From contig NZ_CM001974.1 in assembly GCF_000406105.1 (NCBI RefSeq), forward strand, positions 4,443,050-4,507,049: a stretch of 64,000 nucleotides of DNA. The letters are read 5' to 3'. Origin of the DNA: Dickeya chrysanthemi NCPPB 402 (lineage in GTDB: Bacteria; Pseudomonadota; Gammaproteobacteria; Enterobacterales; Enterobacteriaceae). The notes under the pieces were generated by a model. The model saw only the letters and a list, made by a program, of their open reading frames with translations. It was not told where the DNA came from and searched no databases. How positions within the stretch are numbered: the first letter of the stretch is position 1; the number at the start of each line of letters is the position of its first letter. The translations under genes were made by a program, and so were the position numbers. Below are positions 1 through 64,000 of this stretch, in pieces.

Positions 1-53
1 TGGAAGAGAACAAAATCAGTAATCCCATCACACAAAAATGGCATAAAAATTAG
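1..53 (+). CDS. 3' end of a small secreted protein gene (partial, second copy of 3692-4180)
   Basis: The window opens inside the last codons of a reading frame ending in TAG at 51-53. Its last 17 residues (EENKISNPITQKWHKN and the preceding residue) are identical to the C-terminus of the complete gene at 3692-4180. The match is at nucleotide level and continues downstream, so this is a duplicated copy and not just a related protein. The 5' part lies outside the window, so I cannot tell whether this copy is intact. No function is known. Confidence 0.6.
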   Translation, partial: EENKISNPITQKWHKN

Positions 54-127
54 GACACACGTCATTCTGCAGAAAACGGATGGCTTACGATCAGGGCTGG
101 ATAGCCACACAATCCTATAGCTCGTCC

Positions 128-153
128 AAAAAAACCCCGCCATCAAGGCGGGG
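128..153 (-). terminator. Rho-independent terminator (left copy)
   Basis: The stem CCCCGCC (135-141) pairs with GGCGGGG (147-153) across the loop ATCAA. Read on the minus strand it is followed by a run of seven T. It would stop transcription coming from the methyltransferase gene at 380-1309. The same hairpin ends cpxP in the right copy at 4263-4281. Confidence 0.85.
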
Positions 154-247
154 AAAAAAACAGGGATGGTGTCTATGGCAAGGAAAACAGGTTACTTCTT
201 TAACACACTACTCTCGGCACTACTCTCACTACTCGGAAAAACACGCT

Positions 248-344
248 CTACTCAGTACTCTCATCCTGCCCCTGACGGGACAGTTCCAAATTCTGGCTCT
301 GTGAACCGGACGCCGACATCTGCTGACGCACCGTCTGCATTGCC
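248..344 (-). pseudogene. 3' fragment of cpxP left by the duplication
   Basis: On the minus strand the bases translate to about the last 32 residues of CpxP (from AMQTVRQQMSASG to QDESTE, stop TAG at 248-250). They are near-identical to the end of the full cpxP at 4407-4985, with an R to Q change in QRM. The fragment has no start codon or upstream part. It shows that the segment between the two repeats was added next to cpxP by an event that copied its 3' end. Confidence 0.85.
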
Positions 345-350
345 ACCTTC

Positions 351-376
351 CTGCAACTCGAATTATTTTTGGTATA
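351..376. repeat. Half copy of the intergenic palindromic repeat at the cassette junction
   Basis: The 26-base stretch starting CTGCAACTCGAATTATTTT closely matches the right-hand end of the complete repeats at 20463-20488 and 50820-50845. Only this one end is present. It lies between the truncated cpxP fragment (ends 344) and the stop codon of the methyltransferase gene (380-382), right at the junction of duplicated and unique DNA. Confidence 0.8.
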
Positions 377-379
377 ACA

Positions 380-1309
380 TTACCTTCCAAATATCCGGTT
401 CCAAATACTGGGTTTTAGTTTTTCTAATTCGGCAATATGCTTTTTAAGAGTATCTTGAACATCAATTGCTTCTTTGTAAGCCTTAATATAATGCTCTAAT
501 TGTTTTTCCTTAATTTCATTCGTAATAGCACTAACCGTTTCGTCGTCTGCCTTGAATGGAACAGGTCTAGACAGTTTAGGTTCACCTACTTTTTTTAACT
601 GAATATAGAATTCATCAACACCTTCTATAGGTTCGGAAACCTTAACATTTAAAATACCGAGTTCATTTAGTTCATTAATCACGGCAACAAAACTATCTTT
701 TGTAAACACGGAACAGTGCGCATCGAAATATTGCCCCGTTGTGTAGGAGTTCAGCGTAAAGTTCAGTGCTTCTTCCTTGGTATAATGATGTTCAGAAAAA
801 ATATTCCCGTTCCCGTCTTCTGAAGTAACTTTAGAAAGAAAATCGTAAAGTTGTTTTGTATTTGGTCTTTTATCTTCACTAAGCCATGCATGAATAAGGT
901 CAGAAGTTTCAGAGATACGCCTATTTCTATCGAACGTTTGAGTCTTTTCAGGAAGCGCCAGAGAAAATACCCCCCCTTCATTCATTACCTCAAATACTTC
1001 TAAGAGCCAGCCAATTGGATCAGGAACATGTTCAAGAACATGAGATGCAATAGCCCAATGATATTCAATGCCAACTGGAGTACACTCAGAAAGCTTTTTA
1101 CCTGGAGTCCAAATAAAATCAAGATCCATTATTTCAGGGTGTTCATAATGAGCATGTTTTTCTCTTGAATCTTCTGCACTCGTGTAATCGGTATAATGAA
1201 CATTGTGTATAGACCTATCGGTTGCCGGTCTATATAAAGGAGATATCTCTATACCAACCTCCTGAGTTGGCAAGCTTTTTAATAACAGGTGTTTTTCAAT
1301 AGGTTTCAT
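380..1309 (-). CDS. SAM-dependent methyltransferase with C-terminal coiled coil
   Basis: The 309-residue protein resembles the polysaccharide-cluster class I methyltransferases. An early VGIEISPLYRP segment (about residues 18-28) corresponds to the family's EIGPL motif. ASHVLEHVPDPIGWL near residue 88, followed by a GGVFSLALPEK strand, fits a Methyltransf_11-type core. The last 60 residues are Lys/Glu-rich and predicted helical, likely a coiled coil, ending in SIWNRIFGR. No signal peptide or membrane segment is seen, so it is probably cytosolic. The substrate is unknown; surface sugars are the usual targets of relatives. It is co-directional with the tail-fibre gene and ends at the 128-153 terminator. 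It is A+T-richer than the core genes, consistent with transfer. Start ATG at 1307-1309 was taken as the longest supported. Confidence 0.75.
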   Translation of the reverse strand: MKPIEKHLLLKSLPTQEVGIEISPLYRPATDRSIHNVHYTDYTSAEDSREKHAHYEHPEIMDLDFIWTPGKKLSECTPVGIEYHWAIASHVLEHVPDPIGWLLEVFEVMNEGGVFSLALPEKTQTFDRNRRISETSDLIHAWLSEDKRPNTKQLYDFLSKVTSEDGNGNIFSEHHYTKEEALNFTLNSYTTGQYFDAHCSVFTKDSFVAVINELNELGILNVKVSEPIEGVDEFYIQLKKVGEPKLSRPVPFKADDETVSAITNEIKEKQLEHYIKAYKEAIDVQDTLKKHIAELEKLKPSIWNRIFGR

Positions 1310-1534
1310 CGATATCGTTCCTAAAATTTTTTAAAATCCATTCATTAAAATATGAAAACCGAGCCATGTAGATGGCAGTTCAAATATAGCACTGAGATTT
1401 AGTTAGTTACAGTAAAAAAATTGGGTGATATGACAATAAATGTAGGCTGATGGTAGTGGTCAACTAAAATTGACCACGGCCGCATCTGCCTCATCATGGA
1501 ACAGCAGCTCTGATTCTTGGGCGTCAAACCACAG
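1310..1534. other. Non-coding stretch between methyltransferase and decayed tail-fibre start
   Basis: The stretch is A+T-rich and no credible gene is seen. It contains a perfect 8-base inverted repeat, GTGGTCAA (1456-1463) and TTGACCAC (1470-1477). This could be a weak hairpin or the remains of a mobile-element end; I cannot decide which. Confidence 0.4.
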
Positions 1535-1813
1535 TTATACCAGTGCGGTCGAAGTTTGCTGTAACCCGTGATATAGCGAGTAATTGCATCCCTGGCTTAG
1601 AGCCGAAGCTCTGGTAATCCAGAGTAAACCAAGTGGCCCAACATTGAACCGTTGGTAGCGATAGATGTAGACCGTTGTTGACAATAGGCTGCCACTATCG
1701 CCCCCTATCAGGATAATTTTCAGTGGTTTTTCAGTCGAGATCGACACTGCTAGTTTAATCTCGCCGACATGGATCAACAATTTAAAATATTTGGTACCCA
1801 TTGTTTCTCTCAT
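1535..1813 (-). pseudogene. Degenerate 5' remnant of a second tail-fibre gene
   Basis: The first 40 or so residues (from MGTKYFKLLIHVGEIKLAVSI to GGDSGSLL) align with the N-terminus of the intact tail fibre at 2050-3333 (MSTKYTALLTQVGADRLANAI to GDGGGVLP), including the preceding MR-x-x-M. After that the similarity is lost and no tail-fibre domain remains. The upstream bases (TCTCATCAG, ATTA) also resemble those before the intact gene. It is best read as a decayed, formerly tandem copy, not a functional gene. Confidence 0.65.
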
Positions 1814-2049
1814 CAGGATTATTTGTACAGGGAAAGATCGTAAAATTCACGTATTTTGCTAGCGCGACGAAATAACCTGATATGAATGATGGTATATTTT
1901 ATACAACGTATGAAATATATTTCAGAATGAGTGATTAACATTTTATTTTTTATAAAAATTGGTCCCAACCGCAATAAAACCAATGAGACCAATGAATATA
2001 AAAAATCAACACCAGGAAATCAATTTATAAAAAATAAATATTTAATATA
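1814..2049. other. A+T-rich spacer downstream of the tail fibre
   Basis: Very A+T-rich sequence with no open frame of note. It is the 3' flank of the tail-fibre gene (minus strand). No strong terminator hairpin was seen, so read-through towards the methyltransferase gene is possible. Confidence 0.4.
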
Positions 2050-3333
2050 TTAAATCAAGTATTTAGAAGCCAAAAAAACAAACTTCGCATTGCCTAGCGT
2101 TGCATTACTTGTAGATAATGAAATATAACCTTCATTAACAATAAAAACATCAGAATAATTGTTAGCTATATCAACCCCTGCAGATACATAAGTTGTTATC
2201 TGCTGAGTAGAAATACTATTTTTACTAGCGATCGTCGTGGATAAAAAACCAGCTTCCGTACTACCTTGCCGGATTAATCCACTCATAGTTCTGGCATTTA
2301 ACGGAATTACTCCACTAACAGGAACATCAACTCCTAATGAAGTTTGTGAGGTAGAATAGAGCTGTCTTGCAGGAGTATGCACCTCCCTTCCAAAGACAGA
2401 TAATACGGTAAACTTACCCGCATTGACCGGCACAACCGTCAATAATGCCGATGCGGTATATCCATCCGGCATATTGGTTCCGCTATAAATCTCCGGCAAT
2501 TTGACTGAGGTGGCGTTAACCGCAAGCAAGCCTGACGTCATTGTTACCGGATTATAAATGGCATAAATCCCGACGAACCCTTCATCAGGAACGGTTCCGG
2601 TATCCATTCCTCCAACGCCATTCTTTGCCAGATCGATCGTCTGCCTGAATAAACCTATTCGATATTGGTTTCCCCCCAGAGCAGTTCCAACAATAATCTC
2701 ATCAGCAGTATATGTGGCACTGGAAGAAACGGAGGGAATATTCATCGTGGCATTGCGTGTCATGCCAATCACACCGGAAAATGCGCTCCTTACGCCCAAA
2801 TTCTCGATAAATTGAGCTTTATCCACAATGTCTGCACCATTTTGAGCTTTAGCCAGTTTTCCGTCAGCCATGTTATCCACATACTGCCGACTGGCCAGCA
2901 CCACCGCCGGGTCGATATTCAGCGATACCGCCTGCGCCTGACTAATAGCCACAATCATGCGCACCGTCTGCACGCGGCCCGATCCTTCCTGCATCTGTGG
3001 TTTATAGGTTTCCGGACAGTTGGCTACGGCAATCAAATTATCGTCCGCATCATACAAGCCGATTTCCCGCAGCCAGAATCCACCTTCATTCTCCGGGATC
3101 ACTTGTTCGGCAATAATCTGATTGGCATTAGCAGGGTCGATGCTCAACGAATTAAGCGCGGCACGACGTTTTTCATTGATCAATTTAGTCTGGGTTGCGT
3201 CCGGCGTTGGCAATACACCACCACCATCCCCTACGCCCATCCGGGCGATTTCCAGTTGTTTTCCCAGTGCGATCGCATTAGCCAGCCTGTCTGCTCCCAC
3301 TTGGGTAAGCAAGGCCGTATATTTCGTGCTCAT
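2050..3333 (-). CDS. Phage tail fibre (tail-collar fibre, P2 gpH-type N-terminus)
   Basis: The N-terminal 150 residues carry the tail-collar fibre signature: MSTKYTALLTQVGADRLANA, an INEKRRAALNSL segment, VIPENEGGFWLREIGLYD, LIAVANCPETYKP, and the end of the conserved region around ASRQYVDNM. This part normally anchors the fibre to the baseplate. The C-terminal two thirds (about residues 170-427) is unlike it, low in Cys and rich in Gly/Ser/Thr, as expected for the receptor-binding part. No other structural phage gene and no tail-fibre assembly chaperone lie nearby, so it is an orphan. ATG at 3333 is preferred over the in-frame ATG at 3345 because it matches the family start and has TGAGA upstream. 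It may supply a fibre to a tailocin or prophage elsewhere (inference). Confidence 0.85.
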   Translation of the reverse strand: MSTKYTALLTQVGADRLANAIALGKQLEIARMGVGDGGGVLPTPDATQTKLINEKRRAALNSLSIDPANANQIIAEQVIPENEGGFWLREIGLYDADDNLIAVANCPETYKPQMQEGSGRVQTVRMIVAISQAQAVSLNIDPAVVLASRQYVDNMADGKLAKAQNGADIVDKAQFIENLGVRSAFSGVIGMTRNATMNIPSVSSSATYTADEIIVGTALGGNQYRIGLFRQTIDLAKNGVGGMDTGTVPDEGFVGIYAIYNPVTMTSGLLAVNATSVKLPEIYSGTNMPDGYTASALLTVVPVNAGKFTVLSVFGREVHTPARQLYSTSQTSLGVDVPVSGVIPLNARTMSGLIRQGSTEAGFLSTTIASKNSISTQQITTYVSAGVDIANNYSDVFIVNEGYISLSTSNATLGNAKFVFLASKYLI

Positions 3334-3691
3334 AACATGTCTCATCAGAATTAGCGATAAAGGGGCCCATGCTCAGGCATGGAACACATACCGCCACACT
3401 TGTCGACACACGCTTTTCCAAGCGATTTTAACCCGTTGTGGCAGTATCGGACATTATGCTGACAGGCCAGCAACAGCGCACGCAGCGAGGGTTGGAACAG
3501 CGATAGCACAACAAACCCCGTTCAGTTTTTTATAACTATGGAGATCGGGAAAGTGAATGATGATTAGTAACATCATTGGTATGACAGAAATATCACTCCC
3601 CCAGAAAATAACCGGGCTGAAAATAGCAATTAAGTCAGCACTCATTATTATTTTTCAGACAAAACATGAAGAAAGGTGAAGGAGATAAGAC
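3334..3691. other. Intergenic region between tail fibre and small secreted gene
   Basis: This 358-base region separates divergent genes and should hold both promoters. A minus-strand frame just upstream of the tail fibre reads LRALLLACQHNVRYCHNG and ends about 10 bases before the 3345 ATG. It may be the decayed 3' end of an older gene, but I recognise no family. The right end is A+T-rich with a strong ribosome-binding site, AAGGAGATAAG, before the ATG at 3692. Confidence 0.4.
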
Positions 3692-4180
3692 ATGAAAATG
3701 AATTTTTCATTTCTCTTCCTGGGGCTTATGGCAATAAGCCCCAGTCAGGCAAGCTCATTAACAACGGATAATAATGAAAAAAAACTTGAGGTTGGCTTTG
3801 GTAAACCGACCTACAGGCAAACACTGCACTACCGTAAACTCTATGAGAAAAAACCGTTCCCCGATGCAGAAATATTCTATTACGACAACGGTATTTATAA
3901 AATAATATCGCAAGGTGAAGAACATTATGGTGTTTACGTCATGCAGGGAAATTTTCAGGATCAAACCTATACCATCAGATATATCTCATTGCCTTCTGAA
4001 GACTGGGGGAAAAAGACTGCATTTCATCAACTCACATTCATTCATGGCGACAAAGAAAAGTATTTTATACAAAATGCGATCGTTGAAACGGGAGAGGCAA
4101 TAGCACAACAGAATGGGACTTTTTCCCTGGAAGAGAACAAAATCAGTAATCCCATCACACAAAAATGGCATAAAAATTAG
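3692..4180 (+). CDS. Small secreted protein of unknown function
   Basis: The 162-residue protein has a clear Sec signal peptide (MKMNFSFLFLGLMAISPSQA, cleavage near residue 20) and a mature part without Cys. The mature part is rich in aromatic residues and Lys/Glu, with alternating Y/F patterns suggesting beta structure (FYYDNGIYKIISQGEEHYG). A strong AAGGAG site precedes the ATG. I recognise no family. Its 3' end is duplicated at the left edge of the window, so the gene is part of, or adjacent to, the unit that recombined with the tail-fibre cassette. It could be an envelope protein unrelated to phage, or cassette cargo. The A+T content is higher than that of the core genes. Confidence 0.7.
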   Translation: MKMNFSFLFLGLMAISPSQASSLTTDNNEKKLEVGFGKPTYRQTLHYRKLYEKKPFPDAEIFYYDNGIYKIISQGEEHYGVYVMQGNFQDQTYTIRYISLPSEDWGKKTAFHQLTFIHGDKEKYFIQNAIVETGEAIAQQNGTFSLEENKISNPITQKWHKN

Positions 4181-4253
4181 GACACACGTCATTCTGCAGA
4201 AAACGGATGGCTTACGATCAGGGCTGGATAGTCACACAATCCTATAGCTCGTC

Positions 4254-4281
4254 CAAAAAAAACCCCGCCATCAAGGCGGGG
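4254..4281 (-). terminator. Rho-independent terminator of cpxP
   Basis: CCCCGCC (4263-4269) pairs with GGCGGGG (4275-4281), and the minus strand continues into a run of eight T. It lies about 125 bases downstream of the cpxP stop codon. It also separates cpxP from the convergent secreted gene at 3692-4180. Confidence 0.9.
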
Positions 4282-4330
4282 AAAAAGACAGGGATGGTGT
4301 CTATGGCAAGGAAAACAGGTTACTTCTTTA

Positions 4331-4378
4331 ACACACTACTCTCGGCACTACTCTCACTACTCGGATCTCACTACTCGG
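4331..4378. repeat. Short imperfect tandem repeats (CACTACTC units)
   Basis: Several tandem units of the form CACTACTCTC or CACTACTCGG follow one another between the terminator and the cpxP 3' end. The left copy of the long repeat (about 208-239) has fewer units, so the number has changed since duplication, as expected from replication slippage. Confidence 0.7.
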
Positions 4379-4406
4379 AAAAACACGCTCTACATCGTTA
4401 CGATCA

Positions 4407-4985
4407 TTACTCGGTACTCTCATCCTGCCCCTGACGGGACAGTTCCAAATTCTGGCTCTGTGAACCGGACGCCGACATCCGCTGACGCACCGTCTGCATT
4501 GCCTGCTCATGTTTCTGGTTCAAAACCGATTTCTGCTCCGGCGTCAGCATGTTGTACATCTGGTTGCTCACCCGGGCGATCTCAACCTGACGTGCAATTT
4601 GCGCCTGGACCATTTTGGCGACCTGCGCTTGCACCGCCGGTGCATCAAATTTTTCTGCCGTTATCAGCTGATGCATAATCTCCACATCGTTAGCATCATA
4701 AGCGGGTTGTTCGTGGCGGACTTGCCGCATCAGATCACGCATTTGCTGGCGCTGATGTTCCGTCAACCTCACACCATCAAATATCCCTTGCTGACTCTCC
4801 GTGCGTTTCGTGGCAGAGTCATCGCGATAACAGTTGCCCAGTTCGGGGGCATTGTTTTCGGTGGATAAATTATTTTCGGTGGATAAATTCTCTTTGCCGG
4901 AAAACATGTTTTCAGTCGCCATCGCAGTACCGGTGACCAACATCAGCAGTGAAGTAAAAGATAACGTGATGATGGTGCCCCGCAT
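4407..4985 (-). CDS. cpxP: Periplasmic stress adaptor CpxP
   Basis: CpxP is the Spy-family periplasmic protein that inhibits the CpxA kinase and helps deliver misfolded proteins to DegP. The 192-residue sequence has a signal peptide (about residues 1-23) and the two family motifs LTEHQ (about residue 73) and LTPEQ (about residue 148), separated by long amphipathic helices. It is divergent from cpxRA with a CpxR box between, the classic autoregulated arrangement. It is longer than E. coli CpxP (about 166 aa). The extra length includes an N-terminal LSTENN unit present twice as an exact 18-base duplication, and a low-complexity QSQNLELS tail. GAGGGGTC precedes the ATG. Its 3' end is duplicated at 248-344. 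Confidence 0.92.
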   Translation of the reverse strand: MRGTIITLSFTSLLMLVTGTAMATENMFSGKENLSTENNLSTENNAPELGNCYRDDSATKRTESQQGIFDGVRLTEHQRQQMRDLMRQVRHEQPAYDANDVEIMHQLITAEKFDAPAVQAQVAKMVQAQIARQVEIARVSNQMYNMLTPEQKSVLNQKHEQAMQTVRQRMSASGSQSQNLELSRQGQDESTE

Positions 4986-5092
4986 CTCATGACCCCTCTG
5001 TGTTCACGCACGGCTTGCGTTGGTACGCTGTACTGGCTGGCTAATCAATGCACTCAGTCTAATTGCCTTGCTGCAAACATGCGTCAGACGAT

Positions 5093-5107
5093 GTAAAACT
5101 ACGTAAA
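5093..5107 (+). promoter_or_regulatory. CpxR box in the cpxP-cpxR intergenic region
   Basis: GTAAA-ACTAC-GTAAA is an exact match to the CpxR consensus GTAAA-N5-GTAAA. It lies 55 bases upstream of the cpxR ATG and 108 bases upstream of cpxP, so one site could serve both divergent promoters. In E. coli this region is bound by phosphorylated CpxR and strongly activates cpxP. Confidence 0.9.
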
Positions 5108-5161
5108 GTCATGGAATAGCGGCGATCTATGACGTATTTTGCCCGTGGAGGTAGGTAAATC

Positions 5162-5860
5162 ATGAATAAAATCCTGTTGGTTGATGACGATCGCGAGCTG
5201 ACATCCCTGTTGCGGGAATTGCTCGAAATGGAAGGTTTTAACGTCGTTGTCGCCCATGACGGCGAACAGGCGTTAAGCGTACTGGATGACTCGGTTGACC
5301 TGTTATTGCTGGATATCATGATGCCGAAGAAAAACGGCATCGATACACTCAAGGAAGTGCGCCAACGCTACCAGACGCCGGTAATCATGCTTACCGCCCG
5401 CGGCAGCGAACTGGATCGCGTACTCGGTCTGGAACTGGGCGCAGATGACTATTTGCCGAAACCCTTTAACGACCGGGAACTGGTCGCCCGCATCCGCGCT
5501 ATTCTGCGTCGTTCCAATTGGACGGACCAACAGCAGGCAGGCGAAGCCAGTGCGCCCACCATCGAGGTAGATGCGCTGCGGCTTAACCCCGGCCGTCAGG
5601 AAGCCAGCTTTGACAATGAAGTGCTGGATCTGACCGGTACGGAATTCACCCTGCTCTACCTGCTGGCGCAGCGGCTGGGCCAGGTCGTATCGCGCGAACA
5701 TCTCAGTCAGGAAGTGTTGGGTAAACGCCTGACGCCGTTCGATCGCGCTATCGATATGCATATCTCCAACCTGCGGCGCAAGCTGCCTGAACGCAAAGAT
5801 GGGTTGCCCTGGTTTAAAACCTTGCGCGGCAGAGGCTATCTGATGGTATCTACCGCATGA
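5162..5860 (+). CDS. cpxR: Response regulator CpxR
   Basis: CpxR is the OmpR-family transcription factor of the Cpx envelope-stress system. The 232 residues split into a receiver domain (1-115) and a winged-helix DNA-binding domain (about 133-230). Receiver residues visible are the acidic triad DDD at 8-10, the phosphoacceptor D51 in LLLDIMMP, T78 in VIMLTARG and K100 in YLPKPF. The DNA-binding part contains LTGTEFTLLYLLAQ and RRKLPERKDGLPWFKTLRGRGYLMV. The length equals that of the E. coli protein. It is 16 bases upstream of cpxA and clearly in one operon with it. Confidence 0.97.
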   Translation: MNKILLVDDDRELTSLLRELLEMEGFNVVVAHDGEQALSVLDDSVDLLLLDIMMPKKNGIDTLKEVRQRYQTPVIMLTARGSELDRVLGLELGADDYLPKPFNDRELVARIRAILRRSNWTDQQQAGEASAPTIEVDALRLNPGRQEASFDNEVLDLTGTEFTLLYLLAQRLGQVVSREHLSQEVLGKRLTPFDRAIDMHISNLRRKLPERKDGLPWFKTLRGRGYLMVSTA

Positions 5861-5876
5861 TGCAGGTTGCCGTCGT

Positions 5877-7247
5877 ATGATTAACAGCCTTACCGCCCGT
5901 ATTTTCGCCATTTTCTGGCTGACGTTGGCACTCGTGCTGATGCTGGTGCTGATGCTGCCGAAACTGGACTCCCGGCAACTCACGCCGCTGCTGGAAAATG
6001 AACAGCGGCAGGGGCTCATGCTGGAACAGCATATTGAGGCTGAGCTGGCGAGCGACCCCGCCAATGATTTGCTGTGGTGGCGGCGTTTATTTCGCGTCAT
6101 CGAAAAATGGGCGCCGCCCGGCCAGCGCCTGCTGCTGGTGACCAGCGAAGGACGTGTGATTGGCGCGCAGCGCAATGAAATGCAGATGGTGCGCAATTTC
6201 ATCGGTCAATCCGACAGCGCTGATTTCCCGCAAAAGAAAAAATACGGTCGGCTGGAATTGCTGGGGCCGTTCGCCGTGCGCGATGGTGAAGACAGCTACC
6301 TGATGTACATGCTGCGCCCCGCCAGCAGCCCGCAATCCGATTTCATCAACCTGCTGTTCGACCGCCCACTGTTGCTGCTGATCGTCACCATGCTCACCAG
6401 CTCGCCGCTGCTGCTGTGGCTGGCCTGGAGCCTGGCAAAACCGGCGCGTAAGCTGAAGAATGCGGCCGATGAAGTCGCGCGCGGCAACCTGAAACAACAT
6501 CCGGAGCTGGAATCCGGCCCGCACGAATTCCGTGCGACCGGCGCCAGCTTTAACCAAATGGTGAGCGCGCTGGAGCGGATGGTCACCGCGCAGCAGCGCC
6601 TGTTGTCCGACATTTCCCACGAGCTGCGTACGCCGCTGACCCGCCTGCAACTGGCTACCGCGCTGTTACGCCGCCGTCAGGGCGAAGGCAACGAACTTAA
6701 CCGCATCGAAACCGAAACCCAGCGGCTTGATGGCATGATCAACGATTTGCTGGTGCTGTCGCGTAACCAGCATAAGAATGAATTGTTACGCGAAGAGTTG
6801 CGGGCGGATGAGCTATGGAACGATGTGCTGGATGACGCGCGCTTTGAAGCCGAGCAGGTGGGTAAAACACTGGACGTGTTATCGCCTCCCGGCCCCTGGC
6901 CGTTGTTCGGCAACCCCACCGCGCTCGACAGTGCGCTGGAAAATGTGGTGCGTAATGCACTGCGTTATTCGCACAGCCATATTACCGTATCGTTCTCGGT
7001 CGATGTTCAGGGCGTTACCATTGTGGTCGGCGATGACGGCCCCGGCGTCAGCCCGGAAGATCGGGAGCAAATTTTCCGGCCGTTCTACCGTACTGACGAA
7101 GCCCGCGACCGCGAATCCGGCGGAACAGGACTGGGGCTGGCCATCGTCGAAACGGCGCTGTCACAGCATCGCGGCTGGGCTAAAGCCGATGAAAGCCCGC
7201 TGGGTGGTTTACAGCTCACGTTATGGCTACCGCTCTATCAGCGTTAA
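5877..7247 (+). CDS. cpxA: Sensor histidine kinase CpxA
   Basis: CpxA is the inner-membrane kinase/phosphatase that phosphorylates CpxR on envelope stress and is held off by CpxP. The 456 residues show TM1 (about 8-28), a periplasmic sensor part (about 29-163), TM2 (about 164-185), a HAMP segment, and the H-box DISHELRTPLTRLQ with the phosphoacceptor His near residue 248. The ATPase domain has the N-box NVVRNALRYS, G1 DDGPGV and G2 GTGLGLAIVE. The length is like E. coli CpxA (457). No CpxR-independent promoter was seen in the 16-base gap to cpxR. Confidence 0.97.
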   Translation: MINSLTARIFAIFWLTLALVLMLVLMLPKLDSRQLTPLLENEQRQGLMLEQHIEAELASDPANDLLWWRRLFRVIEKWAPPGQRLLLVTSEGRVIGAQRNEMQMVRNFIGQSDSADFPQKKKYGRLELLGPFAVRDGEDSYLMYMLRPASSPQSDFINLLFDRPLLLLIVTMLTSSPLLLWLAWSLAKPARKLKNAADEVARGNLKQHPELESGPHEFRATGASFNQMVSALERMVTAQQRLLSDISHELRTPLTRLQLATALLRRRQGEGNELNRIETETQRLDGMINDLLVLSRNQHKNELLREELRADELWNDVLDDARFEAEQVGKTLDVLSPPGPWPLFGNPTALDSALENVVRNALRYSHSHITVSFSVDVQGVTIVVGDDGPGVSPEDREQIFRPFYRTDEARDRESGGTGLGLAIVETALSQHRGWAKADESPLGGLQLTLWLPLYQR

Positions 7248-7264
7248 TGGATATTGCGCCTCAC

Positions 7265-7288
7265 CCGGGCGCGGCATACCGCGCCCGG
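7265..7288 (+). terminator. Strong hairpin after cpxA
   Basis: A perfect 10-base stem, CCGGGCGCGG and CCGCGCCCGG, with loop CATA starts 17 bases after the cpxA stop codon. There is no T-run, so it may be a weak terminator or an mRNA 3'-end stabiliser and not a full intrinsic terminator. Confidence 0.55.
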
Positions 7289-7478
7289 CGTCACATCCAT
7301 ACCGTCAATCAATTGAGTTTTTCCTCTGGTCGGGTAGAGTGTGAACCTGTGCCATGCGACAGCCGCGGGAAGCCGCCTCGGCTGCCTTGTGACAACCCGT
7401 TATCCCTTCAGTCATGCCTGCACATGTTTGATGGAATACGTTCTTGATGTTGCCTGACACCCTGCACAGGAAAAGGAC

Positions 7479-9668
7479 ATGAAAGGATTAGCCTTACTGG
7501 CTGGATTCGTCGCTACTCTGGTACAACTACCGGCGTATGCTTCCAGCGATGGTGTATGTGGTTTTTCCGATGCTGATTGCGGTATGCCCGCACTTCCTTA
7601 TCTCTTGCCGGATAACGACACCCGCACCAATTTGATGTTGCTGCAAAGCAGCCGTAACCATATTCCGTTGCCGATACCCCAGCCCGAGCCGGATCAAACC
7701 CGCTCCCGCGTCGATCCGTTCACCGCATACCGCGTAATGGGGCTGGATGCAGCCGAAGAAAACAGCGACGACACGCAAATCGACCCTGTCGCCCCCGCCG
7801 ACGATAAAGCCGACGAAGAAAATGCCTCGCTGCTGCAAAAAGCCGTCCAGTTGCATTTTTCCGATACCGAACTGGGCCAGTTGCGCGAAATGACGCCCGT
7901 CGATCTGGATGGCCGTTGGGTTTCCAACGACCTCACCACGCTGGAAAGCTTTTTCGATCTGCTGCTGGCAGATAAAACGCTCAATGATGCCCAACGCACG
8001 CAGCTAGCACAGGTGCGAATGAAAATGCTGTCCAGCGACTATAGCCTTGACGACGCGAAAACCGATCTGGCCGGCGTGCCGGAAACCGGCCATGCCGGCG
8101 AGTTACGCCGCTACCTGACGAGCGCCACGGCATTTTATGAAGGGCAGTTAGATCAAGCGGATAACGGCTTCCGGCAACTGCTGCAAGCCAGTCAGCCGTG
8201 GGTCGCGGAAACGGCTCGCTACATGCTGATTCGGGTGTCGATTAATCAGGCGATGAAAGACGCGCAGGACGAATACAACATGTTCGACCCCCGCAAGATG
8301 GATAAGGCCGCCGGGCAGCAGGCAATCCAACGTATCAACGACTACCTGAAACAGTACCCGCGAGGGAAATACGTCGACTCCGCTGAAGGTCTGTACCGCC
8401 GGGCTGAGTGGGTCAGCGGTGATACCGTTGCACTGGCCGGTCGTTTCAGCAAGGCGCTGGCGTCGGCCAAAAGCGTGAATCAATTGCAGGTCATCAGCAA
8501 CGAAATCGACAACAAGTTGCTGGAAGACAACCGTTTTGTCGCCTCAGCCGATACGCCTGTCCTGATGCTGGTGCAGGACATCAAGCGCCTGCGCAGCCCC
8601 GACGGCTGGATGACGTTACCCGCGTTGACGCAAGAGGAGTTAACCCGCCAGCAACCGCTATTTGAAGCAGCAGGTATGCAGGATGCATTTAGCTATCTGC
8701 AGGCGGCGTTTCAGTACTACCAACTGCGCGACGACGCGGCGGTATTGAAAACGCTGCCGATGACCACGGCACAGGATATCTCCGATGTAACCGTATTCAG
8801 CAGCCAGGTGTTGCGTGGGCTGGCGATGCAACGGCAGAAACAGTGGGACGAAGCGGAAGCGCACTGGCGTCACCTGCTGATGCTGAAGACGACGTATACC
8901 CAGCAGCAATACCTGCAACTGGCACTGGCGCAAACGCTGGTGGACAGCGGTCATCCGGAGCGGGTATTTACACCGGAAAGCCCGGTCAAAAACCTGCGTT
9001 TCCGCTCCGCCATTCTGAAAGTCAGCGCCGATGCCGATTTATTGCACCGGCAGACCGGCCCTCAGCAAACGCCGGAAGAGCGGGCTATCGCCCTGCACAC
9101 GCTGCTCACCAGGCAACTGACGCACCGCGATTACGCCGGTTTTCTCAAAGACAGTGCCCTGTTGAAAACCATCGCGCCGCTGAAAAGCACGGAAAATATG
9201 AGCTGGAACGAAGAGGATCTGACGGTATTCGGTTGGGACGGCAGTGACACCGAAGAGGGGTACGAATGCCCGACGTTGCAGGAAACGGTGACCACGCTGA
9301 GCCAGAACGCCAGGAATGCCCATGCCTTGAATTGCCTGGGCGAGTTCGTCCTGCGCACCGGCAACGGCGTCGGCTTCGACTGGGGTGAGAGCAACATGCT
9401 CAACGGGCTGACGGATGCCGCCGCCCACTATCCGGGCCAGGAGTTCAACCGTCTGGACAACTACATGCAGGTGATTGCCGACGCGAAAGCGCCGCCGGAA
9501 GATAAAAGCTATGCGCTCTACCGCGCTATCTATTGTTACGCGCCCGGCGGCTACAACGACTGCGGTTCTCAGGATATCGGCAAGGAAACGCGCAAGGCGT
9601 GGTTCCGGCAGCTCAAAACCGAGTTTAAAGGCAGTCAATGGGCACGGCAGCTCAAATACTATTGGTAG
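7479..9668 (+). CDS. Large exported protein of unknown function
   Basis: The 729-residue protein starts with a Sec signal peptide (MKGLALLAGFVATLVQLPAYA, cleavage near 21). The mature part is mostly predicted helical with repeated degenerate TPR-like segments, for example EAEAHWRHLLMLKTTYTQQQYLQLALAQTL. An early cysteine pair (VCGFSDADCG) and later cysteines near the C-terminus (CPTL, CLGE, CYAPGGYNDC) could form disulfides. No lipobox or beta-barrel pattern is obvious, so it is likely periplasmic. AAAAGG precedes the ATG. It overlaps or abuts the DUF3142 gene, and the two are probably co-transcribed. I know no assigned function for the pair. Confidence 0.8.
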   Translation: MKGLALLAGFVATLVQLPAYASSDGVCGFSDADCGMPALPYLLPDNDTRTNLMLLQSSRNHIPLPIPQPEPDQTRSRVDPFTAYRVMGLDAAEENSDDTQIDPVAPADDKADEENASLLQKAVQLHFSDTELGQLREMTPVDLDGRWVSNDLTTLESFFDLLLADKTLNDAQRTQLAQVRMKMLSSDYSLDDAKTDLAGVPETGHAGELRRYLTSATAFYEGQLDQADNGFRQLLQASQPWVAETARYMLIRVSINQAMKDAQDEYNMFDPRKMDKAAGQQAIQRINDYLKQYPRGKYVDSAEGLYRRAEWVSGDTVALAGRFSKALASAKSVNQLQVISNEIDNKLLEDNRFVASADTPVLMLVQDIKRLRSPDGWMTLPALTQEELTRQQPLFEAAGMQDAFSYLQAAFQYYQLRDDAAVLKTLPMTTAQDISDVTVFSSQVLRGLAMQRQKQWDEAEAHWRHLLMLKTTYTQQQYLQLALAQTLVDSGHPERVFTPESPVKNLRFRSAILKVSADADLLHRQTGPQQTPEERAIALHTLLTRQLTHRDYAGFLKDSALLKTIAPLKSTENMSWNEEDLTVFGWDGSDTEEGYECPTLQETVTTLSQNARNAHALNCLGEFVLRTGNGVGFDWGESNMLNGLTDAAAHYPGQEFNRLDNYMQVIADAKAPPEDKSYALYRAIYCYAPGGYNDCGSQDIGKETRKAWFRQLKTEFKGSQWARQLKYYW

Positions 9669-9676
9669 CCCGTTGT

Positions 9677-10426
9677 ATGGTAGCCCGTTGTCGCGTTGTG
9701 CTGTTCGGTCTGCTGTGTCTGAGTTTCACGGCGTACAGCGCCACCGTCGATGCCGCCCGCTATCATGCTTTCTGGTTGTGGGCGGCGGTACAACCGCAGC
9801 CGGTGTTATCCCGGGCCGATACGCTCTACTTGCATCAAGGGGAAATCACCCGTCGACACGGTAAATCCGTGTTTCTGCGTCAGGGGATCCCGGTCAGTAC
9901 GCTGCCGGTACGGCATCTTTGGCTGTCGTTTCGGGTGTCTGAGTTGCATATCGGGGAGCAGCAAGTGCAGCGCCTGCTGCATCTGCGCCAACGCTGGGTC
10001 GCCGCCGGCAATCAGGTTGAGGGCATCCAGATTGATTTCGACGCGAAGAGCTACAATCTGGCGAGTTACGTTGCCTTTTTACAGGCGCTGCGCCAGCAGT
10101 TGCCGCCCGGTTGTCGCCTGAGCGTCACCGGCCTGCTGGATTGGGCAAAAACCGGCGACGTCCGGCAACTCAATCGTCTGAGCGGCGTCGTGGATGAACT
10201 GGTAGTGCAAACCTATCAGGGGCGGCATACGGTGGACAATTACACCGCCTATCTGCCCGCACTGATGAACCTGACGTTACCGTTCCGCCTGGGGTTGGTA
10301 CAACACGGCAAGTGGGACGAACAGTGGCAGCGACGGCTGATTGCATCGCCCTTTTACCGGGGTGAAGTGGTGTTCCTGCTTAATCCGATACCGGCGCGCC
10401 GCACCCCGATACTGCAACAACGCTAG
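9677..10426 (+). CDS. Exported DUF3142-family protein
   Basis: The sequence fits DUF3142, a family with a TIM-barrel-like pattern resembling glycosyl hydrolases: WLWAAVQPQPVLSRADTLYLHQGE, then GIQIDFDAKSYNLASYVAFLQALR with an acidic pair at a strand end, LSVTGLLDWA, DELVVQTYQGR. A hydrophobic leader follows the ATG at 9677 (ARCRVVLFGLLCLSFTAYSA), consistent with export. An earlier in-frame ATG at 9638 would overlap the upstream gene by 31 bases. The 12-base unit GTAGCCCGTTGT occurs twice around the start (9665-9676 and 9679-9690), so the extra N-terminal residues look like a slippage product. Catalytic activity is unproven. Confidence 0.75.
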   Translation: MVARCRVVLFGLLCLSFTAYSATVDAARYHAFWLWAAVQPQPVLSRADTLYLHQGEITRRHGKSVFLRQGIPVSTLPVRHLWLSFRVSELHIGEQQVQRLLHLRQRWVAAGNQVEGIQIDFDAKSYNLASYVAFLQALRQQLPPGCRLSVTGLLDWAKTGDVRQLNRLSGVVDELVVQTYQGRHTVDNYTAYLPALMNLTLPFRLGLVQHGKWDEQWQRRLIASPFYRGEVVFLLNPIPARRTPILQQR

Positions 10427-10474
10427 CCCGCCCCCCTGCACGCGGCGGTGAAACGCGATGACATAAGCGGTAGA

Positions 10475-10939
10475 TCAGCGGCGGCCGCCGAACCCATTCT
10501 GTCGCCAGGCTTCATAACTGATGATGGCCACCGAGTTGGACAAGTTCAGGCTGCGGCAATTCGGCTCCATCGGAATACGGATACGATTTTCAGGCGCAAA
10601 ACCATTGCGAATTTCATCCGGCAGGCCGGCGGTTTCGGAGCCAAACAGCAGCACATCGCCCGGCTGATAGTCAGGTTCGTCATAAGGGCGGCTGCCTTTG
10701 GTGGTACAGGCGAAAATCCGCTGGCCTGCCACTGCTTGCAGAAAATCCTGATAGTTGCGGTGACGGCTGACATTCGCCAAATCGTGATAATCCAGCCCGG
10801 CGCGACGTAATTTTTTCTCTTCGAAATCAAAGCCAAGCGGCTCAATCAGGTGCAACGAGCAACCATTGTTGGCCGCCAGACGGATAATATTGCCGGTATT
10901 GGGTGCAATCTGTGGCTCATAGAGCGCAATATGGAACAT
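10475..10939 (-). CDS. trmL: tRNA (cytidine/uridine-2'-O-)-methyltransferase TrmL
   Basis: TrmL is a SPOUT methyltransferase that 2'-O-methylates the wobble base (position 34) of two tRNA-Leu species. The 154-residue protein begins [20 protein letters not shown] and has the SPOUT hallmarks [11 protein letters not shown] and [13 protein letters not shown] near the C-terminus, where the cofactor knot forms. The upstream in-frame extension to 11113 is not conserved, so ATG at 10939 is chosen; the resulting length is close to that of the E. coli protein (157). The gene converges with the DUF3142 gene. Confidence 0.95.
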
Positions 10940-11111
10940 GATAAGGTCAGGTACAAAAAAAGGTGGATGCCAGTATAGCCTATTCCGCTTCCGCGCCCCA
11001 GCCGCGGTCAGTACGACGAATCGTCCGATGTGTGGACGCAGGCAGGGACGACGCCCCGAATTAACCGCTAGAATAAAGCCATATCCGACAGCCGTTTCCC
11101 CCGGAGGAATC

Positions 11112-11393
11112 ATGAAAATAATCGCTTCCCTGATGTTGCTGCTAAGCCTGCCGTTGCTGGCTCACGCCGCTACACAACCCATCTCGCCCCAGCAGCAGCA
11201 ATTTGAAAACGGCATCAGCAGCCAGCAGCGGTTGTTGCAACAAATGCAGCAAAACCAGCAGTTCCAGCAGCAACTGTTAAATCAGGAAATCCAGCAGCGC
11301 AGCCGCGAACAGCAGCAGCAACTGCAACAGCAACTGGAACAGAATCGCCAGCGTATTCAACAGTCCGCGCCCGGCAATACCAACCGTTACTGA
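11112..11393 (+). CDS. Small Gln-rich periplasmic protein (DUF2756/YhhA-like composition)
   Basis: The 93-residue product has a signal peptide ([19 protein letters not shown]) followed by a mature part in which over a third of the residues are Gln. It is arranged as a long polar helix ([20 protein letters not shown]) and ends in PGNTNRY. An ideal CGGAGGAAT site precedes the ATG. E. coli has a similar Gln-rich exported protein, YhhA (DUF2756), beside ugpQ, and this gene is also close to ugpQ, so it may be the counterpart. Direct residue similarity is limited by the low complexity. Role unknown. Confidence 0.7.
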
Positions 11394-11450
11394 TCCCTTC
11401 CCGTCACACCCGCCGCTCACCGCAGAATGACCGGCGGGTTACGAATAGCG

Positions 11451-12407
11451 TTATACCCGCACGCCCATCAGCGTCAGGATCAACGGCGTGGTAATCCCCG
11501 CCAGCGCGGTCGACATCAGCAGGCTGGCGGCGACCGGCCCGCCCAGCACATTAAACTGTCGGGACATCAGATAGATATTCACGCCCACCGCCATCGACCC
11601 CAGCAGCACCACCACACGCGTTTCCATCTCCGGCAGCCCCAGCGCCAGCGCCAGCCCCCACACCACCAGCGGCTGCACTACCAGCTTGATGAGACAAATA
11701 GCGACGCTGATTTGCCAGCCGTCGCGAATGCGGTATTCCGCCAGCCCCATCCCCAACGCTATCAGCGACAGCGGGACGGCGATTTGCCCCAACATGCCTA
11801 TCGGCTTGTCCACCACGTCCGGCAGCGGCAGGCCGGTAAGGCTGTAAAACGTACCGGATAAAATGCCGATGATCAGCGGGTTCTTCAGCACGCCGACCGC
11901 CGTTTTGGTAAACCCCTGCATCGACAGCGACCCGTTGCGCGCCCACTCCACCGAGACGGTCACCAGTGTCCATAAAATCAAGCCATTGAACACCAGCACC
12001 AACGCCACGGACGGAACGGCCTGCGGGCCAAGCATCAGGGTGGCTATCGGCAGGCCGAGCATCACGTTGTTGGAGAAAATACCGCTGAGCGAAAACACCG
12101 AGCCGGAAACGCCGTCTAACCGAAACACCCGGCTGGCGATAATCCGTCCGAGCACGAACACGATAAGACAACTGCCGAAAAAGGCGATCAGCAGCCGGGC
12201 ATCCACCGCCGGTCGTTTGGAGAAATCGCACATCATGCGGAACAGCATGGCGGGCAACGCCACCGAAAACACGAATTTGGTCAGCGCATCGGTCACCGTG
12301 GACGGCCAACGGCCGAAACGGATCAAGCCATACCCCAGCGCAATCAGCACAAACAGCGGCAGGGAAAGAAAAATCTGGTGCCAAAGAGAAACAATAAACG
12401 TGGGCAT
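11451..12407 (-). CDS. AEC-family (auxin efflux carrier-like) transporter
   Basis: The 318-residue integral membrane protein has about ten hydrophobic segments in two five-helix halves. The family pattern is visible as SGIFSNNVMLGLPIATLMLG (first half) and NIYLMSRQFNVLGGPVAASLLMSTALAGITTPLIL (second half), typical of the AEC/bile-acid-sodium-symporter fold, which exports or imports small organic anions. The substrate cannot be told from the sequence. It is transcribed in the same direction as ugpQ but 185 bases downstream of it, with a GC-rich hairpin between, so it is probably a separate unit. Confidence 0.85.
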   Translation of the reverse strand: MPTFIVSLWHQIFLSLPLFVLIALGYGLIRFGRWPSTVTDALTKFVFSVALPAMLFRMMCDFSKRPAVDARLLIAFFGSCLIVFVLGRIIASRVFRLDGVSGSVFSLSGIFSNNVMLGLPIATLMLGPQAVPSVALVLVFNGLILWTLVTVSVEWARNGSLSMQGFTKTAVGVLKNPLIIGILSGTFYSLTGLPLPDVVDKPIGMLGQIAVPLSLIALGMGLAEYRIRDGWQISVAICLIKLVVQPLVVWGLALALGLPEMETRVVVLLGSMAVGVNIYLMSRQFNVLGGPVAASLLMSTALAGITTPLILTLMGVRV

Positions 12408-12592
12408 CGCCCTTCCTTAAAAAACGCGCAGCTCACCCGGGCGAAGGCTGATGGCTTGTCACGACGGCAAGGCGGCAAGCCCTACCGGGGAGCGGGCCGA
12501 GCGGCCCGGGGTCATACAGGAAACGCCTGACGAAACACGCCTGGTTTATCTTTCAGCGTGATTGCCGTCAGGAAAGGCGACATCCGCCGACG

Positions 12593-13336
12593 TTAATTAA
12601 ATTGCGGTCCAATCAAATCTATCCGGTCGGTGCAGATGCAGTCAACGCCCCACTGTAACAGGGTACGCGCACGTTCAGGCTGGTTGACGGTATACACCAG
12701 AATGCGCAGCCCGGCGTCTTTCAACATCCTGACGCGCGCCTCATCCAGCAGTTGGTGGTTGAGGTGAATCGACACGCAACCCAGCCGCCCGGTCAGGGAA
12801 CGCCAGTCATCCTCCCATTCGTCCAGCAGCAGGCCGCGCGGTAATTCCGGCGCCGCCCGCTGCGCGGCTTCCAATGCCGCTACCGAAAACGATGACAACA
12901 GCGGCGCGACAGGATGGTTTTGCCACAACTCGCGGGCAGCCATCGCCACCACGCGGCCGGTCTGATCGTCACAGCCGGTGGTTGGTTTGATCTCAATATT
13001 GGCCGCCATACCGTACTGCGCGCAACGCTTCGCCACTTCCGACAGCAACGGCAGGCGTTCGCCGTGAAACTGACGGCTGTACCAACTACCGGCGTCCAGC
13101 CCCACCAGTTTGTCCCACGGCAGCTCGCCCGCCACGCCCCAACCGTTGCTGGTGCGCTCCAGCGTGTCGTCGTGCAGCAGGAAAATCTGCCCATCCTGCG
13201 ACAGCTTGGCGTCAAACTCGATCATCCGGTGACCGTGCTGCGCGCCGACATCAATCGCCGCCAGCGTGTTTTCCGGCGCCAGAGAGCCGCCGCCGCGGTG
13301 GGCGACGATAACAGGATAAAGCCAGTTCGGGGTCAT
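12593..13336 (-). CDS. ugpQ: Glycerophosphodiester phosphodiesterase UgpQ
   Basis: UgpQ hydrolyses glycerophosphodiesters to glycerol-3-phosphate and an alcohol in the cytosol. The 247-residue GDPD domain shows [18 protein letters not shown] (residues about 11-28), the catalytic [10 protein letters not shown] and [11 protein letters not shown] segments, NIEIKPT near 120 and a terminal [21 protein letters not shown]. Length matches E. coli UgpQ (247). Its ATG overlaps the ugpC stop by four bases, so it is the last gene of ugpBAECQ and is probably induced by phosphate starvation. Confidence 0.97.
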
Positions 13337-14409
13337 GCTTCCATCCGTAATCCGCTTTGCGAATCAAATATATGCCAGGATACGGCCGGCAGAGTGAGCC
13401 ACAGGGTTTCCCCCACCGCCGGACAATGCTCGTGCGACAGGCGCACCACGATATTCTGCCCCGCCCATGTGCCGTGCGCCAGATTATCCGCGCCCAGCAG
13501 CTCCAGCGTTTCCACCACCAGCGGCACGCCGCCGGTGTCGGCGGTGGACTGCAAAATGTGCTCCGGGCGCATCCCCAGCGTGACGGTGCGCCCCTGCCAT
13601 TCCGGCTTCGCCACCGGTAGCGGCAGCGAGAAATCCGCCGACAGCTCGACCCGGCTACCGTCGGCGCTCACCTGCCCGGCCCACAGATTCATGGCGGGCG
13701 AGCCGATAAAACTGGCGACGAACAGCGACGCCGGTTTGCGGTAAATCTCCGCCGGTGCGCCGATCTGCTCCGCCACGCCTTTGTTCATCACAATGACGCG
13801 ATGCGCCAGCGTCATCGCTTCCACTTGATCGTGGGTGACGTACAGGCTGGTGGTTTTCAGGCGTTTGTGCAGTTGTTGCAGTTCAAGGCGCATCTGCACC
13901 CGCAGCTTGGCGTCAAGGTTAGACAGCGGTTCGTCGAACAGGAACACCGCCGGCTCGCGCACAATGGCGCGCCCCATCGCCACGCGCTGGCGCTGGCCGC
14001 CGGACAACTCGCGCGGCTTGCGATGGAGCAACGGTTGCAGCTCCAGAATCCGCGCCGCTTCTTCCACTCGCTGCTGAATCTGCACTTTACCGAAACCACG
14101 GATTTTCAGGCCGTAGGCCATGTTGTCGTAAACACTCATATGCGGGTAGAGCGCGTAATTCTGGAACACCATCGCGATACCGCGATCTTTGGGCTCCTTG
14201 TCGGTAACGCGTTCGTCGCCGATGTAAATATCGCCGCTGGTGGTCTGCTCCAGACCGGCCACCATGCGCAGCAGGGTCGATTTGCCGCAGCCGGACGGGC
14301 CGACCATCACCACGAATTCGCCGTCCGCCACGTCGAGGTCAATCGGCCGAATCACCTGGGTTTTGCCGTCGTAGGATTTGGTGACGGCCTGAAGTTTTAA
14401 ACATGCCAT
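13333..14409 (-). CDS. ugpC: sn-glycerol-3-phosphate ABC importer ATPase UgpC
   Basis: UgpC is the nucleotide-binding subunit of the Ugp importer. The 358 residues show Walker [12 protein letters not shown] (about 37-47), the signature [14 protein letters not shown], Walker [13 protein letters not shown] and the switch His in YVTHDQ. They also show the C-terminal OB/regulatory domain typical of MalK-like ATPases (TLGMRPEHI near 275). Length fits the E. coli protein (356). The coding overlap with ugpQ and the 6-base gap to ugpE show an operon. Confidence 0.97.
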
Positions 14410-14415
14410 AAGGTT

Positions 14416-15264
14416 CTATTTCTCACTATCAACCAGACCACGAACAAACCAGCGTTGCATCAGCAACACCACCAACAGCGGCGGCAGCATCGTCATCAGC
14501 ATCGCCGCCATCACCTGATGCCAGGGCGTGGCGGTATCGCCGGTGGCGATCATGCTCTGGATCCCGGCGACCGCCGTGCCCAAATGAGGGTCGTTGACGA
14601 TCAATAGCGGCCACAGATACTGGTTCCAGCCGTAGATAAACGTGATGACAAACAGCGCCGCCAGATTGGTTTTGGACAGCGGCAGCACCATGTCGAAGAA
14701 AAAACGCATCGGGCTGGCGCCGTCGATACGCGCCGCCTCCAGCAGTTCGTTCGGCAGCGTCATGAAGAACTGTCGGAACAGAAATGTGGCGGTGGCGGAC
14801 GCCATGACCGGCAACGTCAGCCCGACATAACTATTGGTCATATTGAGGTGCGAAATCACCTCGACCGTCGGGAAAATACGCACTTCCACCGGCAACATCA
14901 GGGTGGAAAAGATCATCCAGAAAAACAGATTCCGACACGGAAAACGGAAATAGACGATGGCGAAAGCCGACAGCATCGACACGCTGATTTTGCCGACGGT
15001 GATCGTCAGCGCCATGACAAAGCTGTTAAACAGCATCAGGCCGAACGGCGCGCTGTTGTTGTCGCCCACGCCATGCCGCCAGATATAGGTCATGTTTTCC
15101 CACAGGTGCCCGCCGGGGATAAGCTGCATCGGCACCTGCGACATCTGCTCCTGGCTCAGGGTGGCGGCGACGAACGCCACATACAGCGGGAACAGCACCA
15201 TCAGAATAGCGACCGCCAGCATGGCGTGGCTGAAGAAATCCAGCCCGCGGCGATTTTCAATCAT
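14416..15264 (-). CDS. ugpE: sn-glycerol-3-phosphate ABC importer permease UgpE
   Basis: UgpE is one of the two membrane subunits. The protein has six hydrophobic segments and the permease EAA loop [26 protein letters not shown]. Start choice: an ATG at 15294 overlaps the ugpA stop. The ATG at 15264 ([11 protein letters not shown]) has AGGGAG just upstream and coincides with the start of E. coli UgpE (MIENR), so 15264 is preferred, giving 282 residues. The earlier ATG would add [10 protein letters not shown]. Confidence 0.95.
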
Positions 15265-15290
15265 GCGGCTCCCTGTGATTGCAAACCGGC

Positions 15291-16178
15291 TCATTGATAG
15301 TTCACCTTACGCTCGACAAAGCGGAACTGGACAACCGTCAGCACGGTCACCACCAGCATCAGCACCACCGACTGCGCCGCCGAGCTGGAGAGGTCAAGAC
15401 CGGCGAACCCTTCACGGTAGATTTTATAGATAAGCGTGGTGGTGGCCTGAACCGGTCCGCCGCCGGTCGCGGCGTCGATCACCGGGAAGGTGTCGAAGAA
15501 GGCGTAAGTCAGATTGACCACCAGCAGGAAAAAACTCACCGGTGAAATCAGCGGCAGCACCAGATTGAAAAAACGGCGCACCGGGCCGGCGCCATCAATC
15601 GCCGCCGCTTCGATCAACGAACGGGGAATGGACTGCAACGCCGCGAGGAAAAACAGGAAGTTATAGCTGATTTGCTTCCAGACCGACGCCAATACCACCA
15701 GAAACATCGCCTGACCGCTGTGTTGTGCGTGGTTCCAGTCGTAATCCCACTGGTGCAATAGCCAGGTAATCAGCCCCAGGCCGGGGTTGAACAGAAACAT
15801 CCACAGCACCGCCGCCACCGCCGGCGCCACTGCATAAGGCAGAATCAGCAACGTCTGGTACAGGCGGCTAAAGCGCAGGGTGTAATCCACCAGCGCCGCC
15901 AGAAACAGCGACACGATCAGCCCCGAGGCCGCCACCAGAAAACTGAACAGCAGCGTGGTGTAAAACGAACCGAGGTAATAGCTGTCGTGGAACAGGTTGG
16001 TGAAGTTATCCAGCCCGACAAACTGACTGGAAAGGCCGAACGGGTCCACGCTCTGCACCGAATACCAGAGCGCCTGCCCGGCGGGCCAGAGGAAGAAGAT
16101 CACCGTGATGGCCAGTTGCGGCAGCACCAGCAGGTAAGGCAACAGGCTGCGGCCAAAAACCGGACGGGAAGCAGTCAT
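15291..16178 (-). CDS. ugpA: sn-glycerol-3-phosphate ABC importer permease UgpA
   Basis: UgpA is the partner permease. Its 295 residues match the E. coli protein throughout: [19 protein letters not shown] at the N-terminus, [20 protein letters not shown], and the EAA loop [21 protein letters not shown] at 16178 is taken; the longer frame opens with a TTG at 16184. The stop codon overlaps an ATG in ugpE. It is preceded by a hairpin (16240-16257) that separates it from ugpB. Confidence 0.95.
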
Positions 16179-16239
16179 GCACAAGGCTCTCAGAAAACAG
16201 AATGCTCAGAAAACAGGGTTCTCAGGAAAAAACAGGGAT

Positions 16240-16257
16240 GGCCGAATCCCTTCGGCC
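16240..16257 (-). terminator. Hairpin between ugpB and ugpA
   Basis: GGCCGAA (16240-16246) pairs with TTCGGCC (16251-16257) just after the ugpB stop codon. A T-run follows only after about eight bases on the minus strand. It may be a partial attenuator or a 3' stabiliser that keeps ugpB (binding protein) more abundant than the membrane subunits. The adjacent bases 16188-16235 contain three near-repeats of CTCAGAAAACAG. Confidence 0.55.
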
Positions 16258-16266
16258 CGGAATAAG

Positions 16267-17586
16267 TTACTTGTTCGCCTGTTCAAAGCGACGCAGCAGT
16301 ACGTTACCGCGTTCCACAGCGGCATCCAGCGCCTGCTGCGGGGTCTTTTTGCCGGTCCAGACGCTTTCCAGCTCTTCGTCCACGATGGTACGAATCTGCG
16401 GCATATTGCCCAGACGTAACCCCTTGGTGAACGGTAGCGGTGCCTTATTCAACATCTGACGGGTGGCGATGTCCGCGCCGGGGTTCTTGTCATAGAAACC
16501 CTGCTGTTTGGTCAGCTCGTAAGCGGCGGTGGTGATCGGCAGATAACCGGTCTTCTGGTGCCACTCGGCGGCGATTTCCGGCGTAGACAGGAACTGCATG
16601 AACTCAGCGACACCTTTATAGGTTGCGGCGTCTTTACCGCTCATCACCCACAGGCTGGCGCCGCCGATAATGGCGTTCTGCGGCGCGCCTTTCACGTCGG
16701 CGTCATACGGCATCATCGCCACGCCGTAGTTGAATTTGGCGTACTGACGAATATTGGCCAGCGAACCGGATGACGCGGTGGTCATGGCGCAGTCGCCGTT
16801 ATAGAACTTCTCGGTCGGTTCGTCTTTACGGCCGTAGTAGGTGAAATCCCCTTTCTTGTTCATGTCTTCCAGCATCTGAATATGCCTGACCTGAACCGGC
16901 TTATTGAACTCCAGTACCGCATCAAAACCGTCGAAACCGTTGTTTTTAGTGGCGATCGGCAGGCCGTGCCAGGCGCTGAAGTTTTCAATCTGAATCCAGC
17001 CCTGCCAGCCGCTGGCGTAGCCGCACTTCATGCCGGACGCGCGCAGTTTAGCGGTGTACTCGGCCATCTGCTGCCAGGTTTTCGGCGGCTGCTCCGGGTC
17101 CAGCCCGGCTTTTTTAAAGGCGTCTTTGTTGTAATACAGCACCGGCGTAGAGCTGTTGAACGGCTGAGACAGCAGGTGCCCGGTTTTGGCATCGGTGTAG
17201 TAACCGGAAACGGTCGGCACGAAGATCGTCTCATCGTACGGCACACCAGCGTCTTTGAAGACCTGGTATACCGGTTTGATAGCCTTACTGGCCATCATGG
17301 TGGCGGTGCCGACTTCATACACTTGCAGGATAGCCGGGGCGTTGCCGCTGCGAAATGCCGCAATACCCGCCGCCAGACTCTGCTCGTAGTTGCCTTTGTA
17401 CACCGGCACGATTTTGACGTCGCTGTGTGTCTGGTTGAAACGGTCAGCCAGAGAATTAACGGTCTTACCCAGTTCCCCTTCCATCGAATGCCAGAACGGG
17501 ATTTCGGTAACCGCCTGCGCCTGTGCGCCGGTGGCTAACGCCATAATGACGACGGCGGCGGTTTTACGGATAGCGTGCTGAAACAT
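16267..17586 (-). CDS. ugpB: sn-glycerol-3-phosphate-binding protein UgpB
   Basis: UgpB is the periplasmic binding protein for glycerol-3-phosphate and glycerophosphodiesters. The 439-residue protein has a signal peptide ([23 protein letters not shown]) and the ligand-binding features of the family: [54 protein letters not shown] and [14 protein letters not shown]. The frame is open further upstream to 17604, but AGGAGA lies directly before the ATG at 17586 and that start gives a normal signal peptide. It is first in the ugpBAECQ operon with a Pho box about 115 bases upstream. Confidence 0.96.
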
Positions 17587-17699
17587 GCTGTCTCCTGAGA
17601 TCATTGAGGGGCGACATGGTGAGCGCTATGAGCGAAAAAGCGCGTTTTATGTTCGGCAGGTAACATGACATGCCCGGATGACAGAAAAATAACTACGAC

Positions 17700-17717
17700 A
17701 TGACAGCCCGATGACAA
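17700..17717 (-). promoter_or_regulatory. Pho box upstream of ugpB
   Basis: On the minus strand TTGTCATCGGGCTGTCAT has two 7-base half sites (TTGTCAT and CTGTCAT) with a 4-base gap, matching the PhoB consensus CTGTCATAWAWCTGTCA. Further TGTCAT half sites lie at 17665-17671 and 17679-17685 with looser spacing. PhoB control of ugp is established in E. coli. Confidence 0.8.
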
Positions 17718-18392
17718 TGCATACGATTGCACTGACGGGCGAGACGTGAGGATGACCGTACTGAAAATATGATTTTATTAATTTAAATCATTACCTTACA
17801 TTAAATGTGTATTGGCGGCGGCCCGTTGGTGCCGTGCGCATCCGGAGCATGGCCGTTGATACCCGAGCAGGCGGCAAGAGGAAGGGGGAGCAAACAGCAT
17901 TCAACAGTGGCGCCGCGGCGGAAATAGCCTGAAAAATGGCGGCCAGTCAGGGAAATATTACAGTGGGCCTCCAGCATTATTAAAACACCGTTTTTATTTG
18001 AACGTAATTGATAGCAACAGCGATTAATTAAGCAAAAAAACATCACCATAAGTCATAAAATGGTGTTTTTATGACAGCACGCACATTATATTCGACAAAT
18101 AAATTTATATTCCTTAATCTATATTGTTATCGAATGACGGGTAATTTTATATCTTGTTATTTCATCGATTTACTTATCGATTTTAAACAATCTTGTTACC
18201 GGATTTCATAAACCGTTATCTTTCTATTTATTTAGAAATTATACGTCATTAACAGGAGATTAATCGGTCAATGCGAAAATTTATTCATATGGAATAGAAC
18301 TAATCCAAATTATACATCTGTAGAACTATTTTATTTACCTCCCGGACGAGGTCCAAAATGAATGCATGGAATACACGACGTTAAGGACATCT
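17718..18392. other. Long intergenic region before the first chemoreceptor gene
   Basis: About 675 bases without a convincing gene. The part from 18040 on is very A+T-rich. A short stem (CACCA/TGGTG, about 18046-18066) flanked by A- and T-runs may act as a terminator in either direction. I saw no clear FliA-type promoter (TAAA-N15-GCCGATAA) here. The ribosome-binding site of the receptor gene is AAGGA at 18383-18387. Confidence 0.4.
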
Positions 18393-20075
18393 ATGAACGC
18401 GCTAAAAAAAATGAAGCTGGGCACCATGCTAAGTGCAGGATTCGCCCTGGTCATCGTGATCGGTTTGCTGGTAGCGACATTTGGTCGAACCCAACTGGTG
18501 GGGTTAGGTGACGACATCGATCATCTCTCTGCGACCACCCTCACCAACATGATGTTGATTCAGGAAGCCAAAACCGGCTTCGATACCAATTCCCGTCTGG
18601 TGCGCAATATCGCACTGAGTAACGATACCTCGCGCATCGCCAGTGAAAAGCAGCAGATCGACCGGCAGATCGCCCGTAATACCGAAGTGCTGAAACAACT
18701 CTCGGAACGGCTGGATACGCCGGAAACGCGCGATCAGCTCAATCAACTGACGCTGGCGCGCCCGGCTTATCTGCAAGCCTTCAATAAAGCGGTCGCGCTG
18801 GGGATGTCCGATCAGCCGGAACAGCGCAATCAGGCGCGTGAGCTGATTCTCAATGACATGCAAACCGCTCAAAACGGCGTGTTCAAAGCGCTGGACAACA
18901 TGCTCGACTTTCAAAAGAAAGTCACCATGAGCGTGGTGTCGGAGTCGATGCATAATGCCCGCGCCGACGGCACGGTCATGCTGGCGCTGGCGCTGGCCGC
19001 GGCGGTACTCGGCGCGCTGACCGCCTGGCTTATCACCCGTACGGTCAAAGGACAACTGGGCGGCGAGCCGGCTTATGCCGCCGCAGTGGCGCAGCAAATT
19101 TCCGATGGTAATCTGGCCTTTCGGGTCGAACTGCGCGACGGCGATACGAAGAGCGTGCTGGCGGCCATGAACGACATGCGGGAAAAACTGGGGCAAATCG
19201 TCACCCAGGTGCGCCAGAGCAGCGAATCCATTGCGACCGGCGCCAGTGAAATCGCCGCCGGCAGTACCGACCTGAGCCAACGTACCGAAGAGCAGGCCGC
19301 CAGTCTGCAGCAAACCGCCGCCTCCATGGAGCAAATGAGCCAGACCATCCGCCAGAACGGCGATACCGTGCGTACCGCCACCACGCTGGCGCAATCAGCC
19401 AGTTCAACCGCCGCCAAAGGCGGCGAAGCCGTCGGCAACATCGTCCGAACCATGGAAGATATCTCCGCCAGTTCGTACAAAATTGGCGACATTATCAGCG
19501 TTATCGACGGCATCGCCTTCCAGACCAACATCCTGGCGCTCAACGCCGCGGTGGAAGCGGCCCGCGCCGGCGAACAGGGCCGCGGCTTTGCCGTTGTAGC
19601 GGGTGAAGTGCGGAATCTGGCGCAACGCTCCGCCTCCGCCGCCAAAGAAATCAAAGAATTGATTACTGCCAGCGTCGAAAAAGTGGAAATGGGATCAGCG
19701 CAGGTGAGCGAAGCCGGTTCCACTATCGACGAACTGGTGAAGCAGGCGCGCCACGTGGCGGATTTGATCGGCGAAATAGGCGTGACCACCCATGAGCAGG
19801 AATCCGGTATTTCGCAGATTAATGATGCGGTAAACCAGCTTGATCAGGTCACGCAGCAGAACGCCGCGCTGGTGGAAGAGTCGGCCAGCGCCGCCGACAG
19901 CCTGAGCGATCAGGCGGCAAAACTGGTGGAGCTCATGAGCGTCTTCACGACCCAGCATACGGTTAATCACCAACCGCCTACCCTGCAAAGACCGGGGATC
20001 GCACCGAAAAAATCGATGCCGTCCAGGCTGGCGTTGGCGAACGACGCCGGCAGCAGTAACTGGGAACAGTTCTAA
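18393..20075 (+). CDS. Methyl-accepting chemotaxis protein 1
   Basis: This is a 560-residue transmembrane chemoreceptor. TM1 is at about 11-31, then a periplasmic four-helix-bundle-type sensor domain to about 186, TM2 at about 187-208, then a HAMP domain opening with the family-specific LGGEP. The cytoplasmic hairpin contains the hallmark tip [20 protein letters not shown]. Methylation-type Glu/Gln pairs lie in [18 protein letters not shown]. The C-terminus ends NWEQF, matching the xWExF pentapeptide that tethers CheR and CheB, so this receptor can probably recruit the adaptation enzymes itself. The ligand is unknown. An in-frame ATG at 18366 exists, but AAGGA precedes 18393. First of four paralogues. 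Confidence 0.95.
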
Positions 20076-20084
20076 ATTCACCTC

Positions 20085-20112
20085 ACCGCCACGGCAACGT
20101 GGCGGTATTCTT
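20085..20112 (+). terminator. Terminator after chemoreceptor 1
   Basis: ACCGCCACG pairs with CGTGGCGGT across loop GCAA (20085-20106), followed by ATTCTTTC. It is nearly the same stem and position as the terminator after receptor 2 (22553-22580), so the downstream region was duplicated with the gene. Confidence 0.75.
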
Positions 20113-20149
20113 TCAACACATACCGCTCGTCACCTGTCTTATTTCAACT

Positions 20150-20488
20150 TATACCCGTCATACTTCAAGTTGCAGGTGCGTTGGCTTTATTACTCGGCCC
20201 ATCCCTGGGCCTCGCCCTACGGGCCGCAGCGAGCTGCGTTCAAATCTGCTCCCGGCAGATTTGTCGTTCACCCGAATCACTTACCTGAGTAAGCTCATCG
20301 GGATGAAATGAGAGACATCCTGTCTCTCACCAGAGGCCAGCCTTTGGCTGGTCAAATTCGTTCCCGACGAATTTGTCTCTCTCTTGCCGCGTTACAAGGC
20401 TCTATGAGCCTTGCCCTGAAGGGCCAACGCGTTGCGTTGTTCAAAACGCAACGCGTTTTGTCCTGCAACTCGAATTATTTTGGGTATA
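20150..20488. repeat. Hairpin-mosaic intergenic repeat (largest copy)
   Basis: A 339-base element is bounded by inverted ends (20150-20175 begins TATACCCGTCATACTTC; 20463-20488 is the imperfect inverse). Inside, the DNA is a string of back-to-back perfect hairpins: GGCCC/GGGCC (20196-20211), GCCC/GGGC (20214-20224), CGCAGC/GCTGCG (20225-20238), CAAATCTGC/GCAGATTTG (20241-20263), CTTAC/GTAAG inside CCCGA/TCGGG (20271-20302), GAGAGACA/TGTCTCTC (20310-20328), CCAGCC/GGCTGG (20337-20351), CAAATTCGT/ACGAATTTG (20353-20375), CAAGGCTC/GAGCCTTG (20395-20413), GCCCT/AGGGC (20413-20424) and a 13-base stem at 20426-20457. Several modules recur at 50648-50845. It lies downstream of receptor 1. It carries no transposase and is likely a non-autonomous repeat. 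Confidence 0.85.
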
Positions 20489-20587
20489 AACACACTTTTT
20501 TTGAAAAATCCCCTTCATGGTTTAAAAGTCGTCAGCCAATATAAAGTCACGCACATAACTATTATTAATAATCGCTATTCGAGACAA

Positions 20588-20615
20588 TAAAAAACCAACG
20601 GCAATACGTTGATAA
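20588..20615 (+). promoter_or_regulatory. Possible FliA (sigma-28) promoter of chemoreceptor 2
   Basis: TAAA at 20588-20591 and GTTGATAA at 20608-20615 are separated by 16 bases. The flagellar sigma consensus is TAAA-N15-GCCGATAA; here the -10 matches 6 of 8 and the spacer is one base long. It lies about 240 bases upstream of the ATG. This is a weak candidate. Confidence 0.3.
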
Positions 20616-20738
20616 TAAAAACAAAAAATAAAAATTACAATCAGGTAATTTTTTTCGGCTCTTAAGATATAACAAATATTCATCGATTAGATTAATTCCC
20701 TACATCACAAATAACCTGGCATTTTTGATGCCCGTATT

Positions 20739-20764
20739 TATACCCTCAATAATTCGACAAGCGG
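20739..20764. repeat. Half copy of the intergenic repeat end
   Basis: TATACCCTCAATAATTCGA and the following bases resemble the inverted end of the hairpin-mosaic repeats, with no partner end nearby. It sits 90 bases before receptor 2. Confidence 0.5.
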
Positions 20765-20853
20765 GAAAGCAAACAGCGCACCGGCAATCGAGAAATGACA
20801 GGGATATAAGCACCAGCTTGTTGTGATGAAAAATAACATTCGGGGGATAATCC

Positions 20854-22533
20854 ATGAGTATTCTGAAGAATATGAAACTTGCCACCATGCTTGGCGCCGG
20901 TTTCGCCATCGTACTGGTCATCAGCTTTTTTGTTTCTGGGTATGGTCAACTGCAATTACGGCAACAAAGCAGCAATATCAATACGTTGGCTCACGACCAA
21001 CTGGAAGGATTATTGCTGGTGCAGGAGCTGAAAGATAACCTGAACATCCTTGCCATTTCGGTACGCAACCTGACGCTGTTTACCGCACCGGACCAGGTGG
21101 CACAGGAAAAACAACTGATTACCAAAACCATTGCGCGAAACGGCGACATTATTAAACGCATCGGTGAACTGGCAAATTCGCCAAAAGAAAAAACGTTATT
21201 TGATGGCATCAATCAAGTTCGGCCCGCTAGTCTGGCCGCCACACAAAAAGCGATTGCGTTCAGCCAGGAAAATAAGCTGGATGAAGCCAAAGCCGTGATC
21301 ATGAATGAAGTGAAACCCGCGCAGGAAAATTACTTCAAAGCCATCGGTGATATGGTGAGTTACCAGAAAAGCGATACCCGCCGCTCGGCTGACGATGCCG
21401 GCCAGTCTGCCAATTTCGCCGGCGTCCTGATGCTGGTACTCACCGGCCTATCTACCGTACTGGGTATTGCGATCGCCTGGGCGATTACCCGCCGCATCAA
21501 AAAACTGCTGGGCGGTGAACCGGCATACGCTTCCGATATCGCGCGTCAAATTGCCGGTGGTAACCTGACTATCAATGTCGAGCTGCAAGCAGGCGATAGC
21601 TCCAGCCTGCTGGCTGTTATGGAGGATATGCGCGCCAGACTGCGCGGAATTGTGCAGCAGGTACATGATAGCAGTTCGTCTATTTCCACCGGCTCCCGCG
21701 AAATTGCTATCGGCAGCAACGACCTGAGCCGTCGCACCGAAGAACAGGCCGCCAGCGTGCAGGAAACCGCCGCCTCGATGGAGCAAATCAGCCAGACTAT
21801 CCGCCAGAATGGCGACACGGTGCGCGAAGCGGCTCAGCTCGCCACCGCCGCCAGCCAGACGGCGACGAAAGGCAACGACGTGGTACACAATGTTATCAAT
21901 ACCATGGACGACATCAGCACCAGTTCCCGCAAGATTGGCGATATCATTACCGTGATTGACGGCATCGCCTTCCAGACCAATATTCTGGCGCTCAATGCCG
22001 CGGTGGAAGCCGCCCGCGCCGGCGAACAGGGCCGTGGTTTCGCCGTCGTCGCCGGTGAAGTGCGCTCACTGGCGCAACGTTCCGCGTCCGCGGCGCGCGA
22101 AATTAAAGAACTCATCACCACCAGCATGGAAAAAGTGGAAAGCGGCTCCAGACTGGTAGCGCATGCCGGTGAAACCATGTCCGATATCGTCACCCAGGCC
22201 CAGCATGTTGCCGATTTGATTAGCGAAATCGGCGTCACCACCCAGGAACAGGAATCGGGCATTTCGCAAATCAATCAGGCGATTACCCAAATGGACAGCA
22301 TCACCCAGCAAAACGCCGCGCTGGTTGAAGAGTCTGCCAGTGCGGCTGATAGTCTGAGCGAGCAGGCCGAAAAACTGGTGGAACTGATGGGCGTATTCAC
22401 CATTGGGCACACGTCGGCAACACCGCCGCCTCGTCGGCAGAGTCACCCGGCACCCGCCTTGAAAAAACCCGCCGCGGCACCCAGAGCTGCGCTGGCCAGC
22501 AAAGCCAATAACAACGACTGGGAACAATTCTGA
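20854..22533 (+). CDS. Methyl-accepting chemotaxis protein 2
   Basis: A 559-residue paralogue of receptor 1. TM1 is at about 10-30 ([17 protein letters not shown]). The periplasmic helical sensor domain clearly differs in sequence from receptor 1. TM2 is at about 190-211, followed by HAMP with LGGEPAYA and a signalling domain almost identical to receptors 1 and 3 ([25 protein letters not shown] is the only notably changed stretch). The C-terminus ends DWEQF, a CheR/CheB-binding pentapeptide. The conserved output and divergent sensor suggest duplication followed by ligand diversification. ATG at 20854 follows GGGGG. The ligand cannot be deduced. Confidence 0.95.
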
Positions 22534-22552
22534 CGTTTCGTCATCCCCCACC

Positions 22553-22580
22553 AACCGCCACGACAACGTGGCGGTTTTTT
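22553..22580 (+). terminator. Rho-independent terminator after chemoreceptor 2
   Basis: A perfect stem AACCGCCACG (22553-22562) and CGTGGCGGTT (22567-22576) with loop ACAA is followed by T residues. It lies 20 bases after the stop codon. Confidence 0.92.
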
Positions 22581-23108
22581 ATTCCCTTCGCCGATAACGC
22601 CCCCACCGCCCCAGGAAAACATCATAAAGCCGTCACCGCATCAGTCATGCATGAAGAATGGCATTATTCAGGATGAGTTTATTTTTATACCACCACAAAT
22701 ATCATGCCTTTTTGCCACCTATACCCTAAATGATTCGAGTTGCGGAACAACGCGCCACATCGCAGGCACCATGTTTCCCTCATGCATACGTGCCAATCGC
22801 TCCATAATGATTAACAATGTCAATTACTTTAGCGGATGACATTTTTATCATGTAATCAATAGCCTATTTTTATTTCGCTCGTTCTTCCGCATGTTGTCAC
22901 GGTAAACGAGGCGCATACATTTTGTTAAAAAGTTAATTAACTAAAAAATCATTTCTTCACGTAACGATAACAGGTTGAGATCAATTGGTGATGGGCTGTT
23001 TCGGTGGTGGCTTGCTGCCGGCGCCCATCATTAACCCATACACACAGTTCGCCTCACACCAGGGATGCGAAGCTACTTATGACGGCAATACCTAAATAGA
23101 AAAGGCAC
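22581..23108. other. Intergenic region between chemoreceptors 2 and 3
   Basis: No gene is seen. It holds a half copy of the intergenic repeat (22723-22748). A CGATAA core at 22965-22970 with TAAA upstream lies at too long a spacing (17) for a confident FliA promoter. A long-range inverted repeat TGATGGGC/GCCCATCA spans 22989-23030. The ribosome-binding site AAAGG sits just before 23109. Confidence 0.45.
22723..22748. repeat. Half copy of the intergenic repeat end
   Basis: TATACCCTAAATGATTCGAG and the following TTGCGG match the left end consensus of the hairpin-mosaic repeats. No matching second end was found within the intergenic region. Confidence 0.6.
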
Positions 23109-24737
23109 ATGATGCAGATACTAAAAAATATGAAGCTCGGCGCTATGCTCGGATCCGGTTTTATACTGGTGATTCTGATCGGTTTTATCGTCGCGATTTT
23201 CGGGCGCAGCCAGCTGATTCATGTGGGCAATAATCTGGATTACCTGTCCAATATTCGCCTGAATAACCTGATTGCCATGCAGGATATTAAAGACAATCTG
23301 AATGCGGCGGCTCGCATTATTCGGGAAAGCGCGATACAAACCGACGCGACCCACCTCGCTCAGGGAAAACACGAACTCGAACAGCTTATCGACCGCAACA
23401 ATACGTTGCTCCAGTTGCTGGATGAAAAACTGAAGCTGAAAAAGTCACGTGAATTGCTGGCGCAGGTCAATCAGGCGCGCCCGCCCTATTCCGCTGCGGT
23501 GCGAAAAGTCATGGATTTGAGTCTCACCGGCCAGCAGGAACAAGCCCGTGCGTTGATTCTGGGCGATCTGCTGACGACGCAAACGACGCTGTTCAACGCG
23601 ATGGACACCATGATCACCGAACACAAGAATGATACCGTTGCCATGTCCCAGCGTTTCATGGACGATGCCCGCGACTCCGGCACCCTGCTATTGATTGTCA
23701 CCGCCATCAGCGCACTGCTGGCGGTGGTCGTCGCCTGGCTGATTACCCGCCGGGTCAAGACGTTGCTGGGCGGCGAGCCGGCCTATGCTTCACATATCGC
23801 CCAGCAGGTCGCGCAGGGTGATTTATCGGTGGATGTCGCGCTGCAAACCGATGATCGCAATAGCCTGCTGGCCGCGATGCGCACCATGCGCGACAGCCTC
23901 AGCCATATCGTCAATCAGGTCCGCCAAAGCAGCGAATCCATCGCCGCCGGGTCGCAGCAAATCGCTATCGGGAATGCCGATCTCAGCCAGCGCACGGAAG
24001 AGCAAGCCGCCAGTCTGCAACAAACCGCCGCGTCGATGGAGCAGATTAGCCAGACCATCCGCCAGAACGGTGAAACGGTGCGTGAAGCCGCCCAGCTCGC
24101 CACCACCGCCAGCCAGACCGCCGCTAAAGGCAGTGATGTGGTGAGCGCCGTTATCCACACCATGGAAGAGATTACCAACAGTTCGCGTAAAATCGGCGAT
24201 ATTATCAGCGTTATCGACGGCATCGCCTTTCAGACCAATATTCTGGCGCTGAATGCGGCGGTGGAAGCCGCTCGTGCCGGCGAACAGGGCCGTGGCTTCG
24301 CGGTGGTAGCCGGAGAAGTGCGTTCGCTGGCGCAGCGCTCCGCCTCTGCCGCCAGAGAAATCAAAGAACTGATCACCGAAAGTATGGAAAAAGTGGAAAG
24401 CGGCTCGCAGCGTGTCGGCCATGCCGGCGTCACCATGCAGGAGATTGTTGCTCAGGCTCGCCACGTCGCTGACCTAATCAGGGAAATAGGCGTCACCACC
24501 AGCGAACAGGAATCCGGCATCGGCCAGATCCATCAAGCCGTCAGCCAGCTCGATCAGGTCACCCAACAGAACGCCGCACTGGTAGAACAATCCGCCGACG
24601 CCGCCGACAGTCTGAACGCTCAGGCCAGTCATCTGGTGCAGTTGATGAATGTGTTCATCCTCGCCGGTCATGCTGGCCAGACTCAGCGCACATCGCATAA
24701 CAACGGTGCCTTACGCCTGGCGTTGGCGTCACGCTAA
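23109..24737 (+). CDS. Methyl-accepting chemotaxis protein 3
   Basis: A 542-residue chemoreceptor. TM1 is at about 12-32, then a periplasmic sensor with many charged helices ([25 protein letters not shown]), TM2 at about 192-212, a HAMP beginning [15 protein letters not shown], and a signalling domain with the canonical tip [20 protein letters not shown]. Unlike receptors 1 and 2 it ends ALRLALASR and lacks the WExF pentapeptide. It would therefore depend on neighbouring receptors for efficient methylation, like low-abundance receptors in E. coli. Either of two adjacent ATGs (23109 or 23112) could start it. Ligand unknown. Confidence 0.95.
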
Positions 24738-24832
24738 CCACCGCATAAGCGGCATGTCGACCACATCATCGGGGAGGCGGAAAACATGCCGGCTCCCCGA
24801 ATCATTGCGCGCACGTAGCGGCAGTCTGACCA

Positions 24833-25741
24833 TTAAACCTGCACATCAATCGATATCTGGCCTGCGGCATTAGCCGTCAGGTCAATGCTGATGTCTGCTC
24901 CGCCTTGAGTCATGCTCATCTCCTGAGCCGTCTTCTCGGTATCGGCAAGCGCCTGGTTGATCGCCTGCATGTACTTCTGGGCTTCCTGGTCGCCGTTTCT
25001 GACTGCATTTTTTACCATCGCAAGCAGCGATTTCAGCTCGCGCACGGCATCCTGCACCGATTTTGCGTCCTCCCGACGCTGCGACGTACCGCTCCCCCGT
25101 TCACTGAGCGCCGCCGCCACATTCTGCCAGTGCTCCGCTTCCTGCGCAGAGGCGTCTTCACCGTTTTTTGCCGCCGACGCCGCACCGCCGGCATCTTCCC
25201 CTCTATCGAATCCGGCAGAAGTATTATCACTCACCGCGGCATCGGCCATAGCGCCGGAAAGTCCGGAGGTATCGCCGTCGTTTTCTGCTGCAACGCCTGA
25301 GGCATTTTCTCCTCCCGCCCCGCCTGCCGTAACGGCCGCTGCCATACCGCCCCCGCCGCCTTCGTTCAATGTGTTCGCCGCCTGACCCAGTTCTCTGGCC
25401 AACTGGCGGATTTCGCGCATTATACCGGGCGGCACCGCCTGACCGGCCAGCGACAGCAGCATCATCTTCAGCATCTGGATACGTCGCTTGATTTGCTCAA
25501 TCCGCCCGCGCGCCAAATCCTGGTCGGCGTTGTCGAGCTTGCTCATATTAACCCGCATCGCGGCATCAATACGCTTACGCACCTCGTCGCTGAATTGCAC
25601 CAGCACAGAGGTGAACGACTGCTGCTCGCGGGATGTATCAGCTTCGGTGCCGGCCTGCGCCGTGCCAGCGTCACTATCGGTTCCTGCATACGGCGCTGAC
25701 GAGCCCGCAACAGTACGGTTGAAAGAAATGGGAGATGTCAT
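24833..25741 (-). CDS. Cys-free Ala/Gly-rich protein of unknown function
   Basis: The 302-residue product has no signal peptide, no membrane segment and no cysteine. Residues about 45-130 are a charged, strongly helical region (VRKRIDAAMRVNMSKLDNAD, IEQIKRRIQMLKMMLLSLAG). A low-complexity Gly/Ala/Asn/Asp/Ser-rich linker follows (about 135-200), then another helical region (VQDAVRELKSLLAMVKNAV) and a short amphipathic end ISIDVQV. ATG at 25741 has AGGAC upstream; a longer frame opens at 25774. It is transcribed against the chemoreceptors on both sides and lies between receptors 3 and 4. Composition (acidic, Gly-rich, no Cys) resembles that of harpins or other secreted, unfolded proteins, but no motif supports this. 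Function unknown. Confidence 0.7.
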   Translation of the reverse strand: MTSPISFNRTVAGSSAPYAGTDSDAGTAQAGTEADTSREQQSFTSVLVQFSDEVRKRIDAAMRVNMSKLDNADQDLARGRIEQIKRRIQMLKMMLLSLAGQAVPPGIMREIRQLARELGQAANTLNEGGGGGMAAAVTAGGAGGENASGVAAENDGDTSGLSGAMADAAVSDNTSAGFDRGEDAGGAASAAKNGEDASAQEAEHWQNVAAALSERGSGTSQRREDAKSVQDAVRELKSLLAMVKNAVRNGDQEAQKYMQAINQALADTEKTAQEMSMTQGGADISIDLTANAAGQISIDVQV

Positions 25742-26434
25742 GCGAAGTCCTGTGCCGTGTCTGTCATGATCCATCAGTAAAAATTAAGCATGGGTGCCAT
25801 CAGACACCCTCAGGCAGAATTTTTCTGACATATATTGAAACATAACGGCACCACACCCGCCGTCTTTAGGCCCGATGGATTCACAACCGGTCAGACGCCG
25901 CCAAAAACCACTTAATATATTGATATTAAAATAAAAATACCGAGTGATTTTTACAAATAACCCAGGTAGGTATCTCTCCCTCGGCCATACAAAAATTTGC
26001 GATTAGACAAAACACCATTCTCCACACATAGTTAAGCCATCAGCTGAAGAAATAACCATCACGGAAGTGACATTCAGCCCAACGGCATCCATCAGGATGA
26101 CACTTTACGCTGATCCCCACACTTTTCTGCCCTCCATCGTGTAGTTATGCGTGTGACGGCTCAACACCAGTGCAAACGCTTATTCAACAAGCGTGACAGC
26201 AAGCGATGTAACCGTGTTTTTTATCACGGGTAACACTCTATTTCTGACACTTAGAGCCATTTAATGGACCATGGCTCCGGGGGGTGTTTTCTCTGAAATA
26301 CCTGGTATCCGCTCGATGCCTGTATGAAAAAACATGGTGGACGTTAACGGGTATGCCGGCATCTGCACGACCAACAGGCCGCTATATACCTTCATTCTGG
26401 CTAAGACCGTTGCATCACACAGGCAGGGGATATT
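25742..26434. other. Intergenic region before chemoreceptor 4
   Basis: Nearly 700 bases with no open frame of note on either strand. It must contain the promoters of two divergent genes. I saw no clear sigma-28 promoter, operator or strong hairpin. The ribosome-binding site GGGGAT precedes the ATG at 26435. Confidence 0.4.
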
Positions 26435-28072
26435 ATGAACACTCTCAATAACATGAAATTGAGCACCATGCTCGCTTCCAGCTTCGCCATCGTCATACTG
26501 ATTGGCTTTATCGTTGCGGGATTCGGCCGCATACAGCTCTGGCAGTTAAGCAGCAACATTCATGATTTATCAGACAACAGGGTGCCTAAACTGATCATGA
26601 TGGAGACCTATCAAAGCAACATCATGACGGTATCCAACGCGGCGCGCGATTTAGTGTTGTCATCTGACCCGTTACAGAAGCAAGCGGAAAAACAGCGGAT
26701 TGATGAGGCGGTTGCCAACAGCACAGCCCTGCTTCAGCGCTACAACACAGTGACGGCCTCATCCGAAGCGAAGGCGCTATTAAAAGCACTGGAAGATGCA
26801 CGGCCAGCCGCCATCACCGCGCTGAAAAAAGTGATTGAGCTTGGCCTTGCTAACCGCACTGAAGAAGCCAGAAACGTCATTCTCAACGACTTTAAACCGG
26901 CACAGGTTAAGCTGATGGGGGCAATCGACGACATCATCATCTACCAAAAGAATAAAACCAATGAGTTAGCTGCCGGTTCGGTAGAACTGGCTAGCGATTC
27001 GGGCAACATCATGTTTTTGTTGACCATGATGGCGCTAGTATTAGGCAGCCTGATTGCCTGGTTCATTACCCGACAGGTAAAAGGTAAGCTCGGCGGCGAA
27101 CCGGCTGAAGCGGCGTATATCGCACAGCAAATCGCGCAGGGCAATCTGGCCATCAACATCGCACTGAAAGAAAACGACACCCGCAGCGTGCTGGCCGCTA
27201 TTGAGGTAATGCGCCAGAATTTATGCCACATCGTTGATCAGGTGCGCCAGAGCAGTTATTCCATCGCGCTGGGTTCGAATGAAATCGCTAGTGGCACCAG
27301 TGATTTGAGCCAACGCACCGAGGAGCAAGCCGCCAGCCTGCAACAAACGGCGGCGTCAATGGAGCAGATCAGCAATGCCGTTACTCACAATGTTGAGATA
27401 GTCAAACACGTCACCGACCTGGCCAATACCGCGACGCAAACCGCGCAAACCGGTAATGAGATGTTCAGCCAGGTCATCACGATGATGAACGATATCAGGA
27501 GCAGTTCGCAAAAAATTGTCGATATTATTCAATTCATTAACAGTATTGCTTTTCAAACCAACATTCTGGCGTTAAACGCCGGCGTGGAAGCGGCACGGGC
27601 AGGAGAAGAAGGGAAAGGCTTTGCGGTCGTCGCCCATGAAGTACGCTCACTGGCGCAGCACTCCGCCAGCGCCGCCCACGACATCAACACCCTGATTACC
27701 GAAAGTGTACAAAAAATTGCGGCAGGCGCGGAGCTCGTTACTCACGCCGGCGGCACGATGGGCAATATTCTGGAACAAACGCGTCAGGTTGCTCACTTAA
27801 TTAATGAAATCAGCCTCTCGACCAGCGAACAGCAACTGGGTATTTCGCAAATCAATACGGCGGTCGCCCAGCTTGATCAGGTCACGCATCAAAACGCCGC
27901 ACTGGTGCAGGAATCCGCCACCGCGACAGACAGCCTCAGCAGCCAGGCCACACATCTGGTTGATTTGATTAAAGTGTTTATCGTCGAAGACATGATTTCC
28001 CGCCAGCGACTCGATATGGTCACACAGGATCAGGTCGTCAATATGGACAGCAATCAGGTGATTATGCACTGA
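26435..28072 (+). CDS. Methyl-accepting chemotaxis protein 4 (divergent signalling tip)
   Basis: A 545-residue chemoreceptor with TM1 (about 10-30), a helical periplasmic sensor, TM2 (about 190-210), HAMP (LGGEPAEAAYIAQQI) and a signalling domain. It departs from its three neighbours in normally invariant places. IDGIAFQ is [22 protein letters not shown] is [22 protein letters not shown] is VVAHEVR, and the [12 protein letters not shown] stretch is VTHNVEIVKHVT. The CheA/CheW contact residues (NILALN, VEAAR) are kept. It ends NMDSNQVIMH with no CheR-binding pentapeptide. It is still likely a functional receptor, possibly with altered kinase coupling. Confidence 0.93.
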   Translation: MNTLNNMKLSTMLASSFAIVILIGFIVAGFGRIQLWQLSSNIHDLSDNRVPKLIMMETYQSNIMTVSNAARDLVLSSDPLQKQAEKQRIDEAVANSTALLQRYNTVTASSEAKALLKALEDARPAAITALKKVIELGLANRTEEARNVILNDFKPAQVKLMGAIDDIIIYQKNKTNELAAGSVELASDSGNIMFLLTMMALVLGSLIAWFITRQVKGKLGGEPAEAAYIAQQIAQGNLAINIALKENDTRSVLAAIEVMRQNLCHIVDQVRQSSYSIALGSNEIASGTSDLSQRTEEQAASLQQTAASMEQISNAVTHNVEIVKHVTDLANTATQTAQTGNEMFSQVITMMNDIRSSSQKIVDIIQFINSIAFQTNILALNAGVEAARAGEEGKGFAVVAHEVRSLAQHSASAAHDINTLITESVQKIAAGAELVTHAGGTMGNILEQTRQVAHLINEISLSTSEQQLGISQINTAVAQLDQVTHQNAALVQESATATDSLSSQATHLVDLIKVFIVEDMISRQRLDMVTQDQVVNMDSNQVIMH

Positions 28073-28151
28073 ATCCGGTAAGTCCCAGCGCGGTTTAGAC
28101 CTTGATGGCTGGGTCAACCGCGATGGCTTGCCATTGCAGGAAGTGTCATCC

Positions 28152-28177
28152 TGACCGCTGCCAGACGGCAGCGGTCA
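28152..28177 (+). terminator. Bidirectional hairpin between receptor 4 and aminotransferase
   Basis: TGACCGCTGCC (28152-28162) and GGCAGCGGTCA (28167-28177) form a perfect 11-base stem with loop AGAC between two convergent genes. A short T-rich stretch follows on the plus strand. Confidence 0.75.
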
Positions 28178-28197
28178 TCATCGTTTGAGGTATCCGG

Positions 28198-29382
28198 TTA
28201 CAGCGCGCGACGCAGGCGGGCGACCGCCTCGTGCATCTGCTCTTCAGTCGCGGTAGCGAACGACAGGCGCAACGTTGACTGGTCCGGCTTATCGGCGAAG
28301 AAGAACTCGCCGGGCACGAACACCACGCCTTGCGCCAGCGTTTTTTGCAGCCAGGCGGTGGTATCGAACGGCTGCCGGAAACGCGCCCACAGGAACATGC
28401 CGCCTTTCGGCTGATTGAAGCTAATCACATCGCCCAGCTCACTAGCCATGAGTTCAGACAACAGTTCGCCTTTCCGGCGGTAAGCCTGACGAATCTTGTC
28501 AATCTGTGCCGGTAAACGCCCGGTTCCCAGGTAGTATTCGACGATAGTCTGCGACAGCGAGCTGGCGTGCAGGTCGGCGGCCTGTTTGATAATCGCCACA
28601 TTATGCAGCAACCATTCAGGCAGAATCGCCCAGCCTAAACGCAACCCCGGCGCCAGAACTTTAGAGAACGATGAGGTATAGATCACACGGTCGGCGTGTC
28701 CGGCCTCTTTCGCCAGTTGATAAAGGGTGGCGTGGCGTTCTTCGGTGAAACGCAGTTCGCCGTACGGGTCGTCTTCCACGATCAGAAAATCGTGGCGGGC
28801 GGCCAGTGCCACCAGTTGACGGCGACGCGCCTCGCTCAGGGTCACGCCGCTCGGGTTACCGAAGTTCGGCACCAGATAGACGCCCTTGATACGCGTGGTT
28901 TCCAGCAGGGTAGCCAACTCGTCCACCACCATGCCGTTTTCGTCAGACGACACCGACATCACCTGCGCTTCCGCCAGTTCCAGCGTTTGCAGCGCCGCCA
29001 GATAGGTCGGGCGTTCCACCACAAAAATATCCTGCGGATTGGTGGTGGCGCGCATCACCAGATCCAGCGCCTGCTGGGAACCGGCCGTCACCACGATGTC
29101 CTGCGCCTGCGTGAGCACGCCACGCAGCGCGCACAACTCGGCGATACGCTCGCGCAGCAGCGGGCTGCCTTCGGTCAGGCCATACTGAAACGCCGATTTC
29201 GGCTGCTCAGTAATCGCCAGTTGGGTCGCTTCATTCAGTCCCTGGAAATCAAACAACGCATCAGAAGGAATGCCGCCCGCCAACGAAATCACGCCGTCCA
29301 TTTTGCTGTGCTTGAGCAATTCACGAATCGCGGAGCTTTTCAGGCGCGCCATGCGCTGCGCCAGTAACCCATCCGTTGACAT
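28198..29382 (-). CDS. PLP-dependent class I/II aminotransferase (2-aminoadipate aminotransferase-like)
   Basis: The protein (394 residues from ATG 29382; 398 from GTG 29394) has the fold-type I aminotransferase pattern. It shows ISLAGGIPSDALFD near the N-terminus, VTAGSQQALDLVMRA for PLP phosphate binding, VPNFGNPSGVTLS, the cofactor Asp in VEDDPYGELRF, the Schiff-base Lys in SSFSKVLAPGLRLGW and the substrate-carboxylate Arg in TLRLSFA. It resembles the LysN/MocR-catalytic group that acts on 2-aminoadipate or branched and aromatic amino acids. It lies directly downstream of livF, separated by a terminator, so a link to branched-chain amino acid use is possible but not shown. The exact substrate is open. 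Confidence 0.88.
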   Translation of the reverse strand: MSTDGLLAQRMARLKSSAIRELLKHSKMDGVISLAGGIPSDALFDFQGLNEATQLAITEQPKSAFQYGLTEGSPLLRERIAELCALRGVLTQAQDIVVTAGSQQALDLVMRATTNPQDIFVVERPTYLAALQTLELAEAQVMSVSSDENGMVVDELATLLETTRIKGVYLVPNFGNPSGVTLSEARRRQLVALAARHDFLIVEDDPYGELRFTEERHATLYQLAKEAGHADRVIYTSSFSKVLAPGLRLGWAILPEWLLHNVAIIKQAADLHASSLSQTIVEYYLGTGRLPAQIDKIRQAYRRKGELLSELMASELGDVISFNQPKGGMFLWARFRQPFDTTAWLQKTLAQGVVFVPGEFFFADKPDQSTLRLSFATATEEQMHEAVARLRRAL

Positions 29383-29415
29383 GTCGAATCTCACTTATTT
29401 TTTGAAAGGATGATA

Positions 29416-29443
29416 GAAAAACGGGCCGATGGAATTCGGCCCG
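29416..29443 (-). terminator. Rho-independent terminator of the liv operon
   Basis: On the minus strand CGGGCCGA and TCGGCCCG form an 8-base stem followed by five T, nine bases after the livF stop codon. Confidence 0.9.
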
Positions 29444-29451
29444 GAAAGATT

Positions 29452-30153
29452 TTAACCGCCAAGGTAGGCAGAACGCACGGCTTCGTTAGCTAACAAAGCA
29501 TCACCGGTGTCTTCCAGCACCACACGGCCGTTTTCCAGCACGTAGCCGCGATCCGCCAGACGCAACGCCTGATTGGCGTTCTGCTCCACCAGAAAGATGG
29601 TCATGCCTTCTTCGCGCAACTGCGCGATGGTGTCGAAAATCTGCAAAATGATGATCGGCGCCAGCCCCAGCGAGGGTTCGTCCAGCAACAGCAAGCGCGG
29701 CTGGCTCATCAGCGCACGGCCGATAGCCAGCATTTGCTGTTCGCCGCCGGACATCGTGCCGGCGCGCTGGGCACGGCGCTCATACAACCGCGGGAACAAG
29801 TCGTACACGCGCACAATGCGTTCCTGATACTGTTCGCGGCTGGCGAAGAACCCGCCCATCGCCAGGTTCTCTTCCACCGTCATGCGGGAAAATACCCGGC
29901 GGCCTTCCGGCACGATGGCGATGGCTTCACGCATGATGCGCGCCGTCTGCCAGTCGGTAATGTCTTTGCCGTCGAACACGATAGACCCTTGCGAGGCGCG
30001 CGGCTCGCCGCACAGTGTGCCCAACAGGGTGGTTTTACCCGCACCGTTGGCGCCAATCAGCGTCACGATTTCGCCCTGATTGATATGCAGGCTGACCTGA
30101 TGCAGCGCCTGAATTTTGCCGTAGTGCGCAGAAACCTGATTCAATGACAACAT
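29452..30153 (-). CDS. livF: Branched-chain amino acid ABC importer ATPase LivF
   Basis: LivF is one of two ATPases of the LIV-I/LS system importing leucine, isoleucine and valine. The 233 residues show Walker A GANGAGKTTLL (about 34-44), the signature MSGGEQQMLAIGRAL, Walker B LLLLDEPSLGLAP and switch His replaced in the family way (VEQN). The length is close to E. coli LivF (237). It is six bases downstream of livG and last in the operon. Confidence 0.97.
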   Translation of the reverse strand: MLSLNQVSAHYGKIQALHQVSLHINQGEIVTLIGANGAGKTTLLGTLCGEPRASQGSIVFDGKDITDWQTARIMREAIAIVPEGRRVFSRMTVEENLAMGGFFASREQYQERIVRVYDLFPRLYERRAQRAGTMSGGEQQMLAIGRALMSQPRLLLLDEPSLGLAPIIILQIFDTIAQLREEGMTIFLVEQNANQALRLADRGYVLENGRVVLEDTGDALLANEAVRSAYLGG

Positions 30154-30159
30154 AACGTT

Positions 30160-30930
30160 TTATCCTTCACCCAGATACGCACGGATCACATCCGGGTTGT
30201 TACGAATTTCAGCCGGAGTGCCGTTCGCCAGCGGCGTGCCCTGATTCACCACGTAAATCCGGTCCGAAATACCCATCACCAGCTTCATGTCGTGCTCGAT
30301 CAACAGCACGGAAACCTGGTGATTGCCGCGCAGGTCGATAATCAGTTCGTTAAGCTCTTCCGTCTCTTTCGGGTTCAGGCCGGCGGCCGGTTCATCCAGC
30401 ATCAGCAGTTCCGGACGGGTCACCATGCAGCGGGCGATCTCCAACCGACGCTGCTGACCATACGCCAGATTCCCCGCCTGACGGTTCGCCAGATCGAGCA
30501 AACCCACCCGATCCAGCCAAACCGCGGCGCGCTGCCGGGCATCGGCTTCGGCGCGGCGAAAGCCCGGCGTTTTTAACAGACCGGCGAACACACCGCTCTT
30601 GAGGTGCTGATGTTGCGCCACCAGCAGGTTCTCAATCACCGTCATTTCACGGAACAGGCGCACGTGCTGGAAGGTACGCACTACGCCCATGCGGGCAATC
30701 TGCTGTCCCGGCAAGCCTTCCAGATGCTGGGAGCGCAGCAAAATGGTGCCGCCGGTGGGGCGGTAGAAACCGGTCAAACAGTTGAATACCGTGGTTTTAC
30801 CCGCGCCGTTGGGGCCGATCAGCGACACGATCTCGCCCTGGTGCAAATCCAGCTCGACGTTGTTGACCGCCAGCAGGCCGCCGAAGCGCATCATCAGGCC
30901 CCGGACCGACAATAATGGCTGCGTACTCAT
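30160..30930 (-). CDS. livG: Branched-chain amino acid ABC importer ATPase LivG
   Basis: LivG is the second ATPase. The 256 residues carry Walker [13 protein letters not shown], the family-specific [21 protein letters not shown], the degenerate signature [15 protein letters not shown] and Walker [13 protein letters not shown] with IEHDMKLVM. The length is like the E. coli protein (255). Its ATG overlaps the livM stop by four bases. Confidence 0.97.
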
Positions 30931-32201
30931 GCCTGCTCTTCCTTCTTCTCAACCTGCAACTTGATCTGCGTACGCTTCATCGGCAGCAACCCCTGTGGAC
31001 GCCAAATCATCATCAGTACCATCAGGGCGCCCAGCAGCAACATGCTGTATTCGTTCAGGTCACGCATCAACTCACGCGATACCACCAGCAGAATGGCCGC
31101 CAGAACCACCGCAAACTGCGAGCCCATTCCGCCCAGCACCACAATCGCCAGCACAAAAGCCGACTCCACAAAGGTGAAGGATTCCGGGCTGACGAACCCC
31201 TGACGGGCGGCGAATAGCGTACCGGCGAAACCGGCGAACGCGGCGCTGATGGTAAACGCGGTCAGCTTGATTTTGGTTGGGCTCAGGCCCAGCGAACGGC
31301 AGGCGATTTCGTCTTCACGCAGCGCTTCCCAGGCTCGGCCCAGCGGCATACGCAGCAAACGGTTGATGACGAACAGCGTCAGCATCACCAGCAACAACGC
31401 CACCATGTACAGGAAAATGATGCGGTCGCTCGGGTCATAGTTCAGGCCAAAGAAATGGTGAAAGGTATCCCAGCCGCCTTCGCGCGGGGCACGGTTAAAC
31501 TCCAGCCCGAAGAACGTCGGCTTTGGAATCTGGCTGATACCGTTCGGCCCACCGGTAAAACCGGTGTTATTCAGCAGCAGAATACGCACGATTTCGCCAA
31601 ACCCGAGGGTGACGATCGCCAGATAGTCGCCGCGCAAGCGCAACACCGGGAAACCCAGCAGGAAACCGGACAGCGCCGCCGTCAGGCCCGCCAGCGGCAG
31701 ACACTGCCAGAAGCCAAGGCCATAGTAGTGGCTCAACAGCGCGTAGGTGTAAGCGCCGATAGCGTAGAAGCCGCCGTATCCCAGCACCAGCAGACCGGAC
31801 AACCCCACCACCACGTTCAGGCCGAGGCCCAGAATGATGTAAATCATGGTCAGCGTGGCGATATCCACCGTACCGCGCGACACCACGAACGGCCAGACCA
31901 CCGCGACGATAACCAACGCCAGCGCCAGCAGTTTCTGTCGCGGCGTACTGCCGTCAAAACCCGGCAGCACAAAACCGGGTCCGGAGACTTTCTTTGCCCC
32001 TTGCGCCAGCGCCGGGCGCAGCAGTTGAAACAGGAATACCAGCGCGCAGGCGGCGATAATCCACATCCAGCGTAGTTTTTCCGCGCCGTGCACCACCAGC
32101 CGGGTCCCATCCAGACTCAGTTGCATCCCCATCAGGAATGTGGCCAGCACCAGCAGTACCAGCGCCGAGACCACGGCATTAACCAGCGTGTGCAGTTTCA
32201 T
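30927..32201 (-). CDS. livM: Branched-chain amino acid ABC importer permease LivM
   Basis: LivM is a 424-residue inner-membrane subunit with an N-terminal extension (two hydrophobic segments before about residue 70) and a core BPD_transp_2 domain. Hallmarks are [30 protein letters not shown] and [22 protein letters not shown], with [18 protein letters not shown] near the C-terminus. The length is close to E. coli LivM (425). It is translationally coupled (4-base overlaps) to livH and livG. Confidence 0.96.
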
Positions 32202-33124
32202 ACTTTCTCCACCTCCGGACGGCCCAGAATCCCGGTCGGCATCACCAACAGCACCCCAATCAACAGCGCGAAGGAGACCACATCTTTATATTCGGTGCTG
32301 AGGTAGGCGGAGGTCAGCGACTCGGCAATCCCCAGAATCAGACCGCCGATCATCGCCCCCGGAATACTGCCGATACCGCCCAGCACCGCAGCGGTAAACG
32401 CTTTCATACCGGCCATGAAACCGATATAGGGGTTAATCACGCCATAGAACTGGCCCAGCAGTACCCCGGCCACCGCCGCCATCACGGCGCCGATGACGAA
32501 AGTCAGCGAAATCACTCGGTCGGTGCTGATGCCCAGCAGGCTGGCCATTTTCAGGTCTTCCGCGCAAGCGCGGCAGGCGCGCCCCATACGGGAATAGCGG
32601 ATAAACAGCGTCAGCGCCAGCATCGCCAGAAAGGTGACTACCCAGATGGTGAGCTGCATGGAAGAGAGCGTCGCCGCGAAGCCGTTGCTTTCGCCCAACA
32701 CCCACTGGCCGTGGATCAGGCTCGGCAACGCCACGTCGCGCGACCCTTGCGTCAGGCTGACGTAGTTCTGCAGGAAAATCGACATACCGATGGCGGAAAT
32801 CAGCGCGATCAGTCGCTTGGAATTACGCACCGGTTTGTAGGCGACGCGTTCGATGCTCCAGCCATAGGCGCTGGAGATCACCACCGCCGCGATGAACGCG
32901 ACGCTAATCAACAGCCAGCCGGCATCGATGCCCATCATCATCAGTGCGGCAATCACGATAAAAGAAACATAGCTACCGATCATGTAGACCTCGCCGTGGG
33001 CGAAGTTAATCATGCCGATAATGCCGTAAACCATGGTGTAGCCAATGGCGATCAGCGCATAAGTGCTGCCCAACGTCACGCCGTTGAACATCTGCTGAAG
33101 GAAATAGAGGAACTGCTCGGACAT
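32198..33124 (-). CDS. livH: Branched-chain amino acid ABC importer permease LivH
   Basis: LivH is a 308-residue permease beginning [20 protein letters not shown], with [23 protein letters not shown], the cytoplasmic coupling stretch [21 protein letters not shown] and [19 protein letters not shown]. The length equals E. coli LivH (308). It is separated from livK by 78 bases that contain a stable hairpin. Confidence 0.97.
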
Positions 33125-33142
33125 ACCTTAACCTTAGATATT

Positions 33143-33170
33143 GCCCCCGCAGCCTGACGGCTGAGGGGGC
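33143..33170 (-). terminator. Hairpin between livK and livH (possible attenuator or mRNA stabiliser)
   Basis: GCCCCCGCAGCC and GGCTGAGGGGGC form a 12-base stem with one mismatch and loop TGAC. There is no T-run after it on the minus strand. In such binding-protein operons a hairpin here often protects the upstream message, which would favour livK over livHMGF. Confidence 0.6.
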
Positions 33171-33202
33171 ATCGGTATTGGGAGTAATACGGGTACGGTC
33201 AA

Positions 33203-34315
33203 TTACTTCGCAGAAGAAGAAGTACCGTCTGCGTGCCACTCGAATACGCCAAATTCAAACCCTTTCAGGTCGCCTTTTTCGTCCCAGCTCAGCGGGCCCA
33301 TTACCGTATCCGCCGACTTGGCTTTCAGGTCGGCCGCCAGTTTGGCCGGCTCGGTGCTGCCGGTACGCTGCATCGCGGTAGTGAGCGACTGCAACGCGGC
33401 GTAGGTCGTCCATACGAATGGGCCGGTCGGGTCCAGTTTCCTGGCTTTCAGCGCATCGACGATCGGTTGGTTGGTCGGCACCTGGTCATAACGCTTCGGC
33501 AGCGTCACCAGCATACCTTCAGACGCCGCGCCCGCGATGTTGGACAGCGACGAGTTACCCACGCCTTCCGGTCCCATGAACTTGGTGGTCAGGCCGGCTG
33601 CGCGCGCCTGACGCAGAATCTGCCCCATTTCCGGGTAGTAGCCGCCAAAGTAGACGAAATCGACGTTCTCTTTCTTCAAGCGCGCCACCAGCGTGGAGAA
33701 GTCTTTATCCCCGGCGGTTACCCCTTCGAACAACACCACATTCGCATTGGCTTTTTTCAGGCTATCCTGCACGGCGCGAGCCAGCCCTTCGCCATACTGC
33801 TGCTTGTCGTGCACCACGGCGATACGCTGCGGTTTAACGTGCTCCAGAATATATTTCGCCGCGGTCGGGCCCTGATCGGAATCCAGACCGGTGGTGCGCA
33901 TAATCAGTTTGTAGCCGCGGGTGGTCAGGTCAGGCGCGGTGGCTGCCGGTGTAATCATCAGCACGCCTTCATCTTCGTAAATGTCGGATGCAGGCTGAGT
34001 GGACGACGAGCACAGGTGACCAATCACATAGTGAATACCTTCGTTAATCACCTTGTTGGCGACGGCAACGGCCTGTTTCGGGTCGCACGCGTCATCGAAT
34101 TCCACACCCACCAGTTTGTTACCGTTAACGCCGCCTTTGGCGTTAATGTCGGCGATGGCCTGACGCGCACCGGTAAACTCCATGTCGCCGTACTGCGCTA
34201 CCGGGCCGGACATCGCACCGACGATCGCCACTTTGATATCCGCCGCATTCGCCGCGTGGCCCATTGCTGCAACCAGGCACCCCATCAGTAATGCGTTACC
34301 TTTGCTTAATTTCAT
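33203..34315 (-). CDS. livK: Branched-chain amino acid-binding protein (LivK/LivJ family)
   Basis: This periplasmic binding protein delivers leucine or other branched-chain amino acids to LivHMGF. The 370-residue protein has a signal peptide ([24 protein letters not shown]) and a Peripla_BP_6 fold: [40 protein letters not shown] and [18 protein letters not shown] (with the conserved disulfide cysteines), and [19 protein letters not shown] at 34315 gives the standard signal peptide; the frame is open to 34336. It is the only binding protein here, whereas E. coli has both livJ and livK, so its specificity (Leu only or Leu/Ile/Val) is not certain. Confidence 0.93.
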
Positions 34316-34718
34316 CCGTTTTACCCCATCTGTCATTTTTAGATATTGCTATAATTATTGTCGTTAGCCGTTATTGTTCGCACTTTTTCATACGGAATAA
34401 CGATTTAGACTCTACTATAAGCAATAGTTTGTAATAAGGCTTTATTATTCATAATATTAAACAGGAGTTTTATGCTGTAAATCAACTGTAATTCTCAGTA
34501 AAACACGGCGTAAACAGCATAAAATACCATCTTTAAAATTTGATTTTTGCTTCATAAATAGTCAGTTATGCTGGTTTTAACACCAAAGAATAATTAATTA
34601 CTCGAAAAATTAATGACAGAGAAACCTTTTTCGCTGTTAACCGTACAGAAAAAGTTACACAACCCTTTTTCTACAAGATCACTACAATATTCTTAAGAAT
34701 CAACAGGAGTACCCGCGT
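34316..34718. other. Divergent regulatory region between livK and panM
   Basis: About 400 A+T-rich bases without a gene. It should contain the livK promoter (minus strand), where the regulator Lrp acts in E. coli, and the panM promoter. I could not pick out an Lrp site or promoter elements with confidence. CAGGAG precedes the panM ATG. Confidence 0.45.
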
Positions 34719-35138
34719 ATGAGACTCTCGGTTGAACGCCTCACAACAATTAACGAACAGGACAGGCACGATCTGGCTTTCATTTGGCCCCACCAGAATT
34801 TCGACGCACTGGAGCGTGACCTGAACCATGATCACCGCCTGTTTGTCGCCCGCTTTAACGGCCATCTGCTGGCAGGGGTGATTGTCGAAATCGACAGTAA
34901 CAGCGACAGCGCAGAGTTAACCGACCTGCAAGTCAGAACCTCCACCCGGCGGCATGGCGTCGGCAAATATTTGCTGGAAGAAGTGCTGCGTGCCTGCCCC
35001 GATGTGAAAGAGTGGTGGCTGGACGCCGCCGACCATGCCTTGGTCAGCGAAGCCGTAATGGATAAGTTTATGCAATCCTGCGGTTTTTACCCGGTGTCCG
35101 GCGGCTGGGAATATATCGTTAATCAGGAAGGGAAATAA
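34719..35138 (+). CDS. panM: PanD maturation factor PanM/PanZ (GNAT fold)
   Basis: PanM (PanZ, YhhK) binds aspartate decarboxylase PanD and triggers its self-cleavage, tuning coenzyme A synthesis. The 139-residue GNAT-fold protein aligns with E. coli PanZ: DRHDLAFIWP (EcDRIDLQKIWP), HRLFVARFNGHLLAGV, LQVRTSTRRHGVGKYLLEEVLR with the acetyl-CoA-binding RRHGVG loop, FMQSCGF and a terminal GGWEY. It sits in the same place (between liv and rpoH regions) as in E. coli. Confidence 0.93.
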   Translation: MRLSVERLTTINEQDRHDLAFIWPHQNFDALERDLNHDHRLFVARFNGHLLAGVIVEIDSNSDSAELTDLQVRTSTRRHGVGKYLLEEVLRACPDVKEWWLDAADHALVSEAVMDKFMQSCGFYPVSGGWEYIVNQEGK

Positions 35139-35200
35139 GCAAAGAAGGAAAGTAGTGGCATGCCCCAGGACGTGGCGATACAAACCTGGGGTATAAAACA

Positions 35201-35240
35201 GAACGACCGGGCGGCTTGTGGCTGTCCCGGTCGTTCATCG
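35201..35240 (-). terminator. Terminator between convergent panM and rpoH
   Basis: GAACGACCGGG (35201-35211) pairs with CCCGGTCGTTC (35226-35236), a perfect 11-base stem. On the minus strand it is followed by TGTTTTATA, so it suits rpoH. A second hairpin, CCCCAGG/CCTGGGG (about 35163-35191), lies just after panM. Confidence 0.85.
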
Positions 35241-35274
35241 TTCAGGTTAAATCACGTGGTAAATCCGGCCGGCA

Positions 35275-36132
35275 TTACGCCTCGATAGCCGCACGCAATT
35301 TCTTCATAGCGTTCTTCTCTAGCTGGCGCACACGCTCGGCAGACACACCGTAATGATCCGCAAGTTCCTGCAACGTAGACTTATTGTCATCATCCAGCCA
35401 GCGAGCACGGATAATATGCTGGCTGCGTTCGTCCAGCCCTTCCAGCGCATAGGCCAGTTTATCCGCGGCGTGGGTTTCCCAGTTGTCCTCTTCAATGCCA
35501 TCGGCAAAGTCGGAAGACTTATCCTGCAGATAGAGCATCGGCGCCATCGGTTGACCCGGCTGCGCGTCATCTTCCGGCGACGGATCAAACGTCATATCCT
35601 GCGCCGCCATACGGGATTCCATTTCACGGACATCTTTGCTGGTCACACCCAGCTCACGCGCCACCATTTCCACTTCGTCCTGATTAAACCAGCCAAGGCG
35701 CTGTTTAGTCTTACGCAAGTTGAAGAACAGTTTACGCTGCGCTTTCGTCGTCGCTACCTTCACGATACGCCAGTTGCGCAGTACGTACTCGTGGATTTCA
35801 GCTTTAATCCAGTGTACGGCAAACGACACCAGACGAACGCCGACATCAGGGTTAAAGCGGCGCACGGCTTTCATCAGGCCGATATTGCCTTCCTGAATCA
35901 AATCCGCCTGCGGCAAGCCATACCCCGAATAATTACGGGCAACATGAATAACAAAACGCAGATGCGAAAGAATCAGCTGCTTGGCGGCGTCCAGATCCCC
36001 GTGATAATGCAGCCGTTCGGCCAGCGCCCGCTCTTCCTCCGCCGTCAGCATCGGATAGGCATTGGCGGCACGGATGTACCCTTCCAGACTGCCTTGGGGA
36101 ACTAAGGCGAAAGTTTGCATATCTTTGGTCAT
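35275..36132 (-). CDS. rpoH: Heat-shock sigma factor RpoH (sigma-32)
   Basis: RpoH directs RNA polymerase to heat-shock promoters. The 285-residue sequence carries sigma-70 region 2 ([39 protein letters not shown]), the RpoH-specific box [15 protein letters not shown], and region 4 with helix-turn-helix [24 protein letters not shown]. Length and order equal those of E. coli (284). A RpoE-type promoter lies about 125 bases upstream. In E. coli the 5' mRNA acts as a thermosensor; this was not tested here. Confidence 0.98.
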
Positions 36133-36257
36133 TCCACCCCTCTCAATCTACCATTCATAACGTTGCACATCATCGGATAGCATACCGGTATTTGTTGCAC
36201 ATTCTGTGCCTAAAAATTCAATCTGTGCCTAAACAGGGTTTAGGAGCCAGCACCGGT

Positions 36258-36285
36258 TTAGAGTGTGACGGACTGCACAAGTTCC
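36258..36285 (-). promoter_or_regulatory. RpoE (sigma-E) type promoter of rpoH
   Basis: On the minus strand GGAACTT (-35, 36279-36285) and TCTAA (-10, 36258-36262) are 16 bases apart. The sigma-E consensus is GGAACTT-N15/16-TCTGA or TCTAA. E. coli rpoH has such a promoter (P3) used at extreme temperatures. Confidence 0.8.
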
Positions 36286-36294
36286 ACTATTTTT

Positions 36295-36324
36295 AACCAT
36301 CTTATTTTTCATATCAAGATGGTG
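36295..36324. other. Inverted repeat in the ftsX-rpoH intergenic region
   Basis: AACCATCTT and AAGATGGT pair across 12 bases in the 346-base region between ftsX and rpoH. No T-run follows. It may end ftsX transcription weakly or overlap other rpoH promoters. Apart from the sigma-E promoter nothing else was recognised in this gap; TGTGCCTAAA occurs twice near 36207-36235. Confidence 0.4.
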
Positions 36325-36478
36325 AAGAACAGGTGCAGTGGTGTGACGAAATATACGAGGAAAGCGAGCGTTGAAGGCATTGGCAATCACAATATCAGCA
36401 ATACGCTTCCCCCGAAGTCGCCAGCCGACACGAGGGAAAAGTATACCAGAAAACGTCGGTACCGGACGGTGATACAGA

Positions 36479-37444
36479 CTATTCCGGTGTAAAACGGCGT
36501 AAATGTTGTACCGTCGCCAGCCAGGCGGCCAGCCAGCCAATCATCGCGGCAATCAGAACCAGCAATAGCGCTTCGTCCCAGCTCAGCCCACGCACCGTAA
36601 AAGTGGTGCCGAATACCGCCGCCACCTGTGCCGCCGCGCCCGCCAGTTTCCAGACCAGCGCTTGCGACAGGATCAACGACAGCACCGCGCCGCAAAAGCC
36701 GAGCAACGCGCCGCCATGCAGGAAGGGCCGCAGAATGAAACCGTCCGTCGCGCCAATCAGCTTCATCACATTGATGGTTTCGCGACGGCTGAAAATACTG
36801 AGTCGCACACTGTTGCCGATCACCAAAAATACCGCGACCACCATCAGAATACCGATCGTCGCCGCTATCTGGCCCACCAGCCCGGTCAACGCCACCAGAC
36901 GAGAGAACCAGCTATCGTCCATGCGTACCTCGCTCACCCCCTGAATCGCGGCGATGCGATCACGCAGCGTATTGAGCGTCTGGTTATTTTGAAAACCCAG
37001 CTTCGGTGAGACGACCGCCACCGCCGGCAGCGGATTTTCCTCCAGCATATCCAGCGCACCGCCGAAACCAGACCAGTTGCGGAATTCCCCCATCGCCTCG
37101 CTGCGGGACAGATAGTTCACCTTATCCACCCCCTCTTCCGCCTTGATTTTGCCAATCACCGCTTCGGCGGCGTTATCATCCAGCGATTTGTCCAGATATA
37201 CCGTCAGTTGCGGCGTGGGATACCACTGCGACGCCGCCTGACTGACGTTTTTCCACACCAGATAACAGATGCTCGGCAACGTCAGCGAGATGGCAATCAC
37301 CATGATGGTCAACAACGTCGCCAGCGGTTGACGCAACATGTCGCGCAGCGTATTGGCCCAGGCATAACGCCACTGTTCCTGCCAGCCGCCTTGCAGAGCC
37401 CGAGTTTTGCTACCGGGCCGCTGCGCACGGGAATTACTCGCCAT
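36479..37444 (-). CDS. ftsX: Cell division ABC transporter-like membrane protein FtsX
   Basis: FtsX with FtsE couples septal-ring assembly to peptidoglycan amidase activation via EnvC. The 321-residue protein has four hydrophobic segments (about 50-70, 195-220, 250-275, 295-315) and a large periplasmic loop containing [47 protein letters not shown] and [10 protein letters not shown]. The C-terminal [20 protein letters not shown] matches E. coli. The N-terminal tail is shorter than in E. coli (352). It overlaps ftsE by 11 bases. Confidence 0.97.
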
Positions 37445-38102
37445 CGTGACCTCCCAGCATGCGCCCTTGCGATAACGTCAGCACTCGATAATGGCGGCGG
37501 GCGATAAGCCCGGTGTCGTGCGTCGCCATCAACACCGTAACGCCCACGCGATTAAACTCCTCAAACAGGCGCAGAATGCCTTCGGACAACGCATCATCCA
37601 AATTGCCGGTCGGCTCGTCCGCCAGCAATACCGCCGGTTTGTTCACCACCGCCCGGGCAATGCCCACACGTTGCTGCTCACCGCCGGAGAGCTGAATCGG
37701 GTAGCTGCGCGCCTTGTCGAGTAACCCGACTTTATCCAGCGCCGCCGACACGCGGCGGCGGATATCCTCGGCACTGGCACCGGAGATAATCAGCGGCATG
37801 GCGACGTTTTCATACACCGTGCGATCCATCAGCAAATGATGATCCTGAAAGATCATGCCGATCTGCCGACGCAGAAACGGTACCTCGCGTTTCTTCAGGC
37901 GACTGATATCGTGACCGCCAAACAGGATGTGGCCCGCGCTCGGGCGTTCAATCCCGCAAATCAGCTTCAGCAGGGTACTTTTCCCTGCGCCAGAGTGACC
38001 AGTCAGAAAGACCATCTCGGCCGGGCGGATATGAAAATCCACCCCCTGCAACGCCTGGCGACCGCCGAGATAGGCTTTGCTGACCTGCTCAAACCGAATC
38101 AT
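37434..38102 (-). CDS. ftsE: Cell division ATPase FtsE
   Basis: FtsE is the ATPase partner of FtsX. The 222 residues begin [21 protein letters not shown] and show Walker [14 protein letters not shown], signature [16 protein letters not shown], Walker [14 protein letters not shown] and switch ATHD. The length equals E. coli FtsE. It is five bases downstream of ftsY, so ftsYEX form one operon. Confidence 0.98.
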
Positions 38103-38107
38103 CCGTT

Positions 38108-39466
38108 TTAATCCTCACGGGCGAACAAGGCTTCAATAAAATCATCCGCCTTGAACGGCCTCAAATCATCGATACTTTCCCCCACCCCAATGTAGCGGAT
38201 GGGAATGCCGAACTGATCGGCGATGGCGAAGATCACGCCGCCCTTGGCGGTGCCGTCCAGTTTAGTCAACGTGATGCCGCTCAACCCGACCGCTTCATTA
38301 AACAGTTTGGCCTGGCTAACCGCGTTTTGACCGGTGCTGGCATCCAGCGTCAACATCACTTCATGCGGCGCGTCTTCATCCAGCTTCTTCATGACGCGCA
38401 CAATCTTCTTCAGTTCTTCCATCAGGTGCGCTTTGTTTTGCAGACGCCCCGCGGTATCGGCAATCAGCACGTCGATGCCACGCGCTTTGGCGGCCTGCAA
38501 CGCATCAAAAATGACCGAGGCGGAATCCGCGCCGGTGTGCTGCGCCACCACCGGCACATTGTTGCGCTGGCCCCATACCTGCAACTGCTCTACCGCCGCC
38601 GCACGGAACGTGTCGCCCGCCGCCAGCATCACCGATTTACCTTGCGCCTGATACTGACGCGCCAGTTTGCCGATGGTGGTGGTTTTCCCCACCCCGTTGA
38701 CGCCGATCATCAGAATGACGAACGGCGTTTTACTGTCGATAGCCAGCGGCGCGTCCACTTTCGCCAGAATGTCGCTCATTTCCGCCTTCAGCAACGCGAT
38801 CAGCGCTTCGGCGTCTTTCAGTTGTTTGCGGCTGGCATGTTCGGTCAATCGGGCGATAATTTTCCGGGTAGTTTCGACGCCAACGTCGGCGATCAGCAAC
38901 TGTTCTTCCAGCTCGTCAAACAGATCGTCGTCGATTTTCTTGCCGCGAAACAGACCGACAAACCCAGAACCCAGATTCTGGCGGGTTTTTATGAGGCTGC
39001 GCTTGAGGCGGGCGAAAAAGCCTTCTTTGGTCGGGCGCTCCTGCTCCTGCGACACCACCGGCGCAGCCGGAACACCCGCGGCTACAGGCTCGGACTCGAC
39101 ATCATCGTCCGCGTCGGTGTCCGACGTTCCAGTATCCGCTTGCGATTCAGTGACGGGGGCGAACGCCGTTTCCGGCACGGCCTCGGCCACCTGCACCGGT
39201 GTTTCCGGTAGATCGACCGGTACCGCGGCCTCAGCCGGTTGTGATTCGGGCGACGTCGTTTCCGCGGTTTCAGCCGGCGCACCGCCCTGTACCGATTGTT
39301 CCGGCGCGACGTCGTCTATCTTCTGTGCCGATTCCGGAGCCGCGGGCGTTGCTTCATCCGCCGTTTGCGTCGCTTCCGGCACCGGTTGCGATTGTTCGGT
39401 TTTCTCTTCGTCCTGACGCCCTAACCCCAGCCAGGAAAAAAATCCGCGCTTTTTCTCTTTCGCCAT
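38108..39466 (-). CDS. ftsY: Signal recognition particle receptor FtsY
   Basis: FtsY is the SRP receptor GTPase that targets inner-membrane proteins. The 452-residue protein has the expected acidic, Ala/Glu/Pro-rich A domain (about 20-150), the N domain, and the G domain with GVNGVGKTTTIGKLA, DTFRAAA, ADTAGRLQ and TKLDGTAKGG. It begins MAKEKKRGFFSWLG, a basic amphipathic membrane anchor. The frame opens earlier at 39505, but this start matches E. coli. The A domain is variable in length across species. Confidence 0.97.
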   Translation of the reverse strand: MAKEKKRGFFSWLGLGRQDEEKTEQSQPVPEATQTADEATPAAPESAQKIDDVAPEQSVQGGAPAETAETTSPESQPAEAAVPVDLPETPVQVAEAVPETAFAPVTESQADTGTSDTDADDDVESEPVAAGVPAAPVVSQEQERPTKEGFFARLKRSLIKTRQNLGSGFVGLFRGKKIDDDLFDELEEQLLIADVGVETTRKIIARLTEHASRKQLKDAEALIALLKAEMSDILAKVDAPLAIDSKTPFVILMIGVNGVGKTTTIGKLARQYQAQGKSVMLAAGDTFRAAAVEQLQVWGQRNNVPVVAQHTGADSASVIFDALQAAKARGIDVLIADTAGRLQNKAHLMEELKKIVRVMKKLDEDAPHEVMLTLDASTGQNAVSQAKLFNEAVGLSGITLTKLDGTAKGGVIFAIADQFGIPIRYIGVGESIDDLRPFKADDFIEALFARED

Positions 39467-39764
39467 CGTGTAATTGCGCTCCTGCCACCCAGTGCGGCTG
39501 ATCAATAACCAATGCAGTCAATAAAACAATGAGTTTAACACTTTCCCGCCGCCAGCAACACGCGCCGCTCCCCCGGGTAGAGTGACAATCTCCGTAACCA
39601 GGTGTGTCAAACACCAGACAAATCCCCGAATTTGACGGATTTTTCCGCGTCGCCTCCCATTAACTGCATCTTTACATTTGCTACACCGGCCGCCGCCGTT
39701 AGAATAACGCCTCATAAAATCCGGCGGGCCGCCGTCGGTGCCCCATTTCAGCAAAATACAGGTT

Positions 39765-40388
39765 ATGGCAAAACATCAAGCGACATCCGCGCCCGGTCAA
39801 ATCCGCATTATCGGCGGTCAGTGGCGCGGCAGAAAACTCCCCGTGCCGGACAGCCCCGGCTTACGCCCCACCACCGACCGCGTCCGCGAAACCCTGTTCA
39901 ACTGGCTCGCTCCGGTCATTCAGCAGTCGCGCTGTCTGGACTGTTTTGCCGGCAGCGGCGCGCTGGGTCTGGAGGCGCTGTCACGCTCGGCCGCTCACGC
40001 CACGCTACTGGAAGCCGAACGCAATGTGGCGCGCCAACTCGCGCAGAATCTGTCGCTGCTGCGTGCCGATAATGCCGACGTGGTGAATACCGATACGCTG
40101 CAATGGCTGGCTAAGCCGGCGTCCCCTCTCCCTTTCGACGTGGTGTTTCTCGACCCGCCGTTTCGCCGCGGCCTGTTGGATGACACGCTGCGGTTGCTGG
40201 AAGACGGCAATTGGCTGGCGGCGGAAGCCTGGATTTATATCGAAACCGAGGCGGAAAACCGTATGTTGGCTATTCCGCCTACCTGGACGCTGCACCGCGA
40301 GAAAACCGCCGGTCAGGTGTCCTACCGTCTTTATATCCGTCATGCGTCTGATGCGACTCCCGGAGGCAACGATGAGCATTTGGATTAA
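39765..40388 (+). CDS. rsmD: 16S rRNA m2G966 methyltransferase RsmD
   Basis: RsmD N2-methylates G966 of 16S rRNA. The 207-residue protein contains GQIRIIGGQWRGRKLPVPDS, LRPTTDRVRETLFNWL, SAM motif I LDCFAGSGALGLEALSR and the catalytic DPPF motif (VVFLDPPFRRG). ATG at 39765 (MAKHQATSAPG) is preferred over 39738 for length (E. coli 198) and position. It is divergent from ftsY as in E. coli and overlaps yhhL. Confidence 0.95.
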   Translation: MAKHQATSAPGQIRIIGGQWRGRKLPVPDSPGLRPTTDRVRETLFNWLAPVIQQSRCLDCFAGSGALGLEALSRSAAHATLLEAERNVARQLAQNLSLLRADNADVVNTDTLQWLAKPASPLPFDVVFLDPPFRRGLLDDTLRLLEDGNWLAAEAWIYIETEAENRMLAIPPTWTLHREKTAGQVSYRLYIRHASDATPGGNDEHLD

Positions 40389-40659
40389 TCTTGGCCGACT
40401 GCTGATGCTGGGCATATGGGGGTTCTTGATTCTGAACCTGATTCATCCTTTTCCCCGCCCGCTGAACATTTTCATGGTGCTGGCGATGGGATTCATGCTG
40501 TTGATGCACGGCGTGCAATTTCTGCTGCTGAAAGCCAGCCAGCCCAAAGACGCGCCGCCGCTCAGCGGGCTACTGCAATTGCGCATCTTTCTGTTCGGGG
40601 TGTTCGAATTACTGGACTGGCAGCGAAAACAACCGGTGCCGCCGCGTAAAAAACGCTAG
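40372..40659 (+). CDS. yhhL: DUF1145 inner-membrane protein YhhL
   Basis: The 95-residue protein has two or three hydrophobic segments (LLMLGIWGFLILNLIHPF; IFMVLAMGFMLLMHGVQFLLL) and a basic C-terminus (QRKQPVPPRKKR). CGGAGG sits seven bases before the ATG at 40372, which lies inside the end of rsmD, so the two are translationally coupled as in E. coli. Function unknown. Position and pattern match YhhL (DUF1145). Confidence 0.88.
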   Translation: MSIWINLGRLLMLGIWGFLILNLIHPFPRPLNIFMVLAMGFMLLMHGVQFLLLKASQPKDAPPLSGLLQLRIFLFGVFELLDWQRKQPVPPRKKR

Positions 40660-40735
40660 CGGAAAACCGTTCATCGGCAGGGAAACGGCGGCGCGGCAGG
40701 CGCCACCGGATAGCCTAGGTTTTTTTACCCGGCAG

Positions 40736-41062
40736 CTAGTTTTTTTTACCCGGCAGATAGGGAAAATGGGTGACGTTATCGCCCAGTTCTGAAATACGGG
40801 CGCTATCGCGATCACGTTCGGTGACCGCATCAATGCGGATAACGGCCTGCAGTGGAATATAGCTGCGGCCAACGCCGGCAAACTCCGTTTTCAGCTTCTC
40901 CGTGGTGGGATCAACCAGTACCGCTGATTGGTTGTCGAAAACGAAATCGGCAATTTCAATAAATCCGAACAGATTGCTCTGCACCAGCTCACGCACATAC
41001 AGCTGATAGTTCTTACCGTTATTAATGAACTGGATACGATAAAGTAAGGGTTCATTGCTCAT
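40736..41062 (-). CDS. DUF1820-family protein
   Basis: The 108-residue protein matches DUF1820: LYRIQFINNGKNYQLYVREL, FGFIEIADFVFDNQSAVLVDPTTEKLKTEF, SYIPLQAVIRID. There is no signal peptide or membrane segment, and the function is unknown. The 3' end has a 16-base tandem duplication: the unit CTGCCGGGTAAAAAAA, which codes for the last residues, is repeated immediately after the stop codon. It replaces yhhM, which E. coli has at this place. Confidence 0.82.
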   Translation of the reverse strand: MSNEPLLYRIQFINNGKNYQLYVRELVQSNLFGFIEIADFVFDNQSAVLVDPTTEKLKTEFAGVGRSYIPLQAVIRIDAVTERDRDSARISELGDNVTHFPYLPGKKN

Positions 41063-41363
41063 TAAAAGTTCGTCTCCCCCGACAAGTTGTCAGGCATCAT
41101 CATTTCGTCACAAAAACTGGCCGCTAACATAGCATGAAGCCCGCCGCCTCTCCACCGGCAAGCCGGCCGGTATCACACATCACGCCGACCTCAAACTCAG
41201 GATTTGCCTATACTGAGAACCAGTCCCGCCAGGCATAATCGACACAGGCCGTTAAACGCGCTGGCGGGGCGACAATCCCGGCCATCAGGGCGCAGGTTGT
41301 CCGCCATACGCCGGAACGGCGCTCGATTCATCACTCTGGATTCATCACCTTGAAGGACACGCT
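41063..41363. other. Divergent intergenic region before yhhN
   Basis: About 300 bases between the DUF1820 gene and yhhN. Nothing was recognised beyond the expected promoters; no strong operator or hairpin was seen. Confidence 0.35.
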
Positions 41364-41993
41364 ATGCTCTGGTCTTTTATTGCCGTCTTTTTTTCCGGTT
41401 GGTTGTATGTCGACGCCAGTTATCGCGGCCCGGTCTGGCAACGCTGGTTGTTTAAACCCGTCACCCTGCTATTGATGATGCTGATGGTCTGGCAAACGCC
41501 TCAGCTCGGCATCCCCGGCTATCTGGTGGTCTTGGGGCTGGCGACCACGCTGGTCGGCGACGCGCTGTTACAGCTCTCCGGCGATCGGCTGCGGTTTGCA
41601 CTGGCGGCTTATTTGGCCGCACACGTGCTTTACACCGTCAGTTTTTTCGTCTCACAGCCTTCGCTGGGGTTCTTCTGGCCGCTGCCGCTGGCACTGGTTC
41701 TTCTGTCGGCGCTGCTGCTCGCGCTGTTGTGGTCACGGCTAAAAGCCGAGCGCCTGACGGTCACGGCGTTGGTGCTGGTGACTGCCTTTATGGCATGGGT
41801 GGCAGGGGATCACTATTTTGCACTGGGCAACGCCGCCAACTTCTCGTTACTGGCAGGCGCGCTGCTGTTATTTATCGGTCACGCTATCTGGCTGGTAAAC
41901 CACTTTCGCGTTAACTTTCGCGCGTATCAGGCATTGATGGCTATCTGTTACTTTGGCGGTCATTTTCTGATAGTCCGCTCGCTTTACGTCTGA
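41364..41993 (+). CDS. yhhN: YhhN-family membrane protein (lysoplasmalogenase-like)
   Basis: The 209-residue protein is almost entirely hydrophobic with about eight membrane segments. It has the family Asp positions in TTLVGDALLQL (GD pair), WVAGDHYFALG and the end segment FLIVRSLYV. YhhN belongs to the family that includes eukaryotic TMEM86 lysoplasmalogenase; the bacterial substrate is unclear. Length equals E. coli YhhN (208). Confidence 0.93.
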   Translation: MLWSFIAVFFSGWLYVDASYRGPVWQRWLFKPVTLLLMMLMVWQTPQLGIPGYLVVLGLATTLVGDALLQLSGDRLRFALAAYLAAHVLYTVSFFVSQPSLGFFWPLPLALVLLSALLLALLWSRLKAERLTVTALVLVTAFMAWVAGDHYFALGNAANFSLLAGALLLFIGHAIWLVNHFRVNFRAYQALMAICYFGGHFLIVRSLYV

Positions 41994-42033
41994 CGCCGAT
42001 AGCCCCACAAGTTCGCAAGGCGCTCCCGGATTG

Positions 42034-42279
42034 CTACGCCCCTTTGCGCAGCAGGTAGCGATACGGCGGTCGCTCGGTCATTTGCGCCAGCAACTCATGC
42101 TCCATATAACGGCAAAAACCGGGAATATCACGGGTGGTGGCCGGATCATCGGCGATAATCAGCAGCGTTTGCCCGGTTTCCATCTGGCGCACGGTTTTGC
42201 GCACCATCATTACCGGTTCAGGACAACGCAGCCCCTGTGCATCCAGCGTATGGTCCGGATTGGCGAAAATATCGGTCAT
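42034..42279 (-). CDS. tusA: Sulfurtransferase TusA (SirA)
   Basis: TusA carries a persulfide from IscS to TusBCD for 2-thiouridine synthesis at tRNA wobble positions. The 81-residue protein has the CPxP motif in [13 protein letters not shown] with active Cys19, then [29 protein letters not shown]. Length equals the E. coli protein (81). Confidence 0.97.
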
Positions 42280-42453
42280 TCAGTGTCTCATGATGATTGT
42301 CGAACGCAGTGCGGCGTAGTTTACCCTTCCCGCAAGGGGGTGCAAGCCGTCAGGCGGCGATTAATTATTACACATGAAATCATACGTCCGCGAACCATTG
42401 CAAAGCTACAACAACGCGGTATGATGCCGACACGTTAGCGTTAAAAAGACGCA

Positions 42454-42579
42454 TATACCCGAAATAACCCGAATTGCAGCACGGCGCAAGCCGCATGGAT
42501 ATCTGGCCGCTGACCGCTGTCGGCCACCAGGATGAATCAAGCCGGCCAAAGCAACTGTAACTTGAAGTATGACGGGTAT
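42454..42579. repeat. Intergenic palindromic repeat (short copy)
   Basis: The left end starts TATACCCGAAATAACCCGAA and the right end CTGTAACTTGAAGTATGACG, inverted relative to each other and matching the ends of the 20150-20488 and 50648-50845 elements. The 75-base core differs and holds a TGGCCG/CGGCCA stem. It lies between tusA and yhhQ, just upstream of yhhQ. Confidence 0.75.
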
Positions 42580-42634
42580 GACGAGGCAATTTGTCTGGGT
42601 TCCCTCACCCCAATAACCAAAAAAAGGTCATACT

Positions 42635-43303
42635 ATGTTTCAATTCTCCGCACAACAGCGGCTGACGGCGCTGTGCTGGTTATCGCTCTTCCATATTCTG
42701 GTGATTATCTCCAGTAACTATCTGGTTCAGCTGCCCATTACGCTTTTCGGCTTTCATACCACCTGGGGTGCCTTTACCTTCCCGTTTATCTTTCTGGCGT
42801 CCGATTTAACGGTACGCATTTTCGGCGCTCCGCTGGCACGCCGCATTATCCTGACCGTGATGGTGCCGGCGCTGATCGCGTCGTATCTGGTTTCATCGCT
42901 GTTTTATAAAGGTGAATGGCAGGGGTTCGGCGCGCTGAGCCAGGTGAACCCGATAGTCGCGCGTATCGCCGCCGCCAGCCTGATGGCGTATGTATTGGGC
43001 CAGATTCTCGACGTACATGTTTTTAACCGCCTGCGCCAGCTCAAAGCCTGGTGGGTGGCTCCGGCCGCTTCCGCCGTGCTCGGCAACCTTAGCGATACCG
43101 TCGCGTTCTTTTTTATCGCCTTCTATCGCAGCACGGACCCATTCATGGCGACCCACTGGATGGAAATCGCTACGGTGGATTATTTCTTTAAGATCGCCAT
43201 TAATCTGATTTTCTTCCTGCCGATGTACGGCGTACTGCTGAATATGTTGCTGCGCCGTCTGAGCCAGGCGGGAAGCTCGCCGTACCAGGATCAGACCGCA
43301 TGA
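42635..43303 (+). CDS. yhhQ: Queuosine precursor transporter YhhQ
   Basis: YhhQ imports the 7-cyano-7-deazaguanine (and aminomethyl) precursors of queuosine. The 222-residue protein has about six membrane segments and the Vut_1 family features FGFHTTWGAFTFPFIFLASDLTVRIFG, QILDVHVFNRLRQ and VLGNLSDTVAFFFIAFY. Length equals E. coli (221). Confidence 0.96.
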   Translation: MFQFSAQQRLTALCWLSLFHILVIISSNYLVQLPITLFGFHTTWGAFTFPFIFLASDLTVRIFGAPLARRIILTVMVPALIASYLVSSLFYKGEWQGFGALSQVNPIVARIAAASLMAYVLGQILDVHVFNRLRQLKAWWVAPAASAVLGNLSDTVAFFFIAFYRSTDPFMATHWMEIATVDYFFKIAINLIFFLPMYGVLLNMLLRRLSQAGSSPYQDQTA

Positions 43304-43490
43304 TACGCTTTTTATTCAAAACGGATTTTCCCGCCCATAAACGGGTTTCGGAATAACCGGAAAAATTGCCTGCCCCAGCCTGATTCGAGCGTAAGACAGG
43401 AATCGTAATCACAAAACGCTTGTTTTTACGTCTCGAATCAGGTGCCATAGCGCCACTTCTGTTTTTGTTCGTGATAAAGAAAGGATACCC

Positions 43491-44054
43491 ATGCCAAACT
43501 TAGCGAAATATATCGGTATTGGTCTGCTGGCCGCCACGCTGGCCGCCTGCGACGGCAACAGCGATAAGAAGGCCAACGCGCCGGCCGCCAACCCAACGGC
43601 AGAGAAAGCCACCTCGCAGAATGTGTCCCTGCTTTCCGGTAAATTAAGCTTTACGCTGCCGGATGGCCTGAGCGATCAAAGCGGAAAATTAGGCAATCAG
43701 AACAACAACATGCATGTCTATGCCGATCAAAGCGGCCAGAAAGCCATCATCGTGATTGTCGGTGATGATACGGCGCTGGATCTGCCGGCATTAGGTCAAC
43801 GGCTGGAACAGCAACAACGCGGACGCGACGCCAGCCTTCAGGTACTGGGCAACAAGACCGCCGAGATCAACGGCCATCAGATTCAACAACTCGATAGCGT
43901 GATGACCAGCGACGGGCAGAAAGCGTTCTCGTCTATCGTGCTGGCTAAGGTGGATAGTCGCCTGCTGACGCTGCAAATCACGCTGCCGGCGAACAATCTG
44001 CAGCAAGCGCAGGCCGATGCAGGCAAGGTCATCAGCACACTGAAGCTGAACTGA
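43491..44054 (+). CDS. dcrB: DcrB lipoprotein
   Basis: The 187-residue protein has a lipoprotein signal with lipobox LAAC (Cys20) followed by D21, which favours inner-membrane retention. The mature domain has the DcrB pattern: KLSFTLPDGLSDQSGKLGNQ, MHVYADQSGQKAIIVIVGD, and VISTLKLN at the end. In E. coli DcrB is needed for phage C1/C6 infection and contributes to envelope homeostasis. Position after yhhQ is conserved. Confidence 0.95.
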   Translation: MPNLAKYIGIGLLAATLAACDGNSDKKANAPAANPTAEKATSQNVSLLSGKLSFTLPDGLSDQSGKLGNQNNNMHVYADQSGQKAIIVIVGDDTALDLPALGQRLEQQQRGRDASLQVLGNKTAEINGHQIQQLDSVMTSDGQKAFSSIVLAKVDSRLLTLQITLPANNLQQAQADAGKVISTLKLN

Positions 44055-44075
44055 TTTCATTCAATGCCTGAGCCC

Positions 44076-44105
44076 CCCGCCGCGCCGATAACGGCTGACG
44101 GCGGG
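44076..44105. terminator. Hairpin between convergent dcrB and yhhS
   Basis: CCCGCCG (44076-44082) pairs with CGGCGGG (44099-44105) between the two stop codons. It likely terminates both directions, though T-runs are short. Confidence 0.6.
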
Positions 44106-44112
44106 AACTCAC

Positions 44113-45330
44113 TCATCCTGCCGCCACGTCTTGCCCGCCACGCTGATATAGCCGCAAAGTCAGCAATAACCCTATCAACGCCAATCCTGCGGCAGCCAGA
44201 TAAATCGCATTGATATCGGTATAGGCCATCATAATGCCGGCGACCGGCCCAACCACACCCAACGACAAATCAAGAAAGATAGTATAAGTCGCCAGCGCGC
44301 TGCCCTGATTCTGCGCGGACACCGCCTTGACCGCCACCACGCCCAGCGCCGGAAACACCAGCGAAAACCCGGCGCCGGCGAAAAAGGCGCCCACTTCCGC
44401 CATCAGCGGGTGAGACGCCAGCCATATCAACAGCAAACCGGCGCTTTCCACCAGAAAGCAGGCCAGCGCCACCCGCAAGCCGCCAAAACGATTAATGACA
44501 TTCGGGAACAACAGACGGGTGCCGACAAAAGCACAACTGAACACACTCAGGGTCAGCGCGGCGCCCTCCCACTGGCGGCCGGCGTAAAACAAGGTGATAA
44601 ACGTCGAAATCACGCCAAACCCGGCGGACGCCAGCGACAGAATCACGCCGTACAGCCACACTTTGCCGAGTACTTCGCGAAACGGCAGCTTCTTGCCCGG
44701 CGTTACCTTCACTGCCGGGCGAGGTAACGCCAGCAACATTGCCATACCGGCCACCAGCACGACGACCAACGCCAGCAGCGACAAACCGCCGAGATGGTAA
44801 ATCCACACCCCCAGCGGAGCGCCAATCGCCATTGCGCCGTAGGTCGCCACGCCGTTCCACGAAATCACCCGGCCAATATGTAACGACCCAACCACACCGA
44901 CGCCCCACAACGTTGCGCCGGTGCCGGCAAAACTCTGCCCGATGCCCAAAATCAAACGTCCGATACACAGCAATGCTAGCGCCAGTATCGGTGAGCCGTC
45001 GCTCCAGGCAGCCAGTGCATAGAACACACCGCTCAGCACACTCCCCGCCAACCCGAACACCACCACCTGTTTTGGCCCTTTTTCATCGGCATGACGACCG
45101 GCTCGCGGGCGGCTGATCAGAGTAGAAAAATACTGCAAGCTGATGACCAGACCGGCCCAGAATGCACTGAACCCAAGGCGCTCATGCACATAGCCCGGCA
45201 ATACCGCCAGCGGCAACCCGATATTCAGGTAGCTGGCAAAGTTAAACATCACCACGGACAGGATGCGCAGGTTCAGGCGTAAGCCGCCGGGAGAGGGCTT
45301 GGGCGGCACGGACGGTGTGGAAACAGGCAT
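44113..45330 (-). CDS. yhhS: Major facilitator transporter YhhS
   Basis: The 405-residue MFS protein has twelve predicted membrane segments. The family motif A-type loop appears as SRPRAGRHADEKGPKQ, and the N-terminus is SVVMFNFASYLNIGLPLAVLPGYVH. It matches E. coli YhhS in length (405) and position. The natural substrate is not established (arabinose and drugs have been suggested for E. coli). Confidence 0.93.
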   Translation of the reverse strand: MPVSTPSVPPKPSPGGLRLNLRILSVVMFNFASYLNIGLPLAVLPGYVHERLGFSAFWAGLVISLQYFSTLISRPRAGRHADEKGPKQVVVFGLAGSVLSGVFYALAAWSDGSPILALALLCIGRLILGIGQSFAGTGATLWGVGVVGSLHIGRVISWNGVATYGAMAIGAPLGVWIYHLGGLSLLALVVVLVAGMAMLLALPRPAVKVTPGKKLPFREVLGKVWLYGVILSLASAGFGVISTFITLFYAGRQWEGAALTLSVFSCAFVGTRLLFPNVINRFGGLRVALACFLVESAGLLLIWLASHPLMAEVGAFFAGAGFSLVFPALGVVAVKAVSAQNQGSALATYTIFLDLSLGVVGPVAGIMMAYTDINAIYLAAAGLALIGLLLTLRLYQRGGQDVAAG

Positions 45331-45511
45331 GGCGAATCGGCTCGCTTACAGGTCGCGTCGACAAGCGAACGCGGCGGACAATGTTAAGATTCCGAGTATA
45401 AACAAGACATTTGTGTCTTTCAGCATCAATCAGCCGATAGGCCGTCTTTACACATTTACCGACAGTTCGCCTGCGTTATACTCAGCAGGAATGTCGCTCA
45501 GGAGAGATTGC

Positions 45512-46498
45512 ATGCCTGTGAAGCCCAACCCGCCGCCCCCATCGACCGAACAGGGCGCGCAATGCGGCGCGCCGAGCCAGCGCTTCGGACGTTTAACCGG
45601 CGGGCTGCATCGCATCAGATCAGTACCGGCTATCGCGCATTTTATCCGCGCAGGAGAGCGGTTTAACGACCGGATGGGCAACCAGTTCGGCGCAGCCATC
45701 ACCTATTTTTCGTTTCTGTCGCTGATTCCGATTCTCATGGTAACGTTCGCCACGGCAGGGTTTGTGTTGGCTTCCAACCCTGACCTGCTGACCGGTCTCA
45801 TCAACCGTATTGTCAACAGCATCAGCGACCCGAACCTCGCCCGTACCCTGAAGAACACCGTGAATACCGCGGTACGGCAGCGCACCACCGTTGGGTTGAC
45901 CGGTTTGCTGATAGCACTCTATTCCGGCGTAAACTGGATAGGCAACCTGCGGGAAGCGATTCACGCTCAGTCGCGCGATGTGTGGGAGCGTAAGCCGCAC
46001 GAGGAAGAGAAACTCTATCTGCGCTACCTGTGGGATTTCCTGTCGCTGATCGGGCTGCTGCTGGCGCTGGTGATCACGCTGTTTCTCACCTCGGTAGCCG
46101 GCAGCGCGCAGGCGACTATCGTCCGGGCGTTGGGTCTGGGCGGCATTGATTGGCTGCGCCCGGTCATGACGCTGATTGCGTTGTCCATCTCCATTTTCGC
46201 CAACTATCTGCTGTTTTTGTGGATACTGTGGGTACTGCCGCGCCATAATCCCCGGCGCACGCCGCTGTTGCGCGGCACGCTGATGGCGGCCATCGGCTTC
46301 GAAGCGCTGAAATTCGCCATGACCGTGGCGCTGCCCAAACTGGCGACATCGCCTTCCGGCGCCGCGTTTGGTTCCGTGATCGGCCTGATGACGTTTTTCT
46401 ACTTTTTTGCACGCCTGACCTTGTTTTGTGCCGCCTGGATCGCCACGGCGGACCCAAAAGCCGAGACACCTAAACCGGCGTCGCTACCCGACGCCTGA
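45512..46498 (+). CDS. yhjD: Inner-membrane protein YhjD (YihY/BrkB family)
   Basis: The 328-residue protein has a hydrophilic N-terminal 60 residues, then five or six membrane segments with the family pattern FNDRMGNQFGAAITYFSFLSLIPILM, LYSGVNWIGNLREAIHAQSRDVWER and KLATSPSGAAFGSVIGLMTFFYF. Neighbouring kdgK supports yhjD over yihY. AGGAGAG sits before ATG 45512; an in-frame ATG at 45491 also exists. In E. coli a point change in YhjD suppresses loss of the lipid A flippase function, so a role in lipid transport is suspected. Confidence 0.9.
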   Translation: MPVKPNPPPPSTEQGAQCGAPSQRFGRLTGGLHRIRSVPAIAHFIRAGERFNDRMGNQFGAAITYFSFLSLIPILMVTFATAGFVLASNPDLLTGLINRIVNSISDPNLARTLKNTVNTAVRQRTTVGLTGLLIALYSGVNWIGNLREAIHAQSRDVWERKPHEEEKLYLRYLWDFLSLIGLLLALVITLFLTSVAGSAQATIVRALGLGGIDWLRPVMTLIALSISIFANYLLFLWILWVLPRHNPRRTPLLRGTLMAAIGFEALKFAMTVALPKLATSPSGAAFGSVIGLMTFFYFFARLTLFCAAWIATADPKAETPKPASLPDA

Positions 46499-46529
46499 CT
46501 CGGCCCAGAGCTAATTAACAGGAGCAACC

Positions 46530-46733
46530 ATGCCTTTCGTCAATATTCGCATCACCAAAGACGGCGCCACCGCCGAACAAAAGAAACAACTGATTGCCGG
46601 CGTAACGCAGTTACTGGTGGATACGTTGGGGAAAAATCCGGCCACTACCGTCGTCATCATTGACGAGGTGGAAACCGACAATTGGGGCATCGGCGGGCAG
46701 AGCGTTACCGAACGTCGCCAGCAAGCGTCATAA
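46530..46733 (+). CDS. 4-oxalocrotonate tautomerase-family enzyme
   Basis: The 67-residue protein starts M-PFVNIRITKDGATAEQKKQL; the catalytic N-terminal Pro is exposed after Met removal. It continues VTQLLVDTLGKNPATTVVIIDEVETDNWGIGGQS, the standard 4-OT fold that assembles as a hexamer. The substrate is unknown. AGGAGCAACC precedes the ATG. It is 31 bases after yhjD and may be co-transcribed. Confidence 0.9.
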   Translation: MPFVNIRITKDGATAEQKKQLIAGVTQLLVDTLGKNPATTVVIIDEVETDNWGIGGQSVTERRQQAS

Positions 46734-46813
46734 CCGCAAACACAACGCATCAGGCGCCACGCTGTACACAGGATCGGGATTACAATCGCTTTTCCCGATC
46801 CATATCATGAAAA

Positions 46814-46832
46814 AATAAAACATCGTTTCATC
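46814..46832 (+). promoter_or_regulatory. KdgR-type operator upstream of kdgK
   Basis: AATAAAACATCGTTTCATC is a near-palindrome (AAAC/GTTT arms) that closely fits the KdgR-box pattern AATRAAAC-N-GTTTYATT known from pectinolysis genes of Dickeya. It lies 84 bases before the kdgK start. KDG, the substrate of KdgK, is the inducer that releases KdgR. Confidence 0.8.
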
Positions 46833-46915
46833 ACTATTGACTCTCTGCCGTGTAATGTTGAGACTGGCGCTAGTTTCCACTTGGTTCACCTTCTCTTTTT
46901 TACAGGTCAGCTGTC

Positions 46916-47848
46916 ATGACGACGAAGAACATTGCGATTATTGGCGAGTGCATGATTGAACTGTCACAGAAAGGCGCGGATCTCAGCCGCGGTTTTGGTG
47001 GCGATACCCTCAACACCGCCGTCTATATCTCCCGTCAGGTAAAACCAGAAGCACTCGGCGTGCACTATGTTACCGCGCTGGGCACCGACTCTTTCAGTAG
47101 CGAAATGATGGCTTCCTGGCAGCAGGAAGGGGTCAAAACTGACCTGATCCAGCGTCTGGACAACAAATTGCCGGGGCTGTATTTCATCGAAACCGACGCG
47201 ACCGGCGAACGTACGTTTTATTACTGGCGTAACGATGCTGCGGCCCGTTACTGGCTGGAAAGCCCGGATGCCGAAACCATCAGCCAGCAACTGGCGAAGT
47301 TCGACTACATCTACCTGAGCGGCATCAGTCTGGCGATCCTCAACCAGAACAGCCGTGAACGCCTGCTGGCGGTGCTGCGCGCCTGCCGCGCCAACGGCGG
47401 CAAGGTGATTTTCGACAATAATTACCGCCCGCGTCTGTGGCAGAGCAAAGAAGAAACCCGCCAGTCATACAGCGATATGCTGGCCTGCACCGATATCGCA
47501 TTCCTGACGCTGGACGACGAAGATATGTTGTGGGGCGAAATGCCGGTAGACGAGGTGTTGAAACGTACCCACGGCGCAGGCGTAACGGAAGTGGTTGTCA
47601 AGCGCGGCGCAGACGCTTGTCTGGTGTCGATTCAGGGTGAGCCGCTGCTGGAAATCCCGGCGATTACGCTGCCGAAAGAGAAAGTCGTCGATACCACCGC
47701 GGCAGGCGATTCATTCAGCGCCGGTTACCTGTCGGTGCGCCTGAACGGCGGTAGCGCGCAGGATGCCGCCAAACGCGGCCACCTCACCGCCAGCACCGTT
47801 ATTCAGTATCGCGGTGCGATCATCCCGCTGGACGCGATGCCGGCCTGA
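46916..47848 (+). CDS. kdgK: 2-dehydro-3-deoxygluconokinase KdgK
   Basis: KdgK phosphorylates 2-keto-3-deoxygluconate, the end product of pectin breakdown, to KDPG for entry into the Entner-Doudoroff pathway. The 310-residue PfkB-family sugar kinase has IAIIGECMIELSQKG and FGGDTLNTAVYISRQ at the N-terminus, FDNNYRPRLW and TLDDEDMLWG in the middle, and the catalytic DTTAAGDSFSAGYL near residue 260 (Asp general base). Length equals that of E. coli (309). A terminator follows. Confidence 0.97.
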   Translation: MTTKNIAIIGECMIELSQKGADLSRGFGGDTLNTAVYISRQVKPEALGVHYVTALGTDSFSSEMMASWQQEGVKTDLIQRLDNKLPGLYFIETDATGERTFYYWRNDAAARYWLESPDAETISQQLAKFDYIYLSGISLAILNQNSRERLLAVLRACRANGGKVIFDNNYRPRLWQSKEETRQSYSDMLACTDIAFLTLDDEDMLWGEMPVDEVLKRTHGAGVTEVVVKRGADACLVSIQGEPLLEIPAITLPKEKVVDTTAAGDSFSAGYLSVRLNGGSAQDAAKRGHLTASTVIQYRGAIIPLDAMPA

Positions 47849-47871
47849 AACGCGTCACGCGGTTAACGCAA

Positions 47872-47914
47872 CAAAAAACGCCGGTTCAGCATCATACTGA
47901 AGCGGCGTTTTTAT
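47872..47914 (+). terminator. Rho-independent terminator of kdgK
   Basis: AAAAAACGCCG and CGGCGTTTTT bracket an inner TTCAG/CTGAA stem (about 47875-47912), 25 bases after the stop codon, ending in a T-run. Confidence 0.9.
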
Positions 47915-48079
47915 TTGCCCATCATGCGGATATAGCAAAATCATGACGCTAATACCAAGCAATGCATAACAAATCTCATTGATGCGGGCGATAAACCTGG
48001 CCGTCGTAACTTTGCCAATGGCACTATTACCCGTGTTACCGAATACCCGTGATATCGAAAACCCGATTGTGGTTGAAGG

Positions 48080-48265
48080 TTGAAGGTTGAAAAACATGAT
48101 AAGACGATAGCGTTCAAAGCGACTGACTTACCACAAGCCGTTAAGCAGGCATTGCTGAAAGAAGGCGATATCGCCCGTACACTACTAAAAGATCCGCAGG
48201 TAATGGCGAGCTATGTTGAACTGATTTTTGACATGATGAAACAGCGTAGTAGAGCCACTCAATAA
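48080..48265 (+). pseudogene. Remnant reading frame upstream of rhuM fragment
   Basis: A 61-codon frame opens at a TTG and runs to TAA at 48263-48265. The stretch KATDLPQAVKQALLKEGDIA and SYVELIFDMMKQRS looks protein-like. It is 18 bases upstream of the rhuM fragment on the same strand. In-frame upstream codons are interrupted by a stop inside a GGTTGAA triple repeat (48071-48092). I take it as the 3' end of a broken gene, or a very small gene, of unknown family. Confidence 0.45.
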
Positions 48266-48283
48266 CGCAGAGAGGTTGATTAA

Positions 48284-48943
48284 ATGGCAGATAACACGCC
48301 TCAAGCTCCACAAGGTGAGTTTGTTCTCTTCACCAGTGCTGACGGTCAAACCCGCGTTGAGTGTCGTTTTGAGTCCGATACGTTGTGGCTTTCTCAAGCC
48401 ATGCTAGCTGAGTTATATGGCAAAGCGAAAGCGACCATCAGTGAGCATATAAAAAATATATTTACTGAAGGTGAATTGGCCGAAAATTCAGTTGTTCGGT
48501 TATACCGAACAACTGCGGCAGACGGCAAATCCTACAATGTTCAATACTTTAGCCTGCCATTAGTATTAGCAGTTGGTTATCGAGTCCGTTCAAGCCGTGG
48601 CACTCAGTTTCGCCAATGGGCAACCCAAACCTTACAAGAGTATTTGATCAAAGGCTTCGTCATGGATGACGAACGCCTGAAAAATCCGCCCGTTGGTCAT
48701 TCCGCTGTGCCAGATTACTTTGATGAAATGCTGGAACACATTCGCGATATCCGAGCCAGTGAGCGGCGTGTTTATCTGCGGGTGAAAGAAATCTTTACTA
48801 TGGCCGCCGACTACGAGCCATCCAACCAGGATACTAACCGTTTCTTTCAAACCATCCAAAACAAGTTGCATTATGCCTGCACGCATATGACGGCCGCTGA
48901 GCTTATCGCCAGCCGTGTAGATAAAGGACAAATAACCGTTTAA
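48284..48943 (+). pseudogene. Truncated RhuM-family protein
   Basis: The 219 residues match the N-terminal two thirds of RhuM-family proteins: WLSQAMLAELYGKAKATISEHIKNIFTEGEL, VVRLYRTTAADGKSYNVQYFSLPLVLAVGYRVRS, RGTQFRQWATQTLQEYLIKGFVMDDERL and NRFFQTIQNKLHYACTHMTAAELIASR. Complete members (for example Salmonella SPI-3 RhuM) are roughly 110-120 residues longer; here a stop follows soon after TAAELI. Full-length members often lie with restriction or toxin genes on islands. AGAGG precedes the ATG, so the stub may still be expressed. Lower G+C than its flanks suggests transfer. Confidence 0.8.
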
Positions 48944-49164
48944 TCCGTCGGAGCGGATCGGCAACTGCCCATGTGGCAAGCTTGCGTTGTTTTTCGCTGA
49001 TTATCAAAGGTCTTAATCTCAATCCATCTGGCAATAGATGGCACAGGATTACCGTTGAGTTTTTGCCTGAGCGGCGGATAGACCCACAGCGCTGGTATGC
49101 GTAAACTGGGTGCTATCCGGTTATTTTAAAGCGGTTGTCAAATTAAGGGACACACCCAGTCTAT
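48944..49164. other. Remnant sequence between rhuM fragment and yhjJ
   Basis: No intact gene. The stretch ends near GGGACACACCCAG and shows no convincing terminator for yhjJ. It is probably the decayed right end of the insertion carrying rhuM; neither inverted ends nor a target duplication could be identified. Confidence 0.35.
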
Positions 49165-50622
49165 CTATTGTGCCGGTGCCGCAGAAGCGGTGTTATTATC
49201 CGGTTTCATGATACTCATGTAGGTCTCGCGCAACGCCTTCATGTCGGCTTCGGGTTCGCCCTGTGGCTGCAACATCACCAACGTCGCTTCCTGAGACAGT
49301 TGCTGATGCAGCTCCTGATTCAGCATCTCCAGCGTGACGGAGGCCAGGTAATTCTGGCGCAGTTTCTGATACTGCTCCGGTGCGATATCCACCACGCCAT
49401 TTTTCTGCGAACGCAGACGCTGATCCATCAAAATATCGGTGCCGGCACGGGCATAAGTGGCGAACAGTTTGCCCAGTTCCTCCGTCTTACGCGCCATCAG
49501 CGTATCAAACTCGGCCTGAGACAACCCTTTATCCCGTAACGCCAGCAGCTCTTTGCTCAGGAACGTCACCCCTGTCTGGGCCGACTCGCCGGTAACATTA
49601 TCCAGATGGATGGCGCACTGAGCACGACCATACACCACATTGCAGTCGAAACGGACATTGGTGTCTTTCAGCGGGCTTTTAGTCAATGCCTGCTGCATAT
49701 GCCAGAACAGCGCCTCGCGCGCCAAATCACTGTGCCAGTAACGGGCCAGCGCCTGTGAATCACGAATGGGTTGCCACGGCATATCCCACACCAGCGACAG
49801 AATATCCTGCTTCATATTGCTGTCCATCAGGCTAATAGGAGCCGATGGCATCGCGGATAAGGTCGGCAGCGGCGACGGGACGACGCGTTTCCCCTGCAAC
49901 GGAGAAAACGCTTTGTCAATCTGTTCGGCAATGACGCGGCTGTCGACATTACCCACCACATACAGCGTCATGACGTCCGGGGTGTACCAGGTTTTGTAAT
50001 ATTTGCTGAGCTGTTCCGCATTCGCCGAGGCTTTTAGCGGTTGACCCGGCGCGTACGACAGCAACGACGATCCTTTCAGGCGATAGCGCCAGGTCGGGTC
50101 CTGAGGGTTGGAAGGCGCGGTCGCCACCGGATCAATCATTTTCGTCGCCGATGCGATGCGCTTATCGTCAATCGGTAACTGGCCCGCCGTATCCGCCAGC
50201 CAGTTGAGGGCATCTTTCAGCAGGTCAGGCCGGTTATTCGGCAAACTCAGATTATAGGACGTGAAATCATACGATGTCGTAGCCGGAGGCAGCGGCCGGG
50301 TTTCGCTTTCAGATTGCTGCCACAACGACGGTAATTGACCGGCGGAAAAGGTGTCTCGCGGCAACAACGCCAGACGCGGAATAAAATGGGCAAACCCCGT
50401 TTGCTGCGAGTTTTCCGTCAATGAACCGGTGTTAATCATCAACCGTAGTTCAATCCGGTCGCTGGGGCGCTGGGGTGTAGCAAGAAGCTGCCAGTTAAAG
50501 CCGTTATCCAGCTTGCCTTGTTGCCAGGCGGGATCGGGTTGTAGTGCTTCAGCCTGCACGTTGCCGACAGTCGCCGCCAGCAACACTCCACCAACAAAAA
50601 GGCCAAATTTGGTGCCCTGCAT
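49165..50622 (-). CDS. yhjJ: YhjJ, catalytically degenerate M16-family peptidase
   Basis: The 485-residue periplasmic protein has a signal peptide (MQGTKFGLFVGGVLLAATVGNVQA) and matches E. coli YhjJ throughout (ALQPDPAWQQGKLDNGFNWQLL; YKTWYTPDVMTLYVVGNVDSRVI; ARAGTDILMDQRLRSQKNGVVDIAPEQYQKLRQ). Where active M16 peptidases have HxxEH it reads HFIPR, so the zinc site is missing, as in E. coli YhjJ. It is probably a structural or chaperone-like protein, not a protease. ATG at 50622 gives the normal signal peptide. Confidence 0.93.
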   Translation of the reverse strand: MQGTKFGLFVGGVLLAATVGNVQAEALQPDPAWQQGKLDNGFNWQLLATPQRPSDRIELRLMINTGSLTENSQQTGFAHFIPRLALLPRDTFSAGQLPSLWQQSESETRPLPPATTSYDFTSYNLSLPNNRPDLLKDALNWLADTAGQLPIDDKRIASATKMIDPVATAPSNPQDPTWRYRLKGSSLLSYAPGQPLKASANAEQLSKYYKTWYTPDVMTLYVVGNVDSRVIAEQIDKAFSPLQGKRVVPSPLPTLSAMPSAPISLMDSNMKQDILSLVWDMPWQPIRDSQALARYWHSDLAREALFWHMQQALTKSPLKDTNVRFDCNVVYGRAQCAIHLDNVTGESAQTGVTFLSKELLALRDKGLSQAEFDTLMARKTEELGKLFATYARAGTDILMDQRLRSQKNGVVDIAPEQYQKLRQNYLASVTLEMLNQELHQQLSQEATLVMLQPQGEPEADMKALRETYMSIMKPDNNTASAAPAQ

Positions 50623-50647
50623 GTGAACCCCTACTTTAATCACTAAC

Positions 50648-50845
50648 TATACCCTTCATACTTCAAGTTGCAGGTGCGTTGGCTGCCCTCACTCACCCCA
50701 GTCACTTACTTATGTAAGCTCCTGGGGATGAAATGAGAGACATCCTGTCTCTCACCAGAGGCCAGCCTTTGGCTGGTCAAATTCGTTCCCGACGAATTTG
50801 TCGCTCGATTGCCGCCTGCCTGCAACTCGAATTATTTTGGGTATA
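50648..50845. repeat. Hairpin-mosaic intergenic repeat (second full copy)
   Basis: A 198-base element bounded by inverted ends (50648-50673 and 50820-50845). It contains a shorter set of the modules seen at 20150-20488 in the same order: CTTAC/GTAAG inside CCCCAG/CTGGGG, GAGAGACA/TGTCTCTC, CCAGCC/GGCTGG and CAAATTCGT/ACGAATTTG with the same loops (TCC, TTT, TCCCG). It lies just upstream of yhjJ. Confidence 0.85.
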
Positions 50846-51096
50846 AATACAGTATGTTTTTGTGAATTCAGGCGAAATAATCCTGACGCCTCACGTGTTA
50901 TTCGCCCCATAAAAAATGAGAGGCGAAGTGTACCATCCCGTTAGACAGCGTGCTTTCGTCTATGTCACTCAACAACGTGAAATAAGAGTAAAAAAATTAA
51001 AGGCGTCTAAATCTAGCACAGAATGGATAAGAATTACCCACAGCCCGTGAAACGAACTGTGGGTAAAGAAAGGCAGGAGAAAATCAGTGTGACGTA
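50846..51096 (-). other. Intergenic region between dctA and the yhjJ-upstream repeat
   Basis: No gene is seen in this stretch. The inverted repeat TACCCACAG (51036-51044) and CTGTGGGTA (51057-51065), followed on the minus strand by ATTCTTAT, is a likely dctA terminator. The rest is A+T-rich and should hold the yhjJ promoter. Confidence 0.6.
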
Positions 51097-52383
51097 TCAG
51101 GACGGACGGGATTCCGCCGCCGGGGCGTCATGACGACCGGACAGCACATCGTCCATCTGTTTGGAATCGAGCTCTTTACACCATTTGGCGACGACCACGG
51201 TTGCAACACCGTTACCGACCAGGTTGGTCAACGCACGGGCTTCGGACATGAAGCGGTCAATCCCCAGAATCAGCGCCAGACCGGCAACCGGCAAATGTCC
51301 TACTGCGGAAATCGTTGCCGCCAGTACGATAAAGCCACTGCCTGTCACGCCCGCAGCCCCTTTCGACGACAACAGCAGCACCACCAGCAAGGTAATCTGA
51401 TGCCAGATATCCATATGGCTGTTGGTCGCCTGAGCGATAAATACCGCCGCCATGGTCAGGTAAATCGAGGTGCCGTCCAGGTTGAAGGAGTAGCCGGTCG
51501 GAATCACCAGGCCCACGACTGATTTCTTACAACCCAGTTTTTCCATCTTCTCCAGCATACGCGGCAGTACGGATTCAGAAGACGAGGTTCCCAGCACGAT
51601 CAGCAGTTCTTCACGAATGTAACGAATGAACTTGAAGATGCTGAAACCGGTGGCTTTGGCGATAGAACCCAGCACCAACACCACGAACAGAATACAGGTG
51701 ATGTAGAAGCAGATAATCAACTGCCCCAGTTGTATCAGCGTACCCACGCCATACTTGCCGATGGTGAAAGCCATCGCACCGAATGCCCCCAGCGGCGCCA
51801 GACGCATGATCATGTTGATGATGCCGAAAATGACTCTGGAGAAACTTTCGATCACATCAAAAATCACCACACCTTTTGGCCCCAGACGGTGCAGAGCGAA
51901 ACCGAACATCACCGCGAACAGCAGCACCTGCAGGATGTTGCCGCTGGCGAAAGCACCAATCACACTGGAAGGAATCACATCCATCAGGAACGGTATTACG
52001 CCTTGTTTACCCGCTTCGCTGGTATAAGCGGAAATCGCAGACGCATTTAATGCCGCCGGGTTAACATTCATGCCAGCCCCTGGCTGCAAAATGTTGACCA
52101 CAACCAGACCGATGATCAGCGCCAGTGTACTAACGATCTCGAAATAAAGTAACGCCACCGCACCGGTACGACCGACCGATTTCATGCTCTCCATGCCTGC
52201 AATGCCGGTTACCACAGTACAGAAAATAACTGGCGCAATGATCATTTTGATCAGTTTTACGAATCCGTCACCCAGGGGTTTCATCTGTTCACCCAAAGCC
52301 GGGTAGAAATGCCCCAATAATATCCCGATGGTAATAGCTGTAAGTACCTGAAAGTAGAGACTTTTGAATATTGATTTTTTCAT
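51097..52383 (-). CDS. dctA: C4-dicarboxylate transporter DctA
   Basis: DctA is a proton-coupled symporter for succinate, fumarate and malate under aerobic growth. The 428-residue protein has eight membrane segments and the DAACS signatures [15 protein letters not shown] (first re-entrant loop), [42 protein letters not shown] and [23 protein letters not shown] at 52383 gives [13 protein letters not shown], the same length as E. coli (428). The frame is open to 52422 but without family support. Confidence 0.98.
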
Positions 52384-52663
52384 AGTGTGACGTCCTTTGA
52401 TGGGAAAAAACACAGGGGACAAAGAACGATAAAATTGCCGCCTGTGCTTGCGCCGGAAAATAACACCCTGATAACAGAGTGAATACTTTTATAACTTTAG
52501 TTTGTGAACATCCGGTTAAAAACAAGAGCTGAATCGCTTCAACAGATCATTCCCAAAAAACATTGCATTAATTTACTGATAACATCACGCATAACCAACA
52601 CTCTCTTGCCTCGCGAGCAAACCGCGCTGCAGTACTATCTTGCGCTGATTCATAAGAATTTTT

Positions 52664-52679
52664 TGTGAATAGGATCACG
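52664..52679 (+). promoter_or_regulatory. CRP-type site upstream of dctA
   Basis: TGTGA-ATAGGA-TCACG matches the cAMP-CRP consensus TGTGA-N6-TCACA in 9 of 10 positions. It lies 280 bases upstream of the dctA ATG in the 414-base gap between dctA and the cellulose operon. E. coli dctA is activated by cAMP-CRP, so control of dctA is likely. Elsewhere in the gap TTGTGAACATCC near 52500 is a possible half site. Confidence 0.6.
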
Positions 52680-52750
52680 AGTAACAATCAGGTTAACAAA
52701 GCGTGAAAAATGAGAGGTACACAGGGGAATACAGAGAGAGGAAAACAGAA

Positions 52751-52780
52751 CAAAAACGTGGCGGGAACGACGCCCCGCCA
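52751..52780 (-). terminator. Rho-independent terminator of the cellulose operon
   Basis: On the minus strand TGGCGGG and CCCGCCA form the stem, followed by CGTTTTTG. It lies about 20 bases after the celY stop codon. Confidence 0.88.
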
Positions 52781-52797
52781 TATGTGTCGCCGCGCCG

Positions 52798-53796
52798 TTA
52801 CCGACCGCGCGCCAAGGCAACCAGCAAACGCAAGCTGGACGAGTAATAATCTTCCGCAGCGCCGGGCTGATCGCTAAGCCCGTCGAAACTGCCCATCGTC
52901 AGGTCACGCACCGCCAGTAAACCGCCCTGCATACTGTAAGGCGCGGTGTTATTGCTCAACACATCGACCCAGGCCGGCGTCGCCAAACGGGGATAATTCC
53001 GCCAATACAGTTGGAACGGCACCAGCGCCATCGTTTTGGCGTCATACCAGTACAGGTACAACGGAATACGGATAGCATCATAACTGAAACGCGACGGCCA
53101 GGCGGTTGCCGGCGCCATGCTGCCATCGGCGTTTAACGCCACCCAATCCGTCGGCAATCCCGTCTGCCCGAAACGCATTTCTCCAATCAACGATAAGCTA
53201 TCGTCAATCAGTTGCCGCCAGACCTGAAGGTGGCTGCGATTGGCAAAGTCGCGCCAGGCGGGGAACAAGAAATACGACGGGTTAAGGACGACATAGCTGT
53301 TCTTGTTGAAGCCATACGCACCCGGCAACATCACGGTGCGCCCGGCGAACTGAATAATTTCGTTGCTGATGATCGCTTTCTGGATGCCGTCGGAAGCCTG
53401 CAAATAGCGGTTGTCCTGCCACTTGTTACCGGCCTTCAGCAACGCCCAGGCAATCAGCACATCGCCGTCCGCTGCGTTGTTCCGATCGGCTACCGGGTTG
53501 GATGCCGCCGGGTCATAACGCCAGTAAAACAAGCCGTTGACGGTATTTTTCAGGTGGCTCTGCGTCCAGTTCCACAGGTTATCGAACGCCGCACGGTCAT
53601 CGTAATGCACCGCCATCAGCATGGCGAAACCCTGGCCTTCGGTATGGCTGACATTCTTATTGCCGGTATCCTGAATGCGCCCGTCTGCGGTCATGAAGCG
53701 GCTTTTATAGGTTTCCCAGCCGGTTGCCGCCGTCGCCGACACACTAAACCACACCATCAGCATCAATATCCAACCACGCCACATTGGCTTTAGCAT
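52798..53796 (-). CDS. celY: Endoglucanase CelY/BcsZ (glycoside hydrolase family 8)
   Basis: This periplasmic beta-1,4-endoglucanase trims nascent cellulose during export. The 332-residue protein has a signal peptide (about 1-24, [16 protein letters not shown]) and the GH8 residues: the proton donor E53 in [10 protein letters not shown], the ADGD motif (residues 109-112, [12 protein letters not shown]) and the catalytic Asp in [16 protein letters not shown]. Length and sequence character fit the CelY enzyme described in Dickeya (332 aa), which is more similar to Gluconacetobacter-type GH8 than to E. coli BcsZ. It is the last gene of the operon, as expected. Confidence 0.92.
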
Positions 53797-53810
53797 GTTA
53801 TGCCCCCGGC

Positions 53811-54278
53811 TCAGTGTTGGTAACGAAACAGCAGAACCGAACTATCATCGGTTTCCTGATAAGACAACGGCACCTGTTCCGCCCCGCCCTGCTCGCGCAA
53901 CCAGCGACTGTAAAGCCCCTGCAATACTGCCGCCATCGCCATACGCCAGCGTGTGCTGCCCGCCGTATTGAACACGCCAGGCACTGCCAGATGGTAGATT
54001 TCCAGACGGTTTTCATACGGGCGCAGATCCACGCATCCCCAGTGAAACAGCGACAGCACTTGATTCATCTCCTGCTCAAGATCCACCACGGTTATCGCCT
54101 CAGACAGCGGGTAACGTTCAGCTAGTTGTTCGCCCATGTGACGTAAAAACGCCAGCCCTTCCTGTTCGCCGGCGTTATCCATCATCCCGTTGACGATCAC
54201 GCCGAACAAATCCGCCCAGCCGGGTGGCAATTGCTGCTGGTGATAATAGTTCAGTGCATGTTGTTGCATGTCACTCAT
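53811..54278 (-). CDS. bcsD: Cellulose synthase subunit BcsD
   Basis: BcsD is the cylindrical periplasmic protein that guides glucan chains into ordered fibrils in type I cellulose systems. The 155-residue sequence fits the family: [78 protein letters not shown]. coli lacks this gene. Its presence suggests more ordered cellulose than in E. coli. It starts two bases after the bcsC stop. Confidence 0.93.
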
Positions 54279-54280
54279 GC

Positions 54281-57200
54281 TTATTTGCCTCCGAGCCCAT
54301 AGCGGAAATAGAGCTGGGCCGTGGTTTCGTTATAGTTGCCAAAGGTGTCGTAGCTCATCTGTCCGCCGACGGTCACATCTTTAGTTACGCGATAGTCCGC
54401 ACCGACATGCGCGTTATAGCCAACGCCGCTCTTACTCTCGCCGGCATAGTGAGATTCTTTGGCTAACCCAGCCGATTCGGCAGACTCCAGCAACGTCTGC
54501 CAGTCGGGATTATTGGGAAAATAGGCGCTGCGATCGCGTGAATAAGATTGGAAACCGACCGCTACGCCCGCTTTAACGCTCAGGTCATCATATTTCTGGC
54601 TCCACTCCACCGGCAGCGACACTGACACATAGTCCTGCGGGCTGAAATAGCCCCCCTGACCATAGCTGTAATAACCGAGGTTTTTGGAGAAATTCATCCA
54701 GCTCAGGCTCACGCCGGTTTTCAGTTCGCGATCACGGTCATGGAACGGCCGGATATAAGCGCCGGCATTCGCCATCACGCTGGTATTGTTCTTCACATTT
54801 TCGCCGAGATAGCTGTAAGCGCCACCGCCGCCATAGAAACCGACATCGCCGTTGTCATAGCTCAGCAATACGTTGCCGCCGTTCTTGGTGACCTGCCCCC
54901 AGCGTTTGCCGGTCAACGCATCTTTAGCGCCGACATACGACAATAGACTATCCGTTACCGCACGTCGTTCGCCGGTCACCACCAGCGTCAGGAAGTCGGT
55001 CAGTTTCGGCGACCACTGCACCCCACCTACCAGTGTATTCAACTCCTGGCCCAACGGCGTACTACCGAAGTCAACTTTATAATTCTTACCGATCAACGCC
55101 AGATTCAGCTCCGCCCCGGACGCACGCCGCCCGCCGGGTGAATCAACATTCACCAGATCGATATTTGGCTTACGAGTCGAATTCTGCAGGAGGCCCTGCA
55201 TGTTTTGCAGATTTGTCAGCCCGGCGGCGGTGAGCGGGTTCAAATCGTTAAAACTGAGATTAGGCACGTTGGCACCATTCGCACGCTCGTTTTGCAGAGT
55301 CTGAACCGCTGCGGTAATCGACTGAGACAGCGCACCGGTGCCGAAACGTCGGCTGGTTGTACCGTCGGCCTCTCCGGCATTCATGGTGATCGGCGTAACA
55401 CTAAAATTGATCCGCGCATCGCCAAACGAACCGCTCGACCAGGTCAACGGCGCTTTGGCTTCGGTTAACCGGCTCAGGCCCGACTCGCCATCGCGGCCGC
55501 GAATCTGCACCCCGGTTTGTACCCAGCCGCCGTTATCCCTCTCCAGATCGTCCATCATGGTGTTGATCTGGGTTAGCGTAGCCGCTGATTGCTGAGCCGG
55601 TGCGGTATCGCCGGCAGCAACATCATTACGTTGCTGCCACGGCATCACGGTGCCATAAGCGGAAGGATTACCGGCAGTACGGGTCGCCGCTGGCGTCGCA
55701 CGATTAATGAACGGATTATCCGCCACGGCCAGGCCGCCGATCGCAGGCGCTTTGCCGGGGACGGCGCCTTCCAGCCCCACGGCTTTAGCACGAGCGGTTC
55801 TCAGGTAGGCCAATGCCTGATCGCGGTTGCCTTCGGCGTCCGCAACGCGGGCCAGCAGCAACAACCGCTCCGGCGTTTGTTCACCCTGTAACCCGGCGGA
55901 CAACGCCTGCGCCTTTTTCGCATCGCTACGCTCCAGCGCCACATTAATGGCACCGACGCGCGCTTCCTGCGTCGGCGTATCGTGCGACAACAGGTAGTCG
56001 TAAACATCCGCCGCCTCTTTGTGCATTTTGCCGGACTGGTATAGCCGGGCCATCGCAAACATCAGGTCGGTATTTTTCGGATCGCGTTGCAGCGCACGGG
56101 CCAGCTTATCGTAGGCCTGTGCATACTGTTGGTTCTCTCGCAGACTATCGGCTTCGCGCACGACGAAGCCGGTACGCAGCTGATCCAACTGCGCGGCGCT
56201 GCTGCGCGACACCAGCTCCGGGCGGCTCAGCCACGACTGCGCCTCGTCGCTCAGCCCGGCCTGATTCAGCACACCGACCTGATCGGCGTAATCGCCGGCG
56301 TTGCCCTGCACGCCGCGCTGCATGTTGTTGCGCACCAGCGCCACCGCCGCCGTAGTATCGCCCGCCGCCGCCAGCGACCGGGCCAGTTTGCCCGCGTCGG
56401 CCGGGTTGTCCGGCGGCGTGACTGACAACGCCCGCAGCGTGTTGGCCGCAGCGGCGTTCTCGCCCCGCGACAAATAAACCTGCGCGGTCACCATCTGCAA
56501 ATTGAAATTGACCCGCCGCGCCAGGCTCCGGGTATCCTCGTTCTGATTGCGCGGCGGAATGCGCGACAGCAACGTGCTGGCCTGCTGCCAGGCGTTATTT
56601 TCACTGGCGAACAGCGCCGCGGCGTACAGGTCTTCCGCACTGGCGCCGGTGCGGAATAACGGCTGCATCAACGCCGTCGCCGCCGCGGTATTGCCCTGCT
56701 GCTGGTAAATCCGCGCCAGATCGAGCTTCAGCCAACCGTCGTTCGGGAAACGCTGCACACCCTGCTGTAGCAGGCCGATGGCCCGGGTGGTATCGCCCGC
56801 CGCCAGTGCCTGTTTAGCTTCATTACGAACCGGCGAGCTGGTGGCGACCGGGCGCGGCGCCATACTGCGACGCACGTTCTCCGGCAAGGCGGTAAACAGG
56901 GTATTGGCCTCGTCGGCACGATTCTGCTCACGCAGAACGTAATACAGCCCTTCTTTGGCGTTACGGTTATCCGCATCCGTTTGCAAAATATCGCGGTACA
57001 GCCGTTCCGCCTGCGAAAAATTGTTGGTACGACGCAGTACATCCGCCCGGAACAGTTTCGCCGTCAGCCCTTTATCGCCGCCGGCCTGCGCCAGCGGTTC
57101 GCTCAGCGTCAACGCCTGCGCCGTATCGCCGCTCTTCATCGCCTGCTGAGCATTCGCCAGTTGGGCGTAGAAACGGGCGTCGTCCGCCTGCTGCCGGCGC

Positions 57201-58210
57201 TGTGCACTGTTCTCGCCGCCTTGCCGGGCGGCACGCTCCAGCCAGGACGCCGCGGCGGCGAAATCGCCGCGACGCTGGGCGGCATACCCCATGCCCGCCA
57301 GCGCATCCGCGTCTTCCGGGTTAGCCTGCAGCACCTGGCCGAATGCGGTTTGCGCACTGGACAGATCGCCGCTGTTGAGCGCGGTAAAGCCTGTGTCTTT
57401 CTCGTTGCCGCCCACATTTTTGCGGTAATAGTCCATCACCGCGGTATCCTGCGGATGCCGCTGCTGGTAGAGCTGATAGAGCGGGACGTCGTCTATCTTC
57501 GGCGCCAGCCACAGCAACGCCTGCCGCATCGCCTGATCGGCATCGGCGCTGCCGGACGCCAGCCCGCTCAGCATCTGCACCCCTTCGCGGCGGGTCGGCT
57601 CCTGATAGGTCAGCGCTTTGCCGAGCGCCACGGCGGCATGGGTATCCTGCGGGTGCGCCGCCGCAAACTCGCGCAGGTGGTCAATCGCTTGCGGCAATAA
57701 TGTACGGTCGCCCGCCATGGTCAGGTAGTATTCCGCTGCGATGCTGGCCGGCGGCTGGTTGCCGCTAAACAGATTGCGCCAGGTTTGCAGCGACGCGCTG
57801 ATATTACCGCTGCGCGCCTGCTGACGCGCCAGCGCCAGTTGCGACGGCGGAATAGTCGCGGCCTGTCGGGCATTATCCAGCGCCTGCAATAGCGGGTCCT
57901 GCGGCGATGCCTTGCTCAGGCGCTCACGCCATTTGGTGGCCTCGGCGTTATCGCCGCCGTTTTGGGCGTACAACGCCATCAGGTACAACGCCTGCGAGTT
58001 GTTGGCGTCCACCATCAGGATTTTTTGCAGCGCGTTGCGGGCAAGATCGTCGTGAGAACGCTGATGCCAGTAATCCGCCTGTTCAAACAGCGCCTGTAGC
58101 GCCGGATTAGCCGGTGCCGCCAGTGCACAGGTCGACAGCATACCGCCGACCAGCACCCCGGAAAGAGACAGTGACTGACGGATGCGGGCTGTTAATGTCG
58201 TCATCTTCAT
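54281..58210 (-). CDS. bcsC: Cellulose export outer-membrane protein BcsC
   Basis: BcsC forms the periplasmic TPR scaffold and outer-membrane channel for cellulose. The 1309-residue protein has a signal peptide (about 1-32), about 18-20 TPR-like repeats to residue ~880 (for example DADALAGMGYAAQRRGDFAA, NGWLKLDLARIYQQQGN), a Pro/Thr linker, and a C-terminal BCSC_C beta-barrel (about 980-1309) ending TTAQLYFRYGLGGK with aromatic-rich strands. It is longer than E. coli BcsC (1157), mainly in the TPR and linker regions. Start at the first ATG (MKM); the third codon is an alternative. Confidence 0.96.
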   Translation of the reverse strand: MKMTTLTARIRQSLSLSGVLVGGMLSTCALAAPANPALQALFEQADYWHQRSHDDLARNALQKILMVDANNSQALYLMALYAQNGGDNAEATKWRERLSKASPQDPLLQALDNARQAATIPPSQLALARQQARSGNISASLQTWRNLFSGNQPPASIAAEYYLTMAGDRTLLPQAIDHLREFAAAHPQDTHAAVALGKALTYQEPTRREGVQMLSGLASGSADADQAMRQALLWLAPKIDDVPLYQLYQQRHPQDTAVMDYYRKNVGGNEKDTGFTALNSGDLSSAQTAFGQVLQANPEDADALAGMGYAAQRRGDFAAAASWLERAARQGGENSAQRRQQADDARFYAQLANAQQAMKSGDTAQALTLSEPLAQAGGDKGLTAKLFRADVLRRTNNFSQAERLYRDILQTDADNRNAKEGLYYVLREQNRADEANTLFTALPENVRRSMAPRPVATSSPVRNEAKQALAAGDTTRAIGLLQQGVQRFPNDGWLKLDLARIYQQQGNTAAATALMQPLFRTGASAEDLYAAALFASENNAWQQASTLLSRIPPRNQNEDTRSLARRVNFNLQMVTAQVYLSRGENAAAANTLRALSVTPPDNPADAGKLARSLAAAGDTTAAVALVRNNMQRGVQGNAGDYADQVGVLNQAGLSDEAQSWLSRPELVSRSSAAQLDQLRTGFVVREADSLRENQQYAQAYDKLARALQRDPKNTDLMFAMARLYQSGKMHKEAADVYDYLLSHDTPTQEARVGAINVALERSDAKKAQALSAGLQGEQTPERLLLLARVADAEGNRDQALAYLRTARAKAVGLEGAVPGKAPAIGGLAVADNPFINRATPAATRTAGNPSAYGTVMPWQQRNDVAAGDTAPAQQSAATLTQINTMMDDLERDNGGWVQTGVQIRGRDGESGLSRLTEAKAPLTWSSGSFGDARINFSVTPITMNAGEADGTTSRRFGTGALSQSITAAVQTLQNERANGANVPNLSFNDLNPLTAAGLTNLQNMQGLLQNSTRKPNIDLVNVDSPGGRRASGAELNLALIGKNYKVDFGSTPLGQELNTLVGGVQWSPKLTDFLTLVVTGERRAVTDSLLSYVGAKDALTGKRWGQVTKNGGNVLLSYDNGDVGFYGGGGAYSYLGENVKNNTSVMANAGAYIRPFHDRDRELKTGVSLSWMNFSKNLGYYSYGQGGYFSPQDYVSVSLPVEWSQKYDDLSVKAGVAVGFQSYSRDRSAYFPNNPDWQTLLESAESAGLAKESHYAGESKSGVGYNAHVGADYRVTKDVTVGGQMSYDTFGNYNETTAQLYFRYGLGGK

Positions 58211-58221
58211 AGGTGGCTCAC

Positions 58222-60759
58222 TTATTTTTTATCCGATCCCGCATCACGTCGGGTCGACAGCCTTTTCTCCGCCTGTCGCCGGAGGATCGATGCCAGGCTC
58301 AGCCCTATGGCCGCCGCCAGCAGCATTGCGGCGACCGCCATCAACACCGAATGCTGATTGGCGTACCAGACAATCATCATGTACCAGGGCATTTCACCAC
58401 TGGGGAACTGTGGCCCCACCCGGAAACTGCGCACGCTGTTTTCGTCGGTAATGATGGCGGTATCGCCCCGCACCGCGGCGTTAATGTTCGGTGAGTTCAG
58501 ATCGCCATATAGCCGCAATAACTGCTCGTCGTCGCTGCCGGTGGCAACCACCACCACATGTTCGGGACTCCACGGCGAACGATAGCTCAGGAAACCGCGC
58601 CAGGCTTCGTTAGACGAGAAGTAACGGTCGGCATCCAGCGGCGTGCGGTCCCAGTCGCCGGTCACCAGGGTTCGGAAACGCTCCCCGATGCCGGGCGTCT
58701 TCACGCCAAAGGTATGGTCATTGACCATGTAGGGCGAATCGGCCAACAGTTTTTGATTGAACGCCGCCTGCTGCAGCGTGGTCACCGTCAGAACATCGCT
58801 GTTTTCCAGTTTCTGGCGGTCAGCGCCGTTGTCCGGCAAGCCGAACATCACACGGTTGTGATTAAGGCTGACCCCTGTGGCGTCGCCGGCGCGGCCGGCC
58901 AGATCCAGCAACAGACCGATTTCGGCATCGGAGGGATTTTCCGGCAGCAGCATCACGGTTTGCGCGTAATCCGCCTGGCGGGTGAACGGAAATGCCACGC
59001 CTACAAAATAGGACAGATTCGGCAACAAGGTGAAATGGCGCGTCCGGCTCAGATCGATCGACGCGCTATCGGCAATCTGGCTCTTGATGTTGTTATTCAG
59101 CAGCACACTGCACGGCGCATCCTCTTTCGCACGGATGTTGAAGTAGAGCTGGAACTGGTTATAGCCGTAAATCAGATACGGGTCGACCTTCAGCGTATAG
59201 CTCTCCTGGCGGGTATCGCCGCCCATCTCGCGCCACAGTTGTTGCAACACGCCAATCTTGTTCACCGTCAGGTTGCGCAGGAACGTGCCGTTGAGCATCA
59301 CGTTCAGGTACGAACGGTTTTCATCAATCCAGCTTTCCGACGGGAAACGGTAATCGACTTGTACCGGAATGGCATCGCCGTCCCACAGGAATAAATCCGG
59401 CGCGGCGCGGAAATTAATCCGCAGCGCCTCATGCCAGAGCCCGCTGACCGTCATGTTTTGATCGGCGCGCTTCAGTTCGCTCAACCGTACCGGCCGATCG
59501 GTATTGATCCAACGCGGTACGTCATAAGCGCGGCGAAACGGTATCGTCTGCGGCGTGACCGAAAGGGTGGAAGCATCGCCGGTCAACGGCTGGCTGGCCA
59601 GACGGTACGCCGCCTGTCGCAGTTGCTCGTCATCCTTGCCGACCACCAGCATCAGTTTGTAAACAGGATTCACCGGGTTATCAATCAGTTGCAGCGTAGG
59701 CACGGCGACTTCCGGCAGCGTCAACGCGCCGACTTTCTCCCCTGGGCGGCCAAACACCATGCCGTTTTTTTCGGGCAACGCATCGCGTATTACCGGGAAC
59801 GTCACGCCGTAGCCGTCCATCCGCGTCCCCAGCCAGGAGGCGACCAGCGATGCCGCGCTGACTTGCCCCGGCGTCACACTCGCCGGAAACACCATGGTTA
59901 CCGAGGCGGGCGTCATCTGCAACGGGTCGACGAACGGACGCGGGAAATTCTCCAGCCGGGTGCCGATATCAAGCTGCTGCCCTTCCAGATGCAGAATCGT
60001 GGTCGGCAGGATGGTCAGGTTGTAGCGGGTCGCGCTATCGCGCTCGCATAGCAGGCGGTCGGCATCATTGATGCGAAAACTCAGGTTGTTGCTGGATACC
60101 ACCATCGCGGCAGGAATATCCAGTTGAAACAGCGTGCTGTCGCCCGTCGCGGCATTCAGCGGCACGGTGCCCAACGGCTGACCGTTCAGCATCAGTTGCA
60201 TCGAGGTATTCAGCGCCGCCAGTTCCGGCGATACCCGCAACGCCAGATCCAACCGCGCGTTGGTGACCACCTGGTCGCCCGGCAGAGTAAAAATCACCCC
60301 GGCCTGCGCCTGACCGCCCGCCAGCGTGATCCCCTGCGTTTGCCCCATCTGCGCCACGGAAACATCGCTGGACAGCGGCTGGTAGCCTGCGCCGGCCTGA
60401 TCGCCGACAGCCGCGGGCAGCAACATGGCCGGCGTCGTTAACGACGGCGATACCGGCGACGGAGACTCCGGCGCTATCGGCGCCGCATCCGGCTCCGCCG
60501 GGAGCAATGACGTTGATGATGTTGATAACGTTGATGACGTTGCCGGGGCCGGCGACGTTACCGGCGGCATCGCAGGTAACGATATCGTCGGCGCCGATTC
60601 CGTCGTGGCTGTCTGCGGAGTACCACCGGGGCTGAGCATCGCAGGCAGCGGCTCATCCGCCGTATTATCGCCGGCCGCCAGCACGCCGCCCGCGCCCAGC
60701 GTCAACACGCTGCTCACACACAGTGACAGCAGCGCTTTTAGAAAACGTGGCGTCATCAT
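58222..60759 (-). CDS. bcsB: Cellulose synthase periplasmic subunit BcsB
   Basis: BcsB pairs with BcsA and carries the glucan through the periplasm. The 845-residue protein has a signal peptide (FLKALLSLCVSSVLTLGAGGVLA). A Pro/Ser/Thr/Ala-rich region to about residue 120 contains a STLSTSSTS run. The carbohydrate-binding and flavodoxin-like domains follow (QGITLAGGQAQAGVIFTLPGDQVV; YGVTFPVIRDALPEKNG; DAPCSVLLNNNIKSQI). A single C-terminal membrane anchor follows (HSVLMAVAAMLLAAAIGLSLASILRR). ATG at 60759 overlaps the bcsA stop (ATGA). The Ser/Thr/Pro insert makes it longer than E. coli BcsB (779). Confidence 0.95.
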   Translation of the reverse strand: MMTPRFLKALLSLCVSSVLTLGAGGVLAAGDNTADEPLPAMLSPGGTPQTATTESAPTISLPAMPPVTSPAPATSSTLSTSSTSLLPAEPDAAPIAPESPSPVSPSLTTPAMLLPAAVGDQAGAGYQPLSSDVSVAQMGQTQGITLAGGQAQAGVIFTLPGDQVVTNARLDLALRVSPELAALNTSMQLMLNGQPLGTVPLNAATGDSTLFQLDIPAAMVVSSNNLSFRINDADRLLCERDSATRYNLTILPTTILHLEGQQLDIGTRLENFPRPFVDPLQMTPASVTMVFPASVTPGQVSAASLVASWLGTRMDGYGVTFPVIRDALPEKNGMVFGRPGEKVGALTLPEVAVPTLQLIDNPVNPVYKLMLVVGKDDEQLRQAAYRLASQPLTGDASTLSVTPQTIPFRRAYDVPRWINTDRPVRLSELKRADQNMTVSGLWHEALRINFRAAPDLFLWDGDAIPVQVDYRFPSESWIDENRSYLNVMLNGTFLRNLTVNKIGVLQQLWREMGGDTRQESYTLKVDPYLIYGYNQFQLYFNIRAKEDAPCSVLLNNNIKSQIADSASIDLSRTRHFTLLPNLSYFVGVAFPFTRQADYAQTVMLLPENPSDAEIGLLLDLAGRAGDATGVSLNHNRVMFGLPDNGADRQKLENSDVLTVTTLQQAAFNQKLLADSPYMVNDHTFGVKTPGIGERFRTLVTGDWDRTPLDADRYFSSNEAWRGFLSYRSPWSPEHVVVVATGSDDEQLLRLYGDLNSPNINAAVRGDTAIITDENSVRSFRVGPQFPSGEMPWYMMIVWYANQHSVLMAVAAMLLAAAIGLSLASILRRQAEKRLSTRRDAGSDKK

Positions 60760-62846
60760 GCTGCGGCGTCCTCTTTTTTCAGGTCCGCTTTTCTGCCGCG
60801 GCCCCGCAAACTCATCCAGAAGAACGCGCAAACCGTACAGACTACCGCCCACAGCGAGCGCAAAGGGCGATCCTGCGGCCAGGGCTTGCCCATCCAGGCA
60901 TCCGCACGCGACAACACCACGCGTACCAGCGCCCGGCGCTGGGCCAGCGGAATATCATCGAATCGCAGGCGAATGGTGTCGTCGTCCGCCGCCACCGACT
61001 GCGCCGGCAGGCAGATTTCGCTGGATTGCAGCAACAGTTCAACCGCCTCAATCTCATCGGTTTTGTGGCGCTGGTCCGGCGCTTTAAGCTGCACCCCGCC
61101 CATCGACAGATTGACGGTGGTGGTGCGGGATGCAATACCGCTGGCGTAATGGATAATGGCCGGCACATCCACATCAATACGGATGGTCTTGCGCACCTGT
61201 TTAGTTTCCCGCGCCACGGCGATCGCCGCCAGCAGGGTCAACAAGCTGAGCAGCGCCCATCCCACGTTCAGCAGCATCACATAAGGGTCAACATTGAAAT
61301 AATCATGCGCGACAATGCGGGTAATGCCGGCCACCACGCCTGCACCCAGCAACACCGCCGCAACGATATGCGGCCGCACGATACGAAAATCAAAAAAACC
61401 TTCGTCCAGCAACCCGCCTTTATCGGTCACGTTAAATTTGCCGCGCGTCGGCGAAAACAGGGTGACGATCGTCGGAATCACCAGATGGAACGCCATCACC
61501 GTTTCGTAGATTTCGCCCCAGAAGCTGTACCGAAAACGCCCGTTCATGCGCGAGTTAAGGTACATCGACACCATCAGATGCGGCAGCGCATAGGCAAAGA
61601 TCATCGCCGCCGAAGCATGAATAATATTGAGATTAAACAGCAGGTAGGCCAGCGGCGCGGTCAGAAACACCACGCGCGGTAAGCCGAACTGGAAATGCAA
61701 CATGGCATTGAGGTAACACAACCGCTGCGGCCAGCTCAGCCCACGGCCGAATAACGGGTTATCGACCCGGAAGATTTGCGTCATGCCGCGCGCCCAGCGG
61801 GTACGCTGAATCACATGCAGCACCAGCCGTTCGGTCGCCAGCCCTGCCGCCAGCGGCATCGACAGAAAAGCCGACTTCCAGCCTTTGCGCTGCATCTTGA
61901 TGGCGGTATGCGCGTCTTCCGTCACGGTTTCCACCGCAAAGCCGCCGATCTCGTCCAGCGCCGAACGACGAATCACCGCACAGGAGCCGCAGAAAAAGGC
62001 CGCGTTCCAAAGATCATTGCCTTGTTGCACCGGCCCGTAAAACAGCGCGCCTTCGTTCGGCATATTACGCGCCGCGCGCAGGTTACGTTCGAACGGATCC
62101 GGCGAGTAGAAGTAATGCGGCGTCTGCAACAACGCCAGCTTCGGGTCCGACAGGAACGGGCCGACCGTCGCCTGCAGGAAAATACGCTTGGCGACATGGT
62201 CGCAGTCAAACACGCAAATCAGTTCGCCCTGCGTCAACCTGAGCGCATGGTTGAGATTACCGGCCTTGGCGTGAGCATTGTTATCGCGGGTGATATAACC
62301 GACGCCCGCTTGCGAAGCGAACACGGCAAACTCGCTGCGCTTGCCGTCATCCAGCAGATAGATTTTCATTTTTTCGCGTGGGTAGTCGATGCACTGCGCC
62401 GCCAGCACCGTATCACGCACCACATCCAGGCTCTCGTTATAGGTAGGGATATACACATCCACCGTCGGCCACAATTGGGTGTCCTCCGGCATCGGCTCAA
62501 TCACCCGCTCCAGCGGCCAGGCCGTCTGGAGAAAACCTAATAACAAAATAACCCAGACATAGAGCTCGGCGATAAATAAGCCAATACCCAGAATAGCTTC
62601 AATTTCAGAATTGAAATGCAGGGTTGCCGTTGCCCGCCAGTATATATAGCGTGTCGAGGTCAATACCGACAAAACAATCAGTATGACCGTGACTTGCCGA
62701 CTCTTGTTTAATCCCAGCAAAAACATCAGCGCCAGGCTAATCAGGCCGAATATATATTGTTTTTCACTGTCCATCGGGGTGATGACAATCACCGCCGCAA
62801 CCGGTAGCAATAACAACAACACGGTTAAAAACAGGATTTTTTTCAT
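60756..62846 (-). CDS. bcsA: Cellulose synthase catalytic subunit BcsA
   Basis: BcsA is the GT2 processive glycosyltransferase that makes and translocates beta-1,4-glucan from UDP-glucose. The 696-residue protein has N-terminal membrane segments, the catalytic motifs DVYIPTYNESLDVV, LLDDGKRSEF, CVFDCDHV (DxD), VTEDAHT (TED catalytic base) and QRTRWARGM (QxxRW), and more membrane segments. The C-terminal PilZ domain binds c-di-GMP: RKTIR (RxxxR) and NLSMGG (N-x-S-x-x-G) are intact, so allosteric c-di-GMP control is expected. It is shorter than E. coli BcsA (872), which has an extra N-terminal part. Confidence 0.97.
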   Translation of the reverse strand: MKKILFLTVLLLLLPVAAVIVITPMDSEKQYIFGLISLALMFLLGLNKSRQVTVILIVLSVLTSTRYIYWRATATLHFNSEIEAILGIGLFIAELYVWVILLLGFLQTAWPLERVIEPMPEDTQLWPTVDVYIPTYNESLDVVRDTVLAAQCIDYPREKMKIYLLDDGKRSEFAVFASQAGVGYITRDNNAHAKAGNLNHALRLTQGELICVFDCDHVAKRIFLQATVGPFLSDPKLALLQTPHYFYSPDPFERNLRAARNMPNEGALFYGPVQQGNDLWNAAFFCGSCAVIRRSALDEIGGFAVETVTEDAHTAIKMQRKGWKSAFLSMPLAAGLATERLVLHVIQRTRWARGMTQIFRVDNPLFGRGLSWPQRLCYLNAMLHFQFGLPRVVFLTAPLAYLLFNLNIIHASAAMIFAYALPHLMVSMYLNSRMNGRFRYSFWGEIYETVMAFHLVIPTIVTLFSPTRGKFNVTDKGGLLDEGFFDFRIVRPHIVAAVLLGAGVVAGITRIVAHDYFNVDPYVMLLNVGWALLSLLTLLAAIAVARETKQVRKTIRIDVDVPAIIHYASGIASRTTTVNLSMGGVQLKAPDQRHKTDEIEAVELLLQSSEICLPAQSVAADDDTIRLRFDDIPLAQRRALVRVVLSRADAWMGKPWPQDRPLRSLWAVVCTVCAFFWMSLRGRGRKADLKKEDAAA

Positions 62847-62954
62847 CGATTATCCTGATATTTCATTGATGGAAAACGTTCGCGCGCACATACCTTGCGC
62901 TGAGAAAGCCAGCCGGGGAACATGAATTCCGTACGGATTAGGCCGAACCGGCGC

Positions 62955-63770
62955 TTAATTGGCCGGAACAGTCTGGTAGGCTGGAAAATCGGCGTGAACT
63001 TCTCCGTTACCGATGCGGATATCCAACAGCGACGCAACGCGTTTTCCAATCAGCTCAATATCAAACGCCGCGGCGGAAACCGGGCTGAAATCAAAAATAG
63101 ATCGCTGGGAAGCGTTGGCCTCAGCGACGCTTTCATCGCGGTGTACGCTGCCTATCAGTTTATCCGGCATACGTTGCTGGACAAACGACGCCACCTGACT
63201 GCTGATCGTACGGCGGTTATCCGTCTGGTTCAGCAACAGGTAAGATCCCTTGCGGCGGTTCAGCGCCTGGCCAGTCAGCTTGTTGCCCTCAATGTGCGGC
63301 ATCAACGACAGAGAGGCGGTATCCGCCATCATCACCACCAGATGCAGATCGGCCAGTTCGGTCATCGCCTTCAGCGCCGGGCTCGGCCCGGGCGGGAAAT
63401 CCGCCACGATCACCAGCCCCGGATAGTTCATCACCGTACTCAGACCGCGTTTAATAAACAGCGGGTCGGTCGTCAGACGGTGCTCAAACGCCAACCGCTG
63501 CTCCTCGGTGACATTGCCGTAGGGCAACACGAAAATATTATCGTCCGTGGTCAGGATAGACTGGCTCCAGTCGGCCGTTTCATCGGATTTGGCGACGTAA
63601 CCGCGTTCATCGCCCAGCGGTACGCCAAAATGCAGTCGCAGTGCATTCTGTACATCAAAATCAATCGCCAGCACCTTGCTGCCGCCGCGGGCCAGCGCAT
63701 AGGCCAGATTAGCCGCCATGGTGGTTTTGCCGACGCCACCTTTCGGAGAACAAACACAAACTAACGGCAT
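62955..63770 (-). CDS. bcsQ: Cellulose operon MinD/ParA-like ATPase BcsQ
   Basis: BcsQ (YhjQ) is a MinD/ParA-type ATPase that regulates assembly or polar localisation of the cellulose complex. The 271-residue protein has the deviant Walker A CSPKGGVGKTTMAANLA (residues 8-24), VLAIDFDVQN and VIVADFPPGPSPALK (Walker B-like), followed by YLLLNQTDNRRTISSQVASF. The N-terminal Lys of KGGVGKT is kept, unlike the RGGVGTT of E. coli YhjQ, so it should bind ATP normally. It starts inside the end of the upstream gene and is 108 bases before bcsA. Confidence 0.92.
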   Translation of the reverse strand: MPLVCVCSPKGGVGKTTMAANLAYALARGGSKVLAIDFDVQNALRLHFGVPLGDERGYVAKSDETADWSQSILTTDDNIFVLPYGNVTEEQRLAFEHRLTTDPLFIKRGLSTVMNYPGLVIVADFPPGPSPALKAMTELADLHLVVMMADTASLSLMPHIEGNKLTGQALNRRKGSYLLLNQTDNRRTISSQVASFVQQRMPDKLIGSVHRDESVAEANASQRSIFDFSPVSAAAFDIELIGKRVASLLDIRIGNGEVHADFPAYQTVPAN

Positions 63771-64000
63771 AACGCGATTTTCTCCAGCAAGGGTTTCAAC
63801 AACATGGTCTTAGGTGCCGAATGGATTTCATCAGGGCGGTGACGAGTGAATAACTGGCGAAACCGGCCGGCTTCTGGAGCAACCTGAGCCCCACCCATTA
63901 CCGGAGCAGACGCCGCCGGTGCAGACGCCAGCGGATGCGGACGTGCCGCTTCCGGCGCAACGTCGATCGCCGCCGCCGCTACCGGTACAGGGGCAGGCAC
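63761..64000 (-). CDS. bcsO: Probable BcsO (partial, runs off the window)
   Basis: The last 80 codons of a gene that continues past 64000. The visible part is rich in Ala, Pro and Val (APVPVAAAAIDVAPEAARPH, SAPAASAPVMGG) with a short basic end (RFRQLFTRHRPDEI). Ala/Pro-rich BcsO proteins precede bcsQ in bcsD-containing enterobacterial cellulose operons, so position supports the name more than sequence does. It overlaps the bcsQ start by ten bases. Confidence 0.6.
   Translation of the reverse strand: MPAPVPVAAAAIDVAPEAARPHPLASAPAASAPVMGGAQVAPEAGRFRQLFTRHRPDEIHSAPKTMLLKPLLEKIALCR

Follow-up and report, generated by a model that had tools for sequence, protein, structure and literature searches.

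The 64,000-nucleotide stretch of Dickeya chrysanthemi NCPPB 402 DNA analysed here (the window; positions are counted from its first base) takes in the right-hand end of an orphan array of tail-fibre genes that is fixed between fieF/NUDIX and cpxP in the sampled Dickeya. The explanation we favour, with rather better than even confidence, draws on the array, its slots, purifying selection, tip shuffling, promoter motifs and the Ogr gene of each genome, all documented below: the array may be a domesticated bank that provides fibres in trans and is switched on with the P2D1-type tailocin.

Tail-fibre genes lie between fieF/NUDIX and cpxP in all nine Dickeya genomes searched (one per species), with 1-6 fibre ORFs per array. 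Among 34 other genomes of the family that have both genes (six with cpxP only and one with fieF only were omitted), 27 have a fieF-cpxP gap of at most 1.7 kb; one of four non-Dickeya loci that we read carries fibres, beside a truncated P2-like prophage. By ORF reading, the Dickeya arrays contain fibres, chaperone-like genes (three of three tested match Caudo_TAP) and few others. In this reading we saw none of the sheath, tube or baseplate genes of a tailocin cluster, none of the integrase, capsid and tail genes with att ends of a P2-like prophage, and no replication or packaging genes. Reading of ORF starts by eye, as opposed to a family search, showed no site-specific recombinase or invertase in the arrays; one array had two transposase-like ORFs.

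At the right border of the array stands cpxP (4407-4985, minus strand). Dickeya are plant-rotting bacteria, and cpxP is a stress-response gene. Beside it in four of the nine genomes is a gene for a 162-aa, probably secreted protein of no assigned family (3692-4180, plus strand). Between the two lie the cpxP terminator and a 3′-UTR segment that we call CpxQ-like after PMC4817254 (4252-4317, minus strand, limits approximate), whose 27-nt core is invariant in seven of seven aligned sequences from six genomes. Since Rfam matches (Hrs1 and others) fell below the gathering score, no RNA family is claimed; the location of Erwinia Hrs1, listed between cpxP and fieF in the accessible text of PMC4070566, fits CpxQ by position, though here Rfam places its match on the opposite strand. 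The intact fibre gene of slot E (2050-3333, minus strand; 427 aa counted from the start we infer, the listed ORF spanning 2050-3345) encodes an N-terminal Phage_tail_fib domain (PF12571; E 4.9e-62, 208.8 bits against a cut-off of 23), and extension of this domain search to the whole array identified its products as tail-collar fibres. Upstream of slot E are a -10 element, CATAAT (3453-3458, minus strand), and, 33 bp from it, an Ogr-type activator box, TTGTGCTATCGCTGTTCCAA (3492-3511, minus strand), assigned by comparison with annotated P2 sites. Slot D is a relic, a decayed fibre N-terminus (1535-1813, minus strand) with neither a Pfam match nor a good Ogr-type promoter. The last gene encodes a 309-aa class I SAM methyltransferase (380-1309, minus strand; Pfam Methyltransf_23). 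It could be assigned neither to phage cargo (50,697 phage records gave no match) nor to known defence genes (no PADLOC match), nor placed under an Ogr-type promoter: no box was found directly upstream, and the one that precedes the slot D relic is poor (2 + 1 mismatches). A different methyltransferase, the FkbM/RfbT-like one of genome G002, matched mad2 weakly (E 2.5e-4).

Part of this cpxP end is present twice, as a sequence-only reading of the window had noticed. The left copy (1-344) and the right copy (4128-4503) align from end to end, differing by 4 substitutions and three indels (14, 17 and 1 nt); base 105 is the first that mismatches. The match within the genome (E 3e-151) is far above chance, and the other genome matches listed, from a scoring of 40 of the 158 first-look candidates, are 30-43-nt fragments of a dispersed repeat. 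Each copy comprises the final 16 codons of the gene for the 162-aa protein (plus strand), the cpxP terminator/CpxQ-like region and the final 34 codons of cpxP (minus strand). In the left copy the terminator/CpxQ-like region lies at 124-190 (minus strand, limits approximate), which puts it downstream of the methyltransferase. The right copy has the gene order of relatives and, as that reading had stated, is continuous with both full genes; the methyltransferase it placed between the copies is there too, but in place of its several tail-fibre genes we found a decayed fragment and a single intact fibre gene. Its suggestion of more fibre cassettes to the left held: the DNA left of position 1 contains chaperone-like ORFs and another three fibre genes, two of them interrupted by N-gaps. 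A second full 162-aa gene was not found in the assembly. Base 1 comes immediately after a scaffold gap of 100 N, so the left copy is cut by the assembly and may extend beyond it. Its right end has the appearance of a single junction, which looks to have formed at a 5-bp microhomology (TTGCC) between cpxP and the truncated end of a dispersed element (340-378), presumably ERIC-like.

Comparison did not support the proposal that these direct repeats of roughly 0.35 kb mark off a cassette unit able to amplify, because the fieF-cpxP loci of the eight other Dickeya genomes have the segment once at length (with additional 27-51-nt pieces in some) and still keep the array. Fibre number does vary between species, but the slots are largely orthologous and old. 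The duplication, found together with the methyltransferase in one of the nine genomes, is a later, local rearrangement, a by-product in which part of the array's cpxP end was copied. We think it improbable that it was created by the assembly at repeats and a scaffold gap: base 1 adjoins 100 N and the left junction lies within a repeat with about 40 partial genome matches, but the copies differ by substitutions and indels, and copy, junction and methyltransferase share a single gap-free stretch.

A P2 late-type promoter (TTGT-N12-ACAA and CATAAT, 32-33 bp apart, with up to 2 mismatches in the box and up to 1 in CATAAT) was found in the 260 nt upstream of 35 of the 36 array fibres, compared with 161 of 10,800 first-order random resamples of the same upstream sequences and none of 40 control ORF upstreams. 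In the aligned promoters conservation peaks at the box and at the -10, and is mostly low across the spacer. The strict form of the motif occurs 15 times in seven of the nine Dickeya genomes, always inside the array, and in none of 243 non-Dickeya genomes of the family sample; at a loose setting, a scan of both strands over 57.5 kb of the rest of the window gave eight matches. The four annotated activator sites of P2 differ from the box by 1-2 mismatches and are centred at -55.5 or -56.5 from the start site, and it is from the -10 match and these annotated P2 starts that the array box (TGT-N12-ACA) is placed near -55. The -10 elements themselves differ, that of P2 not being CATAAT and that of the tailocin sheath genes being CACTAT. 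A P2D1-type cluster is present in all nine Dickeya genomes (gpJ 92-100% identical to that of NCPPB 402), and boxes at the same spacing precede eight of nine tailocin fibre genes and all six sheath genes found; the tailocin fibre of G004 lacks such a box, and that of G003 has it beyond 260 nt. Since most array fibres thus share the tailocin's type of switch, the row probably supplies the distant tailocin with interchangeable targeting parts.

The predicted activator is available in every genome. An Ogr gene scored above the cut-off in all nine, and in eight an Ogr gene lies 12-13 kb from the tailocin fibre. Five genomes have a single Ogr, which scores like the tailocin-linked ones and in four of the five lies at that distance on the same strand. 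The CX2CX22CX4C zinc-finger motif of Ogr (PMC3931495) is intact, and P2 Ogr-like, in all three Ogr loci read. The other four genomes have additional Ogr genes, most of them near P2-like prophage fibre loci, and these could be the real partner of the array instead. The array might serve not the tailocin but P2-like prophages or infecting P2-like phages, by supply in trans or by satellite-like interference. The P2 late type of the promoters, the closeness of some stretches to resident P2-like prophages (for example 89% DNA identity over 625 nt in G004) and the precedent of P4 for Ogr trans-activation (PMC7552001) would fit this, but P2-like prophage fibre loci occur in four of the nine genomes only, and the tailocin-like scores of the single Ogrs also speak against it; we regard it as unlikely. 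The P2-like prophage fibres themselves (n=4) have no such box of their own.

A tree of the N-domains sorts the array fibre genes into slots that are largely orthologous, and in it slot E is a single clade to which each of the nine genomes contributes exactly one member (support 98/93). Median N-domain dN/dS was 0.073 for slot A (10 of 10 pairs), 0.078 for B (18 of 36), 0.083 for C (56 of 66) and 0.076 for E (19 of 36), compared with 0.063 for the tailocin fibre (34 of 36), pairs with dS of at least 1.5 or undefined being dropped. The array N-domains are under purifying selection. The array probably derives from the fibre ends of P2-like prophages that integrated at cpxP-fieF and were then domesticated. 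In E. coli this site is occupied by a P2-type prophage (Wphi1) in strain W and by a prophage in one O157 strain (PMC3032704, PMC7609406, as far as their available text goes); these are single-strain reports, whereas the Dickeya array is genus-wide. A truncated P2-like prophage with an integrase adjoins cpxP in the neighbour genome G022, its right end sharing no stretch of at least 12 nt with L053. The terminators between fibres, which resemble that of cpxP, were considered as integration scars and rejected, the stem-loop alone being alike and the flanks not shared. Such prophages at a hot integration site, and relics such as slot D of NCPPB 402, a fragment in G002 and a short gene in G001, would also suit an array of functionless leftovers. 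That reading is unlikely: N-domain dN/dS of about 0.08, like that of the tailocin fibre, counts strongly against it, and the promoters kept at 35 of 36 fibres and a slot (E) orthologous in nine of nine genomes also speak against it.

The fibre tips are shuffled between slots, and different slots can have tips in common (for example 94% identity over 234 aa where the N-domains are 68% identical). Array and tailocin fibre N-domains are 69-75% identical, and no array tip exceeds about 70% identity to tailocin loci. Silent cassettes that donate tips to the tailocin fibre gene, an idea that tip movement among slots and the genus-wide recombination reported for carotovoricin fibres in Pectobacterium (PMC13195805) might encourage, are very unlikely, because no array tip was found with at least 70% identity over 90 aa to a tailocin fibre and silent donors need neither promoters, kept at 35 of 36 fibres, nor chaperones.

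We therefore return to the in-trans fibre bank. Nearly all array fibre genes have retained an individual Ogr-type late promoter and encode a conserved docking domain; upon induction of the distant P2D1-type tailocin, its Ogr would activate the array as well, and the tailocin baseplate would have the array fibres at its disposal in trans, besides the tailocin's own fibre. When eight gel bands from D. dadantii P2D1 particles were analysed by mass spectrometry, six phage-related proteins were identified, all encoded in the 22-kb cluster, and the accessible text of that report names no array fibre (PMC10719855). Covering one strain and visible bands, this is direct evidence against array fibres as major parts of the particle in the strain examined. 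More speculatively, one Ogr signal might draw on a remote bank of 1-6 fibres so that a population gives off particles of mixed targets, and glycan-type methyltransferases occasionally acquired by the bank (Methyltransf_23 in NCPPB 402, FkbM/RfbT-like in G002) might alter the producer's surface as a fibre-specific immunity; we give this a low probability.

Parts of this arrangement recall known systems, judged from the portions of the cited papers available. Dickeyocin P2D1, the P2-type tailocin of D. dadantii 3937 (PMC10719855), shares with the array its fibre N-domain family, its Ogr-type box and the spacing of that box, but the array lies elsewhere in the chromosome than the P2D1-type cluster. 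The carotovoricin locus of Pectobacterium (PMC13195805) likewise provides variable fibres, by inversion and genus-wide exchange, to a soft-rot tailocin; its variable genes are inside the tailocin cluster, whereas the Dickeya array stands apart with its own promoters. An invertase is present in eight of the nine Dickeya tailocin cluster loci. P2 late operons with Ogr, and satellite P4, share the TGT-N12-ACA box near -55 and trans-activation across elements (PMC3931495, PMC7552001), unlike the array in the replication, packaging and integrase genes that we did not see there. Within the titles, abstracts and passages covered, a range outside which most subscription papers fall, we found no account of a Dickeya cpxP fibre array or of a fibre bank serving a tailocin in trans.

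The targeting of a tailocin is normally inferred from the fibre gene within its own cluster. If a conserved remote bank does answer to the tailocin's activator, the killing spectra predicted for Dickeya would be incomplete, and the array would represent a domesticated relative of P2/P4 trans-activation that supplies fibres alone. One could then test directly how several targeting options are maintained by selection in a bacterium.

In all nine Dickeya genomes (G000 to G008, including the genome studied here), fieF and cpxP share a contig and are separated by 5.2 to 12.7 kb of DNA that contains tail-fibre genes. This array of fibre genes and chaperone-like ORFs amounts to 36 fibre ORFs with a readable start across the genus (2, 4, 1, 4, 5, 5, 5, 4 and 6 in G000 to G008, respectively), a count that leaves out two gap-cut fibre genes of this genome; all three array chaperone-like ORFs tested matched Caudo_TAP. 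The sequence-only reading had suggested that further fibre cassettes could lie to the left of the window, and more fibre genes were indeed found beyond the gap, all on one strand, up to the NUDIX gene and fieF. Two 100-N scaffold gaps left of window base 1 (5487-5586 and 6901-7000 of the extracted locus L010) each break the N-terminal part of a fibre gene; the assembly probably broke at both because of shared fibre repeats.

The other part of that reading, that direct repeats around the methyltransferase and fibre genes are the borders of an amplifiable cassette, was not supported. Positions 1-344 and 4128-4503 of the window are two copies of a single segment, made up of the last 16 codons of a gene for a 162-aa, probably secreted protein, the terminator of cpxP and the final 34 codons of cpxP itself, and each is the sole long match of the other among the candidates scored within the genome. 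As assembled, the left copy begins at base 1, directly after 100 N, and a search of the whole assembly found no second complete 162-aa gene. On its right side the left copy breaks off within cpxP, at TTGCC; from that point a truncated fragment of a dispersed repeat element follows, which we take to be ERIC-like. The element has about 40 partial matches among the scored candidates in the genome, and TTGCC stands at the same point in other copies. We read this end as one illegitimate junction, not a cassette border. The CpxQ-like 3′ end of cpxP is present twice in this genome (window 124-190 and 4252-4317), and the extra copy, its 27-nt core unchanged, now lies downstream of the methyltransferase gene; it would be a side effect of the duplication and is a putative sRNA source. 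Within the collection, 47 Pantoea plasmids carry homologues of the 162-aa protein (window 3692-4180), at 60-80% identity. Elsewhere in the window, a repeat unit of more than 300 nt occurs four times at 19021-27730, spaced 2.3-3.3 kb, with a 10-residue stretch that is chemoreceptor-like by eye, probably marking a row of chemoreceptor genes.

The family sample comprised 69 genomes, this one included; at the thresholds used, cpxP was found in 41 and fieF in 36, and both in 34 genomes besides this one. They lay 151 to 1702 bp apart in 27 of the 34 and on separate contigs in three; the other distances were 3.6 kb (G056), 9.2 kb (G065), 27.6 kb (G022) and 99 kb (G042, opposite strands). Four of these family loci were read, at the cpxP-fieF site only: G030, G056 and G065 have no fibre there, and G022 has one lone fibre and a truncated P2-like prophage, its integrase abutting cpxP. 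Published reports describe a P2-type prophage at cpxP-fieF in E. coli W (PMC3032704) and a prophage between the two genes in an O157 strain (PMC7609406), and the array is therefore likely of prophage origin.

In a tree of the conserved, putative docking part of the fibres (N-domain, 52 rows), fibres cluster mainly by position in the array (slots A to E) rather than by genome. The slot E fibres, which adjoin cpxP, form a nine-member clade to which every genome contributes one (support 98/93), and the fibres of the distant P2D1-type tailocin cluster form a separate clade of nine rows (99/94). Exceptions are two G003 genes, one of slot C (5383) placed beside the A/B group and one of slot B (3889) placed with A and D; in some species, slots B and C hold multiple genes from the same genome. 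Several tips recur in different slots: slot B of G001 has the tip of slot C of G004 (94% over 234 aa, N-domains 68%), slot E of G001 that of slot B of G004 (92% over 140 aa), and slot D of G003 that of slot C of G005, D. oryzae ZYY5 (82% over 258 aa). Among the database relatives compared (47 of 120 listed; 7,998 of 8,000 scored above threshold), three D. chrysanthemi proteins, P0001-P0003, have N-domains 100% identical to that of the window's slot E. P0001-P0007 are all from D. chrysanthemi, P0004 being the window's own. The N-domains of P0006 and P0007 are 97-99% identical to those of P0001-P0005, and their tips gave no detectable match to the tips of those five.

The array is unlikely to be a prophage graveyard. 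Decay does happen, though: the slot D relic at window 1535-1813 has no Pfam match and no good promoter, and the promoter is missing from a single array gene, the sole intact member of slot D (in G003). The low N-domain dN/dS argues against a graveyard: medians lie between 0.073 and 0.083 in slots A, B, C and E, and the tailocin fibre has 0.063 (pairs left out where dS was ≥1.5 or undefined; slots B and C including within-genome pairs).

Methyltransferase genes accompany some arrays. That of the window occurs in one of the nine Dickeya genomes, and related proteins are known in Plesiomonas, Yersinia and other Dickeya; there are hints that the D. dianthicola relative shares a locus with two slot E-like fibres. 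The G002 array carries an unrelated FkbM-type gene (5262-6314 of locus L032), whose V. cholerae RfbT match is just above the Pfam cut-off. Our guess is that these enzymes modify the producer's surface as self-protection.

Array fibre upstreams carry TTGTGCCAT..., then ACAA, 32-33 bp and CATAAT. At a loose setting (≤2 mismatches in the box, ≤1 in the −10), this promoter was found at 35 of the 36 array fibres, versus 161 of 10,800 sequences resampled at random (first order) from the same upstreams and none of the upstreams of 40 control ORFs taken from the window itself; the rest of the window, 57.5 kb scanned on both strands, gave 8 matches. The box and the −10 are the best conserved parts, and most of the spacer shows low conservation. 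The strict pattern was counted 15 times, in seven of the nine Dickeya genomes and always within the array (G000 and G002 have variant forms only), and in none of the 243 non-Dickeya genomes of a family sample of 246. The four annotated activator sites of phage P2, at −55.5 or −56.5, match the box at one to two mismatches, the pF site TTGTGCTGTCGATTAGCCAA resembling the slot E box TTGTGCTATCGCTGTTCCAA; the P2 −10 elements differ from CATAAT. The published consensus is TGT-N12-ACA, dependent on the late activator Ogr (PMC3931495). We consider it highly probable that the array belongs to the Ogr regulon. A lone 812-aa slot A-type fibre of G006 (7485-9998 of locus L052), adjoining an ORF that is dsbB-like by eye, is a second orphan fibre site and has its own Ogr-type box with two mismatches.

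Ogr is encoded in all nine genomes. Eight of them have a copy on the strand of the tailocin fibre, 12-13 kb away from it; in G007 that fibre is at a contig end and Ogr on a different contig. G000, G003, G005, G007 and G008 have no other Ogr. In this genome Ogr follows a gpD-like ORF (gpD by position), the same order as in P2. Ogr has also been described in a Burkholderia tailocin (PMC5411513). Resolvase-family serine recombinase genes, presumably Hin/Gin-like, lie in the tailocin fibre region in eight of nine loci (15314-15889 of L039, with counterparts in L040-L045 and L047; the ninth stops at a contig end), which suggests fibre inversion in Dickeya tailocins. This genome's region also holds a gene for a phytase-like secreted protein and an ORF that is MFS-like by eye (L039 11132-13990).

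Array N-domains share 69-75% identity with that of the tailocin fibre and 67-74% with their P2-like prophage counterparts, so sequence alone cannot pick between these partners. Against docking in trans, a published D. dadantii particle analysis places its six phage-related proteins in the 22-kb cluster only (PMC10719855). On balance we lean towards docking of array fibres onto the tailocin. In D. dadantii, mitomycin C up-regulates transcripts of the tailocin's fibre, sheath and tube; the passages on this make no mention of array genes (PMC12297226). The tailocin sheath has the TTGTGCCAT box with one to two mismatches and a poorer −10, CACTAT, in all six loci where the sheath start was located (eight scanned, the short search string missing in two). 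At the tailocin fibre, the box, 33 bp and CATACT were found within 260 nt in seven of nine genomes; in G003 the box lies just further out, and the G004 fibre has none. None of the four P2-like prophage fibres has such a box. The array and the tailocin are thus plausibly under one shared switch.
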